NCBI RefSeq assembly: GCF_001570525.1 | Contig: NZ_BBXC01000014.1 | Coordinates: 145,458 to 209,457, forward strand | Length of the DNA: 64,000 nucleotides | Direction: 5' to 3' | Origin: Herbidospora sakaeratensis | Lineage (GTDB): Bacteria; Actinomycetota; Actinomycetes; Streptosporangiales; Streptosporangiaceae | Part shown: in pieces, positions 1-64,000 of the stretch | Position numbering within the stretch: position 1 is the first letter of the stretch | Layout: each line of letters starts with the position of its first letter | Program-made: the position numbers and the translations under genes | The notes under the pieces: model-generated | The model's input: only the letters and a program-made list of their open reading frames with translations | Database searches by the model: none | What the model was told of the DNA's origin: nothing

Positions 1-774
1 GCGCAGGCCGGAGAGCAGTTCGAAGCCATTTCCTTGCCTCCGAACCTGTGACCGCGCGGACCAACGCCTTTGAGAGCACTTGCCATGAGCACTTCACGAC
101 CTCGTTCGAGCTGTGCCGGGCAGGGGGGATCTACGTGATTCGGCGAACGGTTCTCAGCAAGCAGGGACGCCTCGCTGAGTGCTACAGCGACGCGTGGACG
201 GCAGGGCAGGCATTCCAGGTCTGGAGGGGCACTACTCGATGGTTCAGCTCACTGAAGGGCCGTCCGCGGAGGCGGTGCGGGCCGGGATCGGCCGAAGAGC
301 CGCACACCTGGCGCGTGGCCGCCGGGTGAGAGTCGTTGGACCCGTGAAGAAGAGCTGAACCATCAGATCTGCAAAGCGATCTGTTCACCTGCAGCCTTGT
401 CGTTGGCCCCGACCTTGAACCGGTCGCCTGGAGCCTAGATCTCAGCGGGCCCCAGGGGATGTCCGTCGTGAGAGGGCATGAGGCGCCTCCTCGAGAGAAG
501 CGGCGTTCTCTGTGGCTTCAGTTCGAGATCTCCCATGAGATCACGTAAGCCTCGCAGAACAGCAACGTGTGATCCATTGCAAGAAGCCATGTGTCTTGGC
601 ATCGCCGGAGACATTGATCGACTCCGAGTAATGGTGGATGGTGTTCAACTAGGGACTCAGGAGATCAGAGTGGTCGTCCTACCCCACATCAGGCTGAGTG
701 GTCGATCGGGCTCTGCGAACGGATGTCCCTAGCCGTGACATCCATAAGGAGCCCTTCGCCGGCAAGTTCCAACG

Positions 775-935
775 CATGAGGCGAAGCGATTGGATTCCCC
801 GAGCGGAGCGAGCACCCCCCGAGCGAAGCGAGGCCTGCCCAGGGAGCGCGAGGGGCGAAGCCCTTCGCCAGGAGCGAGAGCGACCCGGAGCGAAGCGACG
901 CAGGGCCGCAAAGCGGCCAGGGGGAGCGCGAGGGG
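775..935. repeat. Low-complexity GAGCGAAGCGAG-type repeat block
   Basis: Degenerate copies of GAGCGAAGCGA, AGCGAAGCGA and GAGCGCGAGG recur about every 20-40 bases, for example near 781, 800, 820, 850, 868 and 890. It is not an exact tandem array. It lies downstream of the leftward tRNA-Val gene. Open frames across it are by-products of its composition, because every frame on both strands stays open. Confidence 0.55.
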
Positions 936-962
936 GCGACAGCCCCTTCGCATCGGGGGGCT

Positions 963-980
963 CGGGGGGTCGTCCCCCCG
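963..980. other. Short G/C hairpin
   Basis: CGGGGGG and CCCCCCG face each other across a TCGT loop, giving a perfect 7-bp stem. It sits beyond the tRNA-Val terminator candidate and may back it up. Confidence 0.4.
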
Positions 981-993
981 TGTAAACGACGAA

Positions 994-1036
994 GGAGACC
1001 CGGGGAAAGCGGCGAAGCCGCTGACCACAGGTCTCC
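994..1036 (-). terminator. Nested hairpin downstream of tRNA-Val
   Basis: GGAGACC at 994-1000 pairs with GGTCTCC at 1030-1036, and inside it AGCGGC/GCCGCT (1008-1013/1017-1022) closes a three-base loop. The structure begins 10 bases past the tRNA 3' end, the expected place for a terminator. Only a short T-rich stretch follows on the minus strand, so it may work as a processing or weak termination signal. Confidence 0.5.
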
Positions 1037-1046
1037 CTCTCCAGAG

Positions 1047-1118
1047 TGGGCGATACTGGGATCGAACCAGTGACCTCTTCGGTGTGAACGAAGCGCTCTC
1101 CCGCTGAGCTAATCGCCC
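1047..1118 (-). tRNA. tRNA-Val (anticodon CAC)
   Basis: Read on the minus strand it gives a full cloverleaf: a GGGCGAT/ATCGCCC acceptor stem, a D arm containing AGCTCAGCGGGAGAGC, a CTTCG/CGAAG anticodon stem around the loop TTCACAC, and a T arm with TTCGATC. The discriminator base is A and the 3' CCA is not encoded. Anticodon CAC decodes GTG valine codons, which are common in this genome. Confidence 0.96.
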
Positions 1119-1575
1119 GGGATGATCGTTCCCCTGCGGGGCCCGACAGCAAGAACCATACCGCACTCCGCCCCCTCCACGCGAAGCGAAGCTCGGTTCG
1201 GGGGCCGTCCAACCCCTGGAGTCCCCGCCGTGTCTCGGGTCTGTCCCCGCATCGTCATCGAAAGGTTCTCCAGGAACGGGCGGCGTGGCGGTCTGTTGGC
1301 ATAGCATCGTGATGCTCCACACTCGACCAATAAGCACCACCTGAAGCCCATCCACGTCTCGGAGGACACGCAAAACCATCGCAAACACCGGGTTGGTTAT
1401 GGTGTTTGTGCAGGTAGATGCCAAAATGTCTGGCTGTGCTGTGCGTTACAGAACGGCCCGACGGCGGAATCTTCCCTGCAAGGTTTCTTCGTTCCGCGTC
1501 ATAGCTCGGGACGTGGTCCGTCTGAGCAGTGAAAGCCCCGCAGGGGGTCCCGACGACGAAAAGGTTTGGCTGACG
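1119..1575. promoter_or_regulatory. Intergenic region upstream of ssgB with a hairpin
   Basis: There is no gene in this stretch. CAAACACC (1382-1389) and GGTGTTTG (1401-1408) form a perfect 8-bp stem with an 11-base loop, about 170 bases before the ssgB start. The frame open upstream of ssgB from 1393 runs through this hairpin and has poor codon bias, so I treat it as leader DNA. The hairpin could be an operator or a transcript structure for ssgB; which one cannot be told by eye. Confidence 0.4.
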
Positions 1576-1992
1576 ATGAACAGCACCACCGTCTCTGCCG
1601 AGCTGGGCCTTCGGCTTGTCGTCCCAGACCGCACGACCGTCCCGCTGCTCGCGGGGTTGAGCTACACGGCCGAAGATCCTTATGCCATCCGCATGGCCTT
1701 CCACGTCGGGAACGACGAGCCGGTCGAATGGATCTTCGCGCGCGAGTTGCTGACCGTGGGAATCGTCCGGCGGGTGGGTGACGGTGACGTCCAGGTGTGG
1801 CCGGCGCGGTCCGACGGGGAGCGCACGCTCCACATCAGCTTGACCTCGCCGTTCGGGCAGGCGCTGTTCGAGGTGCCGCTGGCTCCGTTGACCGAGTTCC
1901 TCCACCGGACCTACGAGCTCGTGCCGGCCGGGCGTGAGGTCGACTTCATGGATCTCGACGAAGAGCTGACCAACATGCTCTGGAGCTCGTAA
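1576..1992 (+). CDS. ssgB: SsgB-type sporulation and cell division protein (SsgA-like family)
   Basis: The 138-residue protein matches the SsgA-like family along its whole length. It shows the N-terminal pattern MNSTTVSAELGLRLVVPD, the central DPYAIRMAFHVG and VEWIFARELL motifs, and the GDVQVWP signature. These small proteins occur only in morphologically complex actinomycetes. SsgB helps position FtsZ at sporulation septa, acting at the membrane-proximal division site with SsgA. I chose the ATG at 1576 because family members start with this MN-TTV stretch and codon bias collapses upstream, although the frame stays open. The Shine-Dalgarno sequence is weak. Its presence argues that the host forms spores. 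Confidence 0.88.
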   Translation: MNSTTVSAELGLRLVVPDRTTVPLLAGLSYTAEDPYAIRMAFHVGNDEPVEWIFARELLTVGIVRRVGDGDVQVWPARSDGERTLHISLTSPFGQALFEVPLAPLTEFLHRTYELVPAGREVDFMDLDEELTNMLWSS

Positions 1993-2044
1993 ACCGTTAC
2001 GCATTCCCCACGTAACCGGGCCTTCCGTGCCATAGCGTTCCCCC

Positions 2045-3454
2045 ATGAGGCGGATCTTCGGCGTCCTGGTGGTGGCCCTCTTAGCGACCGGGTGTTCTCC
2101 GGGTGGTGACACGCCTCCCCCTGAGGTGTCCCCGCAGGCGGCGGTCTCCTCTCCGGCTCCGGCGTCGGCGTCGGCGTCCGGGCTGGCGGTCGACGCGATC
2201 GACCACAGCGACAACGTCAGGGTCGTCGCGAACGTCCCCCTTGAGGCGCCTTTCGACGGCGACGAGGCGTGGGGGACCGATCTCGCCTTTCAGGGCGATT
2301 ACGCGTTCGTCGGAAACTATGCCGGGTTCACGATCGTCGACATCTCCGACCCGGAGAAACCCTCTGTTGTCTCCCGTACGGTCTGCGAGGGCGGCCAGAA
2401 CGACATCTCCGTCACCGGGGATCTGCTCTTCCTTTCCGTCGACTATCCCCGCGACAACGAATCGTGCGCCTCCAAAGACGGCGAAGAGGGCGCGGCCGGG
2501 TCGTGGGAGGGTGTGCGCATCTTCGACGTCTCCGACAAGAAGCAGCCCAAGTACGTGACCTCGATCCGTACCGAGTGCGGATCGCACACCCATGCGGTGC
2601 TGCCGGGTGAGCAGACCGTGTACGTCTACGTCGCCTCCTCCGGGCCGGTGCCCGACTCCGAGACCTGTCCGCCGCCGCACGCCGCCATGGACGTCATCGA
2701 GGTGCCCGTGGACGCCCCCGAGACCGCCCGGGTGGCCGCCCGGCCGCCGGTGTTCGGGGAGCGGCCCGTCACGGAGGACTCGGAGTTCGAGAACCCGCGC
2801 GGTTGCCACGACGTCACCGTCTATCCCGAGCGGAAGCTCGCCGCCGGGGCCTGTTTCGGCGACGGCGTGCTGATGGACATCTCCAATCCTCTGCTGCCGC
2901 GGGTTCTCCAGGTCGTACAGGACCCGAATTTCGCCGTGTGGCATTCGGCCACCTTCAACAACGACGGCACGAAACTGGTGTTCAGCGACGAGCTCGGCGG
3001 CGGCATCTCGGCGACCTGCGACAAGGAGACCGGGGAGCAGGAGGGCGCGAACGCCATTTACGACCTGACGCCGGACAACACCCTTGAGCGGCGCGGCTAT
3101 TTCAAGATTCCCCGGGTGCAGACCGGTGACGAGAACTGCGTCGCCCATAACGGGTCGCTGATTCCCGTCAAGGGCAAGGACGTCATGGTCCAGGGCTGGT
3201 ATCAGGGCGGCGTTTCGGTCTGGGACTTCACCGATTCGGCGAACGCGCGGGAGATCGGCTATTTCGAGCGGGGTCCGTTGCGGCCGGGGCTCAGCCTGGG
3301 CGGGTCGTGGTCGGCCTATTACTACAACGGGTTCATCTATTCGAGCGACATCACCAAGGGGCTCGACATTCTCGAGATCAACGATCCGTTGACCGATCCG
3401 GCCAAGAACGTCAAGATGACCGAACTCAACGCGCAGAGCCAGCGGAGTTTCTGA
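2045..3454 (+). CDS. LVIVD-repeat lipoprotein (beta-propeller)
   Basis: The 469-residue protein has a lipoprotein signal peptide with lipobox ATGC and the modified cysteine at residue 17. A Pro/Ala/Ser-rich spacer (about 18-48) precedes a series of blades. Phrases such as FTIVDISDPEKP and VRIFDVSDKKQP are typical of LVIVD repeats (PF08309), which form a cell-surface beta-propeller of unknown ligand. Codon 13, inside the signal peptide (2081-2083), is the rare leucine codon TTA. The gene follows ssgB by 52 bases in the same direction, so it may share developmental expression, but it probably has its own start signal. No enzymatic role can be assigned. Confidence 0.8.
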   Translation: MRRIFGVLVVALLATGCSPGGDTPPPEVSPQAAVSSPAPASASASGLAVDAIDHSDNVRVVANVPLEAPFDGDEAWGTDLAFQGDYAFVGNYAGFTIVDISDPEKPSVVSRTVCEGGQNDISVTGDLLFLSVDYPRDNESCASKDGEEGAAGSWEGVRIFDVSDKKQPKYVTSIRTECGSHTHAVLPGEQTVYVYVASSGPVPDSETCPPPHAAMDVIEVPVDAPETARVAARPPVFGERPVTEDSEFENPRGCHDVTVYPERKLAAGACFGDGVLMDISNPLLPRVLQVVQDPNFAVWHSATFNNDGTKLVFSDELGGGISATCDKETGEQEGANAIYDLTPDNTLERRGYFKIPRVQTGDENCVAHNGSLIPVKGKDVMVQGWYQGGVSVWDFTDSANAREIGYFERGPLRPGLSLGGSWSAYYYNGFIYSSDITKGLDILEINDPLTDPAKNVKMTELNAQSQRSF

Positions 3455-3570
3455 AGAGCGGTCGTTGCACCGGCGCCGACTCCTAGGTCCATGCGAGAGA
3501 GACCGGCGGGGCCGGAAGGCCGCGCATGTCCCCCACGATTCACCACGTCCGGCCGAAGCATCGCCGGACG

Positions 3571-3780
3571 ATGTCCACCCGCACGGTCGTCATCCGGCTT
3601 TCCGCCCGCGTCCACGGCGATCCGTCGATCGCCCGCTGGGCGGCCGAGTCGCACCGGCGGCGTCGCGCGGCCGACCGCGTGACGGCCCGGACGGCTCTGC
3701 ACCTCCTCCGGGCCGACCCGGAGACGGAGATCGAGTTCGTCGACCCCGCCACTGGCACGACGCCTGCTGGATCGCCTGAC
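3571..3780 (+). pseudogene. Small gene remnant with an apparent frameshift
   Basis: From the ATG at 3571 the frame shows good third-position G/C for about 58 codons, beginning MSTRTVVIRLSARVHG. Codon bias then switches frame near 3745, where cac-tgg-cac-gac-gcc-tgc-tgg-atc-gcc-tga reads HWHDACWIA and stops at 3780. This suggests a roughly 70-residue gene with a one-base indel. It could equally be a sequencing error or a coincidence in GC-rich DNA. No family is recognised. Confidence 0.35.
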
Positions 3781-3795
3781 CCGACCGGAATGAGT

Positions 3796-4213
3796 TCGAA
3801 GAGGTGCCTCTTCTCGACAGCGGCGAAGACCTGATCGGCCTGGACAAGGGCATGTTCCACGTCCAGGACGTGAGCGAGGAAACCTCGGCGGACGACGTTA
3901 TATACGTTTCGGCGTCCGCCGGGGCGGTGACCGCGTCGGTGCGGCTGGAGTGCTGGGATGAGACGCCCGAATGGCCCGACGACTGGTGGGAGGCCGACGC
4001 GGGTGTCGTGTTCTTCGCGTCGGAAGCGTCTACGTGCTCGAATTCGTGGCAAATCTCCATTTGGGCACGACGGAGAGCCGCTGGATCTATCGGGTGCTCA
4101 AGCCGGAAGGCCCGGACCAGGCTCTGCTGAGTTGCACGAGACTGAGGCCGAACATCAGCACCCCCAGCGGGATGTGGGCCACCGTCAGGCCCGCGATTCC
4201 CAAGGCCACCTGA
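3796..4213 (+). pseudogene. Second frameshifted remnant, unknown protein
   Basis: A coding-like frame (GEDLIGLDKGMFHVQDV onward) runs from about 3796 to about 4020. The coding signal then moves to another frame, giving VYVLEFVANLHLG and RWIYRVLKPEG, before running into the opposing membrane-protein gene. It lies immediately behind the previous remnant, so the two probably decayed together. I do not recognise the family, and the exact ends are uncertain. Confidence 0.38.
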
Positions 4214-4446
4214 ACGAGCGTGAGGGCGAGGAAGAGGGTGGCGTACAGGATGGGCTGAGGGGAGGCCCCGCCCGGGCGCCATTGCGCGATCGTCACGATC
4301 ACGTGGATCACCGCGACGCCGAACATCGTGTACGCCGACGCGCTGTGCAGGGCGAGCCCGCTCGGCGTGGTCAGCAGCAGGCCGGCCGTGATCGGCGCGA
4401 TGAGGAGCACCAGGGTGCGCACGGCGATGAGGGTCCGGGTCACCAT
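4087..4446 (-). CDS. Small four-helix membrane protein with conserved-looking histidines
   Basis: The 119-residue protein has four hydrophobic segments at about residues 6-25, 36-54, 65-86 and 91-107. Histidines at 34, 48 and 91 lie in or at the edges of membrane helices, an arrangement seen in small cytochrome b561-like or DoxX-like proteins; haem binding is only a possibility. Its ATG overlaps the stop codon of the ECF sigma gene upstream, so the two are translationally coupled. The gene's 3' end overlaps the remnant on the other strand. It may be part of the sigma factor's stress or redox circuit (inference from context). Confidence 0.7.
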   Translation of the reverse strand: MVTRTLIAVRTLVLLIAPITAGLLLTTPSGLALHSASAYTMFGVAVIHVIVTIAQWRPGGASPQPILYATLFLALTLVQVALGIAGLTVAHIPLGVLMFGLSLVQLSRAWSGPSGLSTR

Positions 4447-5282
4447 GGCCGCAGCTTCTCCGGGTTGCGGACCGCCCAGATCCGGGTGATGCGCGCATCG
4501 GCCACGTCGAACGCCAGCACCGTCACCGTCACGCCGTTCTGGCGCATCACCAGGCCGGGCTCGCCGTTCACGGTGCGCTCGACCAGGGTCAGGCCGGGGA
4601 GCTTGCCGGCCAGTTCGGCGGCGTAGCGCACGACCTGGCCGACGCCCTCGATCGGCCGCAGCACCGCGTCGACCAGGCCGCCGCCGTCGGCGGTGACCGT
4701 CACGCCGGGGTCGAGCAGGGCGACGAGCGCCTCGATGTCCTGGGACTCCCAGGCCCGTTTGAAGGCCCTGACCACCTCGGCGCGCTCGGGCGCGGGAGCC
4801 GACGGCGTGGCGGCGACGCGGCGGCGGGCCGAAGAGGCCAGCTGGCGGCAGGCGGCCGGGGTGCGGCCGACGATCTCGGCCACTTCGGCGAAGGAGTGGC
4901 AGAACACGTCGTGCAGGATGAACGCGACCCGTTCGGCGGGGGTCATCGATTCGAGCACGACGAGGAACGCCATGCTGACCGATTCGTCCAGGGTGACCCG
5001 GTCGGCGGGGTCGTCGGTCTGGTCGGGCACCGGCTCCGGGATCCACTCGCCCACGTAGCGTTCGCGCCGGACCCGGGCCGAGCCCAGCAGGTCGAGGCAG
5101 ATGCGGCTGGCCACGGTCGTCAACCACGCGCCCGGTGACACGATGGCCTCCTGCCGGTCGGGCGGCAGCGCGTACCAGCGCGCATAGGTCTCCTGTACGA
5201 CGTCCTCGGCGTCCGCCAGCGAGCCGAGGAGCCGGTAGGACAGGTTGATCAGATGTCGTCGTTCGTTCAGTTCGACTGTCAC
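4440..5282 (-). CDS. ECF41-family RNA polymerase sigma factor (SigJ-like)
   Basis: The 280-residue protein has sigma region 2 (residues about 5-75, with DAEDVVQETYARW) and region 4 (about 105-160, with the helix-turn-helix SFAEVAEIVGRTPAACRQ). A C-terminal SnoaL-like domain fused to both is typical of group ECF41. The ECF41 signature DGGG (in VTADGGG) and a near match to the NPDKL motif (NPEKL, five residues from the end) are both visible. In ECF41 proteins this extension replaces a separate anti-sigma factor. The start is GTG at 5282, preceded by AAGGGGGC. It faces a carboxymuconolactone-decarboxylase-like gene, the classic partner and target of ECF41 sigmas, and is coupled to the membrane protein that follows. 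Confidence 0.92.
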   Translation of the reverse strand: MTVELNERRHLINLSYRLLGSLADAEDVVQETYARWYALPPDRQEAIVSPGAWLTTVASRICLDLLGSARVRRERYVGEWIPEPVPDQTDDPADRVTLDESVSMAFLVVLESMTPAERVAFILHDVFCHSFAEVAEIVGRTPAACRQLASSARRRVAATPSAPAPERAEVVRAFKRAWESQDIEALVALLDPGVTVTADGGGLVDAVLRPIEGVGQVVRYAAELAGKLPGLTLVERTVNGEPGLVMRQNGVTVTVLAFDVADARITRIWAVRNPEKLRPW

Positions 5283-5366
5283 GTTCGCCCCCTTCACCCC
5301 ACTCGACGAGACAGCCGCCCGGAATGTGAGGCCTGACGTTTCCTGCCGCCACTTCGTCGGGTGAGC

Positions 5367-5852
5367 ATGACCGAACTTCAGTCGCGCCTGCCCGACCCGA
5401 TGCGGTACTTCCCCGGCATGGGGGCGATCGCCGCCGGCATGAGCAAGGCCGTCCACAACGGCACGATCCCCGACAGTACCGTCTACCTGATGCATCTCCG
5501 GGCCGGGCAGCTGGCCGGGAGCACCTACCACACCGTCCGGCAGACCGGGCATCTGCGCGAGGCCGGGGAGCCGGAGGAGCGCATCACGGCCGTGGCGTCC
5601 TGGCGTGACGCGCCCTACTTCACCGAGGCCGAGCGGGTGGCGCTGGAACTCGTGGAGGCCGTGCTCGCGCCCGATCCCGGCGTCTCGGACGAGCTGTTCG
5701 CGCGGGCCGCCGCGCACTACGACGCCCACGCGCTCTGGACGCTCACCGTGGCCATCGGGCAGATCTGCTTCTTCGTCCCCGTGGCGCTGATCGCCCGGCC
5801 GATCCCGGGGCGGCCCGTCGGGCAGAACTACAGCCCGGTCAGCCCACGGTGA
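5367..5852 (+). CDS. Carboxymuconolactone decarboxylase / AhpD-like protein lacking the CxxC pair
   Basis: This 161-residue all-helical protein of the CMD/AhpD superfamily is divergent from the ECF41 gene, matching the known ECF41 arrangement in which the sigma activates such a gene. The usual active-site stretch (RASQINGCxYCxxxH) reads RAGQLAGSTYHTVRQT here. Both redox cysteines and the following histidine position are altered, so AhpD-type peroxidase chemistry looks unlikely. GTG at 5361 and ATG at 5367 are both possible; I prefer the ATG, with GGTGAG a few bases before it. Its 3' end overlaps the opposing small gene by 14 bases. Confidence 0.85.
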   Translation: MTELQSRLPDPMRYFPGMGAIAAGMSKAVHNGTIPDSTVYLMHLRAGQLAGSTYHTVRQTGHLREAGEPEERITAVASWRDAPYFTEAERVALELVEAVLAPDPGVSDELFARAAAHYDAHALWTLTVAIGQICFFVPVALIARPIPGRPVGQNYSPVSPR

Positions 5853-6135
5853 AGCTGACGTCGCCGTCGGAGAAGTACATGAAGTCGCCGTCGCCGCCGA
5901 TGGACGCGTCCGACCAGTCCGAGTGAACCGACCAGGGGCCGTCGTCGCCCCCGTGCCCGCCGTCGCCGCCGAACGCGGCGGTCTGGTCGGGGTCGACGGC
6001 GAGGATCACGGCGGCGCCAAGTCCGGCGGCGGCGCCGATCGTGGCCGGCGTCCAGAAGCGGGTCTCGCCCGGCTCTCCGGCGTAGGCGGCGGAGAGCCGG
6101 CGGGCCCGGTCGAACTGGCTGGAGAACAGGCTCAT
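5839..6135 (-). CDS. Small membrane-anchored acidic protein, unknown
   Basis: The 98-residue protein has one hydrophobic segment (about residues 31-46, TIGAAAGLGAAVILAV) and a Gly/Asp-rich tail. It lies nine bases behind the 693-residue gene on the same strand, so the two form an operon. No family is recognised. The aspartate- and glycine-rich C-terminus would face away from the membrane and could bind cations, but nothing shows this. Confidence 0.6.
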   Translation of the reverse strand: MSLFSSQFDRARRLSAAYAGEPGETRFWTPATIGAAAGLGAAVILAVDPDQTAAFGGDGGHGGDDGPWSVHSDWSDASIGGDGDFMYFSDGDVSFTVG

Positions 6136-6144
6136 CTCGGGTCC

Positions 6145-8226
6145 TCAGAAGTCGGCGAAGCGGGGGGTCGGCAGGGTGTCGCGGGTGCTCCGCAGGTGGT
6201 CGGCGATCTGGCCGCGCCGGAGCCGGATGCCCGGGCCCGACGGGTAGCGGCGCAGCACGTCGAGGGTGGCCAGGCGGCGGGCCACCCCCGGCAGGGCGGC
6301 GGTCTCGGCCAGGCGGCGGGCGGCCGCCCAGCGCAGCGGGAAGACGTTCTCGGTGACGACGTACGAGAGGACCGGCAACGAGCTGGAGACCAGGGAGTTC
6401 CAGCGGTCGAGGACGGCGGCCCAGCCGCGTTCCGACTGCGCGGTGACCTGGCTCTTGCGCTGGTCGCCCTGGCTGCGCGCCGAGTAGGCCTGCGACAGGC
6501 CCGACACCGCGAACACCGGGTTGACCAGGGCCGCCGCGCCCAGGGTCAGCGCGGCGCCCGTGTAGCTGACCTTCGGCAGGGCGTCGGGGTCGAGGTCGAT
6601 CAGCCGGGAGACCTGGGCGGCGAGCTGACCCGTCTCGGCCGCGGCGCGCTGCGTGGGGGCGAGCGCGCCGCGGAGGGCGGCCTCGCCCTGTTTGAGCCAT
6701 TCGGGTTCGTCGGTCGCCAGCAGGACGGCGTCGCGGTGGCGCACGAAGGCAGGCAGGACGTACGCCACCTGGTCGAGGTGGCGCTGCAGCTCGACCAGGC
6801 CGATCTGCAGGACCGCGGCCAGCCGGGAGCGGCCCTCGGCGGTGTCCGGCAGCGTCACGGGGGTCGAGAGGCCGTCGGTCTCGCCCAGCAGGGCGGCGTG
6901 CAGCTCGTAGAAGGGGCCGAAGATCGTGTAGAGGAGGTAATCCTCCTCCAGCCCGGCGGCCGCGTGCAGCATGTCGGGGATCTGGTCGGCGGTGGCGTCG
7001 AGGTGGCTCCAGGTGCGGATCTCGGTGTGCAGGGCCTGGATGAGTTCCGGCTGGGCGACGACGGTGAGGTCGGATCGTTCGGTCGTCAGCCGCAGGGTCG
7101 GGCGCGGCGCGGCGGGGTCGCCTTCGACGCCGCGGATCGCGGCGTACGCGATGGACAGGCTCACCTCCGGGCCGCGCACCCGCATCCCGTCGGCCGCGAA
7201 CGCGAAGGCCACCGGGCGGCCGTCGGACAACTCGGCCGGGAGGACGCCCGCCGTCAGGGTGCGTTCGGCGGCGGCGCGGAGCCCGGCGTGCCGGTGCAAA
7301 CGTTGGCCGAACGTCGTCGAGCCGCACGTCACCGCCACCGGCCCGTGCGCGGGGCTGAAGACCACGAAACGTTCGGCCGAACCGGCGACCCGCAGGTGGG
7401 GGTCGGCGAGGTCGAAGGCGGCCAGCACCTGACGGCCGTCGGGCGACTGGAACTCCAGGGCGTCGTCGCTCAGCACGCAGTCGGCCCGCACCGGACTCCG
7501 GCCGGTCGTCAGGCCCCGGATCGTCACCGGGGCCGACGTGCCGACCGTCTGGGGACCGGCCTGGGCGGCGGCCTGGACGACCCGGAGGAAGGCGTCCCGG
7601 ACGAGGGGGGTCGCCAGATGCAGGGTCGCGCCGCTGAGGAACCGCCCGTCGTGCAGCGCGCCGCCGCGGAGCTCGACGGCGCTCGCGCCCAGCGGGGTGG
7701 CCTTGACGCGGTTGACGGGCCACTCCAGCGGCACCTCGCCCCGGTCGCGCAGCTGGAGCCGGCCGCCGGCGACCACGGTGTAGGCGGCGAACTCGGCGGC
7801 GGCCTCGCCCGGTTCGTCCTCGTAGTGCGGGGTGATCGAGACCGCGCAGGGGCTGATGAAGTCGGCGGCGGCGGCGTCCGGCACGAGGCGGCCGTGCAGG
7901 CCCGTCAGGGCGGCCAGCGCGGCCGGGTCGAGCGGCCCCGAGGTGAGCGAGAGCGTCTGGCCGCGCAGCCGGAGGTCGGCGACCAGGCGGGTGCTGGCGT
8001 CGACGAGCCTGATCGAGGCGTCGGGGTCGGTCGCCGGGTCGAGCACCGAGACGACCGGGTTGCCGAGGCCGCCGGTGTCGTGCACGTAGACGGCCGGCCA
8101 GTCGGTCACCAGGACCGAACGGGTGCCGGTCCAGGAGAAGCCGGTGGACTGCTGCTCCCGGGACAGCGGGTGCAGGCTGCTGTCGAAGACGACACGGCCC
8201 CGCACCGCTCCCCATGCGACCGCCAT
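6145..8226 (-). CDS. Unrecognised 693-residue protein with repeated PH-like segments
   Basis: The start at 8226 is well supported: AGAGGAG lies five bases upstream, and the open frame beyond it loses codon bias. No signal peptide is seen. Residues roughly 1-380 are beta-rich, and blocks such as RLQLRDRGEVPLEWPV and SIAYAAIRGVEG resemble PH/GRAM-like folds repeated about three times. The middle (about 385-520) is helical. Residues about 545-575 (GAALTLGAAALVNPVFAVSG) are hydrophobic and could touch the membrane. The C-terminus is helical and basic. It is followed by the small membrane-anchored protein in the same operon. I can assign no function; a membrane-associated scaffold is conceivable. 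Confidence 0.75.
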   Translation of the reverse strand: MAVAWGAVRGRVVFDSSLHPLSREQQSTGFSWTGTRSVLVTDWPAVYVHDTGGLGNPVVSVLDPATDPDASIRLVDASTRLVADLRLRGQTLSLTSGPLDPAALAALTGLHGRLVPDAAAADFISPCAVSITPHYEDEPGEAAAEFAAYTVVAGGRLQLRDRGEVPLEWPVNRVKATPLGASAVELRGGALHDGRFLSGATLHLATPLVRDAFLRVVQAAAQAGPQTVGTSAPVTIRGLTTGRSPVRADCVLSDDALEFQSPDGRQVLAAFDLADPHLRVAGSAERFVVFSPAHGPVAVTCGSTTFGQRLHRHAGLRAAAERTLTAGVLPAELSDGRPVAFAFAADGMRVRGPEVSLSIAYAAIRGVEGDPAAPRPTLRLTTERSDLTVVAQPELIQALHTEIRTWSHLDATADQIPDMLHAAAGLEEDYLLYTIFGPFYELHAALLGETDGLSTPVTLPDTAEGRSRLAAVLQIGLVELQRHLDQVAYVLPAFVRHRDAVLLATDEPEWLKQGEAALRGALAPTQRAAAETGQLAAQVSRLIDLDPDALPKVSYTGAALTLGAAALVNPVFAVSGLSQAYSARSQGDQRKSQVTAQSERGWAAVLDRWNSLVSSSLPVLSYVVTENVFPLRWAAARRLAETAALPGVARRLATLDVLRRYPSGPGIRLRRGQIADHLRSTRDTLPTPRFADF

Positions 8227-8363
8227 GGTTGCTCCTCTGTACGCCGATCCCGGGTCGCATCGTCCCACCGGGGGAGCGCTCCGGATACGTACAAATACCT
8301 AAAGCTCGGTCTCCCGGTTGACTTCTCCAAGAAAGTCCGGCTCGCTGTTCACAAGGAGGAGAG

Positions 8364-8429
8364 ATGGTCGATATGGACGGTTTGGCGCTGCGAACCATGA
8401 CGGCCGGGGCCGGTCGTGACTCACGGTGA
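8364..8429 (+). CDS. 21-codon leader ORF with a strong ribosome binding site
   Basis: AAGGAGGAGAG directly precedes this ATG, the best Shine-Dalgarno in the neighbourhood, yet the frame is only 21 codons (begins MVDMDGLALRTM). Its TGA overlaps a GTG at 8426 that opens a 32-codon frame with good codon bias (PTAADNPRQLLGTFELEVG). That frame's TGA at 8522-8524 overlaps the ATG at 8524 of the lipoprotein. It could be a translated leader chain or a decayed small gene with a frameshift. Confidence 0.4.
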   Translation: MVDMDGLALRTMTAGAGRDSR

Positions 8430-8976
8430 TTCCCACGGCCGCGGACAATCCTCGGCAATTGCTGGGCACGTTCGAACTCGAGGTCGGCGCCCTGGTCGGA
8501 TCAATGGGATCGGCCGCCTTGTGATGGTCGTGCTGGTCTCCGCGCCGATCCTCGCGGGATGCGACCACGCCCCTCGTGCGGACCCGGTGGCGCAGACCAC
8601 GACCACGGGATCTCCCGGGGAACTTCTCGGTGCGTGGCAGAGCACCGGCGCGGGCGATGCGCTGCTCATGTACCGCTTCGACGCCGACGGCGGTTACACG
8701 CACACGAGCGTGCTCGTTCGGCAACGCCCTTCGGGACTGTTCAGTCAGGGAGTGCGGGTCTCCGGCAGCGTCGACGTCGACGGGGAGCGGCTGGTGTTGC
8801 GCCCGGAGGACGGCGCCGTGACGCTGACCGACCCCGGCTCGCCCGGCTCCAGCTACACGAATCGGCCGATGACCGACCTGAGCGCCGCGGAATACACGTG
8901 GATGTTGTCGCCCGACGGCGACCTCGGGTTGACGGAGGCCGCGTCGGGGAAGACGGTCACGTACCGGAGATTGTGA
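8416..8976 (+). CDS. Small lipoprotein, unknown
   Basis: The frame contains a lipobox (ILAGC) preceded by a hydrophobic run (VMVVLVSAPILAG) and a beta-rich domain of about 130 residues with GELLGAWQSTGAGDALLMYRF, like other small exported proteins that begin by testing for a change in fluorescence-fold or lipocalin-type barrels. The start is unsure. GTG 8416 gives a long Arg/Gly-rich leader before the signal peptide, while ATG 8524 gives a very short one but overlaps the stop of the upstream small frame (TGATG), as coupled genes do. It is probably anchored on the outer face of the membrane. Function unknown. Confidence 0.65.
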   Translation: MTHGDSHGRGQSSAIAGHVRTRGRRPGRINGIGRLVMVVLVSAPILAGCDHAPRADPVAQTTTTGSPGELLGAWQSTGAGDALLMYRFDADGGYTHTSVLVRQRPSGLFSQGVRVSGSVDVDGERLVLRPEDGAVTLTDPGSPGSSYTNRPMTDLSAAEYTWMLSPDGDLGLTEAASGKTVTYRRL

Positions 8977-9085
8977 CGAGACGGGCCGAGGTCGATCGTG
9001 CCGAACGCGTGGGCGAACCTGGCGCCGCAGAACGTGCTCGGGGTCGTCTCCTGAGTGTTCCGCGCGGGCCCCTACGATTTCGCGC

Positions 9086-9958
9086 ATGACCTCCCACGGA
9101 TTCACGCTCACCGCCCAGGGGCCCTTCGACTTCGCCGACGTGTTGCGGTTCGTCGGGCAGTGGCCGGCGGCGAGCACGATTCCGTCAGACGGTCGCGTGT
9201 TGCGGTTCGCCTACTGCGCCGAGCACGACTGGCTCCCCATCGGGGTGTCCGTCAGCGGCGTCCCGGGCGGCGTCGCCGTGGAGACCAGCCGGCCCGCCGG
9301 GCCGGCGATCAGGCACGAGATCGCCCGGATCTTCTCGCTCGACGTCGACGGGCGCGGGTTCGAGAAGGTGGGGCGGGGCGATCCCGTGCTGGAGGAGCTC
9401 CGGCTGCGCAGCCCGGGGCTGCGGCCGGTCGGGTTCTGGACGCCGTGGGAGGCGGCCTGCTGGGCGGTCATCGTGCAGCGGTCGTCGATGCACGTCGCGG
9501 CGAAGATCAAGCGGCGCATCGCGGAGAGGTTCGGGGCGCGGGTCGTCGTGGACGACGTCGAACACCCGGTCTTCCCGCCGCCGGTGAGCCTCGCGGAGGC
9601 CGACGGGATGGGGCTGCCGGCGCAGAAGGAGGAGTGGATCCGGGGGCTGGCGCGGGCCGCCCTCGACGGCGTGCTGACGGCCGAGTACCTGCGGAGTGTG
9701 CCGGCCGAGGCGGCGCTGGCCGATCTCAAGGGGCTCGCGGGCGTGGGGCCGTTCTCGGCGGGGCTGATCCTCATCAGGGGCGCGGGGGCGCCCGACGCGT
9801 TCCCGGGAGACGAGCCCCGGTTGTTCGCGCTGCTGCGGGAGGCGTACGGCCTGCCGGAGGACGCCGCGCCGCGCGACTACGCGAAGCTGGCCGACGGGTG
9901 GCGGCCGTTCCGGTCGTGGGCGTCGTTCCTCTTCCGGGCGTCCACCTACCAGGAGTAG
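9086..9958 (+). CDS. AlkA-like DNA-3-methyladenine glycosylase (HhH-GPD superfamily)
   Basis: The 290-residue protein has an N-terminal beta domain (about 1-95) and a helical HhH-GPD core. The helix-hairpin-helix LKGLAGVGPFSAG lies at about 214-226, followed by DAFPGDEPRL, where Asp242 is placed like the catalytic aspartate of AlkA. The segment EAACWAVIVQRSSMHVAA corresponds to the conserved helix before the hairpin. Such enzymes flip out and excise alkylated purines to start base-excision repair. The start ATG at 9086 sits 27 bases after an upstream stop. It is apparently transcribed with the DUF5713 gene 24 bases downstream. Confidence 0.85.
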   Translation: MTSHGFTLTAQGPFDFADVLRFVGQWPAASTIPSDGRVLRFAYCAEHDWLPIGVSVSGVPGGVAVETSRPAGPAIRHEIARIFSLDVDGRGFEKVGRGDPVLEELRLRSPGLRPVGFWTPWEAACWAVIVQRSSMHVAAKIKRRIAERFGARVVVDDVEHPVFPPPVSLAEADGMGLPAQKEEWIRGLARAALDGVLTAEYLRSVPAEAALADLKGLAGVGPFSAGLILIRGAGAPDAFPGDEPRLFALLREAYGLPEDAAPRDYAKLADGWRPFRSWASFLFRASTYQE

Positions 9959-9982
9959 CCGCCGGTGCGGCAGGATCCCCGC

Positions 9983-10321
9983 ATGCCCGTGAATGCGAAG
10001 ATCGCCGCGCACCCGTTCCTGGCCGGCCTGTACCGCGACCCCTACTTCCCCGACGAACTCGTCGACAAGGGGAAGGCCGTGCTGCTGCGGTTGTGCGACC
10101 GCATCGAGGCCGAGCGGCCCGCCGACCTGGCCGCCCTCTACGTGCTCACCCACGCGGCGACCGACGAGTTCAACGCCCTCGACGAGGAGTTCCACGACGC
10201 GGGCAGCGAGATCGAGACCGCCGCGCGGGAGTGGATCGCGGACGACTTCTGGATCGTCGCCAGCGCCTACGGGTTCGACGACGCCGACATCGAGGAGCTC
10301 ATCGCCACCCGCGACTGGTGA
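9983..10321 (+). CDS. DUF5713 family protein
   Basis: The 112-residue soluble protein has LYRDPYFPDELVDKGKAVLL near the start, LTHAATDEFNALDEEF in the middle, and ends with DADIEELIATRDW. This pattern matches the DUF5713 family as I know it from many bacteria. It is acidic and mostly helical. Function is unknown. The ATG at 9983 is chosen over the GTG at 9965 because the family begins shortly before the PFLxxLY segment. It follows the glycosylase gene and may be co-transcribed. Confidence 0.8.
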   Translation: MPVNAKIAAHPFLAGLYRDPYFPDELVDKGKAVLLRLCDRIEAERPADLAALYVLTHAATDEFNALDEEFHDAGSEIETAAREWIADDFWIVASAYGFDDADIEELIATRDW

Positions 10322-10446
10322 CCCTGGTGCACAGTTACCGGTTTGTCGCTTTTAGATAGGTATGCCTGTCTGGACCGGTCCTTGCCGGTCGGTACCCCCG
10401 TTGTCACGCTCGTGTCGTCAGCCGGACAGAGCCACGGGGGCGCCAC

Positions 10447-11169
10447 ATGGCGGTGTTTCACGGTCAGGACCTGCGCGACTATCTGGCCCGGGTCTCCCGG
10501 CACGCCATGGTCCGCGCCATCCGGGACCAGGGCGTCGACCTGCTCAAGGTGAGCGCGGGGGAGCGGGTGCTCGACGCCGGGTGCGGCCCCGGCGACATGG
10601 CGGCCCGGTTCGCCGGCCTCGGAGCCCACGTCACCGCGATCGACGCCGACCCGGAGATGGTCGCGGTGGCCGGGGAGATCCCCGGCGTGACGGCGCGAAC
10701 AGGGGATCTCGCCGCTCTCGACCGTCCCGGCGCCTTCGACGTCGTGTGGGCCGAACGGGTGCTCCAGCACGTCGCCGACCCCGACCGGGTCGTCGGCAAC
10801 CTGGTGCGGGCGCTGGCCCCCGGCGGGCGGATCTGCCTGGTCGACGTCGACTGGACCGGCCTGGTGGTCGACGGGGTCGACGACGAGCTCGCCGATCAGG
10901 TGCTCGGCGTCTTCCGCACGGTGGTGCCCCACCCGTCGATGGGACGCACCCTGCGCCGCCGGCTGGTCAGGCAGGGACTCACGACCGTCGAGGTCGCGGC
11001 GTTCCTCGGCGTGTCGAGCGACCTGGCGGACGCGGCGGCGGTCATCCCCGTGCTCGACGAACGGCTCGTCCCGGCTCCCGGCGCATGGTTCCGGGCCCTG
11101 CGGGACGCCGCCGGCCGGGGCGAGTTCCTGATGGCCCTGCCCCTCTACCTCGCCGTGGGGTCGGCGTGA
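10447..11169 (+). CDS. Class I SAM-dependent methyltransferase
   Basis: The 240-residue protein carries the SAM-binding motif I (ERVLDAGCGPGDMAARF, about residues 37-53), the acidic motif II end (TAIDADPEMV), motif post-I RTGDL and motif IV (FDVVWAERVLQHV). It resembles the UbiE/Coq5-like small-molecule methyltransferases. Its stop codon overlaps the start of the FeeM-like acyltransferase gene (TGATG), so the two products probably act in one small pathway. The substrate is unknown. The start ATG 10447 is preceded by GGGGGCGCC. Confidence 0.88.
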   Translation: MAVFHGQDLRDYLARVSRHAMVRAIRDQGVDLLKVSAGERVLDAGCGPGDMAARFAGLGAHVTAIDADPEMVAVAGEIPGVTARTGDLAALDRPGAFDVVWAERVLQHVADPDRVVGNLVRALAPGGRICLVDVDWTGLVVDGVDDELADQVLGVFRTVVPHPSMGRTLRRRLVRQGLTTVEVAAFLGVSSDLADAAAVIPVLDERLVPAPGAWFRALRDAAGRGEFLMALPLYLAVGSA

Positions 11170-11747
11170 TGACCTTCGAGGTCCACCCGCCGGACGGCGC
11201 GTTCGGCGGGCGGCCCTGGCAGCGGGAGCTGGTCGGGTTCCGCAGCGAGGTGCTCAGGTCGTTCGGGCTGCCGTCGGGGCTCGACCACGACGTGCACGAC
11301 GGGCCCGCCCACCACCTGCTGGCCCGCACCCCCGACGGCGTGCTCGCCGGGTGCGCCCGGCTCGCCCCGCTGGAGGACCTGCGCCCGAGCCGGGTGCTCA
11401 CCCTCGAACCCCGCTCGGCCGACATCCTGGCCGAGGCGGGCCTCACCTCCGCCGACGTGCTCGAAGGCGGGCGCTGGCTGGTCGGCGCGGCACACCGGCG
11501 CGGCGGCGTCGGCGGGCGGCTGGTGCTGGCCGGCGCGGTCACGGCGGTCCGGCTGGGCCGCAAACTCGCCTGGGTGCTGGCCGGTACGGCCCACGGCCAG
11601 GACACGCTCCTCATCAGAATGGGCTTCCACGCCCCCTCCGGCCGCGTCCACGAGATGCCCGACCTGGGCTACCCCGTCCGGCTGCTGACGGTCCGTCCCG
11701 ATCGCCTGCTGCACGGCCGGGAGGAGCCCGAGGTCGTCTTCCTATAG
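11169..11747 (+). CDS. FeeM-like / GNAT-fold N-acyltransferase
   Basis: The 192-residue protein has the pattern of N-acyl-amino-acid synthase and autoinducer-synthase-like GNAT proteins: HHLLARTPDGVLAGCARL, then EGGRWLVGAAHRRGGVGGRL (an acyl-CoA/ACP-binding-like loop), then LAWVLAGTAHGQDTLLIRMG. It is coupled by a 1-base overlap to the methyltransferase. FeeM-type enzymes join fatty acyl chains to amino acids or amines. A methylated acyl-amide product is an inference from the pairing. The last six bases overlap the opposing phosphatase gene. Confidence 0.65.
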   Translation: MTFEVHPPDGAFGGRPWQRELVGFRSEVLRSFGLPSGLDHDVHDGPAHHLLARTPDGVLAGCARLAPLEDLRPSRVLTLEPRSADILAEAGLTSADVLEGGRWLVGAAHRRGGVGGRLVLAGAVTAVRLGRKLAWVLAGTAHGQDTLLIRMGFHAPSGRVHEMPDLGYPVRLLTVRPDRLLHGREEPEVVFL

Positions 11748-12161
11748 GGAGGCGGCGAAACGGCGGATCCAGCGGCGTTGCCACGGGGTCTCCACCGCCT
11801 TGCGGTGGTGGTGGGCCCTGACCCAGGCCACCGCCTCGTCCGGGCCCAGGCCCGTCAGCGTGGCCAGGCAGGCGAGCACGGTCCCGGTGCGGCCCACCCC
11901 GCCGCCGCACGCCACCTCGACGTCGGCGCCGCCGGCGGCGCGGTCGTACAGGCCGCGGATCGCCGTGGCCGCTCGGGCGGGGTCGGACGGCAACCAGAAG
12001 TCGGGCCAGCGCACCCATTCGGAGGGCCAGGGCACCTGCGGGGGGCGGCCCAGGACGTACAGGCCGAAGTCGGGCAGCGGGCCCGGGGGCAGCGGGTGGC
12101 GGAGCCCGCGGCCGCGGACCCGGGTGCCGTCCGGCAGGAGAAGGGCGCCGTTCAGGGGCAT
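11742..12161 (-). CDS. Small cysteine-dependent protein phosphatase (PTP/DSP fold)
   Basis: The 139-residue protein contains the phosphate-binding loop VEVACGGGVGRTG, with nucleophile Cys85 and Arg91 (CX5R). WPDFWLPSD at 52-60 could supply the general acid aspartate. At this size it is a compact dual-specificity-type phosphatase with no added domains or signal peptide. It overlaps the FeeM-like gene tail to tail. Its start codon is only 18 bases from that of the divergent secreted-protein gene, so its promoter must lie inside that neighbour or the transcript is leaderless. Confidence 0.82.
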   Translation of the reverse strand: MPLNGALLLPDGTRVRGRGLRHPLPPGPLPDFGLYVLGRPPQVPWPSEWVRWPDFWLPSDPARAATAIRGLYDRAAGGADVEVACGGGVGRTGTVLACLATLTGLGPDEAVAWVRAHHHRKAVETPWQRRWIRRFAASL

Positions 12162-12179
12162 GGGGAATATTGTGAACGG

Positions 12180-13169
12180 ATGCGGGCAATCATCGCGGTC
12201 TTATTGGCGGTCTCCGCCTCGCCCTGGCAGGTCGCCCAGGTCGTGCGCTTCCCGGGTGACGACGTGTTCGCCGACGTCGCGGTCACGGCCGACGGCACCG
12301 TCTGGACCGCCGGGCACCGGGTCGTGAACGGGCGGCGCCAGGGGTTCGTGCAGTCGCTCAAGGGCAAGACCAGGAAGACGCTGCCCGGCCGCCTGCCGGA
12401 GTTGTCGGCGGTCGCCGCCGCCGGGAGCCGGGCCTGGGCCTTCGGGCCGAATCGGGCCTACTCGTGGAACGGGCGCGCCTGGACGTCGTGGTCGCTCGGC
12501 ACGTTCCGGGCCGACGACGCCGAGACCGTCTCCGCCCGCGACGTCTGGGCCGTCGGCGGGAACACCTCGCGGCACTGGACGGGCTCGTCGTGGCGACGCC
12601 ACCCCGTCCCGGGCGGGGCCCAGGCCGTGGACGCCGGAGCCGGGCAGGTCTGGGCCGCCGGGAGCGGCGTCTTCCGCTGGTCGGGCACGAGCTGGCGCAA
12701 GGTGACGCTGCCCAAGGTCCCGCTGCCGGCCCAGGACGCCACCGTCACCTTCATCGACGTCGCCGTCGTCGGCGCGCGCAACGTGTGGGCCGTCGGCGGG
12801 GTCTCCTGGGAGGGGGCGGACGAGGAGGGCGACGACGTGACCTTCTCCCGGCCCCTCGCCATGCAGTGGAACGGCACCCGGTGGCGGATGACGCTCGGGA
12901 CCACGCAGGGGCAGCCGTACACGGAGGCGGAGCCCGACGGCAGGGGCGGGGTCTGGATCGCGCAGGGCGGCTGGAACCCGCTGATGTGGCAGGTCAGGGG
13001 AACGAGCTGGGAGAGCACGCCGCTGCCCCGGCCCAAGGGGTACGACGCGTCGCTGGCCGCCGTGGCGCGCCGGCCGGGCACCTCGCAGGTGTGGGGCGCC
13101 GGGTTCACCGCGCCGGAAGGCGACCCCGATGACCCCGGAGCCAATGCCACGCTCTGGCGCGTCTCCTAG
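12180..13169 (+). CDS. Secreted beta-propeller-like protein
   Basis: This 329-residue protein starts with a short signal peptide (MRAIIAVLLAVSASPWQVAQ, cleavage near 18-20). It then has repeated WxxG-type strands such as RVWxVGG, SRHWTGSSWRR, FRWSGTSWRK and NVWAVGGVSW, the look of a propeller built from degenerate Trp-rich blades. Codon 8 (12201-12203) is the rare TTA. No catalytic motif is visible. The start is fixed by the signal peptide and the divergent neighbour. The 11-base gap to the HhH gene suggests co-transcription. Confidence 0.7.
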   Translation: MRAIIAVLLAVSASPWQVAQVVRFPGDDVFADVAVTADGTVWTAGHRVVNGRRQGFVQSLKGKTRKTLPGRLPELSAVAAAGSRAWAFGPNRAYSWNGRAWTSWSLGTFRADDAETVSARDVWAVGGNTSRHWTGSSWRRHPVPGGAQAVDAGAGQVWAAGSGVFRWSGTSWRKVTLPKVPLPAQDATVTFIDVAVVGARNVWAVGGVSWEGADEEGDDVTFSRPLAMQWNGTRWRMTLGTTQGQPYTEAEPDGRGGVWIAQGGWNPLMWQVRGTSWESTPLPRPKGYDASLAAVARRPGTSQVWGAGFTAPEGDPDDPGANATLWRVS

Positions 13170-13180
13170 CATCGGCAGCT

Positions 13181-13384
13181 ATGACCGAACTTCCGACGAT
13201 CAGCCGTCCGGCGAACGGGGCGCTGGCCGAGGCCGGCTGCCGCACCCTCGAGGACGTCGCCCGGTACACGGCGAAGGAACTGCTGGCGCTGCACGGGATG
13301 GGGCCCAAGGGCATCCGCATCCTCACCGAGGCGCTGACCGCCGCCGGGTTGTCGTTCCGCGATCCCGATAAGATCGAGCGATGA
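13181..13384 (+). CDS. Helix-hairpin-helix protein (RNA polymerase alpha CTD-like)
   Basis: This 67-residue protein is essentially one HhH unit: ISRPANGALAEAGCRTLEDV followed by LLALHGMGPKGIRILTEAL. It resembles the stand-alone alpha-CTD-like HhH proteins found in actinomycetes and Bacillales. Non-specific DNA binding is expected. Its TGA overlaps the ATG of the next gene (ATGA), so the two are coupled. Confidence 0.82.
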   Translation: MTELPTISRPANGALAEAGCRTLEDVARYTAKELLALHGMGPKGIRILTEALTAAGLSFRDPDKIER

Positions 13385-13917
13385 CCGAAATGACCGAAAC
13401 CGCGGCGGGCTGGCTGTCACCTGAGGAGCTCTCGCTCATGCGCGAGCGCCTGCCGATCCTCTACATCGACGCCGTGCCGGTCCGCGCCGACGAGAACGGC
13501 GTGGTCACCCACGTCGGCCTGCTGCTGCGCATCGGCGCCGACGGCACCGTCAGCCGCGCGCTGGTCTCCGGGCGGGTCCTCTACGGCGAGCGGGTCCGCG
13601 ACGCGCTGCTGCGGCACCTGGAGAAGGACCTCGGCCCGGTCGCCCTGCCCCGCGTGCCGCTGTCGCCCCAGCCGTTCACGATCGCCGAGTACTTCCCGAC
13701 CCCGGGCGTGACCCCCTACCACGACCCCCGGCAGCACGCGGTGTCGCTGGCCTACGTCGTCCCGGTCGCCGGCGACTGCGCCCCCCGCCAGGACGCCCTC
13801 GACCTGGAGTGGTTCACCCCCGAGGAGGCGGCCTCCCCGATGGTCCAGCAGGAGATGACCGGCGGTCAGGGCACCCTGCTGAAGCAGGCCCTCGCCCACG
13901 TCGGCCTGATCGTCTGA
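13381..13917 (+). CDS. DUF4916 / NUDIX-like hydrolase
   Basis: The 178-residue protein follows the pattern of the actinobacterial DUF4916 family, which has the NUDIX fold: WLSPEELSLMRERLPILYIDAVPVR at the start, GLLLRIGADGTVSRALVSGRV, and EWFTPEEA near the end. The canonical Nudix box (GX5EX7REUXEEXGU) is not intact; the region LVSGRVLYGERVRDALLRHLEKDLG retains only part of it. Hydrolysis of nucleoside diphosphates is therefore unproven. It is coupled to the HhH gene and converges on the TPR gene with a 16-base gap. Confidence 0.75.
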   Translation: MTEMTETAAGWLSPEELSLMRERLPILYIDAVPVRADENGVVTHVGLLLRIGADGTVSRALVSGRVLYGERVRDALLRHLEKDLGPVALPRVPLSPQPFTIAEYFPTPGVTPYHDPRQHAVSLAYVVPVAGDCAPRQDALDLEWFTPEEAASPMVQQEMTGGQGTLLKQALAHVGLIV

Positions 13918-13933
13918 CCCGGCGGCCACGCGG

Positions 13934-15820
13934 TCAGCGCGGCTGGTAGCTGCACCTCGCGCCCGTCTTCACGGTCGCCCGCAGCTCCGCCGCGACCGTC
14001 CGGTCGAGTTCCTCTATGCGGGTCAGGGCCCGGCGGATCGCCTTGCCGACCGCCACTCTGGCCCGTTCTCCGTCGCCGGTGAACACCCGCGACCGGCCCC
14101 CCAGCCCGGTCGCGGCGGCCAGTTCGCCGGCCAGCCACGCGTGCTCGGCCCGCAACGCCGTCGCGCCCGCCGCGTCGGTCAGCGCCTCGCGCTCCTCGAT
14201 CGCCTCCTGGAGGCGGATCAGCCGGGTCTCGTACGCCCGCCGCGCCGTCGCGTCGAGCACCGGCTGGTCGGGCGGCTGGTCGGGCACGCCGGCCAGGTCG
14301 GCGGCGGGCACCTCGCGGCCCGGGTTGGCGATCAGGACCGCCAGGTGGCCCATGCCGACGCTGTGCTCCACCACGACCGACCGGCCGCCGAGGTCGAGGC
14401 GCCAGTGGCGGCCCTGGCGGCGGGCCGAGACCGCCGCCGGGCCCGCGGAGCGGCGGGCGACCGGCGCCGGGAGCTCCATGCCGAGTTCGGCCGCCTCCTT
14501 GGTGGCCAGTTCCAGCTCCCGCAGCGCGACGTCGTCGTCGGGGCCGTGGCGCAGGGCCAGGGCGTGGCCGAGCCGCCAGCGGGACAACACGGCGGCGGGC
14601 CAGTGGCCGAGGGCCAGGTTGTCGCGGACGGCGCTCTGGAAGTGGCCGATCGCGCGGTCGAGGCGGCCCACGGTCAGGCTCGCCACCCCGAGCGGGTGGT
14701 GGGCCGAGCCGAGGCAGGTGACCCCCAGGCTGGCGATCACCGGGCTGCCCTCGTGGGCGCTCAGCAGGTCGTAGACCTCGGCCGAGGCGGTCTCGTCGCC
14801 GAGCAGGTGGGCGGTCTCGGCGACGCCGTACATGGTGTAGAGCCAGGAGCTCGACCGGGGGAGGGCCGCGAGGTCGCGGCCCCGGATGCGGGCCAGCATG
14901 CCGGCCGCCAGGCGGTGCTCCCCGGCGGTGGCGGCGGCGATGGCCAGGCCGGCGAAGTAGCTGTTGTCGACCGCGCTGAGCACGGGGGAGTCGGCCTGGT
15001 CGTGCATCAGGTCGGTCAGCTCGGCGATGCGGCCCTGGAACCAGCGGATGGTGCCGAGCTGGCCGCCGTACCAGCCCGCGGCGTCGCGGTCGCCGGCGGC
15101 GGTGCCGCGTTCGGCGCTGGCGGTGGCGAGGTTCTCGGCGTGCGCGAACCGGCCCTGGCGGATGGCCAGCATGACCCTGATCGCGCTCGCGATGAACCCG
15201 GCCGCCCCGTGGGGGCTCCGGTCGAGCAGGGCCTCCAGTTCCCGCAGGCCGCGCTCGGCGTGCGGGTCGCCGAGTAAGAACAGGTCGACGGTATGCCACA
15301 TCACCCCCATCACCGTGTCACCCGGCCGGCCCGTGCGACCGGCGTGCCCGATCAGCTCCTTGGCCAGCGCGAGCCGCGTCTGGCCGTGGTCGGGGCCGAG
15401 CAGGCAGTGGTGGGCCAGGCTGAGCGCCTCGACCAGGGCGACCGGCTCGCCGGCCTCACGGGCCTCGGCGAGCTCGCGCATGATCGCGTGGTGCGTGCCG
15501 TGGCGGTAGTCGTCCTCGCCGGCCAGCCGGATGCGGAGCCGGCGGGCCAGGTCGGCGCCGACGCCGGTGGCCGTCATGGCCTGCCACTGGCGGGTGCGCA
15601 CGGTCGACTCGGCCTCGCCGGTGCGGTGCTCGTGCACCCAGACGCCGCCCAGCCCCAGGGCCGACCGGGCCATCCCCTCGTGGTCGCCGTCGCCTTCGGC
15701 CCGGCGCCAGGCCAGCTCGAACCACTGGCGGGCCGCACGCAGATCCCCCTCCGCGTGCAGTGCGTGTTCCCCGGCCGCCAGCGCCGTGCCCGGTCCCTGG
15801 CGGTCCCCCTCGTGGGCCAT
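13934..15820 (-). CDS. TPR-rich regulator-like protein with a C-terminal winged-helix-like region
   Basis: The 628-residue protein has helical repeats (about 10-430) with TPR character, for example AARQWFELAWRRAEGDGDHEG and RLDRAIGHFQSAVRDNLALG. The C-terminal 190 residues begin with HWRLDLGGRSVVVEHSVGMG, which looks like a winged-helix DNA-binding start, and continue with a long charged coiled segment around YETRLIRLQEAIEEREAL. There is no ATPase or LuxR motif. This resembles actinomycete TPR regulators whose genes lie near transporters. Two direct CTCGTACG repeats sit just upstream of its start. The start at 15820 is well separated from the next gene. Confidence 0.65.
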   Translation of the reverse strand: MAHEGDRQGPGTALAAGEHALHAEGDLRAARQWFELAWRRAEGDGDHEGMARSALGLGGVWVHEHRTGEAESTVRTRQWQAMTATGVGADLARRLRIRLAGEDDYRHGTHHAIMRELAEAREAGEPVALVEALSLAHHCLLGPDHGQTRLALAKELIGHAGRTGRPGDTVMGVMWHTVDLFLLGDPHAERGLRELEALLDRSPHGAAGFIASAIRVMLAIRQGRFAHAENLATASAERGTAAGDRDAAGWYGGQLGTIRWFQGRIAELTDLMHDQADSPVLSAVDNSYFAGLAIAAATAGEHRLAAGMLARIRGRDLAALPRSSSWLYTMYGVAETAHLLGDETASAEVYDLLSAHEGSPVIASLGVTCLGSAHHPLGVASLTVGRLDRAIGHFQSAVRDNLALGHWPAAVLSRWRLGHALALRHGPDDDVALRELELATKEAAELGMELPAPVARRSAGPAAVSARRQGRHWRLDLGGRSVVVEHSVGMGHLAVLIANPGREVPAADLAGVPDQPPDQPVLDATARRAYETRLIRLQEAIEEREALTDAAGATALRAEHAWLAGELAAATGLGGRSRVFTGDGERARVAVGKAIRRALTRIEELDRTVAAELRATVKTGARCSYQPR

Positions 15821-15831
15821 CCGCGCTCCTT

Positions 15832-15853
15832 CTCGTACGTTTTCTCTCGTACG
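15832..15853. promoter_or_regulatory. CTCGTACG direct repeat upstream of the TPR gene
   Basis: Two exact CTCGTACG copies (15832-15839 and 15846-15853) are spaced 14 bases apart, 12-33 bases before the start codon of the TPR regulator-like gene. They would lie in the core promoter or first bases of the mRNA, a good position for an operator used by the gene product itself or another factor. Confidence 0.45.
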
Positions 15854-15914
15854 CGAACAAGTGATAGACCCTCCGCTTGCACCCGCCTTTATTAGTGCTT
15901 GACCGACATGTCCG

Positions 15915-16232
15915 TCAGGTGATGTCCAGCCGGTCGATCAGGGTGTCGTGCGTGCGGAAGGTCAGGGTGCCCGGGCCGTTGTAGCCGTCGCCGGACACGG
16001 TGACCGCGACCGTGGTCGATTCGCCAGTAGTGCGCGCCCCCGTGACCACGATCGTGGTGCGGGCGCCGATGAGCTCCCGCGTGTTCCATTCGGCGATGCG
16101 GTCGCGCCCCTCGAAGGTGCGGCCGAAGACGTTGACGACGGCGTCCTCGGCGAACGCCCCCAGCAGGGCCTCGACGTCGCCCCGGTTGGTGGCGTCGAAC
16201 ATCTGCTGGATGGCGGGTAGAAGCGGATCCAT
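15915..16232 (-). CDS. SnoaL-like (NTF2-fold) protein
   Basis: The 105-residue protein has the NTF2/SnoaL pattern: IQQMFDATNRGDVEALLGAF, AEDAVVNVFGRTFEGRDRI, and strands ending in HDTLIDRLDIT. Single-domain proteins of this kind act as small-molecule isomerases or binding proteins. I chose the ATG at 16232 because GAGG lies six bases upstream; an upstream ATG at 16277 would add 15 residues without family support. The substrate is unknown. Confidence 0.78.
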   Translation of the reverse strand: MDPLLPAIQQMFDATNRGDVEALLGAFAEDAVVNVFGRTFEGRDRIAEWNTRELIGARTTIVVTGARTTGESTTVAVTVSGDGYNGPGTLTFRTHDTLIDRLDIT

Positions 16233-16306
16233 CGCGGTCCTCGCTGTGTGGTCGGGTGATGTGTCCTTGTGGGCCACATCCCCCGCTGACGAGGACGATA
16301 TGCCGG

Positions 16307-17761
16307 TTACGAGGAGCGGTGAACGTGGCCGGCCGCCATACCCACCGCTTCTTTTGTAGTGGTGACAGACGCCACACTTCGCCGCCGACCGGGCACGAAC
16401 GCCATGATCAGCGCCGCCAGCATGGCGGCCACCGCTCCCAGGATGAACGTCAGCTTGAATCCGTCAAGGGTCGGCACGAAGGTTCCGGCGAACGGCTGGG
16501 TCAGGTGCGCCAGGGCCACACCGACGACGGCGCTGGCGGTGGAGGTGCCCACCGAGCGCATCAGCGCGTTGAGGCCGTTGGCGGCGGCGGTCTCGGTGTG
16601 CGGGACGTTCGCCATGATCAGGGCCGGGATGGCGGCGAACGCCAGGGCCATGCCGGTGGAGGTGATCACGCTCACCACGATGAGCTGCCAGGGGGCGCTC
16701 AGCAGCCACAACGCGGCGAGGTCGCCGACGGCGAACACCAGGGCGCCGGTCATCAGCGAGACCTTGGCGCCCTTCCAGGCCGACAGCTTGGCCGACAGGG
16801 GCGACACGAAGATCATGACCAGCCCGCCGGGGGCCATGCACAGGCCCGCCACGAGCATCGACTGGCCGAGCCCGTGGCCGGTGGCGGCGGGCAGCTGGAG
16901 GAGTTGCGGGATGGCGAGCGCCTGGGCGTACATGGCGAAGCCGATGGCGATCGAGGCGAGGTTGGTGAGCAGGACCGGACGCCGCGCGGAGGTGCGCAGG
17001 TCGACCAGCGGCCCGGGACGGCGCAGCTCGTAGAAGCCCCACACGAGGAGGATCACCAGGGCCGCGCCGAACAGGCCCAGCGTCAGCGGGGCGTTCCAGC
17101 CCCAGTCGCCGCCCTTGGTGATGGCCAGCAGCAGGCAGAGCAGCCCGGCGGTCAGCCCGATCGCGCCGGGGAAGTCGATCCGGCCGCCGCTGCGGTCGCT
17201 CGACTCCGGCACGAGGATCCACACCATGACCATGGCGATCAGGCCCAGCCCGGCCGAGCCCCAGAAGAGCAGGTGCCAGCTGGCGTTCTGGGCGATGGCG
17301 GCGGCGGCCGGGAGGCCGAGGGCGCCGCCGACGCCGAGGGAGGAGCTCATCAGGCCCATCGCCGAGCCGAGCCGCTCGGGGGCCAGTTCGTCGCGCATGA
17401 GGCTGATGCCCAGCGGGATCACCCCGGCCGCGCAGCCCTGCAGCGCCCGGCCGACGATCATCGGGACGAGCGAGGAGCTGAGCGCCCCCACCACCGACCC
17501 GGCCACCAGCAGCCCGAGGCAGATGAGCAGCAGCCGCCGCTTGCCGAACATGTCGCCGAGCCGCCCGGTGAGCGGGGTCGCGACGGCGCCGGCGAGCAGG
17601 GTGGCGGTCAGCACCCAGGTGACCGAGGCGGCGTCGGTGTGGAGGTAACGCGGCAGTTCGGGCACGATCGGGATGACGATGGTCTGCATCACCGAGACCA
17701 CGATGCCCGCCGACGCCAGTGCTGAGATGATCGCGCCGCCGTGGCGAGCTGGGGGAGTCAC
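16307..17761 (-). CDS. MFS drug:proton antiporter (DHA2, EmrB/QacA-type, 14 helices)
   Basis: The 484-residue membrane protein has about 14 hydrophobic segments. It carries the MFS motif A GRLGDMFGKRRLLL after helix 2 and the motif C-like glycine-rich stretch MGLMSSSLGVGGALGLPAAA in helix 5, which is typical of antiporters. The family exports toxic compounds in exchange for protons. It is transcribed away from the 17943 gene across a 180-base gap, so that DNA-binding-like protein is a plausible regulator. Confidence 0.88.
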   Translation of the reverse strand: MTPPARHGGAIISALASAGIVVSVMQTIVIPIVPELPRYLHTDAASVTWVLTATLLAGAVATPLTGRLGDMFGKRRLLLICLGLLVAGSVVGALSSSLVPMIVGRALQGCAAGVIPLGISLMRDELAPERLGSAMGLMSSSLGVGGALGLPAAAAIAQNASWHLLFWGSAGLGLIAMVMVWILVPESSDRSGGRIDFPGAIGLTAGLLCLLLAITKGGDWGWNAPLTLGLFGAALVILLVWGFYELRRPGPLVDLRTSARRPVLLTNLASIAIGFAMYAQALAIPQLLQLPAATGHGLGQSMLVAGLCMAPGGLVMIFVSPLSAKLSAWKGAKVSLMTGALVFAVGDLAALWLLSAPWQLIVVSVITSTGMALAFAAIPALIMANVPHTETAAANGLNALMRSVGTSTASAVVGVALAHLTQPFAGTFVPTLDGFKLTFILGAVAAMLAALIMAFVPGRRRSVASVTTTKEAVGMAAGHVHRSS

Positions 17762-17942
17762 GTGGTGCCTTTCCGTGCAAGGTCGGATTGCATCCTATTC
17801 ATGTCACTTTTGCACGGTTCGGCCTGGGGTCCTCCGTGTTGGCCGATCAGCCGTCTTTCCGCAATCAGGTCGTGAAAACTACTTAAGTCAGCTGTAGTCT
17901 CCTGTCGACAATTCGAATACGTCCATACGGGTGGGAGGGGTC

Positions 17943-18761
17943 GTGGCCGACGTACTCACGGAATCTCGCCGGAGCGTGGCCGCCCGGTGGCGGGAACGCC
18001 TGTTACAGGGGAGCCGCCACGGGCAGCGCCACTGGGCGACCAGGACGGTCTACTACGCGGCCTGCCGCGAGGTGGCCGAGGCCGGTGGCCGGGTCGGCAG
18101 GGAGGTGCTGGCCGTGTCGGGGGGCTCGACCAGCACGTTGTACACGGTTGTGGGGCCGAGGGCGCGGCATTCGCTCGCGGCGGCCTACGGCGGGGAGTTG
18201 CCCGACTGCTACGGGCGGGTCGACGCGCTGACCGAACTGGCGCGCGAGACCGTCGTTTACACGTTCTGGCCCTATCGCGATAGCTGGCTACAGACGTTGG
18301 AGTCAGGACCGGCCGGGCGCCTGGCCGCCGCAGAGGGCCTGGTGCTCGCCGTGGCCGACTTCGCCGCCGACCATCCGGGCCTGCTGCGGGCCACCGGGCT
18401 GGAGCCGCCGGTCTGCGCGGTCGAGGATCTGATGGCGGTCTTCGGCCGCCGGGCCGCCGCGCGCGACGTCTTCTGCCTCCTGCAGAACGTGATCATCGAC
18501 GCGACGCGCGGGCTGCACGTGCCGGCGGAGGTGGTGCTCGACGGGGTCCGGCCCGCGCTGGAGTCGCGCATCCCAGCGGTGGAACGCGCCAACGAGCCGC
18601 TGCCCGCGCTCGCCGACGCCGTCGTCGGGGTGTTGTCGGCCCGGCTCGACCCGCCGCAACGGCGGGCCGCCGCCGACCTGCTCGAAGCCGCCGCCGAGGC
18701 GCTGCGCCGGACCATCAGGACGGAGGGGCGGGAACGTGACAACGGCCCCCGTGCGGCCTGA
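17943..18761 (+). CDS. Putative TetR-like regulator, lineage-type
   Basis: This roughly 272-residue helical protein has an N-terminal segment (residues about 25-75) reading REVAEAGGRVGREVLAVSGG then STSTLYTVVG. This is like the helix-turn-helix of TetR proteins, whose recognition helix often ends LYxHF or similar. The remainder is a helical bundle with no recognised ligand pocket. GTG 17943 is preceded by GGGAGGGG. It overlaps the next gene by 26 bases and is divergent from the MFS pump. Confidence 0.5.
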   Translation: MADVLTESRRSVAARWRERLLQGSRHGQRHWATRTVYYAACREVAEAGGRVGREVLAVSGGSTSTLYTVVGPRARHSLAAAYGGELPDCYGRVDALTELARETVVYTFWPYRDSWLQTLESGPAGRLAAAEGLVLAVADFAADHPGLLRATGLEPPVCAVEDLMAVFGRRAAARDVFCLLQNVIIDATRGLHVPAEVVLDGVRPALESRIPAVERANEPLPALADAVVGVLSARLDPPQRRAAADLLEAAAEALRRTIRTEGRERDNGPRAA

Positions 18762-19779
18762 CGACCCGGCCCAGCCGGCCGACCGCTCGTGGATCGCCCG
18801 CCTGCGCGCCATCGTGCGCGCGGGCGGCCCGTCCGCCGCGGCCGAGCTGGGCGACCTGCTCGCCAGTGCCCGCGCTCATCTCGGCGCCTCCCACGCGATC
18901 ACGCTGCGCATCGCGGCCGCGGCCGAACGGGAGCTGAGCCGCACCCGCCAGGTCGACGAGACGGTGGCCGCCTGGGCGGCCGTCCAGGCCGAGGCGGGCG
19001 TGTCCCTCGGCCCCGACGACCCGGTCACCATGGAGATCGCCAGCGGCCACCTGCGCTGGCTGGCCCGCCGGGCCCGGCCCGGCGACCTGCGTCAGGCGGT
19101 GATCGCCCAGCGCGCCGAGCTCGCCCGCCGCCGCGAGACCCTGGGCCGCCACGACCACTGGACCGGCGTGGCCCGGGCCGACCTGGCCGTCACCCTGCTG
19201 ACCCTGCCGCTGATCGAACCGGACGGTCGCCAGGCCACCGCGGAGGCCGCGGAACTGGCGGCGGAGGAGGTGAGCCGCCGGGCCGCCGTCCTGGGCGGCG
19301 ACCACGTGCTGACCTGGGAGGCGCGTGCCCTGGAGGCCGCCGCGCGCCTGGCGGCGGCGCGGCCGGAGAACGGGCCGGGTCCGGCGGCCGGGCGGGCCGG
19401 CCCGGGGAACGTGGCCGACGCCGCGGAGCGGGCGCTCGCCGTGGCCGAAGCCTGTATGTCGCTCGGGGGGCCGCTCGACGCCGGGCGGCAGATCCGGGCG
19501 GCGCTGCTGACGGCCGAGGCGCATCTGGCGGCCGACCGGCCGGGTGACGCCGAGCGGGCGGCGCGGCTGGCGGCCGGGCTCTTCTCGGTGCGGCCCCGGC
19601 CGTGGTGGGGCGGGGCCGACCCGGGGCGGCCGTGGGTGGTGATCGCCCGGACAGGGGCCCGGGCGGACGCCGCCGGCCACGCCGCCCGCGCACTGTCGGA
19701 ACGCTCCAGGTGGTTCCCGGCCGACAGCGCGTGGCGCGTCGAAGTGACCAGACTTCTCCACACTCTTGATGGGCGGTGA
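18736..19779 (+). CDS. Helical TPR-like protein coupled to the putative regulator
   Basis: The 347-residue protein is Ala/Arg/Glu-rich and almost entirely helical. Repeating units such as GPSAAAELGDLLASARAHLG and DAERAARLAAGLFSV suggest tetratricopeptide-type solenoid repeats. The start is GTG 18736 with GGAGGGGCGGG just upstream, inside the end of the previous gene, so translation is coupled. There is no signal peptide. Function unknown; a partner or effector of the preceding helix-turn-helix protein is the simplest reading. Confidence 0.6.
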   Translation: MTTAPVRPDDPAQPADRSWIARLRAIVRAGGPSAAAELGDLLASARAHLGASHAITLRIAAAAERELSRTRQVDETVAAWAAVQAEAGVSLGPDDPVTMEIASGHLRWLARRARPGDLRQAVIAQRAELARRRETLGRHDHWTGVARADLAVTLLTLPLIEPDGRQATAEAAELAAEEVSRRAAVLGGDHVLTWEARALEAAARLAAARPENGPGPAAGRAGPGNVADAAERALAVAEACMSLGGPLDAGRQIRAALLTAEAHLAADRPGDAERAARLAAGLFSVRPRPWWGGADPGRPWVVIARTGARADAAGHAARALSERSRWFPADSAWRVEVTRLLHTLDGR

Positions 19780-19833
19780 TGACAGGAGAGCGCATTCCCG
19801 CAGTTCAGAGTCTTCCGAAGGTCGTCGGTGGGT

Positions 19834-19886
19834 GAATTAATTCGGAAACTTTCCTATTGACAAGGGTCTGTAGGAGGGTGTTCCAT
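19834..19886 (+). promoter_or_regulatory. Promoter and GAATTAATTC palindrome before the chitinase gene
   Basis: TTGACA at 19857-19862 is followed, after 18 bases, by TTCCAT as a weak -10 element. A perfect 10-bp palindrome, GAATTAATTC, lies at 19834-19843, and GTTAATTTAA lies just downstream near 19891. These A/T islands stand out in GC-rich DNA and may be operator sites. The ribosome binding sequence GGAAAGAG precedes the ATG at 19961. Confidence 0.5.
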
Positions 19887-19960
19887 CCGAGTTAATTTAA
19901 GAGGAGAAGCAACGGCCGGCTCTCCTCTTCCCGTACTCGCTCGTCGGAAAGAGACCCCCC

Positions 19961-21331
19961 ATGCGCCTCCGCTTACTGTTGCGCGCCGGAGCCGTGCTGA
20001 GCGCCGCCGCGCTCGTGCTCACCGGTGTCGTCGCGGCCCCCGCCCAGGCGGCGGTCGGGCAGATCACCGGATTCGGCGGCAAGTGTGTCGACGTCGCCGC
20101 CGCGAACCCGGCCAACGGCACCGCCATCCAGCTCTACACCTGCAACGGCACCAACGCCCAGCAGTGGACGACCGGCCAGGGCCAGACCATCCGCGCCCTC
20201 GGCAAGTGCCTCGACGTCGCCGCGGCCAGCAGCGCCAACGGCACCCGGGTGCAGCTGTACGACTGCAACGGCAGCGCCGCCCAGAACTGGACCCCCCAGG
20301 CCGACGGCACCCTGCGCGCCCTCGGAAAGTGCCTGGACGCCACCGGCAACTCCTCGGCCGACGGCACCCCGCTGCAGATCTGGGACTGCTTCGCCGGCGC
20401 CAACCAGCGCTGGACCCTGCCGACCGGCGGCGGCAACCCCGACCCCGGCAACCCGAACCCGGCCAGGTTCCCCGGCACGCCCTACCTCTACCTCGGCTGG
20501 GGCAGCCCGCCCAGCGCCACCTCGATCATGAGCCAGACCGGCGTGCGCTCCTTCACGATGGCCTTCATCCTGTCGGGCGGCGGCTGCGTGCCGCGCTGGG
20601 ACGGTCAGCGCCCGCTGACCGGCGGCACCGACCAGTCGACCATCAACGCCATCAAGGCCGCGGGCGGACAGGTCCAGATCTCCTTCGGCGGCTGGTCGGG
20701 CAACAAGCTCGGCCCGAACTGCTCCACCCCGGCGGCCTTCGCCGGCGCCGTGCAGCAGGTCATCAACGCCCACGGCCCCAACGTCGTCGACTTCGACGTC
20801 GAGAACACCGACGAGATGGGCAACTACACCGTCCAGGACCGCATCCTGAACGGCCTCAAGATCGTCAAGCAGAACAACCCGAACATCCGGATCGTCGTCA
20901 CCATCGGCACCGGCCAGAACGGCCCCGCCGGCGCCGAGGCCCGCTTCCTCCAGCAGGCCCGCGCGCTGAACGTGCCGATCGACAACTACACCCTCATGCC
21001 GTTCAACTTCGGCGCCTCCAGCATCTACAACTCCACCGTCAGCGCGTCCGAGGGGCTGAAGAACCAGCTCAAGTCCCTGTGGGGCTACACCGACGCGCAG
21101 GCCTACGCCCGCATGGGCATCTCGGGCATGAACGGCTACTCCGACAACAGCGAGATCACCACGGTCGCCACCTGGACCCAGATCCGCGACTGGGCCCGCG
21201 CCCGCGGCCTCGGCCGGCTGGCCTTCTGGTCGGTCAACCGCGACCGCCAGTGCGCGGGCGCGCTGAACGACACCTGCTCGGGCGTCGCCCAGGCCAGCTG
21301 GGAGTTCACCCGCATCACGGCCGGCTTCTAG
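19961..21331 (+). CDS. Secreted GH18 chitinase-like enzyme with N-terminal ricin-type lectin domain
   Basis: The 456-residue protein has a signal peptide (cleaved after AQA, about residue 30) and a ricin B lectin/CBM13 domain (about 31-152) with three QxW-type repeats (QQW, QNW, QRW). A Pro/Gly linker (153-168) precedes a GH18 barrel (about 170-456). The catalytic strand reads VVDFDVE, with Asp277, Asp279 and the acid/base Glu281; the first aspartate of the usual DxxDxDxE motif is replaced. SFGGWSG at 241-247 is the second GH18 strand. It would cleave chitin or related GlcNAc polymers outside the cell. Codon 5 is TTA. Confidence 0.9.
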   Translation: MRLRLLLRAGAVLSAAALVLTGVVAAPAQAAVGQITGFGGKCVDVAAANPANGTAIQLYTCNGTNAQQWTTGQGQTIRALGKCLDVAAASSANGTRVQLYDCNGSAAQNWTPQADGTLRALGKCLDATGNSSADGTPLQIWDCFAGANQRWTLPTGGGNPDPGNPNPARFPGTPYLYLGWGSPPSATSIMSQTGVRSFTMAFILSGGGCVPRWDGQRPLTGGTDQSTINAIKAAGGQVQISFGGWSGNKLGPNCSTPAAFAGAVQQVINAHGPNVVDFDVENTDEMGNYTVQDRILNGLKIVKQNNPNIRIVVTIGTGQNGPAGAEARFLQQARALNVPIDNYTLMPFNFGASSIYNSTVSASEGLKNQLKSLWGYTDAQAYARMGISGMNGYSDNSEITTVATWTQIRDWARARGLGRLAFWSVNRDRQCAGALNDTCSGVAQASWEFTRITAGF

Positions 21332-21367
21332 GCCGCAGACAACCGGGGTCCGGACCCCGTGTCGGGA

Positions 21368-21400
21368 CGGCCCTCCTCGTCCGTGGGACGAGGAGGGCCG
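21368..21400. terminator. Strong hairpin between convergent genes
   Basis: A 15-bp perfect stem (21368-21382 with 21386-21400) closes a three-base loop (GTG). It lies just after the chitinase stop codon and can end transcription from that side. No long T run follows, as is usual in this GC range. Confidence 0.75.
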
Positions 21401-21425
21401 ATTCGCGTGCCGGGCACAAGGGGAA

Positions 21426-21454
21426 GCCCCCCTCGCCCGCAAGACGAGGGGGGC
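21426..21454. terminator. Second hairpin between convergent genes
   Basis: GCCCCCCTCG (21426-21435) pairs perfectly with CGAGGGGGGC (21445-21454), giving a 10-bp stem. It lies 13 bases beyond the stop codon of the leftward ThuA-type gene and probably serves that transcript. Confidence 0.65.
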
Positions 21455-21467
21455 CGCTCAGATGTTC

Positions 21468-23582
21468 CTAGGAGCCGTAGACGTCGAGCTCCCAGAGCGA
21501 GTAGCCCCAGGCGGTGGCCCGCTGGGTGCCGTAGACGCGCACGTAGCGGCCGGTGCCGGCGACCGTCAGGTCGTCGACGCCGCCGTCGCTCGCGGTCTGG
21601 GTGGAGACGGTGGTCCAGGTCGTGTTGTCGGGGGAGGTCTCGACCCGGTACTGGCGGCCGTAGGCGGCCTCCCACTGGAGCCGGACCCTGCTGATCGTGC
21701 GGGTCTGGCCCAGGTCGACGGTGATCCACTGCGGGTCGGCGTAGGCCGAGCCCCAGCGGGTGGCGGTGTTGCCGTCGACCGCGTTGGCGCCCGCGTGGGC
21801 GCTGTTCGGCTCGACGCTCGACACGGTCACCGGGCGACCCCGCGAGAGCAGCGTCGGCCCGCCGGAGGCGGGGGTTCCGTAGACGCTCAGGTCCCACAAC
21901 GAGTAGCCGTAGGCGGTGAGGGCGCGCTGGGTGCCGTAGATCCGCACGTAGCGGCCGGTGCCGGTGACGGTGAGGTCGTCCACGCCGCCGTCCGAAGCGG
22001 TCTGGGTGTTGACGGTCGTCCAGGTCGTGTTGTCGGGGGAGACCTCGACCCGGTACTGCCGCCCGTAGGCCGCCTCCCAGTTCAGGCGCACCCGGTTGAC
22101 GTCGTACGACGCCCCCAGGTCGACCGTGATCCACTGCGGGTCGGCATAGGCCGAGCCCCAGCGGGTCGCGGTGTTGCCGTCGACCGCGTTGGCGGCCGCG
22201 TGGGCGCTGCCGGGTTCCACGCTGGAGGCGGTGACCGGCTTGCCCCGGGCGAGGTCGGTCGCCGGCGGCTGGGTCGGGCCGCCCTTGACGCGGATGTTGC
22301 GGTAGTTGATGTCGAGCCCGGCGCCGTCGTTCTGCACGCCGACGTACCCGTTCTGGATGGCCCGGGTGCTGGTGTAGTCGTTGATCTTCACGCCGTTGAG
22401 CCAGATCTCGACGCGCTGGCCGGTCACCCTGATCTCGTAGGCGTTCCAGGAGCCGGGCGGGTTCAGCGCGGCGTCCCGCAGCGCGGTGTCGGGGGCCCGG
22501 AAGCTGTAGACGCTGCCGGTGGTCCGGGTCGGGTCGGCGTCGGTGGCGTCGATCTGGATCTCGTGGCCGGTGTCGACCGGCCGCCACGGGTCGCCGTTCG
22601 GGTCGGGGAAGCCGATGAAGACGCCGCCGTTGTCGTCGCCCGGCATCATCCAGTCGAGCTTGAGCGAGTAGTCGGCGAACGTGCTCACCGGATACCAGAG
22701 CAGGCCCATGCCGCCGAACGAGGTCAGGGTGCCGTTCGCCAGGGTGAAGCCGCCCGGTCCCGCCTGCCGCCACTGGTTGAGGCTGGTCTGGGTGCCGTCG
22801 AAGAGCGGGGTGTAGCCGGTCTCGGGACGGCAGTCGGCCGCCCGCGACCCGGCCGCGATCTGGATGCCGCCGAGGAGCATCTGCCGGAAGTTCGTGTCGG
22901 CGAAGGTCTCCTGGGTGTGCCCCATGCCGGTGTACCAGCTCCGGCCGCCGCCGTAGTTCTGGCACCAGGTGATCGGGTGGTCGCCGCCCATCGAACCGCC
23001 GCTGTACGTCGACTCGTCGAGCGAGGCCAGCACCCGCGCCGCCGAGCGGGGGTTGGTGCGGTAGTTGTACCACTCGTCGAGCCGCGTCCAGGTCTGCGGC
23101 AGGTGCGAGGTCGACACGTTCGACCGGTCCTCGACCTTGACGACGGCGTTCTGGTTGGCCGGGTGGCTGGCGAAGTAGGCGCCGACGAGGCCGCCGTACC
23201 AGGACCAGTCGTACTCGGTGTCGGCCGCGGCGTGCACGCCGACGTAACCGCCGCCGCTCGCGACGTACGACTGGAACGCGGTCTGCTGGGCCGCGTTGAG
23301 CACGTCACCGGTGGTGGAGAGCCAGACGACCGCCTGGTACTGCGCCAGGTTGGCCGTCGTGAACTGGTTGGCGTCCTCGGTCGCCGTCACGGTGAACCCG
23401 TTGGCGGCGCCCAGCTGCTGGATCGCCGTGATGCCCGCCGGGATCGAGTCGTGCCGGAACCCGGCGGTCTTGCTGAAGACGAGGACCTTGGTGAGCGGTG
23501 CCGCGTTCGCGGCCGTCGGCACCGCGGAGAGCGTGCTCCCCAACAGGACCGCCCCGAGTAGCGCCATGAGCAGTCGGCGCAT
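21468..23582 (-). CDS. Secreted ThuA / DUF1080 protein with two F5/8C carbohydrate-binding domains
   Basis: The 704-residue exported protein has a signal peptide of about 27 residues. A ThuA-like (class I amidotransferase-like) domain follows at about 28-240, with VLVFSKTAGFRHDSIPAG and a GGYVGVHAAADTEYDW stretch. Next is a 3-keto-disaccharide hydrolase (DUF1080) domain at about 255-435, with LFDGTQTSLNQW and GGVFIGFPDP, then two F5/8 type C (discoidin/CBM32) domains (about 445-575 and 580-704). ThuA and DUF1080 domains occur in 3-keto-sugar pathways. The twin discoidin domains closely match those of the sorbosone-dehydrogenase-like protein. GGAG precedes the ATG by seven bases. Confidence 0.88.
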   Translation of the reverse strand: MRRLLMALLGAVLLGSTLSAVPTAANAAPLTKVLVFSKTAGFRHDSIPAGITAIQQLGAANGFTVTATEDANQFTTANLAQYQAVVWLSTTGDVLNAAQQTAFQSYVASGGGYVGVHAAADTEYDWSWYGGLVGAYFASHPANQNAVVKVEDRSNVSTSHLPQTWTRLDEWYNYRTNPRSAARVLASLDESTYSGGSMGGDHPITWCQNYGGGRSWYTGMGHTQETFADTNFRQMLLGGIQIAAGSRAADCRPETGYTPLFDGTQTSLNQWRQAGPGGFTLANGTLTSFGGMGLLWYPVSTFADYSLKLDWMMPGDDNGGVFIGFPDPNGDPWRPVDTGHEIQIDATDADPTRTTGSVYSFRAPDTALRDAALNPPGSWNAYEIRVTGQRVEIWLNGVKINDYTSTRAIQNGYVGVQNDGAGLDINYRNIRVKGGPTQPPATDLARGKPVTASSVEPGSAHAAANAVDGNTATRWGSAYADPQWITVDLGASYDVNRVRLNWEAAYGRQYRVEVSPDNTTWTTVNTQTASDGGVDDLTVTGTGRYVRIYGTQRALTAYGYSLWDLSVYGTPASGGPTLLSRGRPVTVSSVEPNSAHAGANAVDGNTATRWGSAYADPQWITVDLGQTRTISRVRLQWEAAYGRQYRVETSPDNTTWTTVSTQTASDGGVDDLTVAGTGRYVRVYGTQRATAWGYSLWELDVYGS
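21471..22255 (-). repeat. Tandem F5/8C domain coding repeats (copy pair 1)
   Basis: Two roughly 380-base units encode discoidin domains that share long identical stretches with each other and with the pair at 29841-30619, for example WEAAYGRQYRVE, TASDGGVDDLTV and ADPQWITVDLG. The order (ASYDVNRVRLNWEAAYG first, QTRTISRVRLQWEAAYG second) is the same in both genes. This points to duplication of the whole pair, or gene conversion, rather than independent domain gain. Confidence 0.75.
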
Positions 23583-24057
23583 ACGTGACTCCTAACTGTG
23601 CTCGCAGGAGCGCGCGCCGATCGCTACCCGAAAGGTGGATTCGAAAGCACGCGGAGCCACTCGCGTGCGGGTGCTCCGAAAGGTTTGCACACCTGACAGG
23701 ACACCGTCAACGGACGATAACGATCTCGAGACATCGGAGGTATTTGGGACCGGTCCGACGGAGTTTCTTCTGTCATTCGACATAAAAAGCAGCTGATCGC
23801 CGGTCTGTCCGGGCATTCTTGATCGGATTCGACGGGACGGTGAACATGGGAAGCACTATTGACGCCCGAAGACATCCAATGTTAACTGCGCCTGACAGTC
23901 CCGACTTGGTAACAGTGCGAGTCGGGCCTGTGCCTGTGCAGAGGGGCCGTCGGGCTGTCCCAAACCGGTCGCCGATTGCCGGTGAGGGGGCCCGGCGGCT
24001 CCCCTGCCAGAGGGACGCACCCCCTGAATCTGCTGTGGTGACCAGGAGATCGATGAC
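23583..24057. promoter_or_regulatory. Divergent promoter region between two secreted-enzyme genes
   Basis: This 475-base gap holds no gene. For the rightward GH95-like gene I see a good promoter, TTGACG (23859-23864) with 17-base spacing to TTAACT (23882-23887), leaving a leader of about 160 bases. A GGACCGGTCC palindrome is at 23747-23756, and GATAACGATC near 23716 resembles LacI-type half sites. AGGAG lies ten bases before the ATG at 24058. Confidence 0.55.
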
Positions 24058-27000
24058 ATGAGATTTCTGAGAGCGCTCCCCGCATTAGCGCTCGTCGGCG
24101 GGCTGGCGGCCGGGGGAGTGGTGACGTCGCCCGCGCTGGCGTCGACGACCGACCACGCCTTCGACCAGTCGGCCGGGGCCCTGAACGTCAATCGCGCGGG
24201 CTATCTGTCCAAGCACGACATCGTGTACAACCGGCCGAACACCAACCCGAACTACGGCCTGACGGTCGGCAACGGCAAGACCGGCGCCATGGTCTGGAGC
24301 CAGAACGGCATGACCATGCAGGTCTCCGGCGCCGACCTGGCCCAGCAGTCGACCTACGCGGCCGGCACGCTGACCCTGAACACCAGCCCCGGGCTGGACA
24401 CCGGCTACTCGACCTACCAGCAGCGCCTCAACCTCTACGACGGCACGCTGACCACCAAGTACGACAACAACCGCACGGTGACGATCCTGGGCCAGCCCGG
24501 CTCGGAGGTCATGGGCATCCGCGTCGAGGACACCCGGGGCGGGCTCGGCACCACCACGGTCGACCTCGGCCTGTGGGACCCGAACACCGTCCAGAACATC
24601 GCCGACACCCCCGACCTGAACACCTGGCGGACGGTCTCGACGTTCAACGACTCCGCGGTCGCCGGCTTCAGCCGCGGCCAGACCGACGCCAACGGGTTCG
24701 GCTACACCTTCGCCGCCACCGTCGAGGGCGCGACCTACTCCACCTCGACCGTCAACGGGCGGACCGTCCGGCTCAGCATCACCGCCGACAACGACTACAC
24801 GATCTGGTTCACCGCGGCCTCGCGGAAGAACGCTCCCTCGGCGAACTCGGTGCAGCAGGCGCGCAACCAGCTCACCAACGTGAAGAACGCCGGAATCACC
24901 ACGACGCTGAACAACTTCAAGAACTTCTGGCACGACTTCTGGGCCAAGTCGTTCGTCCAGTACGGCGGCAGCGCCGACAACGACTACCTGGAGAACTTCT
25001 ACTACCTGAGCAACTACATCGTCGCGGCGGGCGGGTACGGCAACTACCCGTTCCACTTCATCAACGGGGTCTTCCGTGCCACCGGAGACCAGTCGAAGTG
25101 GTCGAACGCCTATTGGTACTGGAACATGCGGCACGTGTACTACTCGTTCTACGCGTCGAACCACATCGACCTGATGGACGTGTTCAACAACCTCCATTCG
25201 CGCAATTACAGCGCGTTGAAGGCGTACACCCAGACCAGGTACGGCATCGACGGCATCTGGCTGCCGGAGACCTACGGCTGGGACGGCAACGCGCGCGGCA
25301 CCATCAACAGCGACTTCACCAAGAACACGATGTCGACCGCCGCCGAGGCCGCGTACAACATGTACCTGCGCTACCGGTACACCAACGACGCGACCTACCT
25401 GGCGAACACGGCCTACCCGTTCATGCGCGAGGCGGCGAAGTTCTACCGGAGCTTCGTGTCGCGCGACGCCTCGACCGGCCAGTACTACATCGCCAACTCC
25501 AACGCCCATGAGACGTACTGGAACGTGCGGAACGCCCTTACCGACCTGACCGCGATCCGCAGCCTGTTCCCCGTGACGATCCAGGTGGCCCAGCAGCTCG
25601 GCGTCGACGCGACGCTCCGCACCGAGCTGCAGAACATCCTGAACAACCTGGTGCCCTACTCGGTGGCCAACAACGCCTACCAGCCGCACCAGCCGCCGAT
25701 CTCGCAGACCCGCAACAACGAGAACGTCGCGGCGGAGATGATCTGGCCCTACAACCTGACGGGCATCGGCTTCCCCGACTACCAGACGGCGCTGAACACC
25801 TGGAACGTGCGTCCGCACCCCTACGGCAACGTGTGGGCCAACGACGCGGTCCAGGCCGCCCGGCTCGGCCTGGGCGACCAGACCTTCCAGGGCATGAAGA
25901 CCATGGCGCAGCGCTACCAGAACTACCCGAACAGCTTCACCAGCAACACCAACGGCGTCTTCGAGTACCACGGCGTGCACATGGCGGCCATGAACGAGGC
26001 GCTGATGCAGTCGTACAACGACAAGATCCGGGTCTTCCCGGCCGCGCCGAGCAGCTCCTCCTTCATCGGGAAGTTCTCGCTGCTGGCCAAGGACGGCTTC
26101 ATCGTGTCGTCGGAGCGCGAGGGCAACGAGACCAAGTACGTCGGCCTCAAGTCCCTCTACGGCAAGCAGGCCACCGTGGTGAACCCGTGGGGCACCCAGC
26201 AGGTCCGCGTGCGCCGCACCTCCGACAACGCGATCATCACCACCAGCTCGGCCGCCGAGATCAGCTTCGCGACCGCCGCCAACACGACCTACGTCGTGGA
26301 GCGCACCGCCAAGCTGCTCTCCGCCTACGGCTACACCCAGCTCACCGGCACCGCCAACCAGGCGGCCAAGTCGCTGAGCGGCACCGCCTCCACCCTCGGC
26401 ATCAACGGCGGCGGCACCCCGGGCCTGGTCAACAACACCGAGCTGAGCTACGACTCCAACTGGCACCTGACCACGGGCCGCGGCTACGGCGACTACAACG
26501 ACGACACGCACCACAGCACCACCGTCAACGCCGCCGCGACCTACACGTTCACCGGCACCGGCATCGAGATCCTCTCGGAACGGTTCTCCGACATGGGCAA
26601 CATCGACGTCTACATCGACAACGTGTTCCAGCAGAACGTGAACCTGAACGCATCGGGCGGACGCCAGGTGCAGCAGGTCGTCTACAGCAAGACCGGCCTG
26701 ACCAACGGCCAGCACACGCTCCGGGTGGTCAACAAGACCACGTCGGTCGGCATGATCGACGCGGTCCGGGTGCTCACCGGCGGCGGCAACCCGCCGGCCG
26801 GCACGGTGACCCTGCGCTCGCGGGCCAACAACCTGTTCGTGTCGGCCGCCAACGCGACCACCCCGCTGATCGCCAACAAGACGACGGCGGGGGCGACCGA
26901 GCAGTTCGTCCGGGTCGACCTGGGCGGCGGCAACATCGCGCTGCGCTCGGTGGCCAACAACCAGTACGTCACCAACCAGGGCGGCGGCAACGTGCCGCTG

Positions 27001-27189
27001 CTGGCGAACCGGCCCTCGGCCGGGTCCTGGGAGACCTTCACGGTGGTGACCAACGGCGACGGCTCTATCAGCCTGCGGGCCACGGTGAACAACCAATACG
27101 TCTGCGCGGAGGGTGGCGGTTCGCAGAACCTTGTCACCAACCGCCCGGCGATCGGACCATGGGAGCAGTTTGATCTAGTTCCCGTGTGA
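24058..27189 (+). CDS. Secreted GH95-like glycosidase with C-terminal beta-trefoil lectin
   Basis: The 1043-residue exported protein has a signal peptide ending near ALAST (about residue 29). An N-terminal beta-sandwich contains NYGLTVGNGKTGAMVWSQNG. A long (alpha/alpha)6 region (about 300-660) has YWYWNMRHVYYSFYASNHID, NENVAAEMIWPYNL and FEYHGVHMAAMNEALMQSY. A C-terminal sandwich resembles GH95 alpha-L-fucosidases and relatives. A jelly-roll domain (about 760-915) and a fascin-like beta-trefoil (about 918-1043, with VTLRSRANNLFVSAAN repeats) follow. Cleavage of fucosyl or related galactosyl linkages is inferred. Codon 10 is TTA. The low abundance of Cys and Lys fits an exported actinomycete protein. 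Confidence 0.72.
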   Translation: MRFLRALPALALVGGLAAGGVVTSPALASTTDHAFDQSAGALNVNRAGYLSKHDIVYNRPNTNPNYGLTVGNGKTGAMVWSQNGMTMQVSGADLAQQSTYAAGTLTLNTSPGLDTGYSTYQQRLNLYDGTLTTKYDNNRTVTILGQPGSEVMGIRVEDTRGGLGTTTVDLGLWDPNTVQNIADTPDLNTWRTVSTFNDSAVAGFSRGQTDANGFGYTFAATVEGATYSTSTVNGRTVRLSITADNDYTIWFTAASRKNAPSANSVQQARNQLTNVKNAGITTTLNNFKNFWHDFWAKSFVQYGGSADNDYLENFYYLSNYIVAAGGYGNYPFHFINGVFRATGDQSKWSNAYWYWNMRHVYYSFYASNHIDLMDVFNNLHSRNYSALKAYTQTRYGIDGIWLPETYGWDGNARGTINSDFTKNTMSTAAEAAYNMYLRYRYTNDATYLANTAYPFMREAAKFYRSFVSRDASTGQYYIANSNAHETYWNVRNALTDLTAIRSLFPVTIQVAQQLGVDATLRTELQNILNNLVPYSVANNAYQPHQPPISQTRNNENVAAEMIWPYNLTGIGFPDYQTALNTWNVRPHPYGNVWANDAVQAARLGLGDQTFQGMKTMAQRYQNYPNSFTSNTNGVFEYHGVHMAAMNEALMQSYNDKIRVFPAAPSSSSFIGKFSLLAKDGFIVSSEREGNETKYVGLKSLYGKQATVVNPWGTQQVRVRRTSDNAIITTSSAAEISFATAANTTYVVERTAKLLSAYGYTQLTGTANQAAKSLSGTASTLGINGGGTPGLVNNTELSYDSNWHLTTGRGYGDYNDDTHHSTTVNAAATYTFTGTGIEILSERFSDMGNIDVYIDNVFQQNVNLNASGGRQVQQVVYSKTGLTNGQHTLRVVNKTTSVGMIDAVRVLTGGGNPPAGTVTLRSRANNLFVSAANATTPLIANKTTAGATEQFVRVDLGGGNIALRSVANNQYVTNQGGGNVPLLANRPSAGSWETFTVVTNGDGSISLRATVNNQYVCAEGGGSQNLVTNRPAIGPWEQFDLVPV

Positions 27190-27217
27190 CGCCTGTCTTT
27201 TAGGCAGGTTCCAAAGC

Positions 27218-27258
27218 GCGCGAGACGCGGTCGTCCTCCGGCCGTCCGCGTCTCGCGC
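27218..27258 (+). terminator. Hairpin after the GH95-like gene
   Basis: GCGCGAGACGCGG (27218-27230) pairs perfectly with CCGCGTCTCGCGC (27246-27258), a 13-bp stem with a 15-base loop, 29 bases after the stop codon. There is no T tract. Confidence 0.7.
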
Positions 27259-27379
27259 CGGGGCAGTAAGCGCGCCGGTGACCGCTTGTGGCGGGTGGTC
27301 ATCGGTGCGTTCTCTATCGGCGGCTCTCGGTGACCATGGACCGCCGTCTCGTCCCCGTCCCTCCTGCACTGGAGACCCC

Positions 27380-30300
27380 ATGTCAGGTATCCCGCGCCTG
27401 CGCGCGATCCTGGGCGTGCTCGCCCTGATCGTCGTCGCACTGGTGCCCGCCGCACCCGCTCACGCGGCGCCGCCACCCACGAGTGGTTTCGAGAAGGTCC
27501 GGCTCGACGGCGGCCTGTCGATGGGCGAGCCCATCGAACTGTCCGTGCTGCCCGACGGCAAGGTGCTGTACATCAACCGCGGCACCAGCGCCGGCGGCGG
27601 CCAGGTCCGCCTGTACAACCCGGCCACCCAGGCGACGACGGTCGCCCTCACCCTCCCGCTCGACGCCCGTTTCGAGGACGGCCTGATCGGCATCACCCTC
27701 GACCCGGGCTTCGCGACCAACCGCTGGGTCTACCTCTTCTACTCGCCGAAGGTGACCCCGCTGGTGAACCGGATCTCCCGGTTCACCTTCAACACGTCGA
27801 ACAACACGCTCGGCGCCGAGGACATGATCATCGAGTGGCCGACCGAGCGTGACCTGTGCTGCCACTCCGCCGGGTCGATGACCTGGGACAGCAACGGCAA
27901 CCTCTACTTCGCCGTCGGCGACAACACCAACTCGGGTGGTGACTCGGCGGGGATGGCGCCCATCGACGAGCGCACCAGCCGCAACCCCCAGTACGACGCC
28001 CAGCGGACGTCGGGCAACACCAACGACCTCCGGGGCAAGATCAACCGCATCCACCCCGAGGCCAACGGCACCTACACGATCCCCGCCGGCAACCTGTTCG
28101 CGCCCGGCACGGCGCAGACGCGGCCGGAGATCTACGTCATGGGGACGCGCAACCCATACCGGATCTGGGTCGACAAGCAGGCCGGCAACACCCTTTATTG
28201 GGGCGAGGTCGGGCCGGACGCCGGCGCGACCATCGCCAACCGCGGTCCGGCCGCCTACGACGAGTGGAACCGCGCCACCAGCGCGGGCAACTACGGCTGG
28301 CCCTACTGCGGCGGCCCCAACGTCGCCTACAACGACTGGGACTTCGCGGCCAACGCGCCCCGGGGCTGGTTCCCCTGCGGGGGCGCCACCGGCCCGGTCA
28401 ACAACTCGCCGCGCAACACCGGCCTCCAGCAGCTCCCGCCCACGCGGGGCGCGCTGGTGTGGGAGCAGCACGGCGGCAGCAAGGAGTGGCCGGCCCTCGA
28501 CCAGCCCGGCGGCTGCGGCTCGCCGAACCACGCCGAGGTCTACCACTACAACCCCAGCCTCAACAGCGCGGTGAAGTGGCCGCAGTACTACGACAACAAG
28601 CTGATCATCACGGAGTACTGCCGCAACTGGATCAAGGAGGTCCAGTTCAGCAACGGGAACCCCGCGACCGGCAACCCGACGATCATCGAACCTGTCCTCG
28701 CCGGGATGCCGTTCGTCCACCCGATCGACATGGAGTTCGGCCCCGACGGGTCGCTCTACCTGCTCGAATACGGCAGCGGGTACTTCTCGGGGGCGGCCGA
28801 CGCGGCCCTGGTGAAGATCAACTACGTGCAGGGCGGCCGGTCGCCGGTCGCGGTGGCCTCGGCCAGCGTCGACAACGGGCTCACCCCGCTGACCGTGCAG
28901 TTCTCCAGCGCGGGCAGCAACGACCCCGACGGCAACCCGCTCACCTACGCGTGGGACTTCGACAACAACGGCACCACCGACTCCACGGCGGCGAACCCGT
29001 CGTACACGTACACCACCAACGGCGACAAGAGAGCCCGGCTGACCGTCAACGACGGCACCATGACGGGCACCACCCTGCTCACCGTCGTGGTCGGCAACAA
29101 CCGGCCGGTCGTCACCGTCGGCGGGCTGCCCAACGGCGGCCTGTTCTCCTGGGACGAGCGCCTGACGGCCTCCGCGTCGGCCACCGACGCGCAGGACGGC
29201 ACGATCCCGTGCGCCAACGTGGTCGTGCGGGCCGCGCTCGGGCACCAGGAACACGCCCACGAGGAGGGCGAGGGCACCGGCTGCGGCGCCTCCTTCGACG
29301 TCGGCCCGGTGCACGCCGGTCCCGACTCGGTGCTGTTCTGGGTGATCAGGGCCTCCTACACCGACCGAGGCGCCACCGGCACGGTGCCGCTGACGGGCGA
29401 GCGGGAGATCACCCTGTGGCCCAAGCAGTGGCAGGCCGAGCACTACGTCACCCTCAACGGCCCGCGCGTCGTCGACCAGGCCCAGGCCGAGGGCGGCAAG
29501 CGGCTCGGCGACATCCAGCCGGGCGAGTGGGTCAGGCACCACGGGGTGAACCTCCAGGGCATCACCGGGGTCAAGGCCCGCGTCTCCACCGCCAACGCCG
29601 GGGGAGTGCTCTCCTTCCGGTACGACAGCCCGACCGGCCCGGTGGTCGCCAGCGTCAACGTGACGAACACCGGCGGCTGGGACAACTACGTGGAGCTGAC
29701 CGCTCCCGTGAGCGCCCCGACCGGCACGCACGACCTCTACCTGACGTTCTCGGGCGCGGCCGGCACGGCCGTGTTCGACGTCGACAGCTACACCTTCACC
29801 GGACCGGGCGTCTCGACGCCGGTCTCCGGTGGGGGCGGCGACCTCGCCCAGGGCAAGCCGGTCACGGTGTCGAGCACGGAGGCCGGGGCGAACGTCGCGG
29901 CCAACGCGGTCGACGGCAACGGCGTCACCCGCTGGTCCAGCCTCTACGCCGACCCGCAGTGGATCACGGTGGACCTGGGGGCGTCCTACGACGTCAACCG
30001 GGTCAGGCTGAACTGGGAGGCGGCCTACGGCCGCCAGTACCGGGTGGAGGTCTCCCCGAACAACAGCACCTGGACGGTCCTGTCGAACCAGACCGCCTCG
30101 GACGGGGGAGTGGACGATCTCTCCGTCAGTGGCACGGGGCGGTACGTCCGTATCTACGGAACCCAGCGCGCGCTCACGCAGTACGGGTACTCGCTCTGGG
30201 ATCTGAACGTGTACGGCACCCCGGCCGGCGGGACCGCCCAGTTGCTGTCCCGGAGCAGACCGGTGACGGCGTCGAGCACGGAGGCCGGGGCGAACGTCGC

Positions 30301-30622
30301 GGCCAACGCGGTCGACGGCAACACCGCCACCCGCTGGTCCAGCCTCTACGCCGATCCGCAGTGGATCACCGTCGACCTGGGCCAGACGCGGTCGATCTCC
30401 CGGGTCCGGCTCCAGTGGGAGGCGGCCTACGGGCGGCAGTACCGGGTGGAGACCTCCAATGACAACAGCTCCTGGACGGTCGTGAACACCCAGACCGCGA
30501 GCGACGGCGGCGTCGACGACCTCACGGTGACCGGAACCGGGCGATACGTCCGGATCTACGGCACCCAGCGGGCCACGGCATGGGGCTATTCGCTCTGGGA
30601 GTTCGACGTCTACGGCGTCTAG
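27380..30622 (+). CDS. Secreted sorbosone-dehydrogenase-like protein with PKD, CBM6 and two F5/8C domains
   Basis: The 1080-residue exported protein has a signal peptide (about 1-31, ending AHAAP) and a glucose/sorbosone-dehydrogenase-type six-bladed propeller (about 35-490, with GLIGITLDPGF, DLRGKINRIHPEANG and GTRNPYRIWVD). A PKD domain (about 505-580), a linker region, a CBM6-like domain (about 685-810, starting WQAEHY) and two discoidin domains (about 820-1080) follow. Propellers of this type bind PQQ and oxidise sugars, but PQQ dependence cannot be judged here. GGAG sits six bases before the ATG at 27380. The domain set suggests it acts while bound to polysaccharide. Confidence 0.85.
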   Translation: MSGIPRLRAILGVLALIVVALVPAAPAHAAPPPTSGFEKVRLDGGLSMGEPIELSVLPDGKVLYINRGTSAGGGQVRLYNPATQATTVALTLPLDARFEDGLIGITLDPGFATNRWVYLFYSPKVTPLVNRISRFTFNTSNNTLGAEDMIIEWPTERDLCCHSAGSMTWDSNGNLYFAVGDNTNSGGDSAGMAPIDERTSRNPQYDAQRTSGNTNDLRGKINRIHPEANGTYTIPAGNLFAPGTAQTRPEIYVMGTRNPYRIWVDKQAGNTLYWGEVGPDAGATIANRGPAAYDEWNRATSAGNYGWPYCGGPNVAYNDWDFAANAPRGWFPCGGATGPVNNSPRNTGLQQLPPTRGALVWEQHGGSKEWPALDQPGGCGSPNHAEVYHYNPSLNSAVKWPQYYDNKLIITEYCRNWIKEVQFSNGNPATGNPTIIEPVLAGMPFVHPIDMEFGPDGSLYLLEYGSGYFSGAADAALVKINYVQGGRSPVAVASASVDNGLTPLTVQFSSAGSNDPDGNPLTYAWDFDNNGTTDSTAANPSYTYTTNGDKRARLTVNDGTMTGTTLLTVVVGNNRPVVTVGGLPNGGLFSWDERLTASASATDAQDGTIPCANVVVRAALGHQEHAHEEGEGTGCGASFDVGPVHAGPDSVLFWVIRASYTDRGATGTVPLTGEREITLWPKQWQAEHYVTLNGPRVVDQAQAEGGKRLGDIQPGEWVRHHGVNLQGITGVKARVSTANAGGVLSFRYDSPTGPVVASVNVTNTGGWDNYVELTAPVSAPTGTHDLYLTFSGAAGTAVFDVDSYTFTGPGVSTPVSGGGGDLAQGKPVTVSSTEAGANVAANAVDGNGVTRWSSLYADPQWITVDLGASYDVNRVRLNWEAAYGRQYRVEVSPNNSTWTVLSNQTASDGGVDDLSVSGTGRYVRIYGTQRALTQYGYSLWDLNVYGTPAGGTAQLLSRSRPVTASSTEAGANVAANAVDGNTATRWSSLYADPQWITVDLGQTRSISRVRLQWEAAYGRQYRVETSNDNSSWTVVNTQTASDGGVDDLTVTGTGRYVRIYGTQRATAWGYSLWEFDVYGV
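29841..30619 (+). repeat. Tandem F5/8C domain coding repeats (copy pair 2)
   Basis: This is the counterpart of the pair at 21471-22255 on the opposite strand. Within this pair the stretch TEAGANVAANAVDGN is repeated exactly in both units, and NWEAAYGRQYRVE in the first corresponds to QWEAAYGRQYRVE in the second. The base sequence is very alike, with mainly third-position differences. Confidence 0.75.
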
Positions 30623-30635
30623 GCAGGTCATCCCG

Positions 30636-30670
30636 AGGGCCGCGGCCGACCGTCAGGTCGGGCGCGGCCC
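30636..30670 (+). terminator. Hairpin after the sorbosone-dehydrogenase-like gene
   Basis: AGGGCCGCG pairs with CGCGGCCCT, and an inner CCGACC pairs with GGTCGG, with one bulge. The structure begins 13 bases after the stop codon. Confidence 0.6.
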
Positions 30671-30963
30671 TTCGCAATCATCGGATCTCTTTCCGGTTGC
30701 GGCTATTGACACGCCTGTAACACGCGGGGCATTCTTCTTGAGAACCAAACATCGGATGTCTGGAGAGTAACCGAGATGATGGCCGCGGGGTCTTCCGCCC
30801 GGCGGCGACCTGCGGAATTCTGATCCCACCTGGGATCGGTCCACGGTGCCGCGAGGGACCGTGTCCGCAAATTAATCGGATCTTTATCTCGAAAGGCTTT
30901 CGAAGACGACCGCCCGGCGGTAGCGCCGGTCTCTAACATTAATCGGATGTGTCTGGAGCTCGC
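30671..30963 (+). promoter_or_regulatory. Operator-rich region before the L-fuconate dehydratase operon
   Basis: ATCGGAT occurs four times (30679, 30751, 30875 and 30942). The second lies in the 11-bp palindrome ACATCGGATGT (30749-30759). The third and fourth lie in identical copies of ATTAATCGGAT (30871-30881 and 30938-30948). TTGACA occurs at about 30706. The last copy lies 14 bases before the start codon, where a bound repressor would block expression. The ROK protein at the end of this operon is the obvious local candidate binder, though other families are possible. Confidence 0.6.
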
Positions 30964-32325
30964 ATGAGGGTCATCTCCCTGGAGACGCATGACATCCGGT
31001 TCCCGACCTCGGCGGAGCTCGACGGTTCCGACGCGATGAACCCCGACCCCGACTACTCGGCGGCGTACGTGGTGCTGCGGACCGACGAGGACGAGAAGGG
31101 ACACGGATTCGCGTTCACGATCGGACGCGGCAACGACGTGCAGACCGCCGCCATCAGGGCGCTTGAAGGTCACATCGTCGACCGTGACTGCTCCGACCTG
31201 GGCGCCGTCTACCAGGACCTCATCGGCGACTCGCAGTTGCGCTGGCTCGGCCCGGAGAAGGGCGTCATGCACATGGCGATCTCCGCGGTCATGAACGCCC
31301 TGTGGGACCTGAAGGCCCGCCGCGAGGGCAAGCCGCTCTGGCTGCTGCTCGCCGAGATGAGCCCCGAAGAGATCGTCTCCCTCGTCGACTTCCGCTACAT
31401 CACCGACGCCCTGACGCCCGCCGAGGCGCTGGAGATCCTCCGCGCCGCGCAGCCGGGCCGGGCCGGCCGCATCGCGGCCCTGCGGGAGCACGGCTATCCC
31501 GCGTACACGACGTCGCCGGGCTGGCTCGGCTACGACGACGACAAGCTTCGGCGCCTCTGCAAGGAGGCCCTCGACGAGGGGTTCCCGCAGATCAAGCTGA
31601 AGGTCGGCGCCGACCTCGACGACGACGTCCGCCGCATGCGGATCGCCCGTGAGGTCTGCGGCGACGGTTACCCGATCGCGATCGACGCCAACCAGAGATG
31701 GGATGTCTCCGACGCGATCCGCTGGGTGAAGGCACTGGCCGAGTTCGGTCCCTGGTGGGTGGAGGAACCCACCAGCCCGGACGACGTCCTCGGCCACGCC
31801 GCGATCGCACGCGCGGTCGCGCCCGTCCCGGTCGCCACCGGGGAGCACGTGCAGAACCGGATCGTGTTCAAGCAGCTCCTCCAGTCGGAGGCCATCTCCT
31901 ACCTGCAGCTCGACGCGGCGCGCGTCGGGGGCGTCAACGAGAACATCGCCATCCTGCTGCTGGCCGCCAAGTTCGGCGTCCCCGTCTGCCCGCACGCGGG
32001 CGGGGTCGGGCTGTGCGAGCTGGTCCAGCATCTGGCGATGTTCGACTTCGTCTCCGTCAGCGGGTCGAAGGAGGGCCGGGTGATCGAGTACATCGACCAC
32101 CTGCACGAGCACTTCGTCGACCCGGTGGTCATCCGGGACGGCAGCTACGTGGCGCCCGAAGCAGCCGGATTCAGCTCGGCGATGCGACCTGCGTCGCTCG
32201 CCGCGTTCACCTATCCATGGGGTCAGTACTGGACCAGCGCAGTGGCCCAGAGCTCCCCGGCGGCGGAGGCGCGCAGAACCTCCGCCGTCACTCACCCCCC
32301 CGTCCTGAAAGGCCGATCGGCATGA
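30964..32325 (+). CDS. fucD: L-fuconate dehydratase (enolase superfamily)
   Basis: The 453-residue protein matches the L-fuconate dehydratase / ENOSF1 family along its length: [18 protein letters not shown] at 21-38, RWLGPEKGV at 93-101 and FRYITDALT at 143-151. Active-site elements are the Lys211-x-Lys213 base, metal ligands Asp241 (DANQRW), Glu267/268 (EEPTSPDD) and Glu294 (GEH), and His344 (HAGG). It dehydrates L-fuconate to 2-keto-3-deoxy-L-fuconate in the non-phosphorylative fucose pathway, in the cytoplasm. GGAG precedes the ATG at 30964. About 20 extra residues extend the C-terminus into the next gene, giving an ATGA overlap with the binding-protein gene. Confidence 0.92.
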
Positions 32326-33386
32326 AACTTCTGTCCGTCGCCGCCAGCGCCGCCGTGCTCGCCCTGGGCCTGGCGGCCTGCGGGTCGTCCGACACCCCCG
32401 ACACCGCAGCGAGCGCCAACCCCGGCGAGTCGGCCCCCGCGGCCGCCGCCGGCGGAGGCAAGGTCGGCGTGGACTTCCCGCGCGCCGACTCCGACTTCTG
32501 GAACTCGTACAACAAGTACGTGCCGGAGATCGCCACCAAGGACGGCGTCGAGCTGATGCCGCCGACCAACTCGCAGAACGACGTCGCCAAGCTGGTCGCC
32601 AACACCCAGGCGCTGGTCAGCCAGGGCGCCAAGGCGATCATCATGGCCCCGCAGGACACCGGCGCCATCGCCTCGACCCTCGACTCGCTCGCGGGCAAGC
32701 AGATCCCGGTCGTCACCGTCGACACCCGCCCCGACAAGGGCAACGTCTACATGGTCGTGCGCGCCGACAACCGCGCCTACGGCACCAAGGCGTGCGAGTT
32801 CCTCGGTGAGAAGCTCGGCGGCAAGGGCAAGGTCGTGCAGCTCATGGGCGCCCTGGCCTCCATCAACGGCCGTGACCGCGCCGAGGCGTTCCGCGACTGC
32901 ATGAAGGAGAAGTTCCCCGGGATCACCGTCTTCGAGGAGCCGACGGAGTGGGAGGGCAGCAAGGCCGCGTCCATGCTGCAGACCCGCCTGGAGCAGAACC
33001 CCGACATCAAGGGCATCTACATGCACGCCGGCGGTGTGCACCTGGCCCCGACCCTCCAGGTCCTGAAGGCCAAGGGCCTGCTGGTCAAGCCGGACGACCC
33101 CAAGCACATCTTCGTCGTGTCCAACGACGGCATCCCGGCCGAGTTCGAGGCCATCCGCGCCGGCGAGATCGACGCGACCGTCTCGCAGCCGGCCGACCTC
33201 TACGCCAAGTACGCCGTCTTCTACGCGAAGGCCGCTCTGGAGGGCAAGACCTTCCAGCCCGGCCCGACCGACCACGACAGCAACATCATCCAGCTCCCCA
33301 ACGGCCTGGAGGACCAGCTGCCCGCGCCGCTGGTCACCGCGGAGAACGTGGATGACCCCAACCTCTGGGGCAACCAGGTCAGCTAG
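32322..33386 (+). CDS. Sugar ABC transporter substrate-binding lipoprotein (ribose-type)
   Basis: The 354-residue protein has a lipoprotein signal with lipobox LAAC (Cys about 20), an Ala/Pro-rich linker, and a two-lobe periplasmic-binding-protein fold. Motifs include [45 protein letters not shown] and [16 protein letters not shown]. It delivers a sugar to the ATPase/permease encoded next. The ATG overlaps the fucD stop, so L-fucose or a close relative is the likely ligand, though ligand residues cannot be read by eye. Confidence 0.9.
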
Positions 33387-34889
33387 ATGAGCACCTCATC
33401 GAACGCGGCGGCGGTCGAGGCGCGCGGGATCACCAAGCGCTTCGGCCCCACCGTCGCACTCAACGACGCGGGCCTCACCATCAAGCAGGGCGAGACGCAC
33501 GCCCTGATCGGGCGCAACGGCGCCGGCAAGTCGACCCTGGTGTCGATCCTGACCGGCCTGCAGCGCCCCGACGCCGGTGAGGTCCGGTTCGCGGGCGAGG
33601 CGGCCCCGCCGCTCGCCGACCGCGACGCGTGGAAGGCCCGCGTGGCCTGCGTCTACCAGAAGTCCACGATCATCCCCGCGCTGACCGTGGCCGAGAACCT
33701 CTTCATCAACCGCCAGACCGAGGGCAGGGTCATCAACTGGCGCGCCATGCGCGCCCGCGCCACCGCCCTCCTCGACCAGTACCACGTCGACGTCGACCCC
33801 TCGGGGCTCGCCGGCGACCTGGGCGTCGAGCAGCGGCAGCTCGTCGAGATCGCCCGCGCGCTCTCCTTCGGCGCGCGGTTCATCATCCTCGACGAGCCGA
33901 CCGCCCAGCTCGACGGCCCGGCCATCGCCCGCCTCTTCGACCGCATGCGCGACCTGCGGGACCAGGGCGTCACGATGATGTTCATCTCGCACCACCTCGA
34001 AGAGGTGTACGAGGTCTGCGACAGCGTCACCGTCTTCCGCGACGCCCGCCACATCGTCACCAGCACCGTCGTGGACCTCCCGCACGACGCGCTGGTGGCC
34101 GCGATGACCGGCGAGCACGCCGTCACCTACGAGGCCAAGCCCCGGACGGTCGACGCGGACGCCGAGGTCGTCCTGGAGGTGCGCGGCCTCAACTCCGCGG
34201 GCCGCTACCACGACGTCGACCTGGCCGTGCGGGCCGGCGAGATCGTCGGCCTGGCCGGGTCGGGCAGCAGCGGCAAGGTCGGCCTGGCCGAGAGCATCGT
34301 CGGGCTGCGCCGCGCCGACAGCGGCGTCATCACGATCAACGGGAAGCGGCCCAAGCCGGGCGACGTCCCCTCGGCGCTGGCCGCCGGGGTGGGGTTCGTC
34401 CCGCAGGACCGCCACCACGAGGGGTTCGTGCCCCTGCTGTCGGTCGGCGAGAACGCCACCATGCCGATCGCCGGGAAGCTCGGCCGCTTCGGCATGGTCT
34501 CGCCCGAGCGGCGCCGGGCCCGCGCCCGGACCATGATCCAGGAGCTCGACATCAAGACCGAGGGTCCTGACCAGCCGGTCGGCGACCTGTCGGGCGGCAA
34601 CGCCCAGAAGGTCGTGATGGCCCGCGCCCTGGTCGACGACCCGGCCGCGCTGGTCGTCATCAACCCCACCGCCGGCGTCGACGTCAAGGCCAAGCAGTCG
34701 CTGCTCGGCTCGGTCGAGGACGCCGCGCAGCGGGGAGCGGCAGCCGTACTGGTCAGCGACGAACTCGACGACCTGCGAATCTGTGACCGGGTCCTGGTGA
34801 TGTTCCACGGCCGGGTGATCAAGGACGTGCCACGCGGATGGTCGGACAACGACCTCGTGGCCGCTATGGAGGGTGTCAGTCATGAGTGA
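33387..34889 (+). CDS. Sugar ABC transporter ATP-binding protein, two-domain (RbsA-like)
   Basis: The 500-residue protein has two ABC domains. Domain 1 (about 8-240) has Walker A GRNGAGKST and Walker B FIILDEPT, but its signature loop reads LGVEQRQ instead of LSGGQ. Domain 2 (about 260-500) has a weak Walker A (GSGSSGKVG), an intact LSGGNAQK, and LVVINPTAGVD in place of LILDEPT, so the catalytic glutamate is missing. Such asymmetric sites are normal for RbsA-type pairs, leaving one competent composite site. The gene abuts the binding-protein gene (TAGATG) and overlaps the permease gene by eight bases. Confidence 0.92.
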   Translation: MSTSSNAAAVEARGITKRFGPTVALNDAGLTIKQGETHALIGRNGAGKSTLVSILTGLQRPDAGEVRFAGEAAPPLADRDAWKARVACVYQKSTIIPALTVAENLFINRQTEGRVINWRAMRARATALLDQYHVDVDPSGLAGDLGVEQRQLVEIARALSFGARFIILDEPTAQLDGPAIARLFDRMRDLRDQGVTMMFISHHLEEVYEVCDSVTVFRDARHIVTSTVVDLPHDALVAAMTGEHAVTYEAKPRTVDADAEVVLEVRGLNSAGRYHDVDLAVRAGEIVGLAGSGSSGKVGLAESIVGLRRADSGVITINGKRPKPGDVPSALAAGVGFVPQDRHHEGFVPLLSVGENATMPIAGKLGRFGMVSPERRRARARTMIQELDIKTEGPDQPVGDLSGGNAQKVVMARALVDDPAALVVINPTAGVDVKAKQSLLGSVEDAAQRGAAAVLVSDELDDLRICDRVLVMFHGRVIKDVPRGWSDNDLVAAMEGVSHE

Positions 34890-35943
34890 TCGGCAGGGGC
34901 GCCGCGCCTCGACACTGCCGAAGACCCCGGCGGCGTCGGCGAACGGCTCCGGCCCCGCTCCGGCGCTCGCCGCCCGGCCGGGTTTCCGGCTGAGCCGGTT
35001 CCGCGACCTGACGCTGGTGCCGGTAATCGTGGTGCTGCTGATCGTCGGGTCGTTCATCGACCCGGTGTTCCTCACCATGGGCAACCTGACGAACGTGCTG
35101 CAGCAGCAGTCGGCGCTGGCCCTGGTCGTGCTGGCCGAGGCGCTCATCCTGATCGCCGGCAAGTTCGACCTGTCGCTGGAGTCGATCGTCGGCATGGCCC
35201 CCGCCGTGGCGGTCATGCTCGTCATCTCCACCGGCGACGGCGGCTTCGGCCTGGGCCTGCCGCCCGCGACGGCCGTGGTGCTGTGCCTGCTCATCGGCGC
35301 CCTGATCGGGGCCTTCAACGGCTTCCTCATCCTGCGCTACCAGCTGTCGGCCTTCGTCGTCACGCTCGCGATGCTGATCGTCGTGCACGGCCTGCACCTC
35401 GGCCTGACCGGCGGCAAGAGCCTCTTCGCCCTGCCCGAGTCGTTCACCTACCTCGGCAGCGCGGTCTGGCTCGGCCTGCCCGCCGCCATCTGGATCACCG
35501 GCGTGCTGTTCGCCATCGGCATGGCCGCCCTGGGCTACTTCCGCGGCGGCCGTTCCCTGTACGCCATCGGCGGCAACGCCGACGCGGCCAGGGCGGCGGG
35601 CATCCGCGTGGAGCGGGTCGTGCTGGCGGTCTTCGTCATCGGCGGCACCCTCGCGGCGCTGGCCGGGATCCTGGAGACCGGCCGCCTCGGCGGCATCAGC
35701 GCCAACCAGGGCGTCGGCTGGATCTTCATGGTCTTCGCCGCGGCCGTCATCGGCGGCGTCAGCATGGACGGCGGCAAGGGCACCATCCTCGGCGCCCTGA
35801 CCGGTGTCCTGGTCATCGGCCTGGTCGAGAACATCCTGACGCTGCAGGGCGTGCCCGGCGAGTGGAAGCAGCTGGTGTACGGCGGCATCATCCTGGTCGC
35901 CCTGATGATCAGCCGGCTGGCCGGCGGGAGGGCCCAGGACTAG
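34882..35943 (+). CDS. Sugar ABC transporter permease (RbsC-like)
   Basis: The 353-residue protein has a charged cytoplasmic N-terminus of about 40 residues and eight to ten hydrophobic helices. It carries family motifs LVVLAEALILIAGKFDLSLE (the LTGGIDLS region), LRYQLSAFVVTLAMLIVVHG, GYFRGGRSLYAIGGN and GGVSMDGGKGT. GGAGGG lies eight bases before the ATG at 34882. It pairs with the preceding ATPase to import the sugar. Confidence 0.92.
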   Translation: MSDRQGRRASTLPKTPAASANGSGPAPALAARPGFRLSRFRDLTLVPVIVVLLIVGSFIDPVFLTMGNLTNVLQQQSALALVVLAEALILIAGKFDLSLESIVGMAPAVAVMLVISTGDGGFGLGLPPATAVVLCLLIGALIGAFNGFLILRYQLSAFVVTLAMLIVVHGLHLGLTGGKSLFALPESFTYLGSAVWLGLPAAIWITGVLFAIGMAALGYFRGGRSLYAIGGNADAARAAGIRVERVVLAVFVIGGTLAALAGILETGRLGGISANQGVGWIFMVFAAAVIGGVSMDGGKGTILGALTGVLVIGLVENILTLQGVPGEWKQLVYGGIILVALMISRLAGGRAQD

Positions 35944-35944
35944 C

Positions 35945-37099
35945 GTGACGACCGGCCGCGCCACCCTGCGCAGGGACAACCTGTCCCGCGTGCTCCGGCA
36001 CCTGCGCGACCACGGGACCTGCTCCCGCGCGGACGTGGTGGAGGCGACCGGTCTGCACCGCGCCACCGTCTCCTCCCTGATGACCGAGCTCATGTCGCTC
36101 GGCCTGGCGCGGGAGGCGGGCACCTCGGTGACGGGGGCCATCGGGCGGCCACGGCGGGACGTGGCCCTCGACGGCTCCCACGTGGGGGCGCTGGGCCTGG
36201 AGATCAACGTCGACTACGTGGCCGCCCACGGCTCCGACCTGGGCGGCCGCGTGTTGTTCTCCTGCCGCGAGGGCTTCGACGCGGCCGCCGCGGGCCCATC
36301 CGGCTGCCTGACCGAGCTGGTCCGCGTGGCCCGCCGGGCGGCGGGCGAGATGGGCTCCCTGGCGGGCGTCGTGGTGGCCGTGCCCGGACTGGTCGCCGAC
36401 GGCGTGGTCTCCTTCGCGCCGAACCTCGGCTGGCGGCACGTCCCCTTGGCCGACCTGCTCGGCGCGGAACTGGGCGTGCCGGTCGGGGTCGGCAACGACG
36501 CGAACCTGGCGGCCCTGGCCGAATACGCGTGCGGCGTGGCCGCCGGCACCTCCGACATGGTCTACCTGACCGGCGAGGTCGGCGTGGGCGGCGGCATCAT
36601 CATGGACGGCCGGTTGCTCCGCGGCGCCGACGGCTTCTCCGGCGAGACGGGCCACCTGCTCGTCGACCCCGACGGCGCGCGGTGCGGCTGCGGCCGTACC
36701 GGATGCTGGGAGACCAAGGTCGGGCTGGCGGCTCTCGACCCCGCCGGAGCGACCACGACCGGCCCCGACGCGCGGGTCGACTCGATCGCCTCGGCCGCCG
36801 AGGCCGGCGACGCCCGCACCCTCGACGCGCTGGCCGAGGTGGGCCGCTGGCTGGGCCTGGGCGGCTCGATCCTGGTGAACCTCTTCAACCCGCGCGCGAT
36901 CGTGGTCGGCGGCTACTTCGCCCGGCTGGCCGAACGACTGATCCCCCCGGCCCAGGCCGAACTCGAACGCCGGGCCGTGGCCGGAGGGCGGTGCACGATC
37001 ATGGCCTCGCAGCTGGGTTTCGAGGCGGCGGCCCGGGGAGCGGCCGGCACGGTGGTCGACCGCGTCCTCGACGACCCGCTGATCCTGGAATCCGCCTGA
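35945..37099 (+). CDS. ROK-family transcriptional regulator (NagC/XylR-type)
   Basis: The 384-residue protein has an N-terminal winged helix (about 10-65, with CSRADVVEATGLHRATVSSL) and a ROK sugar-binding domain with the zinc motif CGCGRTGCWE and the ATP/sugar-site glycines GVGGGIIMDG. ROK repressors release DNA when they bind a sugar. The GTG start lies one base after the permease stop, so it is the last gene of the fucD operon and probably controls it through the ATCGGAT sites upstream. The conserved ExGH-like segment (GETGHLLVD) is present. Confidence 0.9.
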   Translation: MTTGRATLRRDNLSRVLRHLRDHGTCSRADVVEATGLHRATVSSLMTELMSLGLAREAGTSVTGAIGRPRRDVALDGSHVGALGLEINVDYVAAHGSDLGGRVLFSCREGFDAAAAGPSGCLTELVRVARRAAGEMGSLAGVVVAVPGLVADGVVSFAPNLGWRHVPLADLLGAELGVPVGVGNDANLAALAEYACGVAAGTSDMVYLTGEVGVGGGIIMDGRLLRGADGFSGETGHLLVDPDGARCGCGRTGCWETKVGLAALDPAGATTTGPDARVDSIASAAEAGDARTLDALAEVGRWLGLGGSILVNLFNPRAIVVGGYFARLAERLIPPAQAELERRAVAGGRCTIMASQLGFEAAARGAAGTVVDRVLDDPLILESA

Positions 37100-37124
37100 G
37101 GCGCCACGGCGGTACGCTTCCACC

Positions 37125-37169
37125 GTGATCAGCTCCCCCCTCGCGATCATCGGGACGTCCGCCGTATGA
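37125..37169 (+). other. 15-codon mini-ORF at the left edge of the defence island
   Basis: GTG ATC AGC TCC and so on reads VISSPLAIIGTSAV with strongly host-like codons and stops by overlapping the endonuclease start (ATGA). It looks like the first codons of a host gene cut by insertion of the island, or a leader peptide for the endonuclease. The GTG lies 26 bases after the ROK gene stop. Confidence 0.35.
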
Positions 37170-37933
37170 ACGCCGAATTCGTCACCCAGCTTCTTGGCTG
37201 GAAAACCACCAAGAAGGGCAACACAGTCCCCAACACCGCTGACACCGACAACGCGGCTTCGATGTGCATCGCGGGCGCAGTCCTTGAGGAGATCGGGGTC
37301 ACGTGGGGAACGGTGGCCCCGGTCGAGAAACTCGAGACGGGACGCCCGCTGGAGAGAGCGGTCGCAGCCTCCCTCAAGACCCAGCTTCCACGGCTCGATG
37401 ACTCCCGTGCGTGGACGGTTCACGACGCACCGATAGAGATCACCGCGTTCGTTCAGTACAACCACCTCAAGAAGGTGGACCGCCTGGTTGAACGGAACGT
37501 CGAACTGCAGATCACCCTTGGCCGCGACTACCTCATCAAGCCTGATGTCGTAGTGAGCCTGCCTGGGCGGAAGGGCGACAACCTGCCTTTCCTGCACGCC
37601 GCGGTCTCTTGCAAGTGGACGATCAGATCTGACCGCGTGCAGAACATCCGGCACGAGAACGGCCAGATGATCAGGCATCGCAGGGAGCGGCTCCCCCACC
37701 TGGTCACCGTCACCGCAGAGCCGCTCCCTTCGCGGTTGATCTCCATTGCCCGGGGGACGGGAGAAGTGGACGCGGTCTACCACATCGCCTACGGAGCACT
37801 TGACCAGGTGGTCCGGGACCTCGCCGGGACGGGCAAGATCCAGGCTAAGCAACTCAGTGACTGGGAAGAGTGCATAGCGCTGGGCCGGATCCGTCCCTTT
37901 ACCGACTTGGCGCCCACGCTCGCCTTGTGGTGA
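37166..37933 (+). CDS. Type II restriction endonuclease, NgoMIV family (predicted GCCGGC)
   Basis: This 255-residue protein belongs to the NgoMIV-type PD-(D/E)XK family. Key residues are visible: Glu64 in PLERAV, Asp127 in YLIKPDVVV, Ser148-Cys-Lys150 in AAVSCKWTIRSDR, and Glu164, spaced 14 from the lysine exactly as Lys187 and Glu201 are in NgoMIV. NgoMIV cuts G^CCGGC as a tetramer, and the same site is likely here (inference). It is shorter than NgoMIV by about 30 residues. The cognate methyltransferase lies 5.6 kb away beyond five other genes, not next door. Codon use is less GC-biased than in the flanking operons. Confidence 0.87.
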   Translation: MNAEFVTQLLGWKTTKKGNTVPNTADTDNAASMCIAGAVLEEIGVTWGTVAPVEKLETGRPLERAVAASLKTQLPRLDDSRAWTVHDAPIEITAFVQYNHLKKVDRLVERNVELQITLGRDYLIKPDVVVSLPGRKGDNLPFLHAAVSCKWTIRSDRVQNIRHENGQMIRHRRERLPHLVTVTAEPLPSRLISIARGTGEVDAVYHIAYGALDQVVRDLAGTGKIQAKQLSDWEECIALGRIRPFTDLAPTLALW

Positions 37934-37945
37934 GGAACGTCCGGC

Positions 37946-38644
37946 TCACAGCGTGCCGTCGTCCAGGTGCCCAAGCAGGGTGTCGCGCGCCTCGGAAGGC
38001 AGCCGTCTGTAAGCAGTCCACGCCCGGTCGATCGGCGTGGCCCCCCTCCGACCTCGCTTGATCCACAGCAGTAGGCGCCGCTGCTCAGCCTCGTCGAGAT
38101 CACGTATGTCGCTGAGCAGCCGGGCCAGGTCAGCTGACTGATCGTTTCCGGTACCGGACCGGCATCGCTTGCATTCCGTCACGTACATGAGTTCGGTGCG
38201 GTCATGAGAAAGGCGCACCGTTCTGCTGCTCGCTGCCAGGACCGCGGTCTCAGAGGGGGAGTCGGCGTAGGTCTCTCCGCCGGCGATTCCGCACGTCACA
38301 CACTGGTAGTCGTCGGCTGCGAACACTGCCTGCCGCTGCTTCGCCGTAATTGCCGGGCTCGTCGCCGCACGTTTGACGTCACGTTGCCAGACGGGGACCC
38401 CGGCCTTGACGAAGCGCTGTTCCTGCGGGCGGAGCGTGGCGTCTTCCGTGTTGGTGTGGATGACCCAGTCATAGTCGCGCAGGTCTCGCATGCGGCGATC
38501 GGCCTGGGAAATGCCCGGAAAGGCGTTGCGGTGCTCTTCCTTCGTGAAGACGTTGCCCTCTCCGACTACGGTGACCAGCCACAATGCGGTGCGGACCATC
38601 GTTCCCGCCTTGAGGGTTTCGTCATCCCATCTGGGTACACTCAT
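37946..38644 (-). CDS. HNH-like zinc protein (possible accessory nuclease)
   Basis: In this 232-residue protein the middle (about 100-165) shows the usual entry to an HNH domain, ITAKQRQAVFAADDYQCVTCGIAG. A second cysteine pair follows at TECKRCRSG, giving a CxxC...CxxC zinc site. The central histidines of a canonical HNH are not clear; LSHDR is the only candidate. The N-terminus (VFTKEEHRNAFPGISQADRRMRDLRDYDWVI) resembles the winged-helix part of other restriction-associated proteins. It converges on the endonuclease with a 12-base gap, so the pair probably entered together. Confidence 0.62.
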   Translation of the reverse strand: MSVPRWDDETLKAGTMVRTALWLVTVVGEGNVFTKEEHRNAFPGISQADRRMRDLRDYDWVIHTNTEDATLRPQEQRFVKAGVPVWQRDVKRAATSPAITAKQRQAVFAADDYQCVTCGIAGGETYADSPSETAVLAASSRTVRLSHDRTELMYVTECKRCRSGTGNDQSADLARLLSDIRDLDEAEQRRLLLWIKRGRRGATPIDRAWTAYRRLPSEARDTLLGHLDDGTL

Positions 38645-38753
38645 GGTTACTCCACGCTAGTCTTCGGGCGCATGTTGCATTATGGCCGGAATTGTCGGCG
38701 AGTCCTGGCACGATCTATGCCCAGCGACTGATGACGAGAGGGAGCAGCAGAGA

Positions 38754-40169
38754 ATGGTCACGTACGGGGTTCCCCCGCAGGCCGCCGAGACCCGCGCCAT
38801 GATCGACGAGCGCCTCAGGGAAGCGATCGCGGCGAATGGCGAGAAGATCTCCATCGAATGGCGTGGCCAGCCAAAACACCTCTATGTCATCTCCATGCCC
38901 GTCGGTCTGCTCTACTTCAACCCCGACACCCACCGGATCCGGGCGCAGCGCACGCTCGATCCGGCCCGCGACCGCCTGCTCGACAACGACCCCTGGGGGG
39001 AATCGAGCCAGGATTACCTTGCCAAGCTTCTCCGGTGCCAGCCTGCCGACCCTGACAAGGTTGACCCCGAGTTCGAGTCGCTTCGTGACAGCCTGGAGTC
39101 GTTCGGTCAGAAAGACCCTGGGATCATCACCTACGAGGGCATTCTCGTCAACGGAAACACTCGCTGCGCCGCACTGCGGGACCTGGGAGAAAAATACATC
39201 CGTGTGGGGGTTCTTCCTGACTCCTCTACCTGGGATGACATCAACACCGTCGAGCTGTCGCTCCAGCTCCGCAAGGAATTCAAGCGTGACTACTCCTACA
39301 TCAACCGCCTGATCGCGATCGCTGAGCAGATGAGATCCGGGCGTCGTGTGGAGGATATTGCCCGAGACTTCCATATCAGGACGAAGACCCTAGAACAGGA
39401 TCAATGGGTATACGCCGTCATCCTTGACGCCATCGAACGCAGCAAGACCGCAGCAGGCGCCGCTCTCCGCTTGGTGGACTTCGAAGACCATCAGGAGAAG
39501 CTCAGGGAAATGCACCGGGCCTACAAGCAACTGGCCGGCACAGACAAGGACGCTGCCGAGGCGCTCAAGGAATCCCGCCTGGCGATGGTGGTTCTCAACT
39601 TCGCCAAGACGGATCTGCGCCACGTACAGGGTGACTTCCACGTGAAGTATCTGAACCAGAAGCTTCCCAGCTTCGCCCGGCCCTCGGTCGAGGACTCCAG
39701 CTCCGTCAGCATCCCCGGCCTGCCTGGCGTCGTCGTGCCAGATTCCGCACCCGCGACCAAAGCCGCCCGCACGCTCACCGACCAGGTTCTCAAGGCGCGG
39801 GCGACTGCATCACTGACCGCTCCGGGTGCCGACATCGGTCAGGTGACGCAGGCGAGCCAGGTGATTACGGCGGTGCGGGATTCGTTCGAGGGAGCGCTCA
39901 AGCCAGCCGGACGCGATGGGACCCTCCGGCAAAGACAACTCGCCGCCCCAGACCGGCTGTCCGACGCCTGTGACCTCATTGATCTCTGCATGGGCGATCT
40001 CGCAAAGGCGCGCGCCACCCAGGCGCTCGACCAGCCAGCGTTCGACGACGCTGTTGTCCGGCTGCGTGAGTCTCTAGAGAAACTGGCCAAGCAGGCGTCC
40101 CGGGCTTTCCCCGAACCGGGTGACGGTGTCGCCTGGCTGCTCTCCATCACCGACCCGAACAATGAGTGA
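38754..40169 (+). CDS. ParB/Srx-fold protein of a defence operon
   Basis: The roughly 471-residue protein has a ParB-like N-terminal domain: SLRDSLESFGQKDPGIIT, then ILVNGNTRCAALRDLG (the box that reads DGNRR in relatives), then helices with YINRLIAIAEQMRSGRRVEDIARDF, a helix-turn-helix-like stretch. The C-terminal 200 residues are helical. Some ParB-fold proteins hydrolyse CTP or nick DNA. An ATG at 38682 is also open, but I prefer 38754: GAGGGAG lies upstream, and it leaves promoter room after the divergent HNH-like gene. Its stop overlaps the helicase start. Confidence 0.75.
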   Translation: MVTYGVPPQAAETRAMIDERLREAIAANGEKISIEWRGQPKHLYVISMPVGLLYFNPDTHRIRAQRTLDPARDRLLDNDPWGESSQDYLAKLLRCQPADPDKVDPEFESLRDSLESFGQKDPGIITYEGILVNGNTRCAALRDLGEKYIRVGVLPDSSTWDDINTVELSLQLRKEFKRDYSYINRLIAIAEQMRSGRRVEDIARDFHIRTKTLEQDQWVYAVILDAIERSKTAAGAALRLVDFEDHQEKLREMHRAYKQLAGTDKDAAEALKESRLAMVVLNFAKTDLRHVQGDFHVKYLNQKLPSFARPSVEDSSSVSIPGLPGVVVPDSAPATKAARTLTDQVLKARATASLTAPGADIGQVTQASQVITAVRDSFEGALKPAGRDGTLRQRQLAAPDRLSDACDLIDLCMGDLAKARATQALDQPAFDDAVVRLRESLEKLAKQASRAFPEPGDGVAWLLSITDPNNE

Positions 40170-41985
40170 GGCTGCGCCGAGCCTGGAAATCGTCTTCGGA
40201 GTTTCGGCGACCAAGGCGCAGTTCCGCGCGGGTGCCGGGTTCGAAGACGATCTCCGCCAGCTCATCAGCCGGTTCCGGACGGCCGGTCAGCGGTCGTCGG
40301 TCACCGCCGATATCGACGTCGATGACCTGCTGCTGAACCTTGGCGAGCTGGCCACCTGGCGCGACCCCGCTGGGGTGCGGTGGGATCCCCAGCTGGCGGC
40401 ACTGGCGAGAGACACGGCTCTCGACGCTCAGACTGTTGACGGTCGGCTCCACGGCCGGTCTCCTGACGCTGAGGTGCCCCCTGAGTCCGTCATCGATCGG
40501 CTTGGCACGGGCTGGCTCGGCGACCTCACCGAGTTCCAGCGTCGTGACATTGCCCGGCTCCTGTCACTGCGGCACGGTGCGAACTTCTCGGTTCCTGGCG
40601 CTGGAAAGACACGGGTCGGCTTGGGCGTATTTCACGCTCTCAAGCAGGCCGGTGATGTACGGCGTCTTCTCATCGTGGGGCCCAAGTCGTGCTATGAGTC
40701 CTGGCAGACGGAGAACGCTGGTTGCCTTGCCGAGCCCCTCCGCATGGACGTGCTCGACGGCACGATCAACCCGGGCGCCGAGGCGGTGATCGTCAATTAC
40801 GAGCGGCTGCAGCCTTCCGCCAACTCCCTCGCCCGGTGGCTGAGTGCCCAGCCCTCGATGCTCATCCTCGACGAGGCCCACCGCATGAAGCTGGGTGCCA
40901 ACGGCGCCTACGGGTCTGCCTGCCTCGCACTGGGCCCGAGAGCCCGTAGACGGCTCATACTCACGGGCACCCCGGCGCCGAACGGTGCCAAGGATCTGGA
41001 AAGCCTGTTCTCTTTCGTCTGGCCAGGGCACGGCCGCCAGACGGTGTCGAGAGCGGTGGGCGGTGGGGATCTGGCTCATGCGAGCCGGGTACTCAAACCG
41101 TTGTTCACCCGCACCACCAAGGGGGAACTCGGTCTTCCGCCCGTCACGCTGACCCGCAGGGAGGTCAGCATGCCCTCCCTGCATCAGGAGATCTACGACG
41201 CTCTCCGCGGCTTCCATTCGGCCCGTGCGGCGGTGGCGCAAGACGACTTCCAGGCCATGGGCAAGATCACCATGTACATGCTCATGGCCGCGATCAGTCC
41301 CGCGCTGCTCGCGGTCGGCACAACCCGGTACGAACCGCTCGCCTACCAGGTGCCGCCGCTACAGATCCCCGACGGTTCGCCGCTTCTCGATTTGATGCGG
41401 GATCTGCCGAGCTACGAGCTGTCGCCCAAGTACCGCGAGACGCTTGCCATTGTCGCGGCCAACGCGGCCGCCGGGCGGAAGACGCTCGTGTGGTCTGGTT
41501 TCATCCGCAGCGTGACCACCTTGGAGCAGGTACTCAAGGAGTTCTCTCCCGCGCTCGTCCACGGCGGCACCGACGACCGGGAGGCGCAGATCGCTCGCTT
41601 CCGCAATGATCCGGACTGCATGGTGCTCCTGTCGAATCCGGCGACCCTCGGGGAGGGGATCAGCCTGCACCACGACTGTCATGACGCCGTTTATGTCGAT
41701 CGTGACTTCGCCGCAGGTCGTTTCCTGCAGAGCCTCGACCGCATTCATCGTCTTGGCCTAGCCCCTGGGACGGAGACCAGAATCACCGTACTGACCTGCA
41801 AAGAAACCATCGACGATGTGGTCGCGCAGCGGCTGGAGGCCAAGCTGCAGTTCATGGGCAGAATCCTGGACGATCCATCTGTCCACCAACTTGCCGACCT
41901 CGATGACGAGCCAGCGGTGGGCGGAGGGCTTGATCTCAACGACCTGCGGGCGCTGATGGGTCACCTCCGTGCCGGTTCCTCCTGA
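40162..41985 (+). CDS. SNF2-family helicase/translocase
   Basis: The 607-residue protein has an N-terminal accessory region (1-115) and a complete SF2 core: FQRRDIARLLSL (Q-like), motif I FSVPGAGKTRV (Lys149), motif II LILDEAH (237-240), motif III LTGTPAPNG, then domain 2 with TLVWSGFIRSV, MVLLSNPATLGEGISL (motif V) and SLDRIHRLG (motif VI). This is the arrangement of SNF2-like dsDNA translocases found in DISARM and type III/ISP-type restriction. It lacks nuclease motifs of its own. It overlaps both neighbours, so ParB-like, helicase and DUF3883 proteins are probably made in fixed ratio. Confidence 0.88.
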   Translation: MSEAAPSLEIVFGVSATKAQFRAGAGFEDDLRQLISRFRTAGQRSSVTADIDVDDLLLNLGELATWRDPAGVRWDPQLAALARDTALDAQTVDGRLHGRSPDAEVPPESVIDRLGTGWLGDLTEFQRRDIARLLSLRHGANFSVPGAGKTRVGLGVFHALKQAGDVRRLLIVGPKSCYESWQTENAGCLAEPLRMDVLDGTINPGAEAVIVNYERLQPSANSLARWLSAQPSMLILDEAHRMKLGANGAYGSACLALGPRARRRLILTGTPAPNGAKDLESLFSFVWPGHGRQTVSRAVGGGDLAHASRVLKPLFTRTTKGELGLPPVTLTRREVSMPSLHQEIYDALRGFHSARAAVAQDDFQAMGKITMYMLMAAISPALLAVGTTRYEPLAYQVPPLQIPDGSPLLDLMRDLPSYELSPKYRETLAIVAANAAAGRKTLVWSGFIRSVTTLEQVLKEFSPALVHGGTDDREAQIARFRNDPDCMVLLSNPATLGEGISLHHDCHDAVYVDRDFAAGRFLQSLDRIHRLGLAPGTETRITVLTCKETIDDVVAQRLEAKLQFMGRILDDPSVHQLADLDDEPAVGGGLDLNDLRALMGHLRAGSS

Positions 41986-42814
41986 CCCGGTTCTCCGCGC
42001 GGCATCGCGCTGGCTGCATCACCTCTCCTCCGTCGACGTGATGCACGCCAGCGCGCTTTTCACCACCCACAGCGCCTACGCGGATGTAACGCCGACCCAG
42101 TACTCCACAGCCCTCACGTGGCTCAAGGAGAACGGGTTGGTGACATCCGACGGGAAGACCGGTCGGTCAGCGGGGCCGGCCTCCCTGATGGAAGCCGCGT
42201 TCAAGGACGCCTTGTGGCTCCCGGACGCCGATCTACTCGTCACATGTCCAGAAGAATTGCCCATGGACGTCATCCGGGCTGCTGACGCCATCGGCATCGG
42301 CACAGACGATGCCCTGGCCGTCATCCGGGATGCGTGGGGCAAAGTCGACACCGAGTCGCGGACGCGGGTGGGGAACGCTGGTGAGCTGGCACTGGTCGGC
42401 TTGCTGCGTGCGGCAAGTGACCTGCCAGTACGGCACGTGGCCGAGACGTCAGATGGCTACGGCTATGACATCGCGATCGGCGACGTGCACATCGAGGTGA
42501 AGAGCACGACCCGGCGCGGGCGCCTGACGATCTACCTGTCCCGTTATGAATACGAGACCATGAAGTCGGATCCTGGGTGGATGCTGGCGGTCATCCGCCT
42601 CGGCCCGGATCTCCAGCCGCTGGCGGTCGCCTCCCTCGACCGGCGATGGATCGAGCACGCTGTTCCTGGCGATCGCAGCCATAACGGACGGTGGGAATCC
42701 GTGCGCTTCGACGTCCCAGCGGATGCCGTGACTCCTGGGCTGCCACCGCTCGGCGCCATGCTGACGGAGGCGCAGAGCGGCCTGCTCTCCGGAAAACCGT
42801 CCTGGACCGGATAG
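41969..42814 (+). CDS. DUF3883-type PD-(D/E)XK nuclease-like protein
   Basis: In this 281-residue protein the second half has the DUF3883 pattern: VGNAGELALVGLL (Glu139), GYGYDIAI (Asp167), VHIEVKSTT (Glu176-x-Lys178), then RLTIYLSRYEYETM and WMLAVIRLG. Together these form a plausible PD-(D/E)XK active site. The first 130 residues contain a winged-helix-like stretch, TPTQYSTALTWLKENGLVTSD, probably for DNA recognition. The start is GTG 41969, inside the helicase gene. Beside an SNF2 motor it is a natural candidate for the effector nuclease of the operon. Confidence 0.75.
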   Translation: MPVPPDPVLRAASRWLHHLSSVDVMHASALFTTHSAYADVTPTQYSTALTWLKENGLVTSDGKTGRSAGPASLMEAAFKDALWLPDADLLVTCPEELPMDVIRAADAIGIGTDDALAVIRDAWGKVDTESRTRVGNAGELALVGLLRAASDLPVRHVAETSDGYGYDIAIGDVHIEVKSTTRRGRLTIYLSRYEYETMKSDPGWMLAVIRLGPDLQPLAVASLDRRWIEHAVPGDRSHNGRWESVRFDVPADAVTPGLPPLGAMLTEAQSGLLSGKPSWTG

Positions 42815-42950
42815 CGACAGCGACGCGTGTTCTTGCTGAGACGTTGGATACTCTCCATGGGTGGACGTCGAAGATCATTTCCGACCGTACGCCGCTGTGG
42901 CAGCCGGTGCTGCCGGGATCAGATCGATCTCCGCCAACGCTGGGAAAGTG

Positions 42951-43454
42951 TCAGCCGGAATCGCTATTGTCGCTCGCATGTTCGGGATGGGGCTGGATGG
43001 CCGCGATCACTTCGCCGACCGCGTCGGCCAGGGTCACGTGCTCCCAGAGCCGGACGACACGCCATCCAGCGGAGTGCAGTGCCTCGTTGACCGCCCGGTC
43101 GCGTTCCATGTTGCGGCGCAGTTTCGGGGTCCAGTACCACTCGTTGGTCGTCGGCTGCCTCCCGTGATCAGGACACACGTGCCAGAAACAGCCGTCGACG
43201 AAGACGGCAACCTTCCGGGCGGTGAAGACGATGTCGGGCCGCACCTTCACTCGGCCGAGGTCCAGCCGGAAGTCCTTCCGGTAGCGCAACCCGAGCCCGT
43301 GCAGAGCCTTGCGGAGGACGACCTCCGGTTTGGTGTCCGCCCGCCGGTTGGCTCGCATGTTCCTCGAACGGCCCTCGTTGAGCGGCTGAGGATAGAGCCC
43401 TCGCTCGTGGGCCTGCTCCCTGGCTTGAATTCGCTTCTCTTCAGACACAGCCAT
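42951..43454 (-). CDS. vsr: Very short patch repair endonuclease (Vsr)
   Basis: The 167-residue protein matches Vsr: SRNMRANRRADTKPEVVLRK, RVKVRPDIVFTARK (catalytic Asp74), AVFVDGCFWHVCPDH (the FxxGCFWH signature with His92), and ERDRAVNEALHSAGWRVVRLWEH. It nicks 5' of T in T:G mismatches left by deamination of 5-methylcytosine. It is divergent from the C5 methyltransferase gene, whose mutagenic side effect it repairs, and its specificity should match that enzyme's site. Confidence 0.93.
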   Translation of the reverse strand: MAVSEEKRIQAREQAHERGLYPQPLNEGRSRNMRANRRADTKPEVVLRKALHGLGLRYRKDFRLDLGRVKVRPDIVFTARKVAVFVDGCFWHVCPDHGRQPTTNEWYWTPKLRRNMERDRAVNEALHSAGWRVVRLWEHVTLADAVGEVIAAIQPHPEHASDNSDSG

Positions 43455-43543
43455 TCCGGTGGGATCACAACGCTCGGTTTTGCCCGAGAAGATACCGCCG
43501 CCCAGTCGTCAGTCGTAGTTCCAAGAGTAAGGAAGGGGTCCGC

Positions 43544-44824
43544 GTGACCGGCCAGCAACTACGGGTCATCGAGATCTGCGCCGGGGCAGGCGGCCAGTCC
43601 CTGGGGCTGGAGCGGGCCGGATTCGAGCACGAACTCGCCGTCGAACTCGACCAGAACGCTGTCAACACGCTGCTGCACAACCGTCCTCACTGGAAGGTGG
43701 CGCATGGCGACGTGGCAGACCTGAACGTGTGGAACCCGGCCGACTACGCCCCGGCCGAGGGGCGTCTCCCCATTGATCTGCTTGCGGGTGGTGTTCCCTG
43801 CCCTCCGTTCACGATCGCCGGCAAGCAACTGGGCGCTACCGACGAGCGCGACCTGTTCGCTTGGGCCATCGAGCAGGTAGACGTCCTCAGGCCACGCGCA
43901 CTGTTGCTCGAGAACGTGCGGGGCCTTAGCTTGCCGAGATTCGCCGGCTACCGGCAGCACGTGCTCGATCGCCTGCTGGAGTTCGGTTATGTGGCGGAAT
44001 GGAAGCTGCTGGAGGCCGCGGACTATGGAGTTCCTCAGCTGCGACCGCGGTTCGTGCTCGTCGCCATGGCAGCCCAGGAGTTCGCCTATTTCCACTGGCC
44101 GGAGCCTGCCGGGCAGCCTCCCACTGTTGGTGAGGTGCTTCTTCCCCTGATGGCGGCGAACGGCTGGGAGGGTGCCACGAGCTGGGCGGCGAAAGCTGAC
44201 GACATTGCGCCGACCATCGTTGGCGGCTCCAAGAAGCATGGTGGTGCCGACCTTGGGCCGACACGCGCGAAACGGGCTTGGGCGAAGCTCGGAGTGGACG
44301 CCTTCGGGGTCCACGACACCGCCCCGCCCTACCCTGCTTCCCGTCCCATGACGGAGTATGGCCCGAAGCTCACCTGCGACATGGTGGCGAGAATCCAGGG
44401 GTGGGACGACGATGAATTCCGCTGGAGCTTCACTGGGCGCAAAACCTCCGTCTATCGTCAAATCGGCAATGCATTTCCCCCGCCAGTGGCCAAAGCGATT
44501 GGGGTCTCCATCGCGAGGGCTCTGCGTCACGAAGGTGTGCCCCGAAACGTGGGAAACGATGTCGACCATGATCCGGTTTATCGGGTACTTCAAGGCGCAT
44601 CCAGCTACCTGACGTCAGACCAGATCATCAAGCGTCTGGACGGCCGCGTTGACGTGGCAGAGGTGGAAAAGCGCATAGCCATGCTGGGCCGAGATTTCTT
44701 TATCGAGATGCAAGGCGAGGCAGAAACGGTCGCATACCGTCTGGGGGAGTTCAGGGCATTCCGCGGGCAGGAAGATCACATCCGGCATGACGAGTTCGGC
44801 AAGAACCGGTCGAAGGTCAGTTAG
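43544..44824 (+). CDS. C5 cytosine DNA methyltransferase
   Basis: The 426-residue enzyme has the ordered C5 motifs: I (ICAGAGGQSLGLERAGF), IV with nucleophile Cys86 (GGVPCPPFT), VI (LLENVRG, Glu123), VIII (RPRFVLV), and X (IGNAFPPPVAKAIG). The PCPPFT form instead of PCQPFS is seen in methylases of the GCCGGC group. About 70 C-terminal residues beyond motif X (TSDQIIKRLDGRVDVAEVE) form an extra helical tail. The start is GTG 43544 with AAGGAAGGGG upstream. It should protect the host against the NgoMIV-type endonuclease. Confidence 0.93.
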   Translation: MTGQQLRVIEICAGAGGQSLGLERAGFEHELAVELDQNAVNTLLHNRPHWKVAHGDVADLNVWNPADYAPAEGRLPIDLLAGGVPCPPFTIAGKQLGATDERDLFAWAIEQVDVLRPRALLLENVRGLSLPRFAGYRQHVLDRLLEFGYVAEWKLLEAADYGVPQLRPRFVLVAMAAQEFAYFHWPEPAGQPPTVGEVLLPLMAANGWEGATSWAAKADDIAPTIVGGSKKHGGADLGPTRAKRAWAKLGVDAFGVHDTAPPYPASRPMTEYGPKLTCDMVARIQGWDDDEFRWSFTGRKTSVYRQIGNAFPPPVAKAIGVSIARALRHEGVPRNVGNDVDHDPVYRVLQGASSYLTSDQIIKRLDGRVDVAEVEKRIAMLGRDFFIEMQGEAETVAYRLGEFRAFRGQEDHIRHDEFGKNRSKVS

Positions 44825-45611
44825 CCGAACCTTTCTGAAGACCTGACGCGCGCCGGTGGCCGTCGGGGTGCCCGAGTTGCTCCGCCCGGCGAAAATGCCG
44901 GGCGGCAGAATTTCGGTCGCCCGCGAGTTCGGTCAGGTCGCCCAGTTGATATGCGGCGTCCATGTTGCCGCCGGCCGAGCCCCAGTGGTAGTAAAAGGCA
45001 GCGTCTTCGGCGTAGCCATCAGCTTGCGACTTCCGGCCCAGGTCATAGGCGAGTTTCGCTGCGTTCTGGCCAGGAATGGTGACTGCCTGCCACTGGTGCG
45101 CTGGCGCGTGGAGATTGAACCAGTAGTCGCCGAGGGCCTTCTCGTCTGCCAGGACTAGCAGGGCGGCCAGGGCGGTCACGGCCCCCTCGTCCCGCTCGTG
45201 GGCTCGATGAATCAGATGCATGGCAGACCGGCCGAGAATTTCGACCGTGCGGAGATGCCGCTGGTTCGTGCGGTCGAAGTTGTGGTTACGGTGAGCGGCC
45301 ACAACCGAACTAGCGAATTCCGCTGCTCGGTTGTAAGCGTCAACGGAGGGAGCACATCCGCCATCCTTCAGGGTGCTGATGGTCAGGTGCAGAAGCAGCA
45401 GTTTCTTGACGTTGGGCTTCAGGATCGCCGGGCCATAGCACATCTTGCTCAACGTTGAAGGAGAGAGCGTGTGGCGGGCCAGTGATTCATCGATATGCGC
45501 ATAGGCATGGGCGACCTCTGCGGATGCCTCGCAAATGACTTTCTGTGAATAGCTGCTGCTGGTGACGAGACTTGCTGAGAACTGTTTCCAGTCAGGTGAC
45601 CTCTGGTACAT
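44817..45611 (-). CDS. Sel1/TPR-like protein at the right edge of the island
   Basis: This roughly 264-residue protein is helical throughout. The end shows Sel1-type repeats (AAFYYHWGSAGGNMDAAYQLGD, then AARHFRRAEQLGHPDGHRRA). ATG 45611 is chosen because GGAG lies six bases upstream and the frame before it loses coding character; the frame stays open to 45905. It overlaps the methyltransferase tail to tail by eight bases. Sel1 proteins mediate protein contacts. A role in the defence island is possible but unproven. Confidence 0.6.
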   Translation of the reverse strand: MYQRSPDWKQFSASLVTSSSYSQKVICEASAEVAHAYAHIDESLARHTLSPSTLSKMCYGPAILKPNVKKLLLLHLTISTLKDGGCAPSVDAYNRAAEFASSVVAAHRNHNFDRTNQRHLRTVEILGRSAMHLIHRAHERDEGAVTALAALLVLADEKALGDYWFNLHAPAHQWQAVTIPGQNAAKLAYDLGRKSQADGYAEDAAFYYHWGSAGGNMDAAYQLGDLTELAGDRNSAARHFRRAEQLGHPDGHRRASGLQKGSAN

Positions 45612-45911
45612 CTTGCTCCGCTGGACGTCTCTGTGTGGATTTGGGTGCTGGCCTACTCTCCCAGTCGTTGCCTTTTTTGGCAAGGCGAAGCGTGCTATAT
45701 GCCCGTGTAGCGTTTCCCTGCCTGTTTGAAGCTCCGGCCACCAGAATGTCCAGTTGTGAATTGCGTGAATTTCTAGGGGGACCGGCGCATCGGGTCGTCG
45801 GAAACTTTGGCGGCGTGCCGACCATGTTGTTCTTTTCGGCTCCTCGGGTGATATTGTGGGCGCTCGGCTGTCGTCGGTGATAGAAATCAAAGATTGATCG
45901 CACATCCCAGG
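45612..45911. other. Lower-GC boundary between the island and fumC
   Basis: I see no convincing gene. The stretch has runs such as GCCTTTTTTGGC (near 45669) and A/T-rich codons in every frame, unlike the host genes on its right. It probably holds the promoter of the Sel1-like gene and the terminator of fumC. No tRNA, integrase or clear attachment repeat is visible. Confidence 0.5.
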
Positions 45912-47324
45912 TCACCCGCCGTCGGCCGTGCCGGGTTTGGTCAGCCGTTCCGGGACGACCACCCGGTCGAACAGCGCCTCGTCGACGCCCGACCGCATCG
46001 CCGCCTCCTTCAGCGTCAGGTCCTCGTCGAGGGCCCGGTGGGCGATCTGGGCCGCCCGGTCGTAGCCGATCACCGGGCTCAGCGCCGTAACCATCATGAT
46101 CGAACGCTCCACGTTCTCCGTCAGCCTCTCCGTGTCGAGGCGGGCGTCGGCGACCAGGAACTTGCGGAAGTGGTCGGTCATGTCGGTCAGGATGCGGGCC
46201 GAGTGGAGCACGTTGTTGATGATCAGCGGGCGGAACGCGTTGAGCTCGAAGTTGCCCTCGGCGCCGGCCGCCGAGACCGCCGTGTCGTCGGCCATGACCT
46301 GGATGCAGACCATCAGCATCGCCTCGGCCTGGGTCGGGTTGACCTTGCCCGGCATGATCGAGGAGCCGGGCTCGTTCGAGGGCAGGATCAGCTCGTGGAG
46401 GCCGCTGCGCGGGCCCGAGCCGAGCCAGCGCATGTCGTTGGCGAACTTGAACAGCGGCACGGCCAGCGCCCTGATCGCCGCCGAGACCCGCACCAGCGTG
46501 TCGCACGACGCCTGGGCGGCGAACGGGTTGGCCGCGTCGGTGAAGGGGTGGCCGGTCAGCCGGGCGATCTCGGCGGCGACCTCCTCGGCGAAGCCGGGCG
46601 GCGCGTTCAGGCCGGTGCCGACGGCGGTGCCGCCGATGGCCAGCTGGTAGAGGCCCTGCGCGGTGGCGGTCAGGTGGGCGGCGGCGTCGTCCAGCTGGGC
46701 GGCGTAGCCCGACCACTCCTGGCCGACCGTCAGCGGGGTGGCGTCCTCCAGGTGGGTGCGGCCGATCTTGACCACGTCGGCCCACTGGCGGCTCTTCTCG
46801 GCGGCGGCGTCGCGCAGGCGGCGAACCGCCGGGAGCAGGCCGCCCTCGACCGCCTCCACGGCGGCCAGGTGCATCGCCGTGACGAAGGTGTCGTTGGACG
46901 ACTGGCCCATGTTGACGTGGTCGTTCGGATGGATCGGGTCCTTGGCGCCCAGCCGGCCGCCGAGGAGCTGGATCGCCCGGTTGGAGATCACCTCGTTGAC
47001 GTTCATGTTCGACTGGGTGCCGGAGCCGGTCTGCCAGACGTACAGGGGGAACTCGTCGTCGAGTCTCCCGGCGATCACCTCGTCGGCGACCTCATCGATG
47101 GCGTCGGCCTTCCACTGCGGCAGCCGCCCCGCGCGGGCGTTGACGATCGCGGCGGCCTTCTTGACGTAGCCGTAGGCGTGGTAGACGGCCTTCGGCATGC
47201 GGTCGTCGCCGATGTCGAAGTGGATCAGCGACCGCTGCGTCTGCGCGCCCCAGAGCCGGTCGGCCGGCACCTGGATCTCGCCGAGCGAGTCGCTCTCCGT
47301 CCGGGTCTCCTTGTACGTCGTCAT
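45912..47324 (-). CDS. fumC: Class II fumarate hydratase
   Basis: The 470-residue protein has the superfamily signature SSIMPGKVNP (GSSxMPxKxN) with the mobile catalytic loop. Other family landmarks are GSGTQSNMNVNEV, GQSSNDTF and the histidine in KIGRTHLEDATPL. It interconverts fumarate and L-malate as a tetramer in the cytoplasm. Its start overlaps the stop of the malic-enzyme gene (TGATG), so the two malate-using enzymes are made together. Confidence 0.97.
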   Translation of the reverse strand: MTTYKETRTESDSLGEIQVPADRLWGAQTQRSLIHFDIGDDRMPKAVYHAYGYVKKAAAIVNARAGRLPQWKADAIDEVADEVIAGRLDDEFPLYVWQTGSGTQSNMNVNEVISNRAIQLLGGRLGAKDPIHPNDHVNMGQSSNDTFVTAMHLAAVEAVEGGLLPAVRRLRDAAAEKSRQWADVVKIGRTHLEDATPLTVGQEWSGYAAQLDDAAAHLTATAQGLYQLAIGGTAVGTGLNAPPGFAEEVAAEIARLTGHPFTDAANPFAAQASCDTLVRVSAAIRALAVPLFKFANDMRWLGSGPRSGLHELILPSNEPGSSIMPGKVNPTQAEAMLMVCIQVMADDTAVSAAGAEGNFELNAFRPLIINNVLHSARILTDMTDHFRKFLVADARLDTERLTENVERSIMMVTALSPVIGYDRAAQIAHRALDEDLTLKEAAMRSGVDEALFDRVVVPERLTKPGTADGG

Positions 47325-49034
47325 CACCGCTCCCTCGCCCGGACCGGCCGGTAACGCGGGTGCCACATGGCGTCCTGGACCTGCTGGACGGGGTCGCGCA
47401 GCGTCGTGCGGGCCAGCTGCTCCCGGTCGGCCTGCCGCGCGACGGCGACCGCGACCGTGGCGGAGATCTCACGCAGGTTGTCGACCTGCGGCAGCAGCGA
47501 CGCCCCCGGCAGGGTCGGGTCGACCAGCCCGGCCACGGCCTCGGCGGCGGCCTGGAGCATGCCCCGGCTGACCCGCCGGGCCCGCGAGACGATCACGCCG
47601 AGCCCGAGGCCCGGGTAGAGCAGCGCGTTGTTGGCCTGGCCGATCACGAACGTGATGCCGTTGTGGGTGATCGGGTCGATCGGCACGCCGGTCGCGACCA
47701 GGGCCCGGCCGTCGGTCCAGCGGATCAGGTCGGCCGGCGTCGCCTCGATGCGCTCGGTCGGGTTGGAGATCGGGAAGACGATCGGCCGCTCGACGTTCGA
47801 GGCCATCGTCCGGACGATCTTCTCGGTGAACGCGCCGTGCGCGGTGGACGTGCCGAGCAGCATCGTCGGCTTCACCCGGGCCACCACCTCCGCCAGCCCG
47901 CCGCCCTCGCCGGCCGGGCGGGCGTAGGGGACCTGGAAGTCCCGCAGGCCGGACATGTCGTCGGTGAGCAGGCCCTGCTTGTCGATCGGCCAGATCCGGC
48001 GGGTGGCCTCCTCGTGGTCGAGGCCGTCGCGCACCATCGCGTCGCGCAGCTGGTCGGCGATGCCGATCCCGGCGGTGCCCGCGCCGAAGACGACGATCCG
48101 CTGGTCGCGCATGGGCAGGCCCGACACCTTCACCGCGCTCAGCATGGCGGCCAGCACGATCGCGCCGGTGCCCTGCATGTCGTCGTTGAAGGTGGCGATC
48201 CGGTCGGTGTACCTCTCCAGGATGCGCCGGGCGTTGGACGGCCCGAAGTCCTCCCAGTGCAGCATCGCGCCGGGGAACATCCGGGTCGCCGCCGTCACGT
48301 AGGCGTCGATGAAGTCGTCGTAGCGCTGCCCGCGCACCCGGGAGTGCCGGTCGCCCACGTAGGCGGGGTCGTTGAGCAGCCCCTCGTTGTCGGTGCCGAC
48401 GTCGAGCGCCACCGGGATGACGCGGTCGGGGTCGATGCCCGCCGCCGCCGTGTAGACGGCCAGCTTCCCGGCCGCGATGCCCGCGCCGCCGCCCACGCCC
48501 CAGTCGCCGATGCCGAGGATCTCCTCGGCGTCGGAGGCGACGATCAGGTCGACGTCGTCGGGGCCCAGCCCGAGGTTGCCGAAGGCGCGCTCGATCCTGC
48601 CGGGGTCGTCGACCGACAGGTACACCCCGCGGGGCCGCCGGTATTCGTGGCTGTACGTCTCGATCGCCCGCGCGACCGTCGGGTCGTAGACGATGGGCAG
48701 CATCTCGCGCAGGTGGTCGCCGAGCAGCCGGTAGTAGAGCGTCTCGTTCCGGTCGCGCAGCCCTTCGAGGTAGACGTTCTTGAGCAGGTCGGTCGGCTGC
48801 GCGCGGTATTGCGCGTACACGCGCGTGACCTGCTGGTCGAGCGACTCGACCACCGGCGGCAGCAGGCCGTCGAGCAGCAGTTCGCCGCGCTCCTCCGCCG
48901 TGAACGCCGTCCCCTTGTTCAGCAGCGGTTCGCGCAGCAGCTCGAGGCCACGCAGGGACGTCGCGTAGGAGCCGTCGTCCTGCTCGGAGAACGCCCGGCG
49001 GGCCGCGTCCGGCTTCCTGTTCCCAGGTGACATC
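47324..49034 (-). CDS. NAD-dependent malic enzyme
   Basis: The roughly 569-residue enzyme has the long SfcA/MaeA type pattern: RGLELLREPLLNKGTAFT, NETLYYRLL, the tyrosine region PIVYDPTV, YSHEYRRPRGVYLS, metal-binding residues in HWEDFGPSNA and TFNDDMQGTGA, and the nucleotide fold VVFGAGTAGIGIA. It oxidatively decarboxylates malate to pyruvate. ATG 49034 or 49043 can start it; GGGGG sits at a useful distance only from 49034. It is co-transcribed with fumC. Confidence 0.95.
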
Positions 49035-49380
49035 GTCACCATCCCCCGTCTCGCCCAGGAAAGTGGCTGTCCCACCGGCCGTGCCCCCGTGACACGCAGG
49101 GCAAAGTCAGGTTTTGGCCAGGAGTCGCCCCCGATCCGGTTGGGCCCACCGGGGGGCCAGGTTTTTCCGCACCGCCGTTATAAAGGCCGGGGCCGCCGTG
49201 ATACTGTCGTTTTCAGTTGCAGTTGTGGTTCCCGAAGACTTCACGTGCCTCACCGGGTGAAATGAATCGGTGGTGGCACTTTTGTATTTCCGGACGAATT
49301 TCCGGTCGGGGTAATCATCGCGGCGACGCGAGGCGCGCAAATCGCGCGACTCACGGGCTCAACCCCGAAGGAGAATTGTT
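49035..49380. promoter_or_regulatory. Leader region of the cold shock gene
   Basis: This stretch holds no gene. ATTTCCGG is repeated at 49286-49293 and 49298-49305, about 80 bases before the cold shock start. AAGGAG lies eight bases before the ATG. Cold shock mRNAs often carry long structured leaders, and the 150-300 bases here would fit that. Confidence 0.45.
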
Positions 49381-49584
49381 ATGGCTACCGGTACCGTGAA
49401 GTGGTTCAACTCGGAAAAGGGCTTCGGCTTCATCCAGCAGGACGGCGGCGGCGCCGACGTCTTCGCCCACTACTCCAACATCGCCGCCTCGGGCTTCCGT
49501 GAGCTCCAGGAAGGCCAGCGCGTGAGCTTCGACGTCACGCAGGGCCAGAAGGGCCCGCAGGCCGAGAACATCGTTCCCGCCTGA
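49381..49584 (+). CDS. cspA: Cold shock protein (CspA family)
   Basis: The 67-residue single cold-shock domain has RNP1 (KGFGFIQ) and RNP2 (VFAHYSNI) intact, with the usual [18 protein letters not shown] opening. It binds single-stranded RNA/DNA and acts as an RNA chaperone. A strong hairpin follows. Confidence 0.97.
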
Positions 49585-49600
49585 CCCTTCGCACGACCCG

Positions 49601-49632
49601 ACCGGGCCCGCGCCACACGGCGCGGGCCCGGT
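49601..49632 (+). terminator. Terminator of the cold shock gene
   Basis: A 14-bp perfect stem (49601-49614 with 49619-49632) with a four-base loop begins 17 bases after the stop codon and is followed by a T-containing stretch ending TTTT. It is one of the clearest terminators in the window. Confidence 0.88.
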
Positions 49633-49639
49633 TCCGTTT

Positions 49640-49942
49640 TCAGCGGGCGAAGACCTCGAAATGGTCGACGGTGGTTTCCCGGTCGACGAGATAACGGTCG
49701 TCCTGCGGATAGAAGACGGCCGTGCCGGGTTCGTCCCCGGCGAAGGCGCGCACGGCCTCCCACGAGTCCCACAGGGAGACGAGGAAGAACTCGGTCCGGT
49801 CGCCGTCGTCACGGCGGGTGAAGGTGACGCCCCGGTTGCCGGGGGTGGAGACGTAGCCGGGGTGGCCGGTCTCCATGAGGTAGTCCGCATAGGCGTCGGC
49901 GTCGTCTTTCCGGGTCCAGCCACGCCAGGTCCGCATAATCAT
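49640..49942 (-). CDS. Small antibiotic-biosynthesis-monooxygenase-like (ferredoxin-fold) protein
   Basis: The 100-residue protein shows TRKDDADAYADYLMETGHPGY, FTRRDDGDRTEFFLVSLWDSWEAVRAF, then YPQDDRYLVDRETTVDHFEVF, the order of strands and helices seen in ABM-type dimeric alpha/beta barrels. Such proteins oxidise small molecules without cofactors or bind haem. The start could be ATG 49942 or 49936. It converges on the cold shock gene. Confidence 0.75.
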   Translation of the reverse strand: MIMRTWRGWTRKDDADAYADYLMETGHPGYVSTPGNRGVTFTRRDDGDRTEFFLVSLWDSWEAVRAFAGDEPGTAVFYPQDDRYLVDRETTVDHFEVFAR

Positions 49943-50196
49943 GACACCAGTAAAGTCGCTACGACGGTGTCGGAGCAAGATCCCGGCTCGGGGAGGGCGG
50001 GCTCAGCCCGATCGGGCGGCCGCTCCCTCCGTCGAGCACCGCACGACCGCCCACATGGAGGCCGCGGCCGCGAAGGTGCTCGCCGGCGACTGCCCCGAAA
50101 CCATTCACGAGGTGAACGTTTCACCTCGGTTCCGGTGCGACCAGGGGGGATGACGCCCCCCGGAAAACGCTTGCTGGTCGGCGGAGCCGAAAGCTC

Positions 50197-50238
50197 GCAT
50201 GCTGCCTGCACGTTCCCGAGCAGCAGGAGGCAGCATGC
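50197..50238 (+). promoter_or_regulatory. Inverted repeat enclosing the ribosome binding site and start of the pectate lyase gene
   Basis: GCATGCTGCC (50197-50206) is a perfect complement of GGCAGCATGC (50229-50238). The right arm contains the ATG at 50235-50237 and the end of AGGAGG (50225-50230). If the mRNA starts upstream, this 10-bp stem would hide the start codon and part of the ribosome site. Confidence 0.5.
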
Positions 50239-51401
50239 TGCGCTCATGGCGCCAGAAGGCGCTACTCGTCCTGACGGCCGCGGTGGCCGTCACCCCCCTG
50301 ACGGTGGTCGCGGCGCAGGCGGCGGTCGCCTGCCGGGTGACCTACGCCGTCCAGTCGCAGTGGCCGGGCGGGTTCACCGCCGGCGTCACGCTCGCCAACA
50401 CCGGCGACCCGCTCTCCAGCTGGCGGGTGACCTGGTCGTACGCCGCCGGTCAGACCGTCTCCCAGGCGTGGAACGCCACCGTGACCCAGAGCGGGGGCGC
50501 GGTGACCGCGTCGAGCCTGGGCTACAACGGCGCCCTCGCCACCGGGGCCTCCGTCCAGTTCGGCTTCAACGCGAGCTGGAACGGCAGCAACCCGGCGCCC
50601 ACGACCTTCGCCGTCAACGGCGTGACGTGCGGCGGCGGCACCCCGAGCCCCACCCCGTCGCCCAGCCGGACCCCGACGCCCACCCCCACGCCCACGCCGA
50701 CCCCCACCCCGACGCCGCAGCCCACCGGCTGGCCGACGCCGACCGGGCAGGTCGGCGTCAACGGGACCATCTCCGTCTCCGGCACGTTCGACGGCGGCAT
50801 GCGGCGCTACTGCTGCATCGGCGACGGCGGGCAGGAGGAGAGCCAGGACCCGGTGTTCCAGCTGGCCAACGGCGCCACCCTGCAGAACGTCATCATCGGC
50901 GCGCCCGCCGGTGACGGCGTGCACTGCTCCGGGTCGTGCACGCTGCGCAACGTCTGGTGGGAGGACGTCGGCGAGGACGCCGCCACCTTCCGGGGCAGCG
51001 GCGAGCCGAGCTTCCTCGTCGACGGCGGCGGCGCCCGCTACGCGAGCGACAAGGTCTTCCAGCACAACGGCGCGGGCATCCTCACGGTCCAGAACTTCCA
51101 GGCGACCAACTTCGGCACGTTCTACCGCTCGTGCGGCAACTGCTCCACGCAGTACCAGCGGGACGTCGTGATCCGGAACGTCACGCTCACCCGGCCGGGC
51201 AACACGGTGGCGGGCGTCAACGTCAACTACGGCGACACGGCCCGGTTCTCCGGGGTGACGATCGTCAACGACTCGGGCCGGTCGATGGTGATCTGCCGCA
51301 AGTACAACGGCAACAACAGCGGCAACGAACCGACCCAGGTCGGCACCGGCGCCGATTCGACGAACTGCTTCTACTCCGGATCGGACCTGACGTACCGCTG
51401 A
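50235..51401 (+). CDS. Secreted pectate lyase PL3 with CBM2 cellulose-binding domain
   Basis: The 388-residue exported protein has a signal peptide (about 1-32, ending AAQAA) and a CBM2 domain (about 33-137, with CRVTYAVQSQWPGGF and SWRVTWSYAAGQ). A Pro-Thr linker (about 140-175) precedes a PL3 beta-helix (about 180-388, with FDGGMRRYCCIGDGGQ, NVIIGAPAGDGVHC, NVWWEDVGEDAATFRG and QHNGAGILTVQNF). PL3 enzymes cut polygalacturonate with calcium. AGGAGG lies four bases before the ATG at 50235. It would attack plant cell-wall pectin while bound to cellulose. Confidence 0.93.
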   Translation: MLRSWRQKALLVLTAAVAVTPLTVVAAQAAVACRVTYAVQSQWPGGFTAGVTLANTGDPLSSWRVTWSYAAGQTVSQAWNATVTQSGGAVTASSLGYNGALATGASVQFGFNASWNGSNPAPTTFAVNGVTCGGGTPSPTPSPSRTPTPTPTPTPTPTPTPQPTGWPTPTGQVGVNGTISVSGTFDGGMRRYCCIGDGGQEESQDPVFQLANGATLQNVIIGAPAGDGVHCSGSCTLRNVWWEDVGEDAATFRGSGEPSFLVDGGGARYASDKVFQHNGAGILTVQNFQATNFGTFYRSCGNCSTQYQRDVVIRNVTLTRPGNTVAGVNVNYGDTARFSGVTIVNDSGRSMVICRKYNGNNSGNEPTQVGTGADSTNCFYSGSDLTYR

Positions 51402-51403
51402 CC

Positions 51404-51706
51404 TCAGCGCGTCGGCAGACCCCGTCTGAGCCGCGCCTTCGTTCGTGGGCGCGGCTTGGGGTCGCGGCCGCAGCCGCAGGTCTCGAAGCCCTCGTAACGC
51501 AGCCCGGCGGCCAGCACCGCGGCGACCGCCGCCCACTCGGCGGTCCTGCGGCGGCGCGGAGCGGCGAAGTCGTGGCCGGCGTACACCATCGGCCGGCGGC
51601 AGCGGGTGCAGAGGTGCTCGGCGCCGTCCCAGGGCAGCTTGTGGCTCTGGCGGCAGGGCACGCAGACATAGTGCACTTTGTAGGTCACTTCCGCGTATGT
51701 GCACAT
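51404..51706 (-). CDS. Small zinc-ribbon-like protein
   Basis: The 100-residue protein has two CxxC pairs (YVCVPCRQSH and HLCTRCRRPM) at about residues 14-40, a likely zinc site, and a third cysteine group ETCGCGRD near 77. The C-terminal third is Arg-rich. It is a lineage-type protein of unknown role, possibly nucleic-acid binding. It is divergent from the macrodomain gene, with a palindrome over its start codon. Confidence 0.6.
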   Translation of the reverse strand: MCTYAEVTYKVHYVCVPCRQSHKLPWDGAEHLCTRCRRPMVYAGHDFAAPRRRRTAEWAAVAAVLAAGLRYEGFETCGCGRDPKPRPRTKARLRRGLPTR

Positions 51707-51769
51707 AGGCCAAATGATAGAAGGGCCCCCATTGTGCGATAGGCGCCGCGTGTGAACATGTGTGCATGT
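51696..51769. promoter_or_regulatory. Paired palindromes over divergent start codons
   Basis: TATGTGCACATA (51696-51707) is a perfect 12-bp palindrome covering the start codon of the leftward zinc gene. ACATGTGTGCATGT (51756-51769), with 5-bp arms, covers the start codon of the rightward macrodomain gene. Both share a TGTGCA core and neither gene has a clear Shine-Dalgarno, which fits leaderless transcripts under a common regulator. Confidence 0.5.
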
Positions 51770-52788
51770 CGTTTCCGCCCAGCCGCGAGGCGCTGATCGC
51801 GGACCTGCGGGTGCTGAGGGAGAAGGGCCTGCTCCGGCGGCACTCGCTCGAGCTGGCCGCGCTGACCGCCGTGTGCCGTCGGCTGGCGCTGCCGGTCGAG
51901 CGGGTGCTCGACCTGGTCATCGGCCGTCTCGACGGCAAGCTGGCGGAGGCCGCGGCCCACTCGATGGGGATGACCCCGGGCATGCGCGACTGGCCGGGCC
52001 AGGAGCGCCGGGCCCGCGCCGCCCGCGTCTACGGCGTGTCGGTCGAACGGTTCCGCAAGCACCACGAGCTGCTCGTCCTCGGCGAACTCGCCCAGGGGCT
52101 GCTCGACCTGGCCGGCGCGCCCGGCCGGGGGCGGCCGCGACTCGGCGGCAGCGTCGAGTTCCGGTTCCGCGGCGTGCCGATCCTCACCCACCGGCGGCCG
52201 ATCGAGACCCTGCGCGACGTCGACGTGCTGGTCTCCTCGGAGAACGTCTACCTGGAGATGTCCAAGCCGTTCAAGGCGACGTTGTCGGCGACGCTGCGGA
52301 AGGCGGCCGCGGTCTGGGACCCGTCCGGACGGCTCGTCGACGACGTCCTGCCCCGGGAGTTGCGGGGGTGGTTGCGCGAACACGGGCGGGAGGGCGAGGC
52401 GGTCGCGGCCGGGACGGTGGTGCCCACGTCGTCGGGGGAGCTCGCGCGCCAGGGGGTGAACCGCGTCTACCACGCGGCGGTCGCGGTGCCCCGGGCCGGC
52501 GCCAACGACTACGACGTCGACGCGACGGCGGTCATGCGGGCGGTGCACAACGTCTTCGACCTCGCCGGCACGGAGGGCTGGCGCTCCGTGGCGCTGCCCC
52601 TCCTCGGGGCCGGGCGGGGCGGACTCCAGCCCGAGGTCGCCTTCGCGTACGTGTGGGCGGCCCTGGAATCCCGGCTGGACCAGGGACTTCTCGTCCACCT
52701 CGTGACCCGGAGCGAACGTTCGTCGGAGGCGCTGACGAAGGGCCTGCGCGCCGCCGGGGCCGAGCATGAAGGGGCCGGCGGCGGTTGA
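51766..52788 (+). CDS. Macrodomain protein with N-terminal helical DNA-binding-like region
   Basis: In this 340-residue protein the C-terminal half is a macrodomain: VDVLVSSENVYLEMSKPFK, then GTVVPTSSGELARQGVNRVYHAA, then VALPLLGAGRGGLQPEVAFAYVWAAL. This is the fold that binds ADP-ribose and often removes it from proteins or nucleic acids. The N-terminal 120 residues are helical (LRVLREKGLLRRHSLELAALTAVC) and could be a winged helix. ATG 51766 has no ribosome site, suggesting a leaderless mRNA. It could reverse or sense ADP-ribosylation. Confidence 0.82.
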   Translation: MSFPPSREALIADLRVLREKGLLRRHSLELAALTAVCRRLALPVERVLDLVIGRLDGKLAEAAAHSMGMTPGMRDWPGQERRARAARVYGVSVERFRKHHELLVLGELAQGLLDLAGAPGRGRPRLGGSVEFRFRGVPILTHRRPIETLRDVDVLVSSENVYLEMSKPFKATLSATLRKAAAVWDPSGRLVDDVLPRELRGWLREHGREGEAVAAGTVVPTSSGELARQGVNRVYHAAVAVPRAGANDYDVDATAVMRAVHNVFDLAGTEGWRSVALPLLGAGRGGLQPEVAFAYVWAALESRLDQGLLVHLVTRSERSSEALTKGLRAAGAEHEGAGGG

Positions 52789-52803
52789 CCGCCGGCCCGT
52801 CCG

Positions 52804-54621
52804 CTACGAGGCGTACGCCTCCAGCTCGTAGATGCGCGCCGCCGTGTCGGAGTTGCTGGTCGGCGCGAGCACGTTCACCCGGATGTGCCGGACGTCGCGC
52901 GGCGTGAAGGTGTGCGTCGTGATGTTCGCCGTGTTCCCGCGTGGCTGGGCCACGTTGGTCCACGTCGTGCCGTTCGTGCTCACCTGGACGTCGAAGTCGC
53001 GCGTGTTCCAGATCGCCTGCTCACCGCCGGCCGCGGAGTGCTTCAGCACGATCTTGCCCACGCTCTGGTTCGAGCCCAGGTCGACCCGGATCCACTTGCT
53101 CGACCCGAGCGAGCACCACTTGTCGGCGTTGCCGCCGGACACCGAGCCGTTCACGGCCTTGGCCGGGCCCTCGTTGGCGGCGCACGACGAGTCGGCGGTC
53201 GCGGTCTTGTTCAGCGCCAGGTTCGGGGCGGTGGTGGTCTGCGGCACGTACAGCCGGACGTCCGTCAGCGAGGCGCTGCCCTCGTACACGTTGGTGTAGA
53301 GGTCGCCGATCACGAAGTAGTCGGGATAGGCGGAACCGGCCGGCCACTGGTTGGACCAGGTCGTCGAGCCGTTGTTGTCGTTCTGCACCAGGTTGCCGTT
53401 GAACTGCCCGTTGTACTCGCTGGCCTTCACGTTGTAGTGCCAGATCGGGTTGTTGTTGACGACGAACGGGCGGTGCATGCGGATGGTGCGCTGTCCCGAG
53501 CGGGCGAAGTTGCCGGTCACCTCCAGGACGTAGCCCGTCTGGTCGCGCTCGATGGCGAAGGTGTAAAACTCGTTCGGCATGAGCTCCGGCTGGAGTTCGG
53601 CCGCCGAGGAGAGCTGCTGTTCGGCGACGCCGCCCGAGCACGGGGTCATGAACCACTGCGAGTTGCCCGCCAGGCCGCCGGGGCCGGGGTTCCAGTTGGG
53701 CATGCCGCTGATCCACATGTTGACGGTGTTGAAGTTGCCGTCGCGGTAGTTGTAGTAGGTGTTGTTCGCGGCGTTGCAGACCCGGCCGCCGGTGCCGCTC
53801 CCCACCCGGTCGGGGTGCTGGGAGAAGGCGTCCATCAGGACCTTGCGGCGGTAGTGCCAGAAGTGGTTGTTGCGCGGGGCCGGATTGGCGAAGTCGACGA
53901 TCGACAGGAAGTGGAAGCCGTTGTAGCCGTAGGTGCCGCGCCGGACGTCCTGCCACTCGCAGTAGGGCGCCGAGGCGTTGCCCGACCAGCCGGGGGAGTT
54001 CTCGCCCTCGCCCCACGGGTGCTGGGTCTTGCAGCCGGTGTTGCTGTAGCCGTTGGTGCGGCCGTTGTACTCGATCGACCCGCCCCGCTTGCCGCCGAAG
54101 TCGAGCGTCTTGAGCTTGTACTCGATGCGGTAGTAGTCGGGCAGCTTCTGGGTCGGCCGCAGGATGACGCCGCCCGTGTGGTCGGGCACGTTCATCACGG
54201 CGACCTTCTCGCTGCCGAGCGTCTGGGTCGTCAGGGTCGGCGGCGCCTCGATGTTGCCGTCCTTGTTCCAGTCACGGGCCGACAGAGAGGCGGTCAGCCA
54301 GCCGTTCTGCCCGATCGGGAACTCCTTCCGGTACGTGGAGAAGGAGTTCAGCGCGGTCGTCCAGGCGGGGCCGTAGTCGTTGCGGTACCACTGGCCCGGG
54401 TCGTCCATGATCGTGTCGAACGGCTGGGAGTAGTCGTCGCGCACCCACGGCGCGTTGCCGGTGTTGATCGGGTTGACGAAGTTCTCGTTGTAGAGCAGCG
54501 TCCAGCCAGGCCGGGTCGGGTCGTCGGCCTGGGCGGGCGTGCTCGTCAGGGTCAGCGCCGAGCTGGTCAGCAGCAGCGCCAGCGCCGCTCGGCGTGCGGC
54601 TCTGCCTCTTCGTGTACGCAA
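52804..54621 (-). CDS. Secreted protein, unrecognised catalytic-type domain plus F5/8C domain
   Basis: The 605-residue protein has a signal peptide (about 1-32, ending AQADD). A domain of about 430 residues that I cannot place follows. It is Trp/Tyr/Asn-rich, with YRIEYKLKTLDFGGKRGGSI and NNNPIWHYNVKASEYNGQF, suggesting a concanavalin-like beta sandwich. The protein ends in an F5/8 type C domain (about 468-605, NLALNKTATADSSCAANEG, FDVQVSTNGTTWTNV). The start codon is TTG at 54621, with AGAGAGG seven bases upstream. As the last gene of the IclR-ALDH-ABC operon, its product probably liberates the sugar that the transporter imports. Confidence 0.78.
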   Translation of the reverse strand: MRTRRGRAARRAALALLLTSSALTLTSTPAQADDPTRPGWTLLYNENFVNPINTGNAPWVRDDYSQPFDTIMDDPGQWYRNDYGPAWTTALNSFSTYRKEFPIGQNGWLTASLSARDWNKDGNIEAPPTLTTQTLGSEKVAVMNVPDHTGGVILRPTQKLPDYYRIEYKLKTLDFGGKRGGSIEYNGRTNGYSNTGCKTQHPWGEGENSPGWSGNASAPYCEWQDVRRGTYGYNGFHFLSIVDFANPAPRNNHFWHYRRKVLMDAFSQHPDRVGSGTGGRVCNAANNTYYNYRDGNFNTVNMWISGMPNWNPGPGGLAGNSQWFMTPCSGGVAEQQLSSAAELQPELMPNEFYTFAIERDQTGYVLEVTGNFARSGQRTIRMHRPFVVNNNPIWHYNVKASEYNGQFNGNLVQNDNNGSTTWSNQWPAGSAYPDYFVIGDLYTNVYEGSASLTDVRLYVPQTTTAPNLALNKTATADSSCAANEGPAKAVNGSVSGGNADKWCSLGSSKWIRVDLGSNQSVGKIVLKHSAAGGEQAIWNTRDFDVQVSTNGTTWTNVAQPRGNTANITTHTFTPRDVRHIRVNVLAPTSNSDTAARIYELEAYAS

Positions 54622-54687
54622 TGCACAACCTCTCTGGGTGAGAAGGGGTGGCGTCGCCGCCCGCCACCCCGGCTGGGAACGAAAGGT

Positions 54688-55671
54688 CTAGAAGCTGCCG
54701 TCCGGGTTCTGGAACTGGGCGGCGTTGTCCTTGGTGACCATCGGGGAGGGCACGACCGTGTCCTTCTCGACGTTGGCCGCGCCGCCGAGGATCTCCACCG
54801 CGCGGTCCAGGCCCTTGGCGCCGATGATGTCGGCGTCGTTCAGGCCGGTCACCTTGTAGTTGGTGTCGTCGAGGATCGCCTTCAGCGCCTCGGCCTGGCC
54901 GTCGACGCCGGCGATGATGATGCCGTCCGACAGGCCCGCGTCCGCGATGGCGCGCTGCGCGCCCAGGCACATGGCGTCGTTCTCGCAGAACACCGCCTTG
55001 ATGTCCTTGTTGGTGGCGAGCAGGCTCTCCATGACGGTCAGGCCGCCGTCGGAGCCCCAGTTGCCGAAGTCGGGGGCCTCGACGAGGGTGAACTTGGAGT
55101 TGGCCGACAACACCGACTTGACGCCGTTGGTGCGCGCCGAGCCGATGGTGTTGTCGGCGGGGCCGCCCTTGATGATGGCGACCTTGCCGCCGTCGGGCAG
55201 CGCGGTCGACAGGTACTCGCCGTTCTGGCGGCCGATGGCCTCGTTGTCGGGGCCGATCCAGCTGGTGTACTCACCGGTCTGGAACTTGCGGTCGACCAGG
55301 ACGACGGGCTTGCCGGCCGCCTTGATGCTGTTCAGCACGGCGGGGGCCGACTCCAGCGGGCCGCCCGAGATGATGACGGCGTCGACGTTCTTGGTCAGCA
55401 GGTCCTCGACGTTGCTGGCGAGCTTGGCGGCGTCGCCGTTGGCGTCGGTGCTGATGATCTCGACGTTGCCCTTCTTCTGGGCCTGGGCGGCGATCGCCTT
55501 GTCCATGCCGCTGAAGTAGGGGCCGCTCAGCATGAAGTTCGCGACGCCGATCGTGTAGCCGCCGTCGCCCGAGGCGGCGGCGCCGGTCGCCGGTTCCTCC
55601 GAACCCGCGGAGCAGGCGGTCAGCATCGCAAGGCACAGGCCGGCGCCGGCCAGGATCTTCTTGGAAATCAC
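54688..55671 (-). CDS. Sugar ABC transporter substrate-binding lipoprotein (RbsB-like)
   Basis: The 327-residue protein has a lipoprotein signal with lipobox LTAC (Cys about 20) and a type I periplasmic-binding fold: YTIGVANFMLSGPYFSGM, VDAVIISGGPLESAPAVL, VFCENDAMCLGAQRAI and IIIAGVDGQAEALKAI. The start is GTG 55671, with AGGAG nine bases upstream. It lies 18 bases behind the permease gene and supplies the same transporter. Confidence 0.93.
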   Translation of the reverse strand: MISKKILAGAGLCLAMLTACSAGSEEPATGAAASGDGGYTIGVANFMLSGPYFSGMDKAIAAQAQKKGNVEIISTDANGDAAKLASNVEDLLTKNVDAVIISGGPLESAPAVLNSIKAAGKPVVLVDRKFQTGEYTSWIGPDNEAIGRQNGEYLSTALPDGGKVAIIKGGPADNTIGSARTNGVKSVLSANSKFTLVEAPDFGNWGSDGGLTVMESLLATNKDIKAVFCENDAMCLGAQRAIADAGLSDGIIIAGVDGQAEALKAILDDTNYKVTGLNDADIIGAKGLDRAVEILGGAANVEKDTVVPSPMVTKDNAAQFQNPDGSF

Positions 55672-55689
55672 GGTGTTTCTCCTGGGGGG

Positions 55690-56637
55690 TTACGCGCGCA
55701 CGCGGTTGGTGCGCTGGGCGAGGATGACGGCGATGATGATCAACCCCTTGAGAACCTGCTGCCAGAAGCTCTGCACGCCGTACAGGTTGAGCAGGTTGTT
55801 GATCAGGACCAGGACGAGCACGCCACCGAAGGTGGCGCGGACGGAGCCCTTGCCGCCGGCGAGGCTGGCGCCGCCGATGACGCAGGCGGCGATGGCGTCG
55901 AGTTCGAACGCCACGCCCACGCTGGGCTGGGCGATGCCGACGCGGCTGGCCAGGATCACCCCGGCCAGCCCGGCGCACAGGCCCGAGATGGTGTACGCCA
56001 GCACGACGTGCCGTCGCACGTTGATGCCGGCCAGCCGGACCGTCTCGGCGTTGCCGCCGATCGCGATGATCGAGCGCCCCGCCGGGGTGCGGGTGAGGAA
56101 GACGCCGCCGACGAGGAAGACGGCGAACATGATGAGGGTGGAGACCGGGATCGGCCCGGCCATGGCCGACCCGAGGGTGAAGAACGCCGGGTCCTCCGGC
56201 GCGATCGGCACCTCGGAGTAGACGAAGGCCAGACCCCTGATGGTGGTCAGCGACGCCAGCGTCACCACGAACGGCGCCAGCCCGAACCGGGCCACCAGCA
56301 CGCCGTTGACCAGGCCGAAGCCGATGCCGGCGACGACGCCGACGGCCATGGCGGCCGGGATGGGCAGGCTCGACACCATCCCGGCGGTGAGGATGCCGGA
56401 GAACGCCACCACCGACCCGACCGACAGGTCGATGCCGCCGGTGAGGATGACGACCAGCATCCCGTAGGCCAGCAGGCCGATGGTGACCATCTGCTTGAGC
56501 AGGTTCGTCAGGTTGGCCTGGGTGAGGAACGACTCGGTCGTCACCGCGGCCACCACCACCATCACCACGATGAGCAGGCCGAACGCCGCCGTGACGAGCA
56601 GGTCGCGGGAGATCTTGGGCAGCGCGTTGACGCTCAC
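55690..56637 (-). CDS. Sugar ABC transporter permease (RbsC-like)
   Basis: The 315-residue membrane protein has eight to ten helices and family motifs LLAYGMLVVILTGGIDLSVGS, RFGLAPFVVTLASLTTIRGL, TRTPAGRSIIAIGGNAETVRLAGI and VIGGASLAGGKGS. It starts with GTG 56637, overlapping the ATPase stop (GTGA). Confidence 0.93.
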   Translation of the reverse strand: MSVNALPKISRDLLVTAAFGLLIVVMVVVAAVTTESFLTQANLTNLLKQMVTIGLLAYGMLVVILTGGIDLSVGSVVAFSGILTAGMVSSLPIPAAMAVGVVAGIGFGLVNGVLVARFGLAPFVVTLASLTTIRGLAFVYSEVPIAPEDPAFFTLGSAMAGPIPVSTLIMFAVFLVGGVFLTRTPAGRSIIAIGGNAETVRLAGINVRRHVVLAYTISGLCAGLAGVILASRVGIAQPSVGVAFELDAIAACVIGGASLAGGKGSVRATFGGVLVLVLINNLLNLYGVQSFWQQVLKGLIIIAVILAQRTNRVRA

Positions 56638-58103
56638 GCGGCCACCCCGATCGCGTGCGCGAGCACCTCGTCCTCGGTGGTGCCCTCGGAGGGCAGCTCG
56701 CCGGCCAGCCGGCCCTCGCGCATGACCAGCACGCGGTCGGTGGCGCCGAGCACCTCGGTCAGGTCGGAGGAGATGAGCAGCACGGCCAGGCCCTCGCGGG
56801 CCAGCGCGTCGATCATCCGGTAGATGTCGACCCGGGTGGCCATGTCGACGCCCCGGGTCGGCTCGTCGAGGATGAGCACGCGCGGCTCGGCCAGCAGCCA
56901 CTTGGCGAGCACGGCCTTCTGCTGGTTGCCGCCGCTGAGCGCGGCCACCGGCATGGTGGCGCACCGGGCGGGCTGGATGCTGAGCCGGTCGATCATCCCG
57001 GCGACCCTTTCCCTGCGCCCCGGCATGTCGATCAGCGGACCCTTGGTGGTGGCCCGCATGGTCGCCAGGGCGATGTTGTCGGTCACGGTCATCCCGCCGA
57101 CGAGGCCGGTGCGTTTCCGGTCCTCGGTGACGAACGCCAGACCGTGGGAGATGGCGTCGGCGGGGGAGCGGAAGGCCCCCGTGCCGGAGGTCGGGGGCTC
57201 GGCGCCGAACACGCACCGGGCCATCTCGCTGCGCCCCGAGCCGACCAGGCCGAACAGGCCGACGATCTCGCCGGCGCGCAGCTCGAAGGAGACGTCGGAG
57301 AACTCGCCGCTCCGCGACAGGCCGTGGACCGACAGCCGGGCCTCTCCCGTCTCGGAGCGCCTGTCCGGGTAGATCTGCTCGAGTTTGCGTCCGGCCATCA
57401 GCCGGATCAGCTCGTCCTCCGAGGTGCGGGCCGGCTCGGTGGTCTCGATGATCACGCCGTCCTTCATGACGACGATCGAGTCGGCCAGCTCCATGACCTC
57501 GGCGAGGCGGTGGGAGACGTACACGACCAGGACCCCGCGCGCCTTCAGGCGCCGGATCAGGTCGAACAGCGCGTCGAGGTCGCTGCCGGCCAGGACCGCC
57601 GAGGGCTCGTCCAGGACCAGCACCCGCACCTCCCCGGCCAGCGCCTTGGCGATCTCCACCATCTGCTGGCGGGCGACGGTGAGGCGGCCGGCGATGGTGC
57701 GCGGCTCGATGGCGCCGAAGCCGGCGGCGTCGAGCAGTTCCTTGGCCCTGCGGTGCGCGGCGGGCCAGTCGATCAGGCCGGTTCTCCGCTTCGGGAACTG
57801 TCCCATCAGCAGGTTCTCGGTGACCGACAGGCCCGGCACGATCGACAACTCCTGGTAGACCGTGCGGATGCCGCGCTCGTGGGCGTCGTGCGGCGAGCGC
57901 AGGTGCACGACCTCGCCGTCGACGCGCATCTCGCCGGAGGACATCGCGTGCGCCCCGGCGAAGATCCGGATCAGGGTCGACTTGCCCGCGCCGTTGGCCC
58001 CGACGACGGCGAGGACCTCGCCGTCGCGCCCGACGAGGTCGACGCCGTGGAGCACCTCCACGTCGCCGTAGCTCTTCCGGACGTCCCGGAGCTCAAGGCT
58101 CAT
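56634..58103 (-). CDS. Sugar ABC transporter ATP-binding protein, two-domain (RbsA/MglA-like)
   Basis: The 489-residue protein has two ABC domains. Domain 1 has Walker A GANGAGKST and Walker B VLVLDEPSAVL, with a degenerate signature (LTVARQQ). Domain 2 has a weak Walker A (GLVGSGRSE), intact LSGGNQQK, and VLILDEPTRGVD. It contains the usual RbsA spacer. It is coupled to the aldehyde dehydrogenase (ATGA) upstream and the permease downstream. Confidence 0.94.
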   Translation of the reverse strand: MSLELRDVRKSYGDVEVLHGVDLVGRDGEVLAVVGANGAGKSTLIRIFAGAHAMSSGEMRVDGEVVHLRSPHDAHERGIRTVYQELSIVPGLSVTENLLMGQFPKRRTGLIDWPAAHRRAKELLDAAGFGAIEPRTIAGRLTVARQQMVEIAKALAGEVRVLVLDEPSAVLAGSDLDALFDLIRRLKARGVLVVYVSHRLAEVMELADSIVVMKDGVIIETTEPARTSEDELIRLMAGRKLEQIYPDRRSETGEARLSVHGLSRSGEFSDVSFELRAGEIVGLFGLVGSGRSEMARCVFGAEPPTSGTGAFRSPADAISHGLAFVTEDRKRTGLVGGMTVTDNIALATMRATTKGPLIDMPGRRERVAGMIDRLSIQPARCATMPVAALSGGNQQKAVLAKWLLAEPRVLILDEPTRGVDMATRVDIYRMIDALAREGLAVLLISSDLTEVLGATDRVLVMREGRLAGELPSEGTTEDEVLAHAIGVAA

Positions 58104-59488
58104 CCGAACGCCTCCATGACCAGCACGGTCTTCTGGCGGGTGAAGTCGAGCACGGTCTCGTGCAGGCCCTCGCGGTAGCCGCCGGTGTCCTTGGTGCCGC
58201 CGAAGGGCAGGTTCTCGGCCCGGATCGCGGTCGACCCGTTGACGATCACCCCGCCGACGTCGAGCAGCTTGGCCAGGGTGAACGCGCGCGAGACGTCGCG
58301 GGTGAACACCGAGGCGTGCAGGCCGTAGGGGGAGTCGGAGACCAGCGCGGCGGCCTCGCGCGGGTCGGCGAAGCGGGCGATCGGCGCGACCGGCCCGAAG
58401 ATCTCCTCCGCGAACGTCGGGCTCTCGACCGGCACGTCGACCAGCACGACCGGGTCGACGAACGAGCCCCGGCGGCCGCCGCCGACGACCAGCCGCGCGC
58501 CCTCGCCGACGAGCCGCCCGACGGCCTTCTCGACCTCTTCGGCGGCCTGCTCGGTGATCAGCGGCCCGACGTCGGTGCCGTCGTCCATCTGGTCGCCCAC
58601 GACCAGCTTGGCCGCCTGGGCCGACAACTCGGCGACGAAGGCGTCGTGCACGCCGTCCTGGACGTACACCCGCTTGACCGCGCAGCAGATCTGGCCGTTG
58701 CCGCGGGCCAGCCGGCCGAGGGTGACGGCGGTGGCGGCGGCGGCCACGTCGGCGTCGTCGCAGACGATCATCGCGTCGTTGCCGCCGAGCTCCAGGAAGA
58801 CCTTCTTCAGCGTGCCCGACGCGAGCTTGGCGATGGCCCGCCCGGCGTTGGTGCTGCCGGTGAGGGTGATCGCGGCGATCCCCGGAGCCTCGGCCAGCGT
58901 GGTCGAGACCTCGACGCCGCCGGTGACGATCTGGTGGGCGAACTCGGGCGCGCCCGCCTCCTCGACCAGTTCGGCGACCCGGATCAACGCGAGCGGGCAC
59001 TTGGCCGGGGGCTGCACGACCACGGCGTTCCCGGCGGCCAGCGCGGCGGCGGCCTTGTGGGAGTAGAGCTCGACCGGGTAGTTGAACGGCACCAGCGCGG
59101 CCACCACGCCCAGCGGCTCGCGGATCGTCACCGCGAGGTGGCGCTCCATGCCGGGCACCGCGTCCATCGGCGTCTGCCGGCCGAACAACCGGGTCGCCTC
59201 GGCCGAATACCCCCGCCAGATGCGGACCGCGGCCTCGACCTCACCCCGGCACTGCGTCAACGGCTTGCCGTTCTCACTGGCCAGCAGGCCGGCCAGCGAC
59301 TCGATCTCGCCCTCGATCAGGTCGGCCACCCGGCGTAACAGGGCCGCCCGTTCGTGGCCCGGCATGGCCGCCATCGCGCGCTGCCCCTTCTGCGCGTCTG
59401 CGATGGCGGCCACGACTGCGTCGGCGCTCAGGTCGGGCACCTCGCCGAGAGGCTCGCCGGTCCCCGGGTTCCGCACCAGGATGCTCAT
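58100..59488 (-). CDS. NAD(P)-dependent aldehyde dehydrogenase (lactaldehyde-type candidate)
   Basis: The 462-residue enzyme has the ALDH motifs: LVPFNYPVELYSHKAAAALA, the ITLTGSTNAG cofactor loop, FLELGGNDAMIV with the general base Glu, NGQICCAVKRVYV with the nucleophile Cys, EEIFGPVAPI, and LPFGGTKDTG. It oxidises a small aldehyde to the acid. Sitting between an IclR regulator and a sugar importer, L-lactaldehyde or glycolaldehyde from deoxysugar breakdown is a reasonable guess (inference). AAGGAG lies seven bases before the ATG. Its stop overlaps the ATPase start. Confidence 0.92.
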   Translation of the reverse strand: MSILVRNPGTGEPLGEVPDLSADAVVAAIADAQKGQRAMAAMPGHERAALLRRVADLIEGEIESLAGLLASENGKPLTQCRGEVEAAVRIWRGYSAEATRLFGRQTPMDAVPGMERHLAVTIREPLGVVAALVPFNYPVELYSHKAAAALAAGNAVVVQPPAKCPLALIRVAELVEEAGAPEFAHQIVTGGVEVSTTLAEAPGIAAITLTGSTNAGRAIAKLASGTLKKVFLELGGNDAMIVCDDADVAAAATAVTLGRLARGNGQICCAVKRVYVQDGVHDAFVAELSAQAAKLVVGDQMDDGTDVGPLITEQAAEEVEKAVGRLVGEGARLVVGGGRRGSFVDPVVLVDVPVESPTFAEEIFGPVAPIARFADPREAAALVSDSPYGLHASVFTRDVSRAFTLAKLLDVGGVIVNGSTAIRAENLPFGGTKDTGGYREGLHETVLDFTRQKTVLVMEAFG

Positions 59489-60267
59489 GTGCTGCTCCTT
59501 CGATAGGGGGTTCGCCCGCCGATCCGTTTGCTGATGTCGGCGGCCATCGCGCGGGCCTTGGGGGCGAGGCGGTGGCAGTCGTCGCGGCTGAACCGCGCGG
59601 CCGGGGCCGACACGCTGAACGCGCCGACCGGCTCGCCGGAGGCGTTCATGATCGCCAGACCGACGCAGCGCACCCCTTCCTCGTTCTCCTCGTCGTCGAT
59701 CGCGAAGCCCTGGTCCCGCACCACGCCCAGCTCGGCGAGCAGGGCGTTCCCGACGAGGGTCTTGGGTGTACGCACCTCAAGAGGCCCCGAGAGGATCTCG
59801 TCGCGCCGGGCCGGGCCCAGCAGGGCGAGCATCGCCTTGCCCATGGCGGTGCAGTGGAGCGGCGCCCGCTTCCCGATGTGCGAGACGAGCCGGATCGACT
59901 TCGCGCTCTCGACCTTGTCGACGTACACGATCTGCTCGCCGACCAGCACCCCGAGGTGCACGGTCTCCCCGCTCACCTCCACCAGTTCGGCCAGGTAGGG
60001 CCGGGCGGCGGCGCGCAGGCCGTCCTCGTCGAGGTACTGCCCGGCGAGCATGATCAGGGTGACCCCGAGCCGGTATGACCCGGCCGCGTCGCGGTCGAGC
60101 ACTCCGAGTTCGAGCAGGGACGTCACGTACCGGTGGGCGGTGCTGACGGCGATCCCGGCGCGGCTCGCGAGCGCGCCCAGGGTGATCCCGTCGCGCCCGG
60201 CGTCGGAGACGGCGTGCACCAGCTCGAAGGCTTTGTCGACGCTTGCTGATTTACGACCACTCTGCAT
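59485..60267 (-). CDS. IclR-family transcriptional regulator
   Basis: The 260-residue protein has an N-terminal winged helix (about 10-65: ITLGALASRAGIAVSTAHRYVTSL) and an IclR effector domain (about 75-250: LHCTAMGKAMLALL, GFAIDDEENEEGVRCVGLAI). IclR proteins bind small acids or sugars and repress or activate neighbours. The first gene of the operon, it overlaps the aldehyde dehydrogenase by four bases. A 17-bp palindrome covers its own start codon, indicating self-control. Confidence 0.94.
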   Translation of the reverse strand: MQSGRKSASVDKAFELVHAVSDAGRDGITLGALASRAGIAVSTAHRYVTSLLELGVLDRDAAGSYRLGVTLIMLAGQYLDEDGLRAAARPYLAELVEVSGETVHLGVLVGEQIVYVDKVESAKSIRLVSHIGKRAPLHCTAMGKAMLALLGPARRDEILSGPLEVRTPKTLVGNALLAELGVVRDQGFAIDDEENEEGVRCVGLAIMNASGEPVGAFSVSAPAARFSRDDCHRLAPKARAMAADISKRIGGRTPYRRSST

Positions 60268-60282
60268 TCGAGTTACTCGAAT
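60266..60282. promoter_or_regulatory. Probable IclR operator
   Basis: ATTCGAG-TTA-CTCGAAT is a perfect palindrome with 7-bp arms that begins at the IclR start codon (60265-60267). IclR operators are often palindromes of 12-17 bp near the gene's own promoter. Confidence 0.65.
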
Positions 60283-60304
60283 CTATTTTCATATTCTTGT
60301 AACA

Positions 60305-60341
60305 TGCTTGCGAGAGTTGCATCGCCCTCAAATCCTGTCAA
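60305..60341 (-). promoter_or_regulatory. Promoter of the IclR operon
   Basis: On the minus strand TTGACA (60341-60336) is the only consensus -35 in the gap. After 17-18 bases there is only a weak AACTCT -10. Transcription from here would cross the palindrome at the start codon about 50 bases later. Confidence 0.4.
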
Positions 60342-60435
60342 GCCCTTGCCGTATGGGGTATTTGTCGCATATAGAGTGATTTTCTTGCAGAGCAGTCAGC
60401 TTCTTGCGTGTTAGTTTGTCGTTTTTGCAGACACA

Positions 60436-60466
60436 AAAGGCCGGCCACGCGTGGTGACCGGCCTTT
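60436..60466 (-). terminator. Terminator of the second GH95-like gene
   Basis: AAAGGCCGG (60436-60444) pairs with CCGGCCTTT (60458-60466), and an inner CCACGCGTGG adds a second stem. Read leftward, the stem is followed by TTTT-GTGTC, a real rho-independent signal nine bases past the stop codon at 60475. Confidence 0.85.
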
Positions 60467-60474
60467 CGGGTGAT

Positions 60475-63198
60475 CTAGTTGGCTGTGATCGAGTACGTCG
60501 CCCCCGCAACCGTGGAGAAAGTGATGACATCGTTGCTCACCGACGGCGACACCGAGCCGCCGCCGACCCGGACGACGGTCACGCCGCGCCCCGGCCACGG
60601 GTTCTGCAGCCGCAGCTGCGCCCCCGCGGTGCTGGTGACGTCGACGTAGGCCGCCTGCCCGTTCTGGCGCGCCGACGAGACGACGAAGCCGTCCTTGGCG
60701 CGCAGCTTCACGAACGAGCCGTTCTTGCCCGACGGCCAGACCGGGAAGACCCGCATGATCCCCAGGTCGCTCTGCAGCAGCAGGCTGTTGATCGCCTCGA
60801 CGGTGCCGGACTTCTCCAGGCCGTGGTGCGGGTCGGTGACCCGCAAGTTGGCCGCCGACCGGTTGGTGATCTGGGTCTTGAGCCGGTCGATGAGCGACTG
60901 GGCCGGGTAGCCGACCCGGGCCGCCTGGGTGAAGACCTTCGGGAAGGAGTTGTCCTGGCCCCAGGAGTTCATCGCGTCGAGCGTCTGGATCGCGACCTGG
61001 CGGTCGGCCGCCGGCCCGTTGATGCCCAGCGCCTCACCCGGGTGCACGAACTCCAGGTTCACCGTGTTGTCGCCGGGCCGGATGGCCCGCCCGTCGCTGA
61101 GCGTGCCGGGGTCGCCGAGCGCGAACACCTGCACGCCGTTGTGCGTCGTCCGGGGGATCGGCGCGAGGCGGTTGAGCATGTCCTGCCAGGTGGCGCGCGA
61201 GCCGGAGTCGACGTTCAGCCGGGTGCTCGCGTCGATCGTGGTGGCCAGCAGGGTGCGCAGCATGCCGAGGTCGGCGCTGGAGTTGCGGGCCCAGGTGCCC
61301 TCGTGCGGGCCGGAGTAGAGGTTGAACCGGTTGTTCTCCAGTTGCAGCCAGTGCTGGAAGAACGTGACGACCTCCTTCATGAAGGGATAGCCGCGCTGCG
61401 AGAGCCACGTCTGGTCGCGGGTGTACTGCCAGTAGGCGACGTACTGGGTCGCGGTGAACAGGCTGTTGCCGACCTGCTGGTGGTAGTTGTCGTCGGCGGT
61501 CGAGCCGTTGGGCGCGATGCCGACCGGGAACAGCACGCCCGACGGCACCCCGCCGCTCGGGAAGCGGCCGTTGACGTAGCCGGAGTTGACCCGGCGCAGG
61601 TCCTGCGTGGCACGCCGACGGGCCTCCGGGAGGTAGGCGCTGACCAGGTCGAACACCGGCAGGGCCAGTTCGGGGCGGTTGGAGGAGTAGACGCCGTAGA
61701 AGTTGGCGATCCAGTTGTAGTTGAGGTGCATGTCGCCGCCCCACAACGGATAGTCCGTCGTGGCCCAGATGCCGAACAGGCCCGGCGCGGTCTTCCCGGC
61801 GCGGCTGGAGGAGCCGATGAAGTACTGGGCGGCGTAGTAGTAGCGCTCCAGCACGTCGTCGTCGAGGTCGACGTAGGACTTCAGCCAGTACTGCTTCCAC
61901 CATTCGAGGTGGGCGGCGTACTGGGTGTCGACGCTGGACGCCGACTGCGCGTCGGCGAGGCCGCGCGCGGCCGGGGCCGGGTCGCCGGTGCTCGTGCCGC
62001 CGCCGGCGACGCCCGTGACGACGTTGACCACGCCGCCGGCCGGGATGGCGACGGTGATCTGGTTGTTCGCGACCGACTGGGTGCCGCCGATCACGCGGGT
62101 GGCGAGGGCGGCGCGGGAGGTCCACTGGCCCGAGGAGGTCTGGCGGGCCGCCCAGATCGTGCTGCCCGAGGTGCCCGACGTGCTGGTGAACCCGGCGCGG
62201 CCGTTCTGGATCTGGGTGGTGTTCGAGACCCTGACGGTGGTGGCGGCGTTCGCCTGGATGCGGGTGACGACCAGGTTGTCGGTGGCGCCCACCCACGTCC
62301 GCATGGTGACGGGCGCGCCGCCGAGGCTCATCGTGGTGTCGACGTCGCCCTTGAGGATGTTCTGCTCCTCCAGGAACGAGGCGCCGCCGCCTCCGCCGCC
62401 GGTGCCGTTGTAGAGCTCGAACTGGCCGATGCGCGCCCGGGGGTTGGTCGCGCTGTCGGAGGTCGTGCCCTGGGTGGGCTCGCTGATGACCAGCCGCACG
62501 TACCGGGCGGTGACGCCGCCGACGGTCCGGTCGGTGGTGGCGGCGGTGTTGTCGGTGACGGTGTCGCGGGTCGTCCAGGTGGAGTTGTTGTCGCTGGTCT
62601 GGAACGTCCAGTTCTTCGTGGTGTTGGCGGTCTCGGCGGGGCGGGCGGCGGCGTCGTGGCGCAGGACGTACCGGGTGAAGGTCTTCGCCGACCCCAGGTC
62701 GAGGGTGATCGTCTGCGGCTTGCCGATGTTCGAGACCCAGCCCTCGTAGCCGGCCCCCCACCCGCCGTTGACGGCCCGCCCGGGCGGGAACGACGCGTGC
62801 GAACTGGACGCCGTCGCCGTCGCCCCGAGCGCCAGGTTCGGCGACCCGCCGCTGCTCACGGGGTTGATCGAGACCGACCCGAGCGCGACGAGCGACCGGT
62901 TGTTGCTGGCGGTCCAGAAGTCGCCCTTGGCGATCCGGAACGTCTTGAACCCGTCGCCGCCGCCCGAGACGACCCCGATGTCGCCGTTCCCGAGGAGCGC
63001 GGTGTCCGGCATCGTGTCGGTGACCGAGCCGGTGTAGGCCTGGTTCGTCCAGCGGCCCTTGACGGCCCCGACGAGCGACTGGACGGCGCTCCACTGCTGG
63101 TCGGGGGTGGGGGTGGCGGCCTGCGCGGCCGTCGCCGTGGTCAGGCCGGCGAGCAGCGCGAGCGCGGAGGCTATGGCTAAGCCACGCGTTCTGATCAT
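60475..63198 (-). CDS. Secreted GH95-like glycosidase with an inserted F5/8C domain
   Basis: The 907-residue exported protein has a signal peptide (about 1-27, ending AQAAT) and an N-terminal beta-sandwich (ALLGNGDIGVVSGGG). This sandwich is interrupted by an F5/8 type C domain (about 90-235, NLALGATATASSSH). An (alpha/alpha)6 core (about 430-790) has GIWATTDYPLWGGDMHLNYNW, NLYSGPHEGTWARNSS and DPHHGLEKSGTVEAINSLLLQ, and a short C-terminal sandwich follows. It is closest in look to GH95 alpha-L-fucosidases but without the usual catalytic context in every place, so the activity is provisional. The start at 63198 follows GGAAAGG. Codon 7 is TTA. A LacI-type operator lies upstream. Confidence 0.72.
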   Translation of the reverse strand: MIRTRGLAIASALALLAGLTTATAAQAATPTPDQQWSAVQSLVGAVKGRWTNQAYTGSVTDTMPDTALLGNGDIGVVSGGGDGFKTFRIAKGDFWTASNNRSLVALGSVSINPVSSGGSPNLALGATATASSSHASFPPGRAVNGGWGAGYEGWVSNIGKPQTITLDLGSAKTFTRYVLRHDAAARPAETANTTKNWTFQTSDNNSTWTTRDTVTDNTAATTDRTVGGVTARYVRLVISEPTQGTTSDSATNPRARIGQFELYNGTGGGGGGASFLEEQNILKGDVDTTMSLGGAPVTMRTWVGATDNLVVTRIQANAATTVRVSNTTQIQNGRAGFTSTSGTSGSTIWAARQTSSGQWTSRAALATRVIGGTQSVANNQITVAIPAGGVVNVVTGVAGGGTSTGDPAPAARGLADAQSASSVDTQYAAHLEWWKQYWLKSYVDLDDDVLERYYYAAQYFIGSSSRAGKTAPGLFGIWATTDYPLWGGDMHLNYNWIANFYGVYSSNRPELALPVFDLVSAYLPEARRRATQDLRRVNSGYVNGRFPSGGVPSGVLFPVGIAPNGSTADDNYHQQVGNSLFTATQYVAYWQYTRDQTWLSQRGYPFMKEVVTFFQHWLQLENNRFNLYSGPHEGTWARNSSADLGMLRTLLATTIDASTRLNVDSGSRATWQDMLNRLAPIPRTTHNGVQVFALGDPGTLSDGRAIRPGDNTVNLEFVHPGEALGINGPAADRQVAIQTLDAMNSWGQDNSFPKVFTQAARVGYPAQSLIDRLKTQITNRSAANLRVTDPHHGLEKSGTVEAINSLLLQSDLGIMRVFPVWPSGKNGSFVKLRAKDGFVVSSARQNGQAAYVDVTSTAGAQLRLQNPWPGRGVTVVRVGGGSVSPSVSNDVITFSTVAGATYSITAN

Positions 63199-63235
63199 GA
63201 AGATGCCTTTCCGTGGTGGCCCGGATGGCGAGAGT

Positions 63236-63251
63236 GGGATAACGTTATCCC
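63236..63251. promoter_or_regulatory. LacI-type operator before the GH95-like gene
   Basis: GGGATAACGTTATCCC is a perfect 16-bp palindrome, 38-53 bases upstream of the start codon, with the CG centre and ATAACGTTAT core typical of LacI/CcpA/CebR-class operators. No LacI gene is in the window, so the regulator is encoded elsewhere. Confidence 0.7.
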
Positions 63252-63481
63252 GCACCGTAGATTGTTGCGGGGAGGTTTCAAAGAGCGCCGAAAGCAACAA
63301 GTCGATAACGGCGATCGTTCTGGTGTGTTGCCGAAACCGGCGGGGCCGTGTCTGCGGCGAAGCCTCTCACCAGCGCGCGATCAGCGGTCCGGGAGAAGTG
63401 GCCTGGCCCGCGGAAATGGGGAGGCGGCGGGCGTCCGCCCGTGCCAGCATGGGCGTTTTGCTCCCGATGTGAAAGGCCTGA

Positions 63482-63895
63482 GTGGCCATGCCCAGCGCCA
63501 TCACTCTGATCCGGTCCGCTTCTCTGTCCGACGTGGCTCAGTACGCCTACGCGGCCACGGCGCCCGCCGGGTCACGGCTCATCTTCCTCGCCGGAGCGTG
63601 TCCCCTGAACGCCGACGGCTCGACGGCGGCGATCGGGGACTACGCGGGCCAGGCGGCCAAAGCCGTCGAGAACATGCGGACGGCCCTTGAGGACTCCGGC
63701 GCGTCGTTGCAGGACGTCATCAGCACCAGGGTGCTCGTCGCGTCCACCAGGCAGGAGGATCTGGTCGCCGCCTGGAGGGTGGTCCGGGACGCCTTCGGCG
63801 ACCATGACGTGCCGAGCACTCTGATGGGCGTCACCGTGCTCGGTTACGCCGACCAGCTCGTCGAGATCGAGGCCGTCGCCGCCGTGCTCGACTGA
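63482..63895 (+). CDS. ridA: RidA family protein (YjgF/YER057c/UK114)
   Basis: The 137-residue protein shows the RidA pattern YAATAPAGSRLIFLAGACPLNADG, AKAVENMRTALEDSGASLQDVISTRVLVAS and GVTVLGYADQLVEIEAVAAV. Family members hydrolyse reactive 2-aminoacrylate-type imines. GTG 63482, with AAAGG five bases upstream, is chosen; ATG 63488 is also possible. Confidence 0.85.
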   Translation: MAMPSAITLIRSASLSDVAQYAYAATAPAGSRLIFLAGACPLNADGSTAAIGDYAGQAAKAVENMRTALEDSGASLQDVISTRVLVASTRQEDLVAAWRVVRDAFGDHDVPSTLMGVTVLGYADQLVEIEAVAAVLD

Positions 63896-63964
63896 GGGCA
63901 CGGGCTGAGAGGCTCATCGGCGTCTCTCAGGCCCATCACAGGCGGCGGCGTGGATGCTACGGCC

Positions 63965-64000
63965 ATGACGCCGACGACGGTCCCTCCGTGGGTGCCGCTG
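63965..64000 (+). CDS. Start of a gene cut by the window end (possibly fumarylacetoacetase)
   Basis: Only 12 codons are visible (MTPTTVPPWVPL). The WVPL near the start recalls fumarylacetoacetases, but 12 residues cannot decide. The gene runs off the right edge. Confidence 0.3.
   Translation, partial: MTPTTVPPWVPL

Follow-up and report, generated by a model that had tools for sequence, protein, structure and literature searches.

A candidate methylation-coupled restriction module joining a ParB-like protein, an SNF2 motor and an HNH relative in Herbidospora sakaeratensis

The core genes of DISARM are DrmA, DrmB and DrmC; Druantia type II consists of the DruM2 methylase and other Dru genes, and Dpd of the TGT-like DpdA with DpdB and DpdE. 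NaeI and NgoMIV have the specificity GCCGGC, and ParB-type clamps are familiar from chromosome and plasmid segregation. CglI and NgoAVII, as described in passages of PMC4267653, have a C5 methylase (GCSGC) and separate ATPase and nuclease subunits that act jointly with extensive NTP hydrolysis; their own parts include a DEAD-type helicase with Z1 and a PLD nuclease with a B3-like domain. In passages of the MORC/paraMORC survey (PMC2292703), SF2 or SNF2 motors occur alongside genes for a C5 methylase, Vsr and an HNH or REase protein. In passages of a HEPN survey (PMC3710099), DUF3883 is a novel REase domain that is fused to SNF2 helicases in R-M operons, and the operon of one HEPN family is listed as holding genes for a ParB nuclease and for a DNA methylase. 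Dnd-PbeABCD, in passages of PMC6459918, is a modification-dependent multi-gene defence with a helicase, in which viral DNA is not visibly cleaved. Finally, excerpts of an RR-like/paraMORC survey name ParBc among the R-M domains near its genes, and excerpts of a polyvalent-protein survey describe phage and plasmid proteins that contain ParB, SNF2 and methylase domains.

We analyzed a 64,000-nt stretch of the Herbidospora sakaeratensis genome (hereafter the window), in which an earlier note had recognized eight genes between a ROK regulator and fumC. The ORF list and Pfam confirmed all eight in the 64-kb window, five of them named by Pfam/NCBIfam matches; the labels proposed for these five agreed with Pfam hits to NgoMIV (PF09015, 5e-47), SNF2 (PF00176, 2e-15), DUF3883 (PF13020, 5e-7), Vsr (2e-22) and C5 methyltransferase (PF00145, 2e-56). 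The island as a whole (37088-45939, no strand) lies between the ROK gene on its left flank (35945-37099) and fumC on its right flank (45912-47366, minus strand), with a GC content in 1-kb windows of 60-67% compared with 65-76% in the surroundings. The ROK-fumC site is empty in two of six congeners, the flanks being 13 nt (G149) and 11 nt (G109) apart, and holds different cargo in the other four. Comparison with these congeners identifies the island as an insertion at a variable site.

Scans with PADLOC 2023, Pfam and NCBIfam gave no named match for this gene set, and we found no description of it in the literature searched (open-licence papers, no preprints), nor in the passages seen of the HEPN, MORC, RR-like/paraMORC, BREX, Dnd and polyvalent-protein surveys and of a defence-domain review. 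The earlier view that no named system has this gene set holds across PADLOC, NCBIfam and these papers. With DISARM the island shares an SNF2-type helicase and a C5 methylase, and DISARM-like genes resembling DrmA and DrmB occupy the same ROK-fumC site in the congener G033; however, the eight proteins have no DrmB or DrmC match (PADLOC, E <= 0.1), and DrmA and DrmD are represented only by partial matches of the SNF2 domain (PADLOC, 0.0016 and 3e-11; in NCBIfam, DrmD scores 38 bits where 610 are required). The methylase matches the DruM2 model of Druantia type II (8e-200) while the other seven proteins have no Dru match, and a partial match of the SNF2 domain to DpdE (3e-12) stands without DpdA or DpdB in the PADLOC scan. 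The island resembles CglI/NgoAVII in its C5 methylase, its separate ATPase and nuclease and a probably GC-rich target, but Z1, PLD and B3 are absent from the eight proteins (Pfam, E <= 1), and CglI/NgoAVII, in the passages of PMC4267653, have neither a ParB clamp nor a pseudo-HNH reader. The gene types of MORC/paraMORC loci recur here, but no HATPase match was found (Pfam, eight proteins, E <= 1), GHKL and Z1 proteins are missing from the eight window genes, and the word ParB is absent from PMC2292703. The passages of the HEPN survey (PMC3710099) name the parts in different families and contain no ParB-SNF2-DUF3883 set and no pseudo-HNH gene. Dnd-PbeABCD is, like the module proposed below, a modification-dependent defence with a helicase but has no C5 methylase; it was considered after a PbeA match in L028 and rejected, as ParB occurs nowhere in PMC6459918. 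The PbeA likeness of the L. plantarum SNF2 protein is confined to its N-terminal PLD part.

Three genes on the plus strand form an operon, which we call C, D and E. Gene C (38754-40169; longest ORF from 38682, predicted model spanning 38760-40166) encodes a protein with an NTP-binding-type N-domain, an HTH and a long coiled coil. All ten Foldseek matches in the PDB with E <= 0.001 were KorB, ParB or Noc (prob 1.00, best E 2e-4), these being local matches with a query-normalised TM of 0.14-0.28; the family profile finds Spo0J/ParB 1vz0 (E 1e-4), and a GN[TR]R-type motif is present in 116 of 116. The predicted model thus contains the ParB-type nucleotide domain and HTH of the ParB/KorB/Noc superfamily, and the ParB-like label first given to C is well founded despite the lack of a match to the curated ParB models in Pfam, NCBIfam and PADLOC. 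Gene D (40162-41985; its longest ORF starts at 40120) shares 8 nt with C and encodes an SNF2-type ATPase/translocase with intact ATPase motifs (GAGKT in 114/116, DEAH in 115/116). Gene E (41969-42814) overlaps D by 17 nt and combines a wHTH-like N-terminus, assigned by eye, with a DUF3883/NOV_C PD-(D/E)XK nuclease. Its active-site residues E139, D162, D167, E176 and K178 are invariant in 24 aligned sequences, and E keeps its PD-(D/E)XK site and is an intact-looking nuclease.

Gene B (37946-38644, minus strand), our proposed reader subunit, encodes a wHTH and four-Cys pseudo-HNH protein (predicted structure, AF2 pLDDT 91.7). Residues Q47, D49, R50, R51, R53, L55, R56 and W60 and the four Cys are invariant in 54 sequences. 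Of 99 B proteins, 96 have no [DHE]H pair in the catalytic segment, and 29 have a His somewhere within it; one of the three exceptions with the pair is a paralogue copy in L115. The catalytic His that defines the motif of HNH endonucleases is therefore missing from B. We count B as an HNH relative because paralogues in L109, L115, L118 and L069 retain an intact HNH motif with its catalytic His, only the L069 copy exceeding the Pfam cut-off; B itself is apparently a disabled nuclease that lost this residue. The earlier description as an HNH-like zinc protein agrees with the HNH kinship. The window protein matched no family in Pfam, NCBIfam or PADLOC, and its fold matched no solved or viral structure at E <= 0.001; some viral HNH proteins rank high in that search, though with E > 0.1. 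Homology of B to the alphaproteobacterial operon-head gene c9 was rejected (probability 0.3%).

With the SNF2 gene alone as query, at least 514 relatives were confirmed among 84,980 species genomes, which makes the family a common one. We inspected the 80 closest of these 514 loci (by title 78 actinomycetes, one Corallococcus and one Planctomycetota MAG), and the rates below hold for that range. Presence was counted by profile searches over stop-to-stop ORFs; ORFs in loci come from our own GC-frame heuristic, so starts and small genes are approximate, and L001-L021, which come from the window genome or repeat the same places in shortened form, were left out. Genes B and C are present in 80/80 loci, C always adjoining the SNF2 gene; the C5 methyltransferase (G) is present in 76/80, Vsr (F) in 72/80, both together in 72/80, E in 44/80 and NaeI in 20/80. 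Four loci lack G, and three of these stop less than 3 kb downstream; of the 63 loci whose flanks reach 7 kb or more on both sides, 62 have G, the lone exception having a methylase elsewhere in its genome. The full-flank loci L121 and L043 have no local methylase, and each genome encodes NaeI and a methylase with the same target core elsewhere. The trees of B, C, D and E agree (tree-distance Spearman: C-D 0.94, D-E 0.94, B-C 0.79), with lower values for G (D-G 0.68) and the lowest for Vsr (D-F 0.40). In a same-family set of 28 loci (30 genomes with a ParB match, less the window's own and L048, which is at a contig end), a methylase accompanies 28/28, 27 in cis and one in trans, and these methylases are of three chemistries. 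Genome G010, where a contig end truncates B and C, gave no PF00145 match. These comparisons indicate that the core gene set is not a chance assembly, because the ParB-like gene adjoins the SNF2 gene in every inspected locus. The middle operon, which the earlier note had singled out as a ParB-like/SNF2/DUF3883 triplet and a possible separate module, does recur elsewhere and does co-occur with C5 methyltransferases; the unit is larger than proposed, with B constant in this range and DUF3883 optional.

Gene G (43544-44824, plus strand) encodes a C5 cytosine methyltransferase of the type associated with NaeI and NgoMIV and is the single PF00145 methylase of the 8.6-Mb window genome. Its target-recognition core is common to NaeI- and NgoMIV-linked methylases, and is found in 34/34 methylases with NaeI/NgoMIV, 34/41 with E only and 25/27 with neither. 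Nine methylases lack it: eight belong to other C5 families and come from loci that have no B gene, and the ninth is truncated by a contig end; in loci with B the core is the same with or without NaeI/NgoMIV. The target of G is probably GCCGGC, because G is linked with the NaeI/NgoMIV methylases. B-methylase co-variation is weak (partial correlation given D 0.30, vs 0.23 for C), and we dropped it as proof that B reads the site.

The island resembles a type II R-M system of the NaeI/NgoMIV kind in this methylase core and in carrying an NgoMIV gene (A, 37166-37933, plus strand) together with the C5 methylase gene; A and G would share a target. However, NaeI and NgoMIV are missing from 55 of the 80 closest loci, and NgoMIV is an optional add-on to the conserved unit, because it is present in just five of them. 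Conversely, in 250 same-family genomes 29/36 NaeI places and 15/19 genomes with NgoMIV have no module alongside. The picture of one type II system flanking inserted genes does not survive these comparisons: the core itself brings the methylase and Vsr.

We favour, with slightly better than even confidence, the reading that B, C, D and E constitute an NTP-driven, methylation-coupled restriction module for which G and F serve as a self-marking arm; the module would probably attack or block foreign DNA that lacks the methyl mark. This reading draws, by sequence comparison, on the gene set, its conservation, the catalytic motifs kept or lost, the ParB-type fold, the methylase linkage and the variable insertion site, and from there we infer the target site, the order of events and an anti-phage function. 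We predict that G methylates the host sites, probably GCCGGC, and that Vsr mends T:G mismatches arising from 5mC. B, as a former HNH restriction enzyme, would bind the unmethylated site without cutting and load the clamp C, which would spread from the site in an NTP-dependent manner. The SNF2 motor D would then be recruited to translocate on or remodel the foreign DNA, and E, where present, would cleave it. In loci without E, the clamp and motor may stop replication or transcription, or the DNA may be passed to another nuclease (NaeI, NgoMIV or Vsr). NgoMIV in this island would be a second, independent effector using the same mark. A ParB clamp and an SNF2 motor acting together in response to a methylation mark would tie segregation chemistry to immunity. 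The module could account for streptomycete GCCGGC-type methylase-Vsr pairs without a recognisable endonuclease, and such barriers may restrict gene transfer into actinomycetes.

More distant ParB-SNF2 pairs are found on plasmids and viral contigs and in Actinomycetota, Alphaproteobacteria and Bacillota, where they accompany Type III, Sau3AI-like and N6 systems. Enterococcus and Lactococcus plasmids and four viral contigs have the gene order Type III Mod-Res-ParB-SNF2, alphaproteobacterial loci carry a REase_II-like gene at the operon head, and Priestia and L. plantarum loci carry Sau3AI/MutH-like enzymes. We speculate, with well under even confidence, that a ParB-type NTP clamp and an SNF2 motor form a portable restriction engine that can serve almost any methylase (C5, Type III Mod or N6), the unmodified site being read by an exchangeable subunit (here an inactive former HNH restriction enzyme). 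If so, this would be a new class of modification-dependent defence: the clamp would spread outward from the unmodified site and doom the entire DNA molecule instead of cleaving at that site. The same loci suit the view that the pair assists classical type II and III R-M systems in general and is not itself a restriction machine, concentrating or clearing restriction enzymes on foreign DNA or extending their action after a first cut; indeed, since the Mod-Res pair of the Enterococcus and Lactococcus plasmids brings its own motor and nuclease, an accessory role of ParB-SNF2 fits there equally well. We nevertheless regard this view as rather unlikely, as E and NaeI/NgoMIV are all missing from 18 of the 63 full loci. 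NgoMIV was found in none of these 18 genomes and NaeI in one (L121); therefore, 17 retain the module and methylase without these enzymes, although an unrecognised endonuclease is possible. Some loci count against the favoured reading. The 18 minimal ones show no clear nuclease besides Vsr; among 23 viral-contig loci, partly near-duplicates or parts of one contig (L139/L148; L141/L142), our queries picked up no C5 methylase and no Mod-Res in ten, and five show no ParB-like gene; and plasmid loci L022, L023, L027 and L172 have no C5 methylase within the stretch read.

Gene F (42951-43454, minus strand) encodes a Vsr endonuclease (TIGR00632, 1e-48), with a GC[FY]WH-type motif in the 37 rows inspected out of 98. 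Its frequent pairing with the C5 methylase, noted above, would suit a safety or maintenance role, in which the module lessens self-damage by R-M genes through restriction alleviation, removal of stuck enzymes or aid to methylation or Vsr repair. Passages of PMC12907096 report that a Vsr-like protein is harmful in Caulobacter cells without the YGCCGGCR methylase, so such genes may need control. We consider this role improbable: the intact, often overlapping nuclease gene E and the pseudo-enzyme reader look effector-like, Vsr swaps freely relative to the module, and most NaeI and NgoMIV places in the family have no module beside them. Eight loci have genes of a Z1 or GHKL cluster close to those for the C5 methylase and Vsr (one member per cluster scanned).

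The ParB fold, the many copies on plasmids and viral contigs, and ParA-family genes within the stretch read at plasmid loci L023, L169 and L170 would agree with a partition-like or stability function of mobile elements, which is nonetheless very improbable given that no recurrent ParA neighbour cluster was seen by eye, that the partner is an SNF2 motor and that many copies adjoin methylases in chromosome-sized contigs. That unrelated genes came together by chance at a hotspot for defence genes, as the differing cargo of the ROK-fumC site in congeners might suggest, is hardly credible against the same core in all 80 of the closest loci; such an origin is contradicted for B, C, D and G and possible for A and H. 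Gene H (44817-45905, minus strand) encodes a protein with weak Sel1/TPR-like repeats and is perhaps a regulator. The label Sel1-like is a weak one, as Pfam gives no match for H in the window and a below-threshold Sel1 match (E 0.023) in one relative, L033. Among the 116 loci clustered, blast matches to H fall into two clusters of six loci each.

The interval between the ROK regulator and fumC holds eight genes (A-H), as the earlier note had claimed, and all eight were located; gene starts were chosen as those agreeing with relatives. Five of the identities proposed there were confirmed by Pfam, namely an NgoMIV endonuclease (A, 37166-37933, + strand), an SNF2 protein (D, 40162-41985, +), a DUF3883 protein (E, 41969-42814, +), Vsr (F, 42951-43454, -) and a C5 cytosine methylase (G, 43544-44824, +). 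The HNH-like protein (B, 37946-38644, -) and the weakly Sel1-like protein (H, 44817-45905, -) had no family match in the window, and the ParB-like protein (C, 38754-40169, +) had no ParB match in Pfam, NCBIfam or PADLOC. C and D overlap by 8 nt and D and E by 17 nt, so that the three are probably translated together.

A profile of the SNF2 protein alone, searched over 84,980 species genomes, identified at least 514 relatives, and the loci of the best 80 (78 of them actinomycetes by title) were inspected, with presence scored within 9 kb. Among these best 80 of at least 514, a ParB-like gene adjoins SNF2 at every locus and B is also found at 80/80; the co-occurrence with C5 methyltransferases raised in the earlier note was borne out at 76, and Vsr is present at 72, DUF3883 at 44, NaeI at 20 and NgoMIV at 5. 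The 63 full-flank loci of this set, with at least 7 kb on either side, carry the methylase in 62 cases, Vsr in 60, DUF3883 in 36 and NaeI or NgoMIV in 20; 18 of the 63 are minimal loci, without DUF3883 and without NaeI/NgoMIV. Trees of B, C, D and E agree closely, that of the methylase less and that of Vsr least. In the window's own family, Streptosporangiaceae, the ParB-like gene occurs in 30 of 250 genomes, the window counted. SNF2 adjoins it in all 28 usable family loci (window excluded), which include B in 18, DUF3883 in 18, a C5 methylase in 22, Vsr in 22, NaeI in 7 and NgoMIV in 3. C5 methylases are sparse in the family, with any match in 39/61 genomes and one in the window genome. At five of the six family loci without C5, another methylase type adjoins the module (the B-C-D-E group): an Eco57I-type enzyme in L054, with relatives in L056 and L057, and a DUF1156/N4-N6-like enzyme in L049, with a relative in L050. 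The sixth is L043. Counting against methylase linkage are genome G010, in which B and C lie at the edge of a contig and the draft assembly gave no C5 methylase match, and plasmid loci L022, L023, L027 and L172, with no C5 methylase within the stretch read.

B-containing loci with NaeI, with NgoMIV or with neither enzyme have a common target-recognition core in the methylase, GGS[KRE][KR]HGG[AP]DLG[PT][TS]RA[KR]. Over all loci, this core is present in 34/34 methylases accompanied by NaeI/NgoMIV, 34/41 with DUF3883 only and 25/27 with neither. Of the nine methylases that lack it, that of L094 is truncated at the edge of its contig, and the other eight belong to other C5 families and come from loci that have no B (L024-L026, L028, L051-L053, L055). 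NaeI and NgoMIV are isoschizomers that both cut GCCGGC, and because the core is common to the methylases linked to either, GCCGGC is likely to be the target site. In the genomes of the 18 minimal loci NgoMIV was matched in none, by a search that works, since it matched 19/250 family genomes (window counted), and NaeI was matched in one, Crossiella (L121). The modules at L121 and L043 have no adjoining methylase despite full flanks; since both genomes encode NaeI and a same-core methylase elsewhere, the mark is present in trans. L043 also has an AspBHI/Mrr-type endonuclease beside the module (7684-9039); enzymes of this type are 5mC-dependent. NaeI-type and NgoMIV-type genes lie at most about 5 kb apart in three genomes from which the ParB-like search recovered no module (G076:C1:3927986-3929722; G159:C22:32799-34542; G214:C65:168808-173233).

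In the predicted structure of B (pLDDT 91.7) a winged helix, which carries the invariant motif QxDRRxRxLR...W, precedes a four-Cys domain. Its profile aligned weakly with the IscB HNH (E 0.35, not significant), and where HNH enzymes have the His, B has Arg or some other residue; the catalytic segment has no [DHE]H pair in 96/99 B proteins and a His somewhere in 29/99. Paralogues in relatives' loci L109, L115, L118 and L069 share this winged helix and retain GH...N..C..C; Pfam HNH models recognise that of L069 above cut-off and the remaining three at sub-threshold scores. Since the catalytic His has been lost in B while paralogues keep the HNH motif, B is best read as a descendant of a restriction enzyme that would bind without cutting. 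A paralogue lies between two C5 methylases at L108:12638-13417 (a copy without the His), L109:12707-13438, L115:11997-12707 and L118:12590-13384, and probably forms with them an HNH-type restriction-modification pair without prior description; the target-recognition cores of the two methylases differ slightly. The C model (pLDDT 93.4) gave ten Foldseek matches at E <= 0.001, all ParB, KorB or Noc and several nucleotide-bound by title, although these are local (query TM 0.14-0.28); a 61-residue helix in it suggests dimerisation. In D the ATPase motifs are intact, in E residues E139, D162, D167, E176 and K178 are invariant, and in F a GC[FY]WH-type motif is kept in all 37 sequences listed of 98, minimal loci among them.

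ParB-SNF2 pairs also occur more widely. Alphaproteobacterial plasmids carry them with a REase_II-like gene at the head and DUF3883 after in 4/5; L024-L026 add a C5 methylase, and two of these, L025 and L026, also have Vsr. In Bacillota they occur with dcm (L028, L170, L171) and with a Sau3AI/MutH-like enzyme (L028, L171), and in Enterococcus and Lactococcus plasmids they immediately follow Type III Mod and Res in a four-gene run (L168:624-8569; L169:444-8458) in which Res, ParB and SNF2 overlap. Among 23 viral-contig loci the ParB-like gene is directly upstream of SNF2 in 17, with a C5 methylase in 9, Mod-Res in 4 and neither in 10. Because these loci differ in methylase, the pair is seen to travel with several methylase kinds. 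The L. plantarum SNF2 protein (L028:5512-8100) carries an N-terminal PLD-like domain, which matches PbeA over about 220 residues. Near the module's C5 methylase-Vsr pair, L088, L090, L091, L098, L105, L110, L111 and L131 have Z1-domain and/or GHKL (MORC-like) cluster genes, as if one methylase served two motor modules (one member per cluster was scanned). A HYD1-type ADP-ribosyltransferase-like protein (L032:5405-5857; PF15633, 1e-22) lies near the module, as does a Sel1-like gene, and has relatives in L033, L034 and L035, four loci in all. Downstream of DUF3883 in L060, L064, L067, L068, L070 and L071 is a protein of about 540-750 aa, which by eye we take to resemble DUF262/GmrSD.

From the observed gene set, linkage, motifs and fold, we infer an order of action in which B would find an unmethylated site, C would load there and then spread, D would move and E would cut the DNA; at loci without E, the DNA may be blocked or handed to another nuclease, and G and F would protect and repair self. 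A broader helper role for restriction-modification systems is possible because of the Type III loci, whereas a module that purely helps NaeI/NgoMIV is unlikely because minimal loci exist. We read the module as probably a form of methylation-coupled, NTP-driven restriction, which is a known kind of system; a bolder reading would make ParB-SNF2 a portable clamp-and-motor engine plugging into many methylases. Among systems already worked out, CglI/NgoAVII comes closest in combining a C5 methylase with a motor and a nuclease that are separate proteins, as described in extracts of PMC4267653. For PbeABCD, part of PMC6459918 reports that a virus is stopped although its DNA is not visibly cut, and in Caulobacter, according to an excerpt of PMC12907096, a Vsr-like protein triggers the DNA damage response once the YGCCGGCR methylase is removed.

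The earlier note matched the gene set to no named system, and this held: when the eight proteins were compared with DISARM, Druantia, Dpd, CglI and MORC-type systems (Pfam, PADLOC, NCBIfam), a defining part of each was missing. Parts of the combination are already in print, since sections of a HEPN survey describe an SNF2-DUF3883 fusion in R-M operons and call DUF3883 a REase domain (PMC3710099), and SNF2 is known together with HNH, methylase and Vsr from MORC operons (PMC2292703, in part). The whole set is apparently without description in the literature searched, of which coverage was partial.

The island itself is an insertion, with a GC content in 1-kb windows of 60-67% within versus 65-76% outside. 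In six congeners searched with the ROK and fumC flanks, the matches to the two genes are 13 nt apart in G149 and 11 nt in G109, and other genes fill the site in G083 (4.8 kb), G130 (4.5 kb), G163 (3.9 kb) and G033 (22.9 kb). Being empty in two congeners and differently loaded in four, the site is variable. The G033 insert (L164, L165; G033:C35:90800-115300) encodes two C5 methylases, a Vsr-like protein and UvrD-like helicases, and by its matches to DrmA (1e-248) and DrmB (3e-70) appears DISARM-like, at the same site as the window island.
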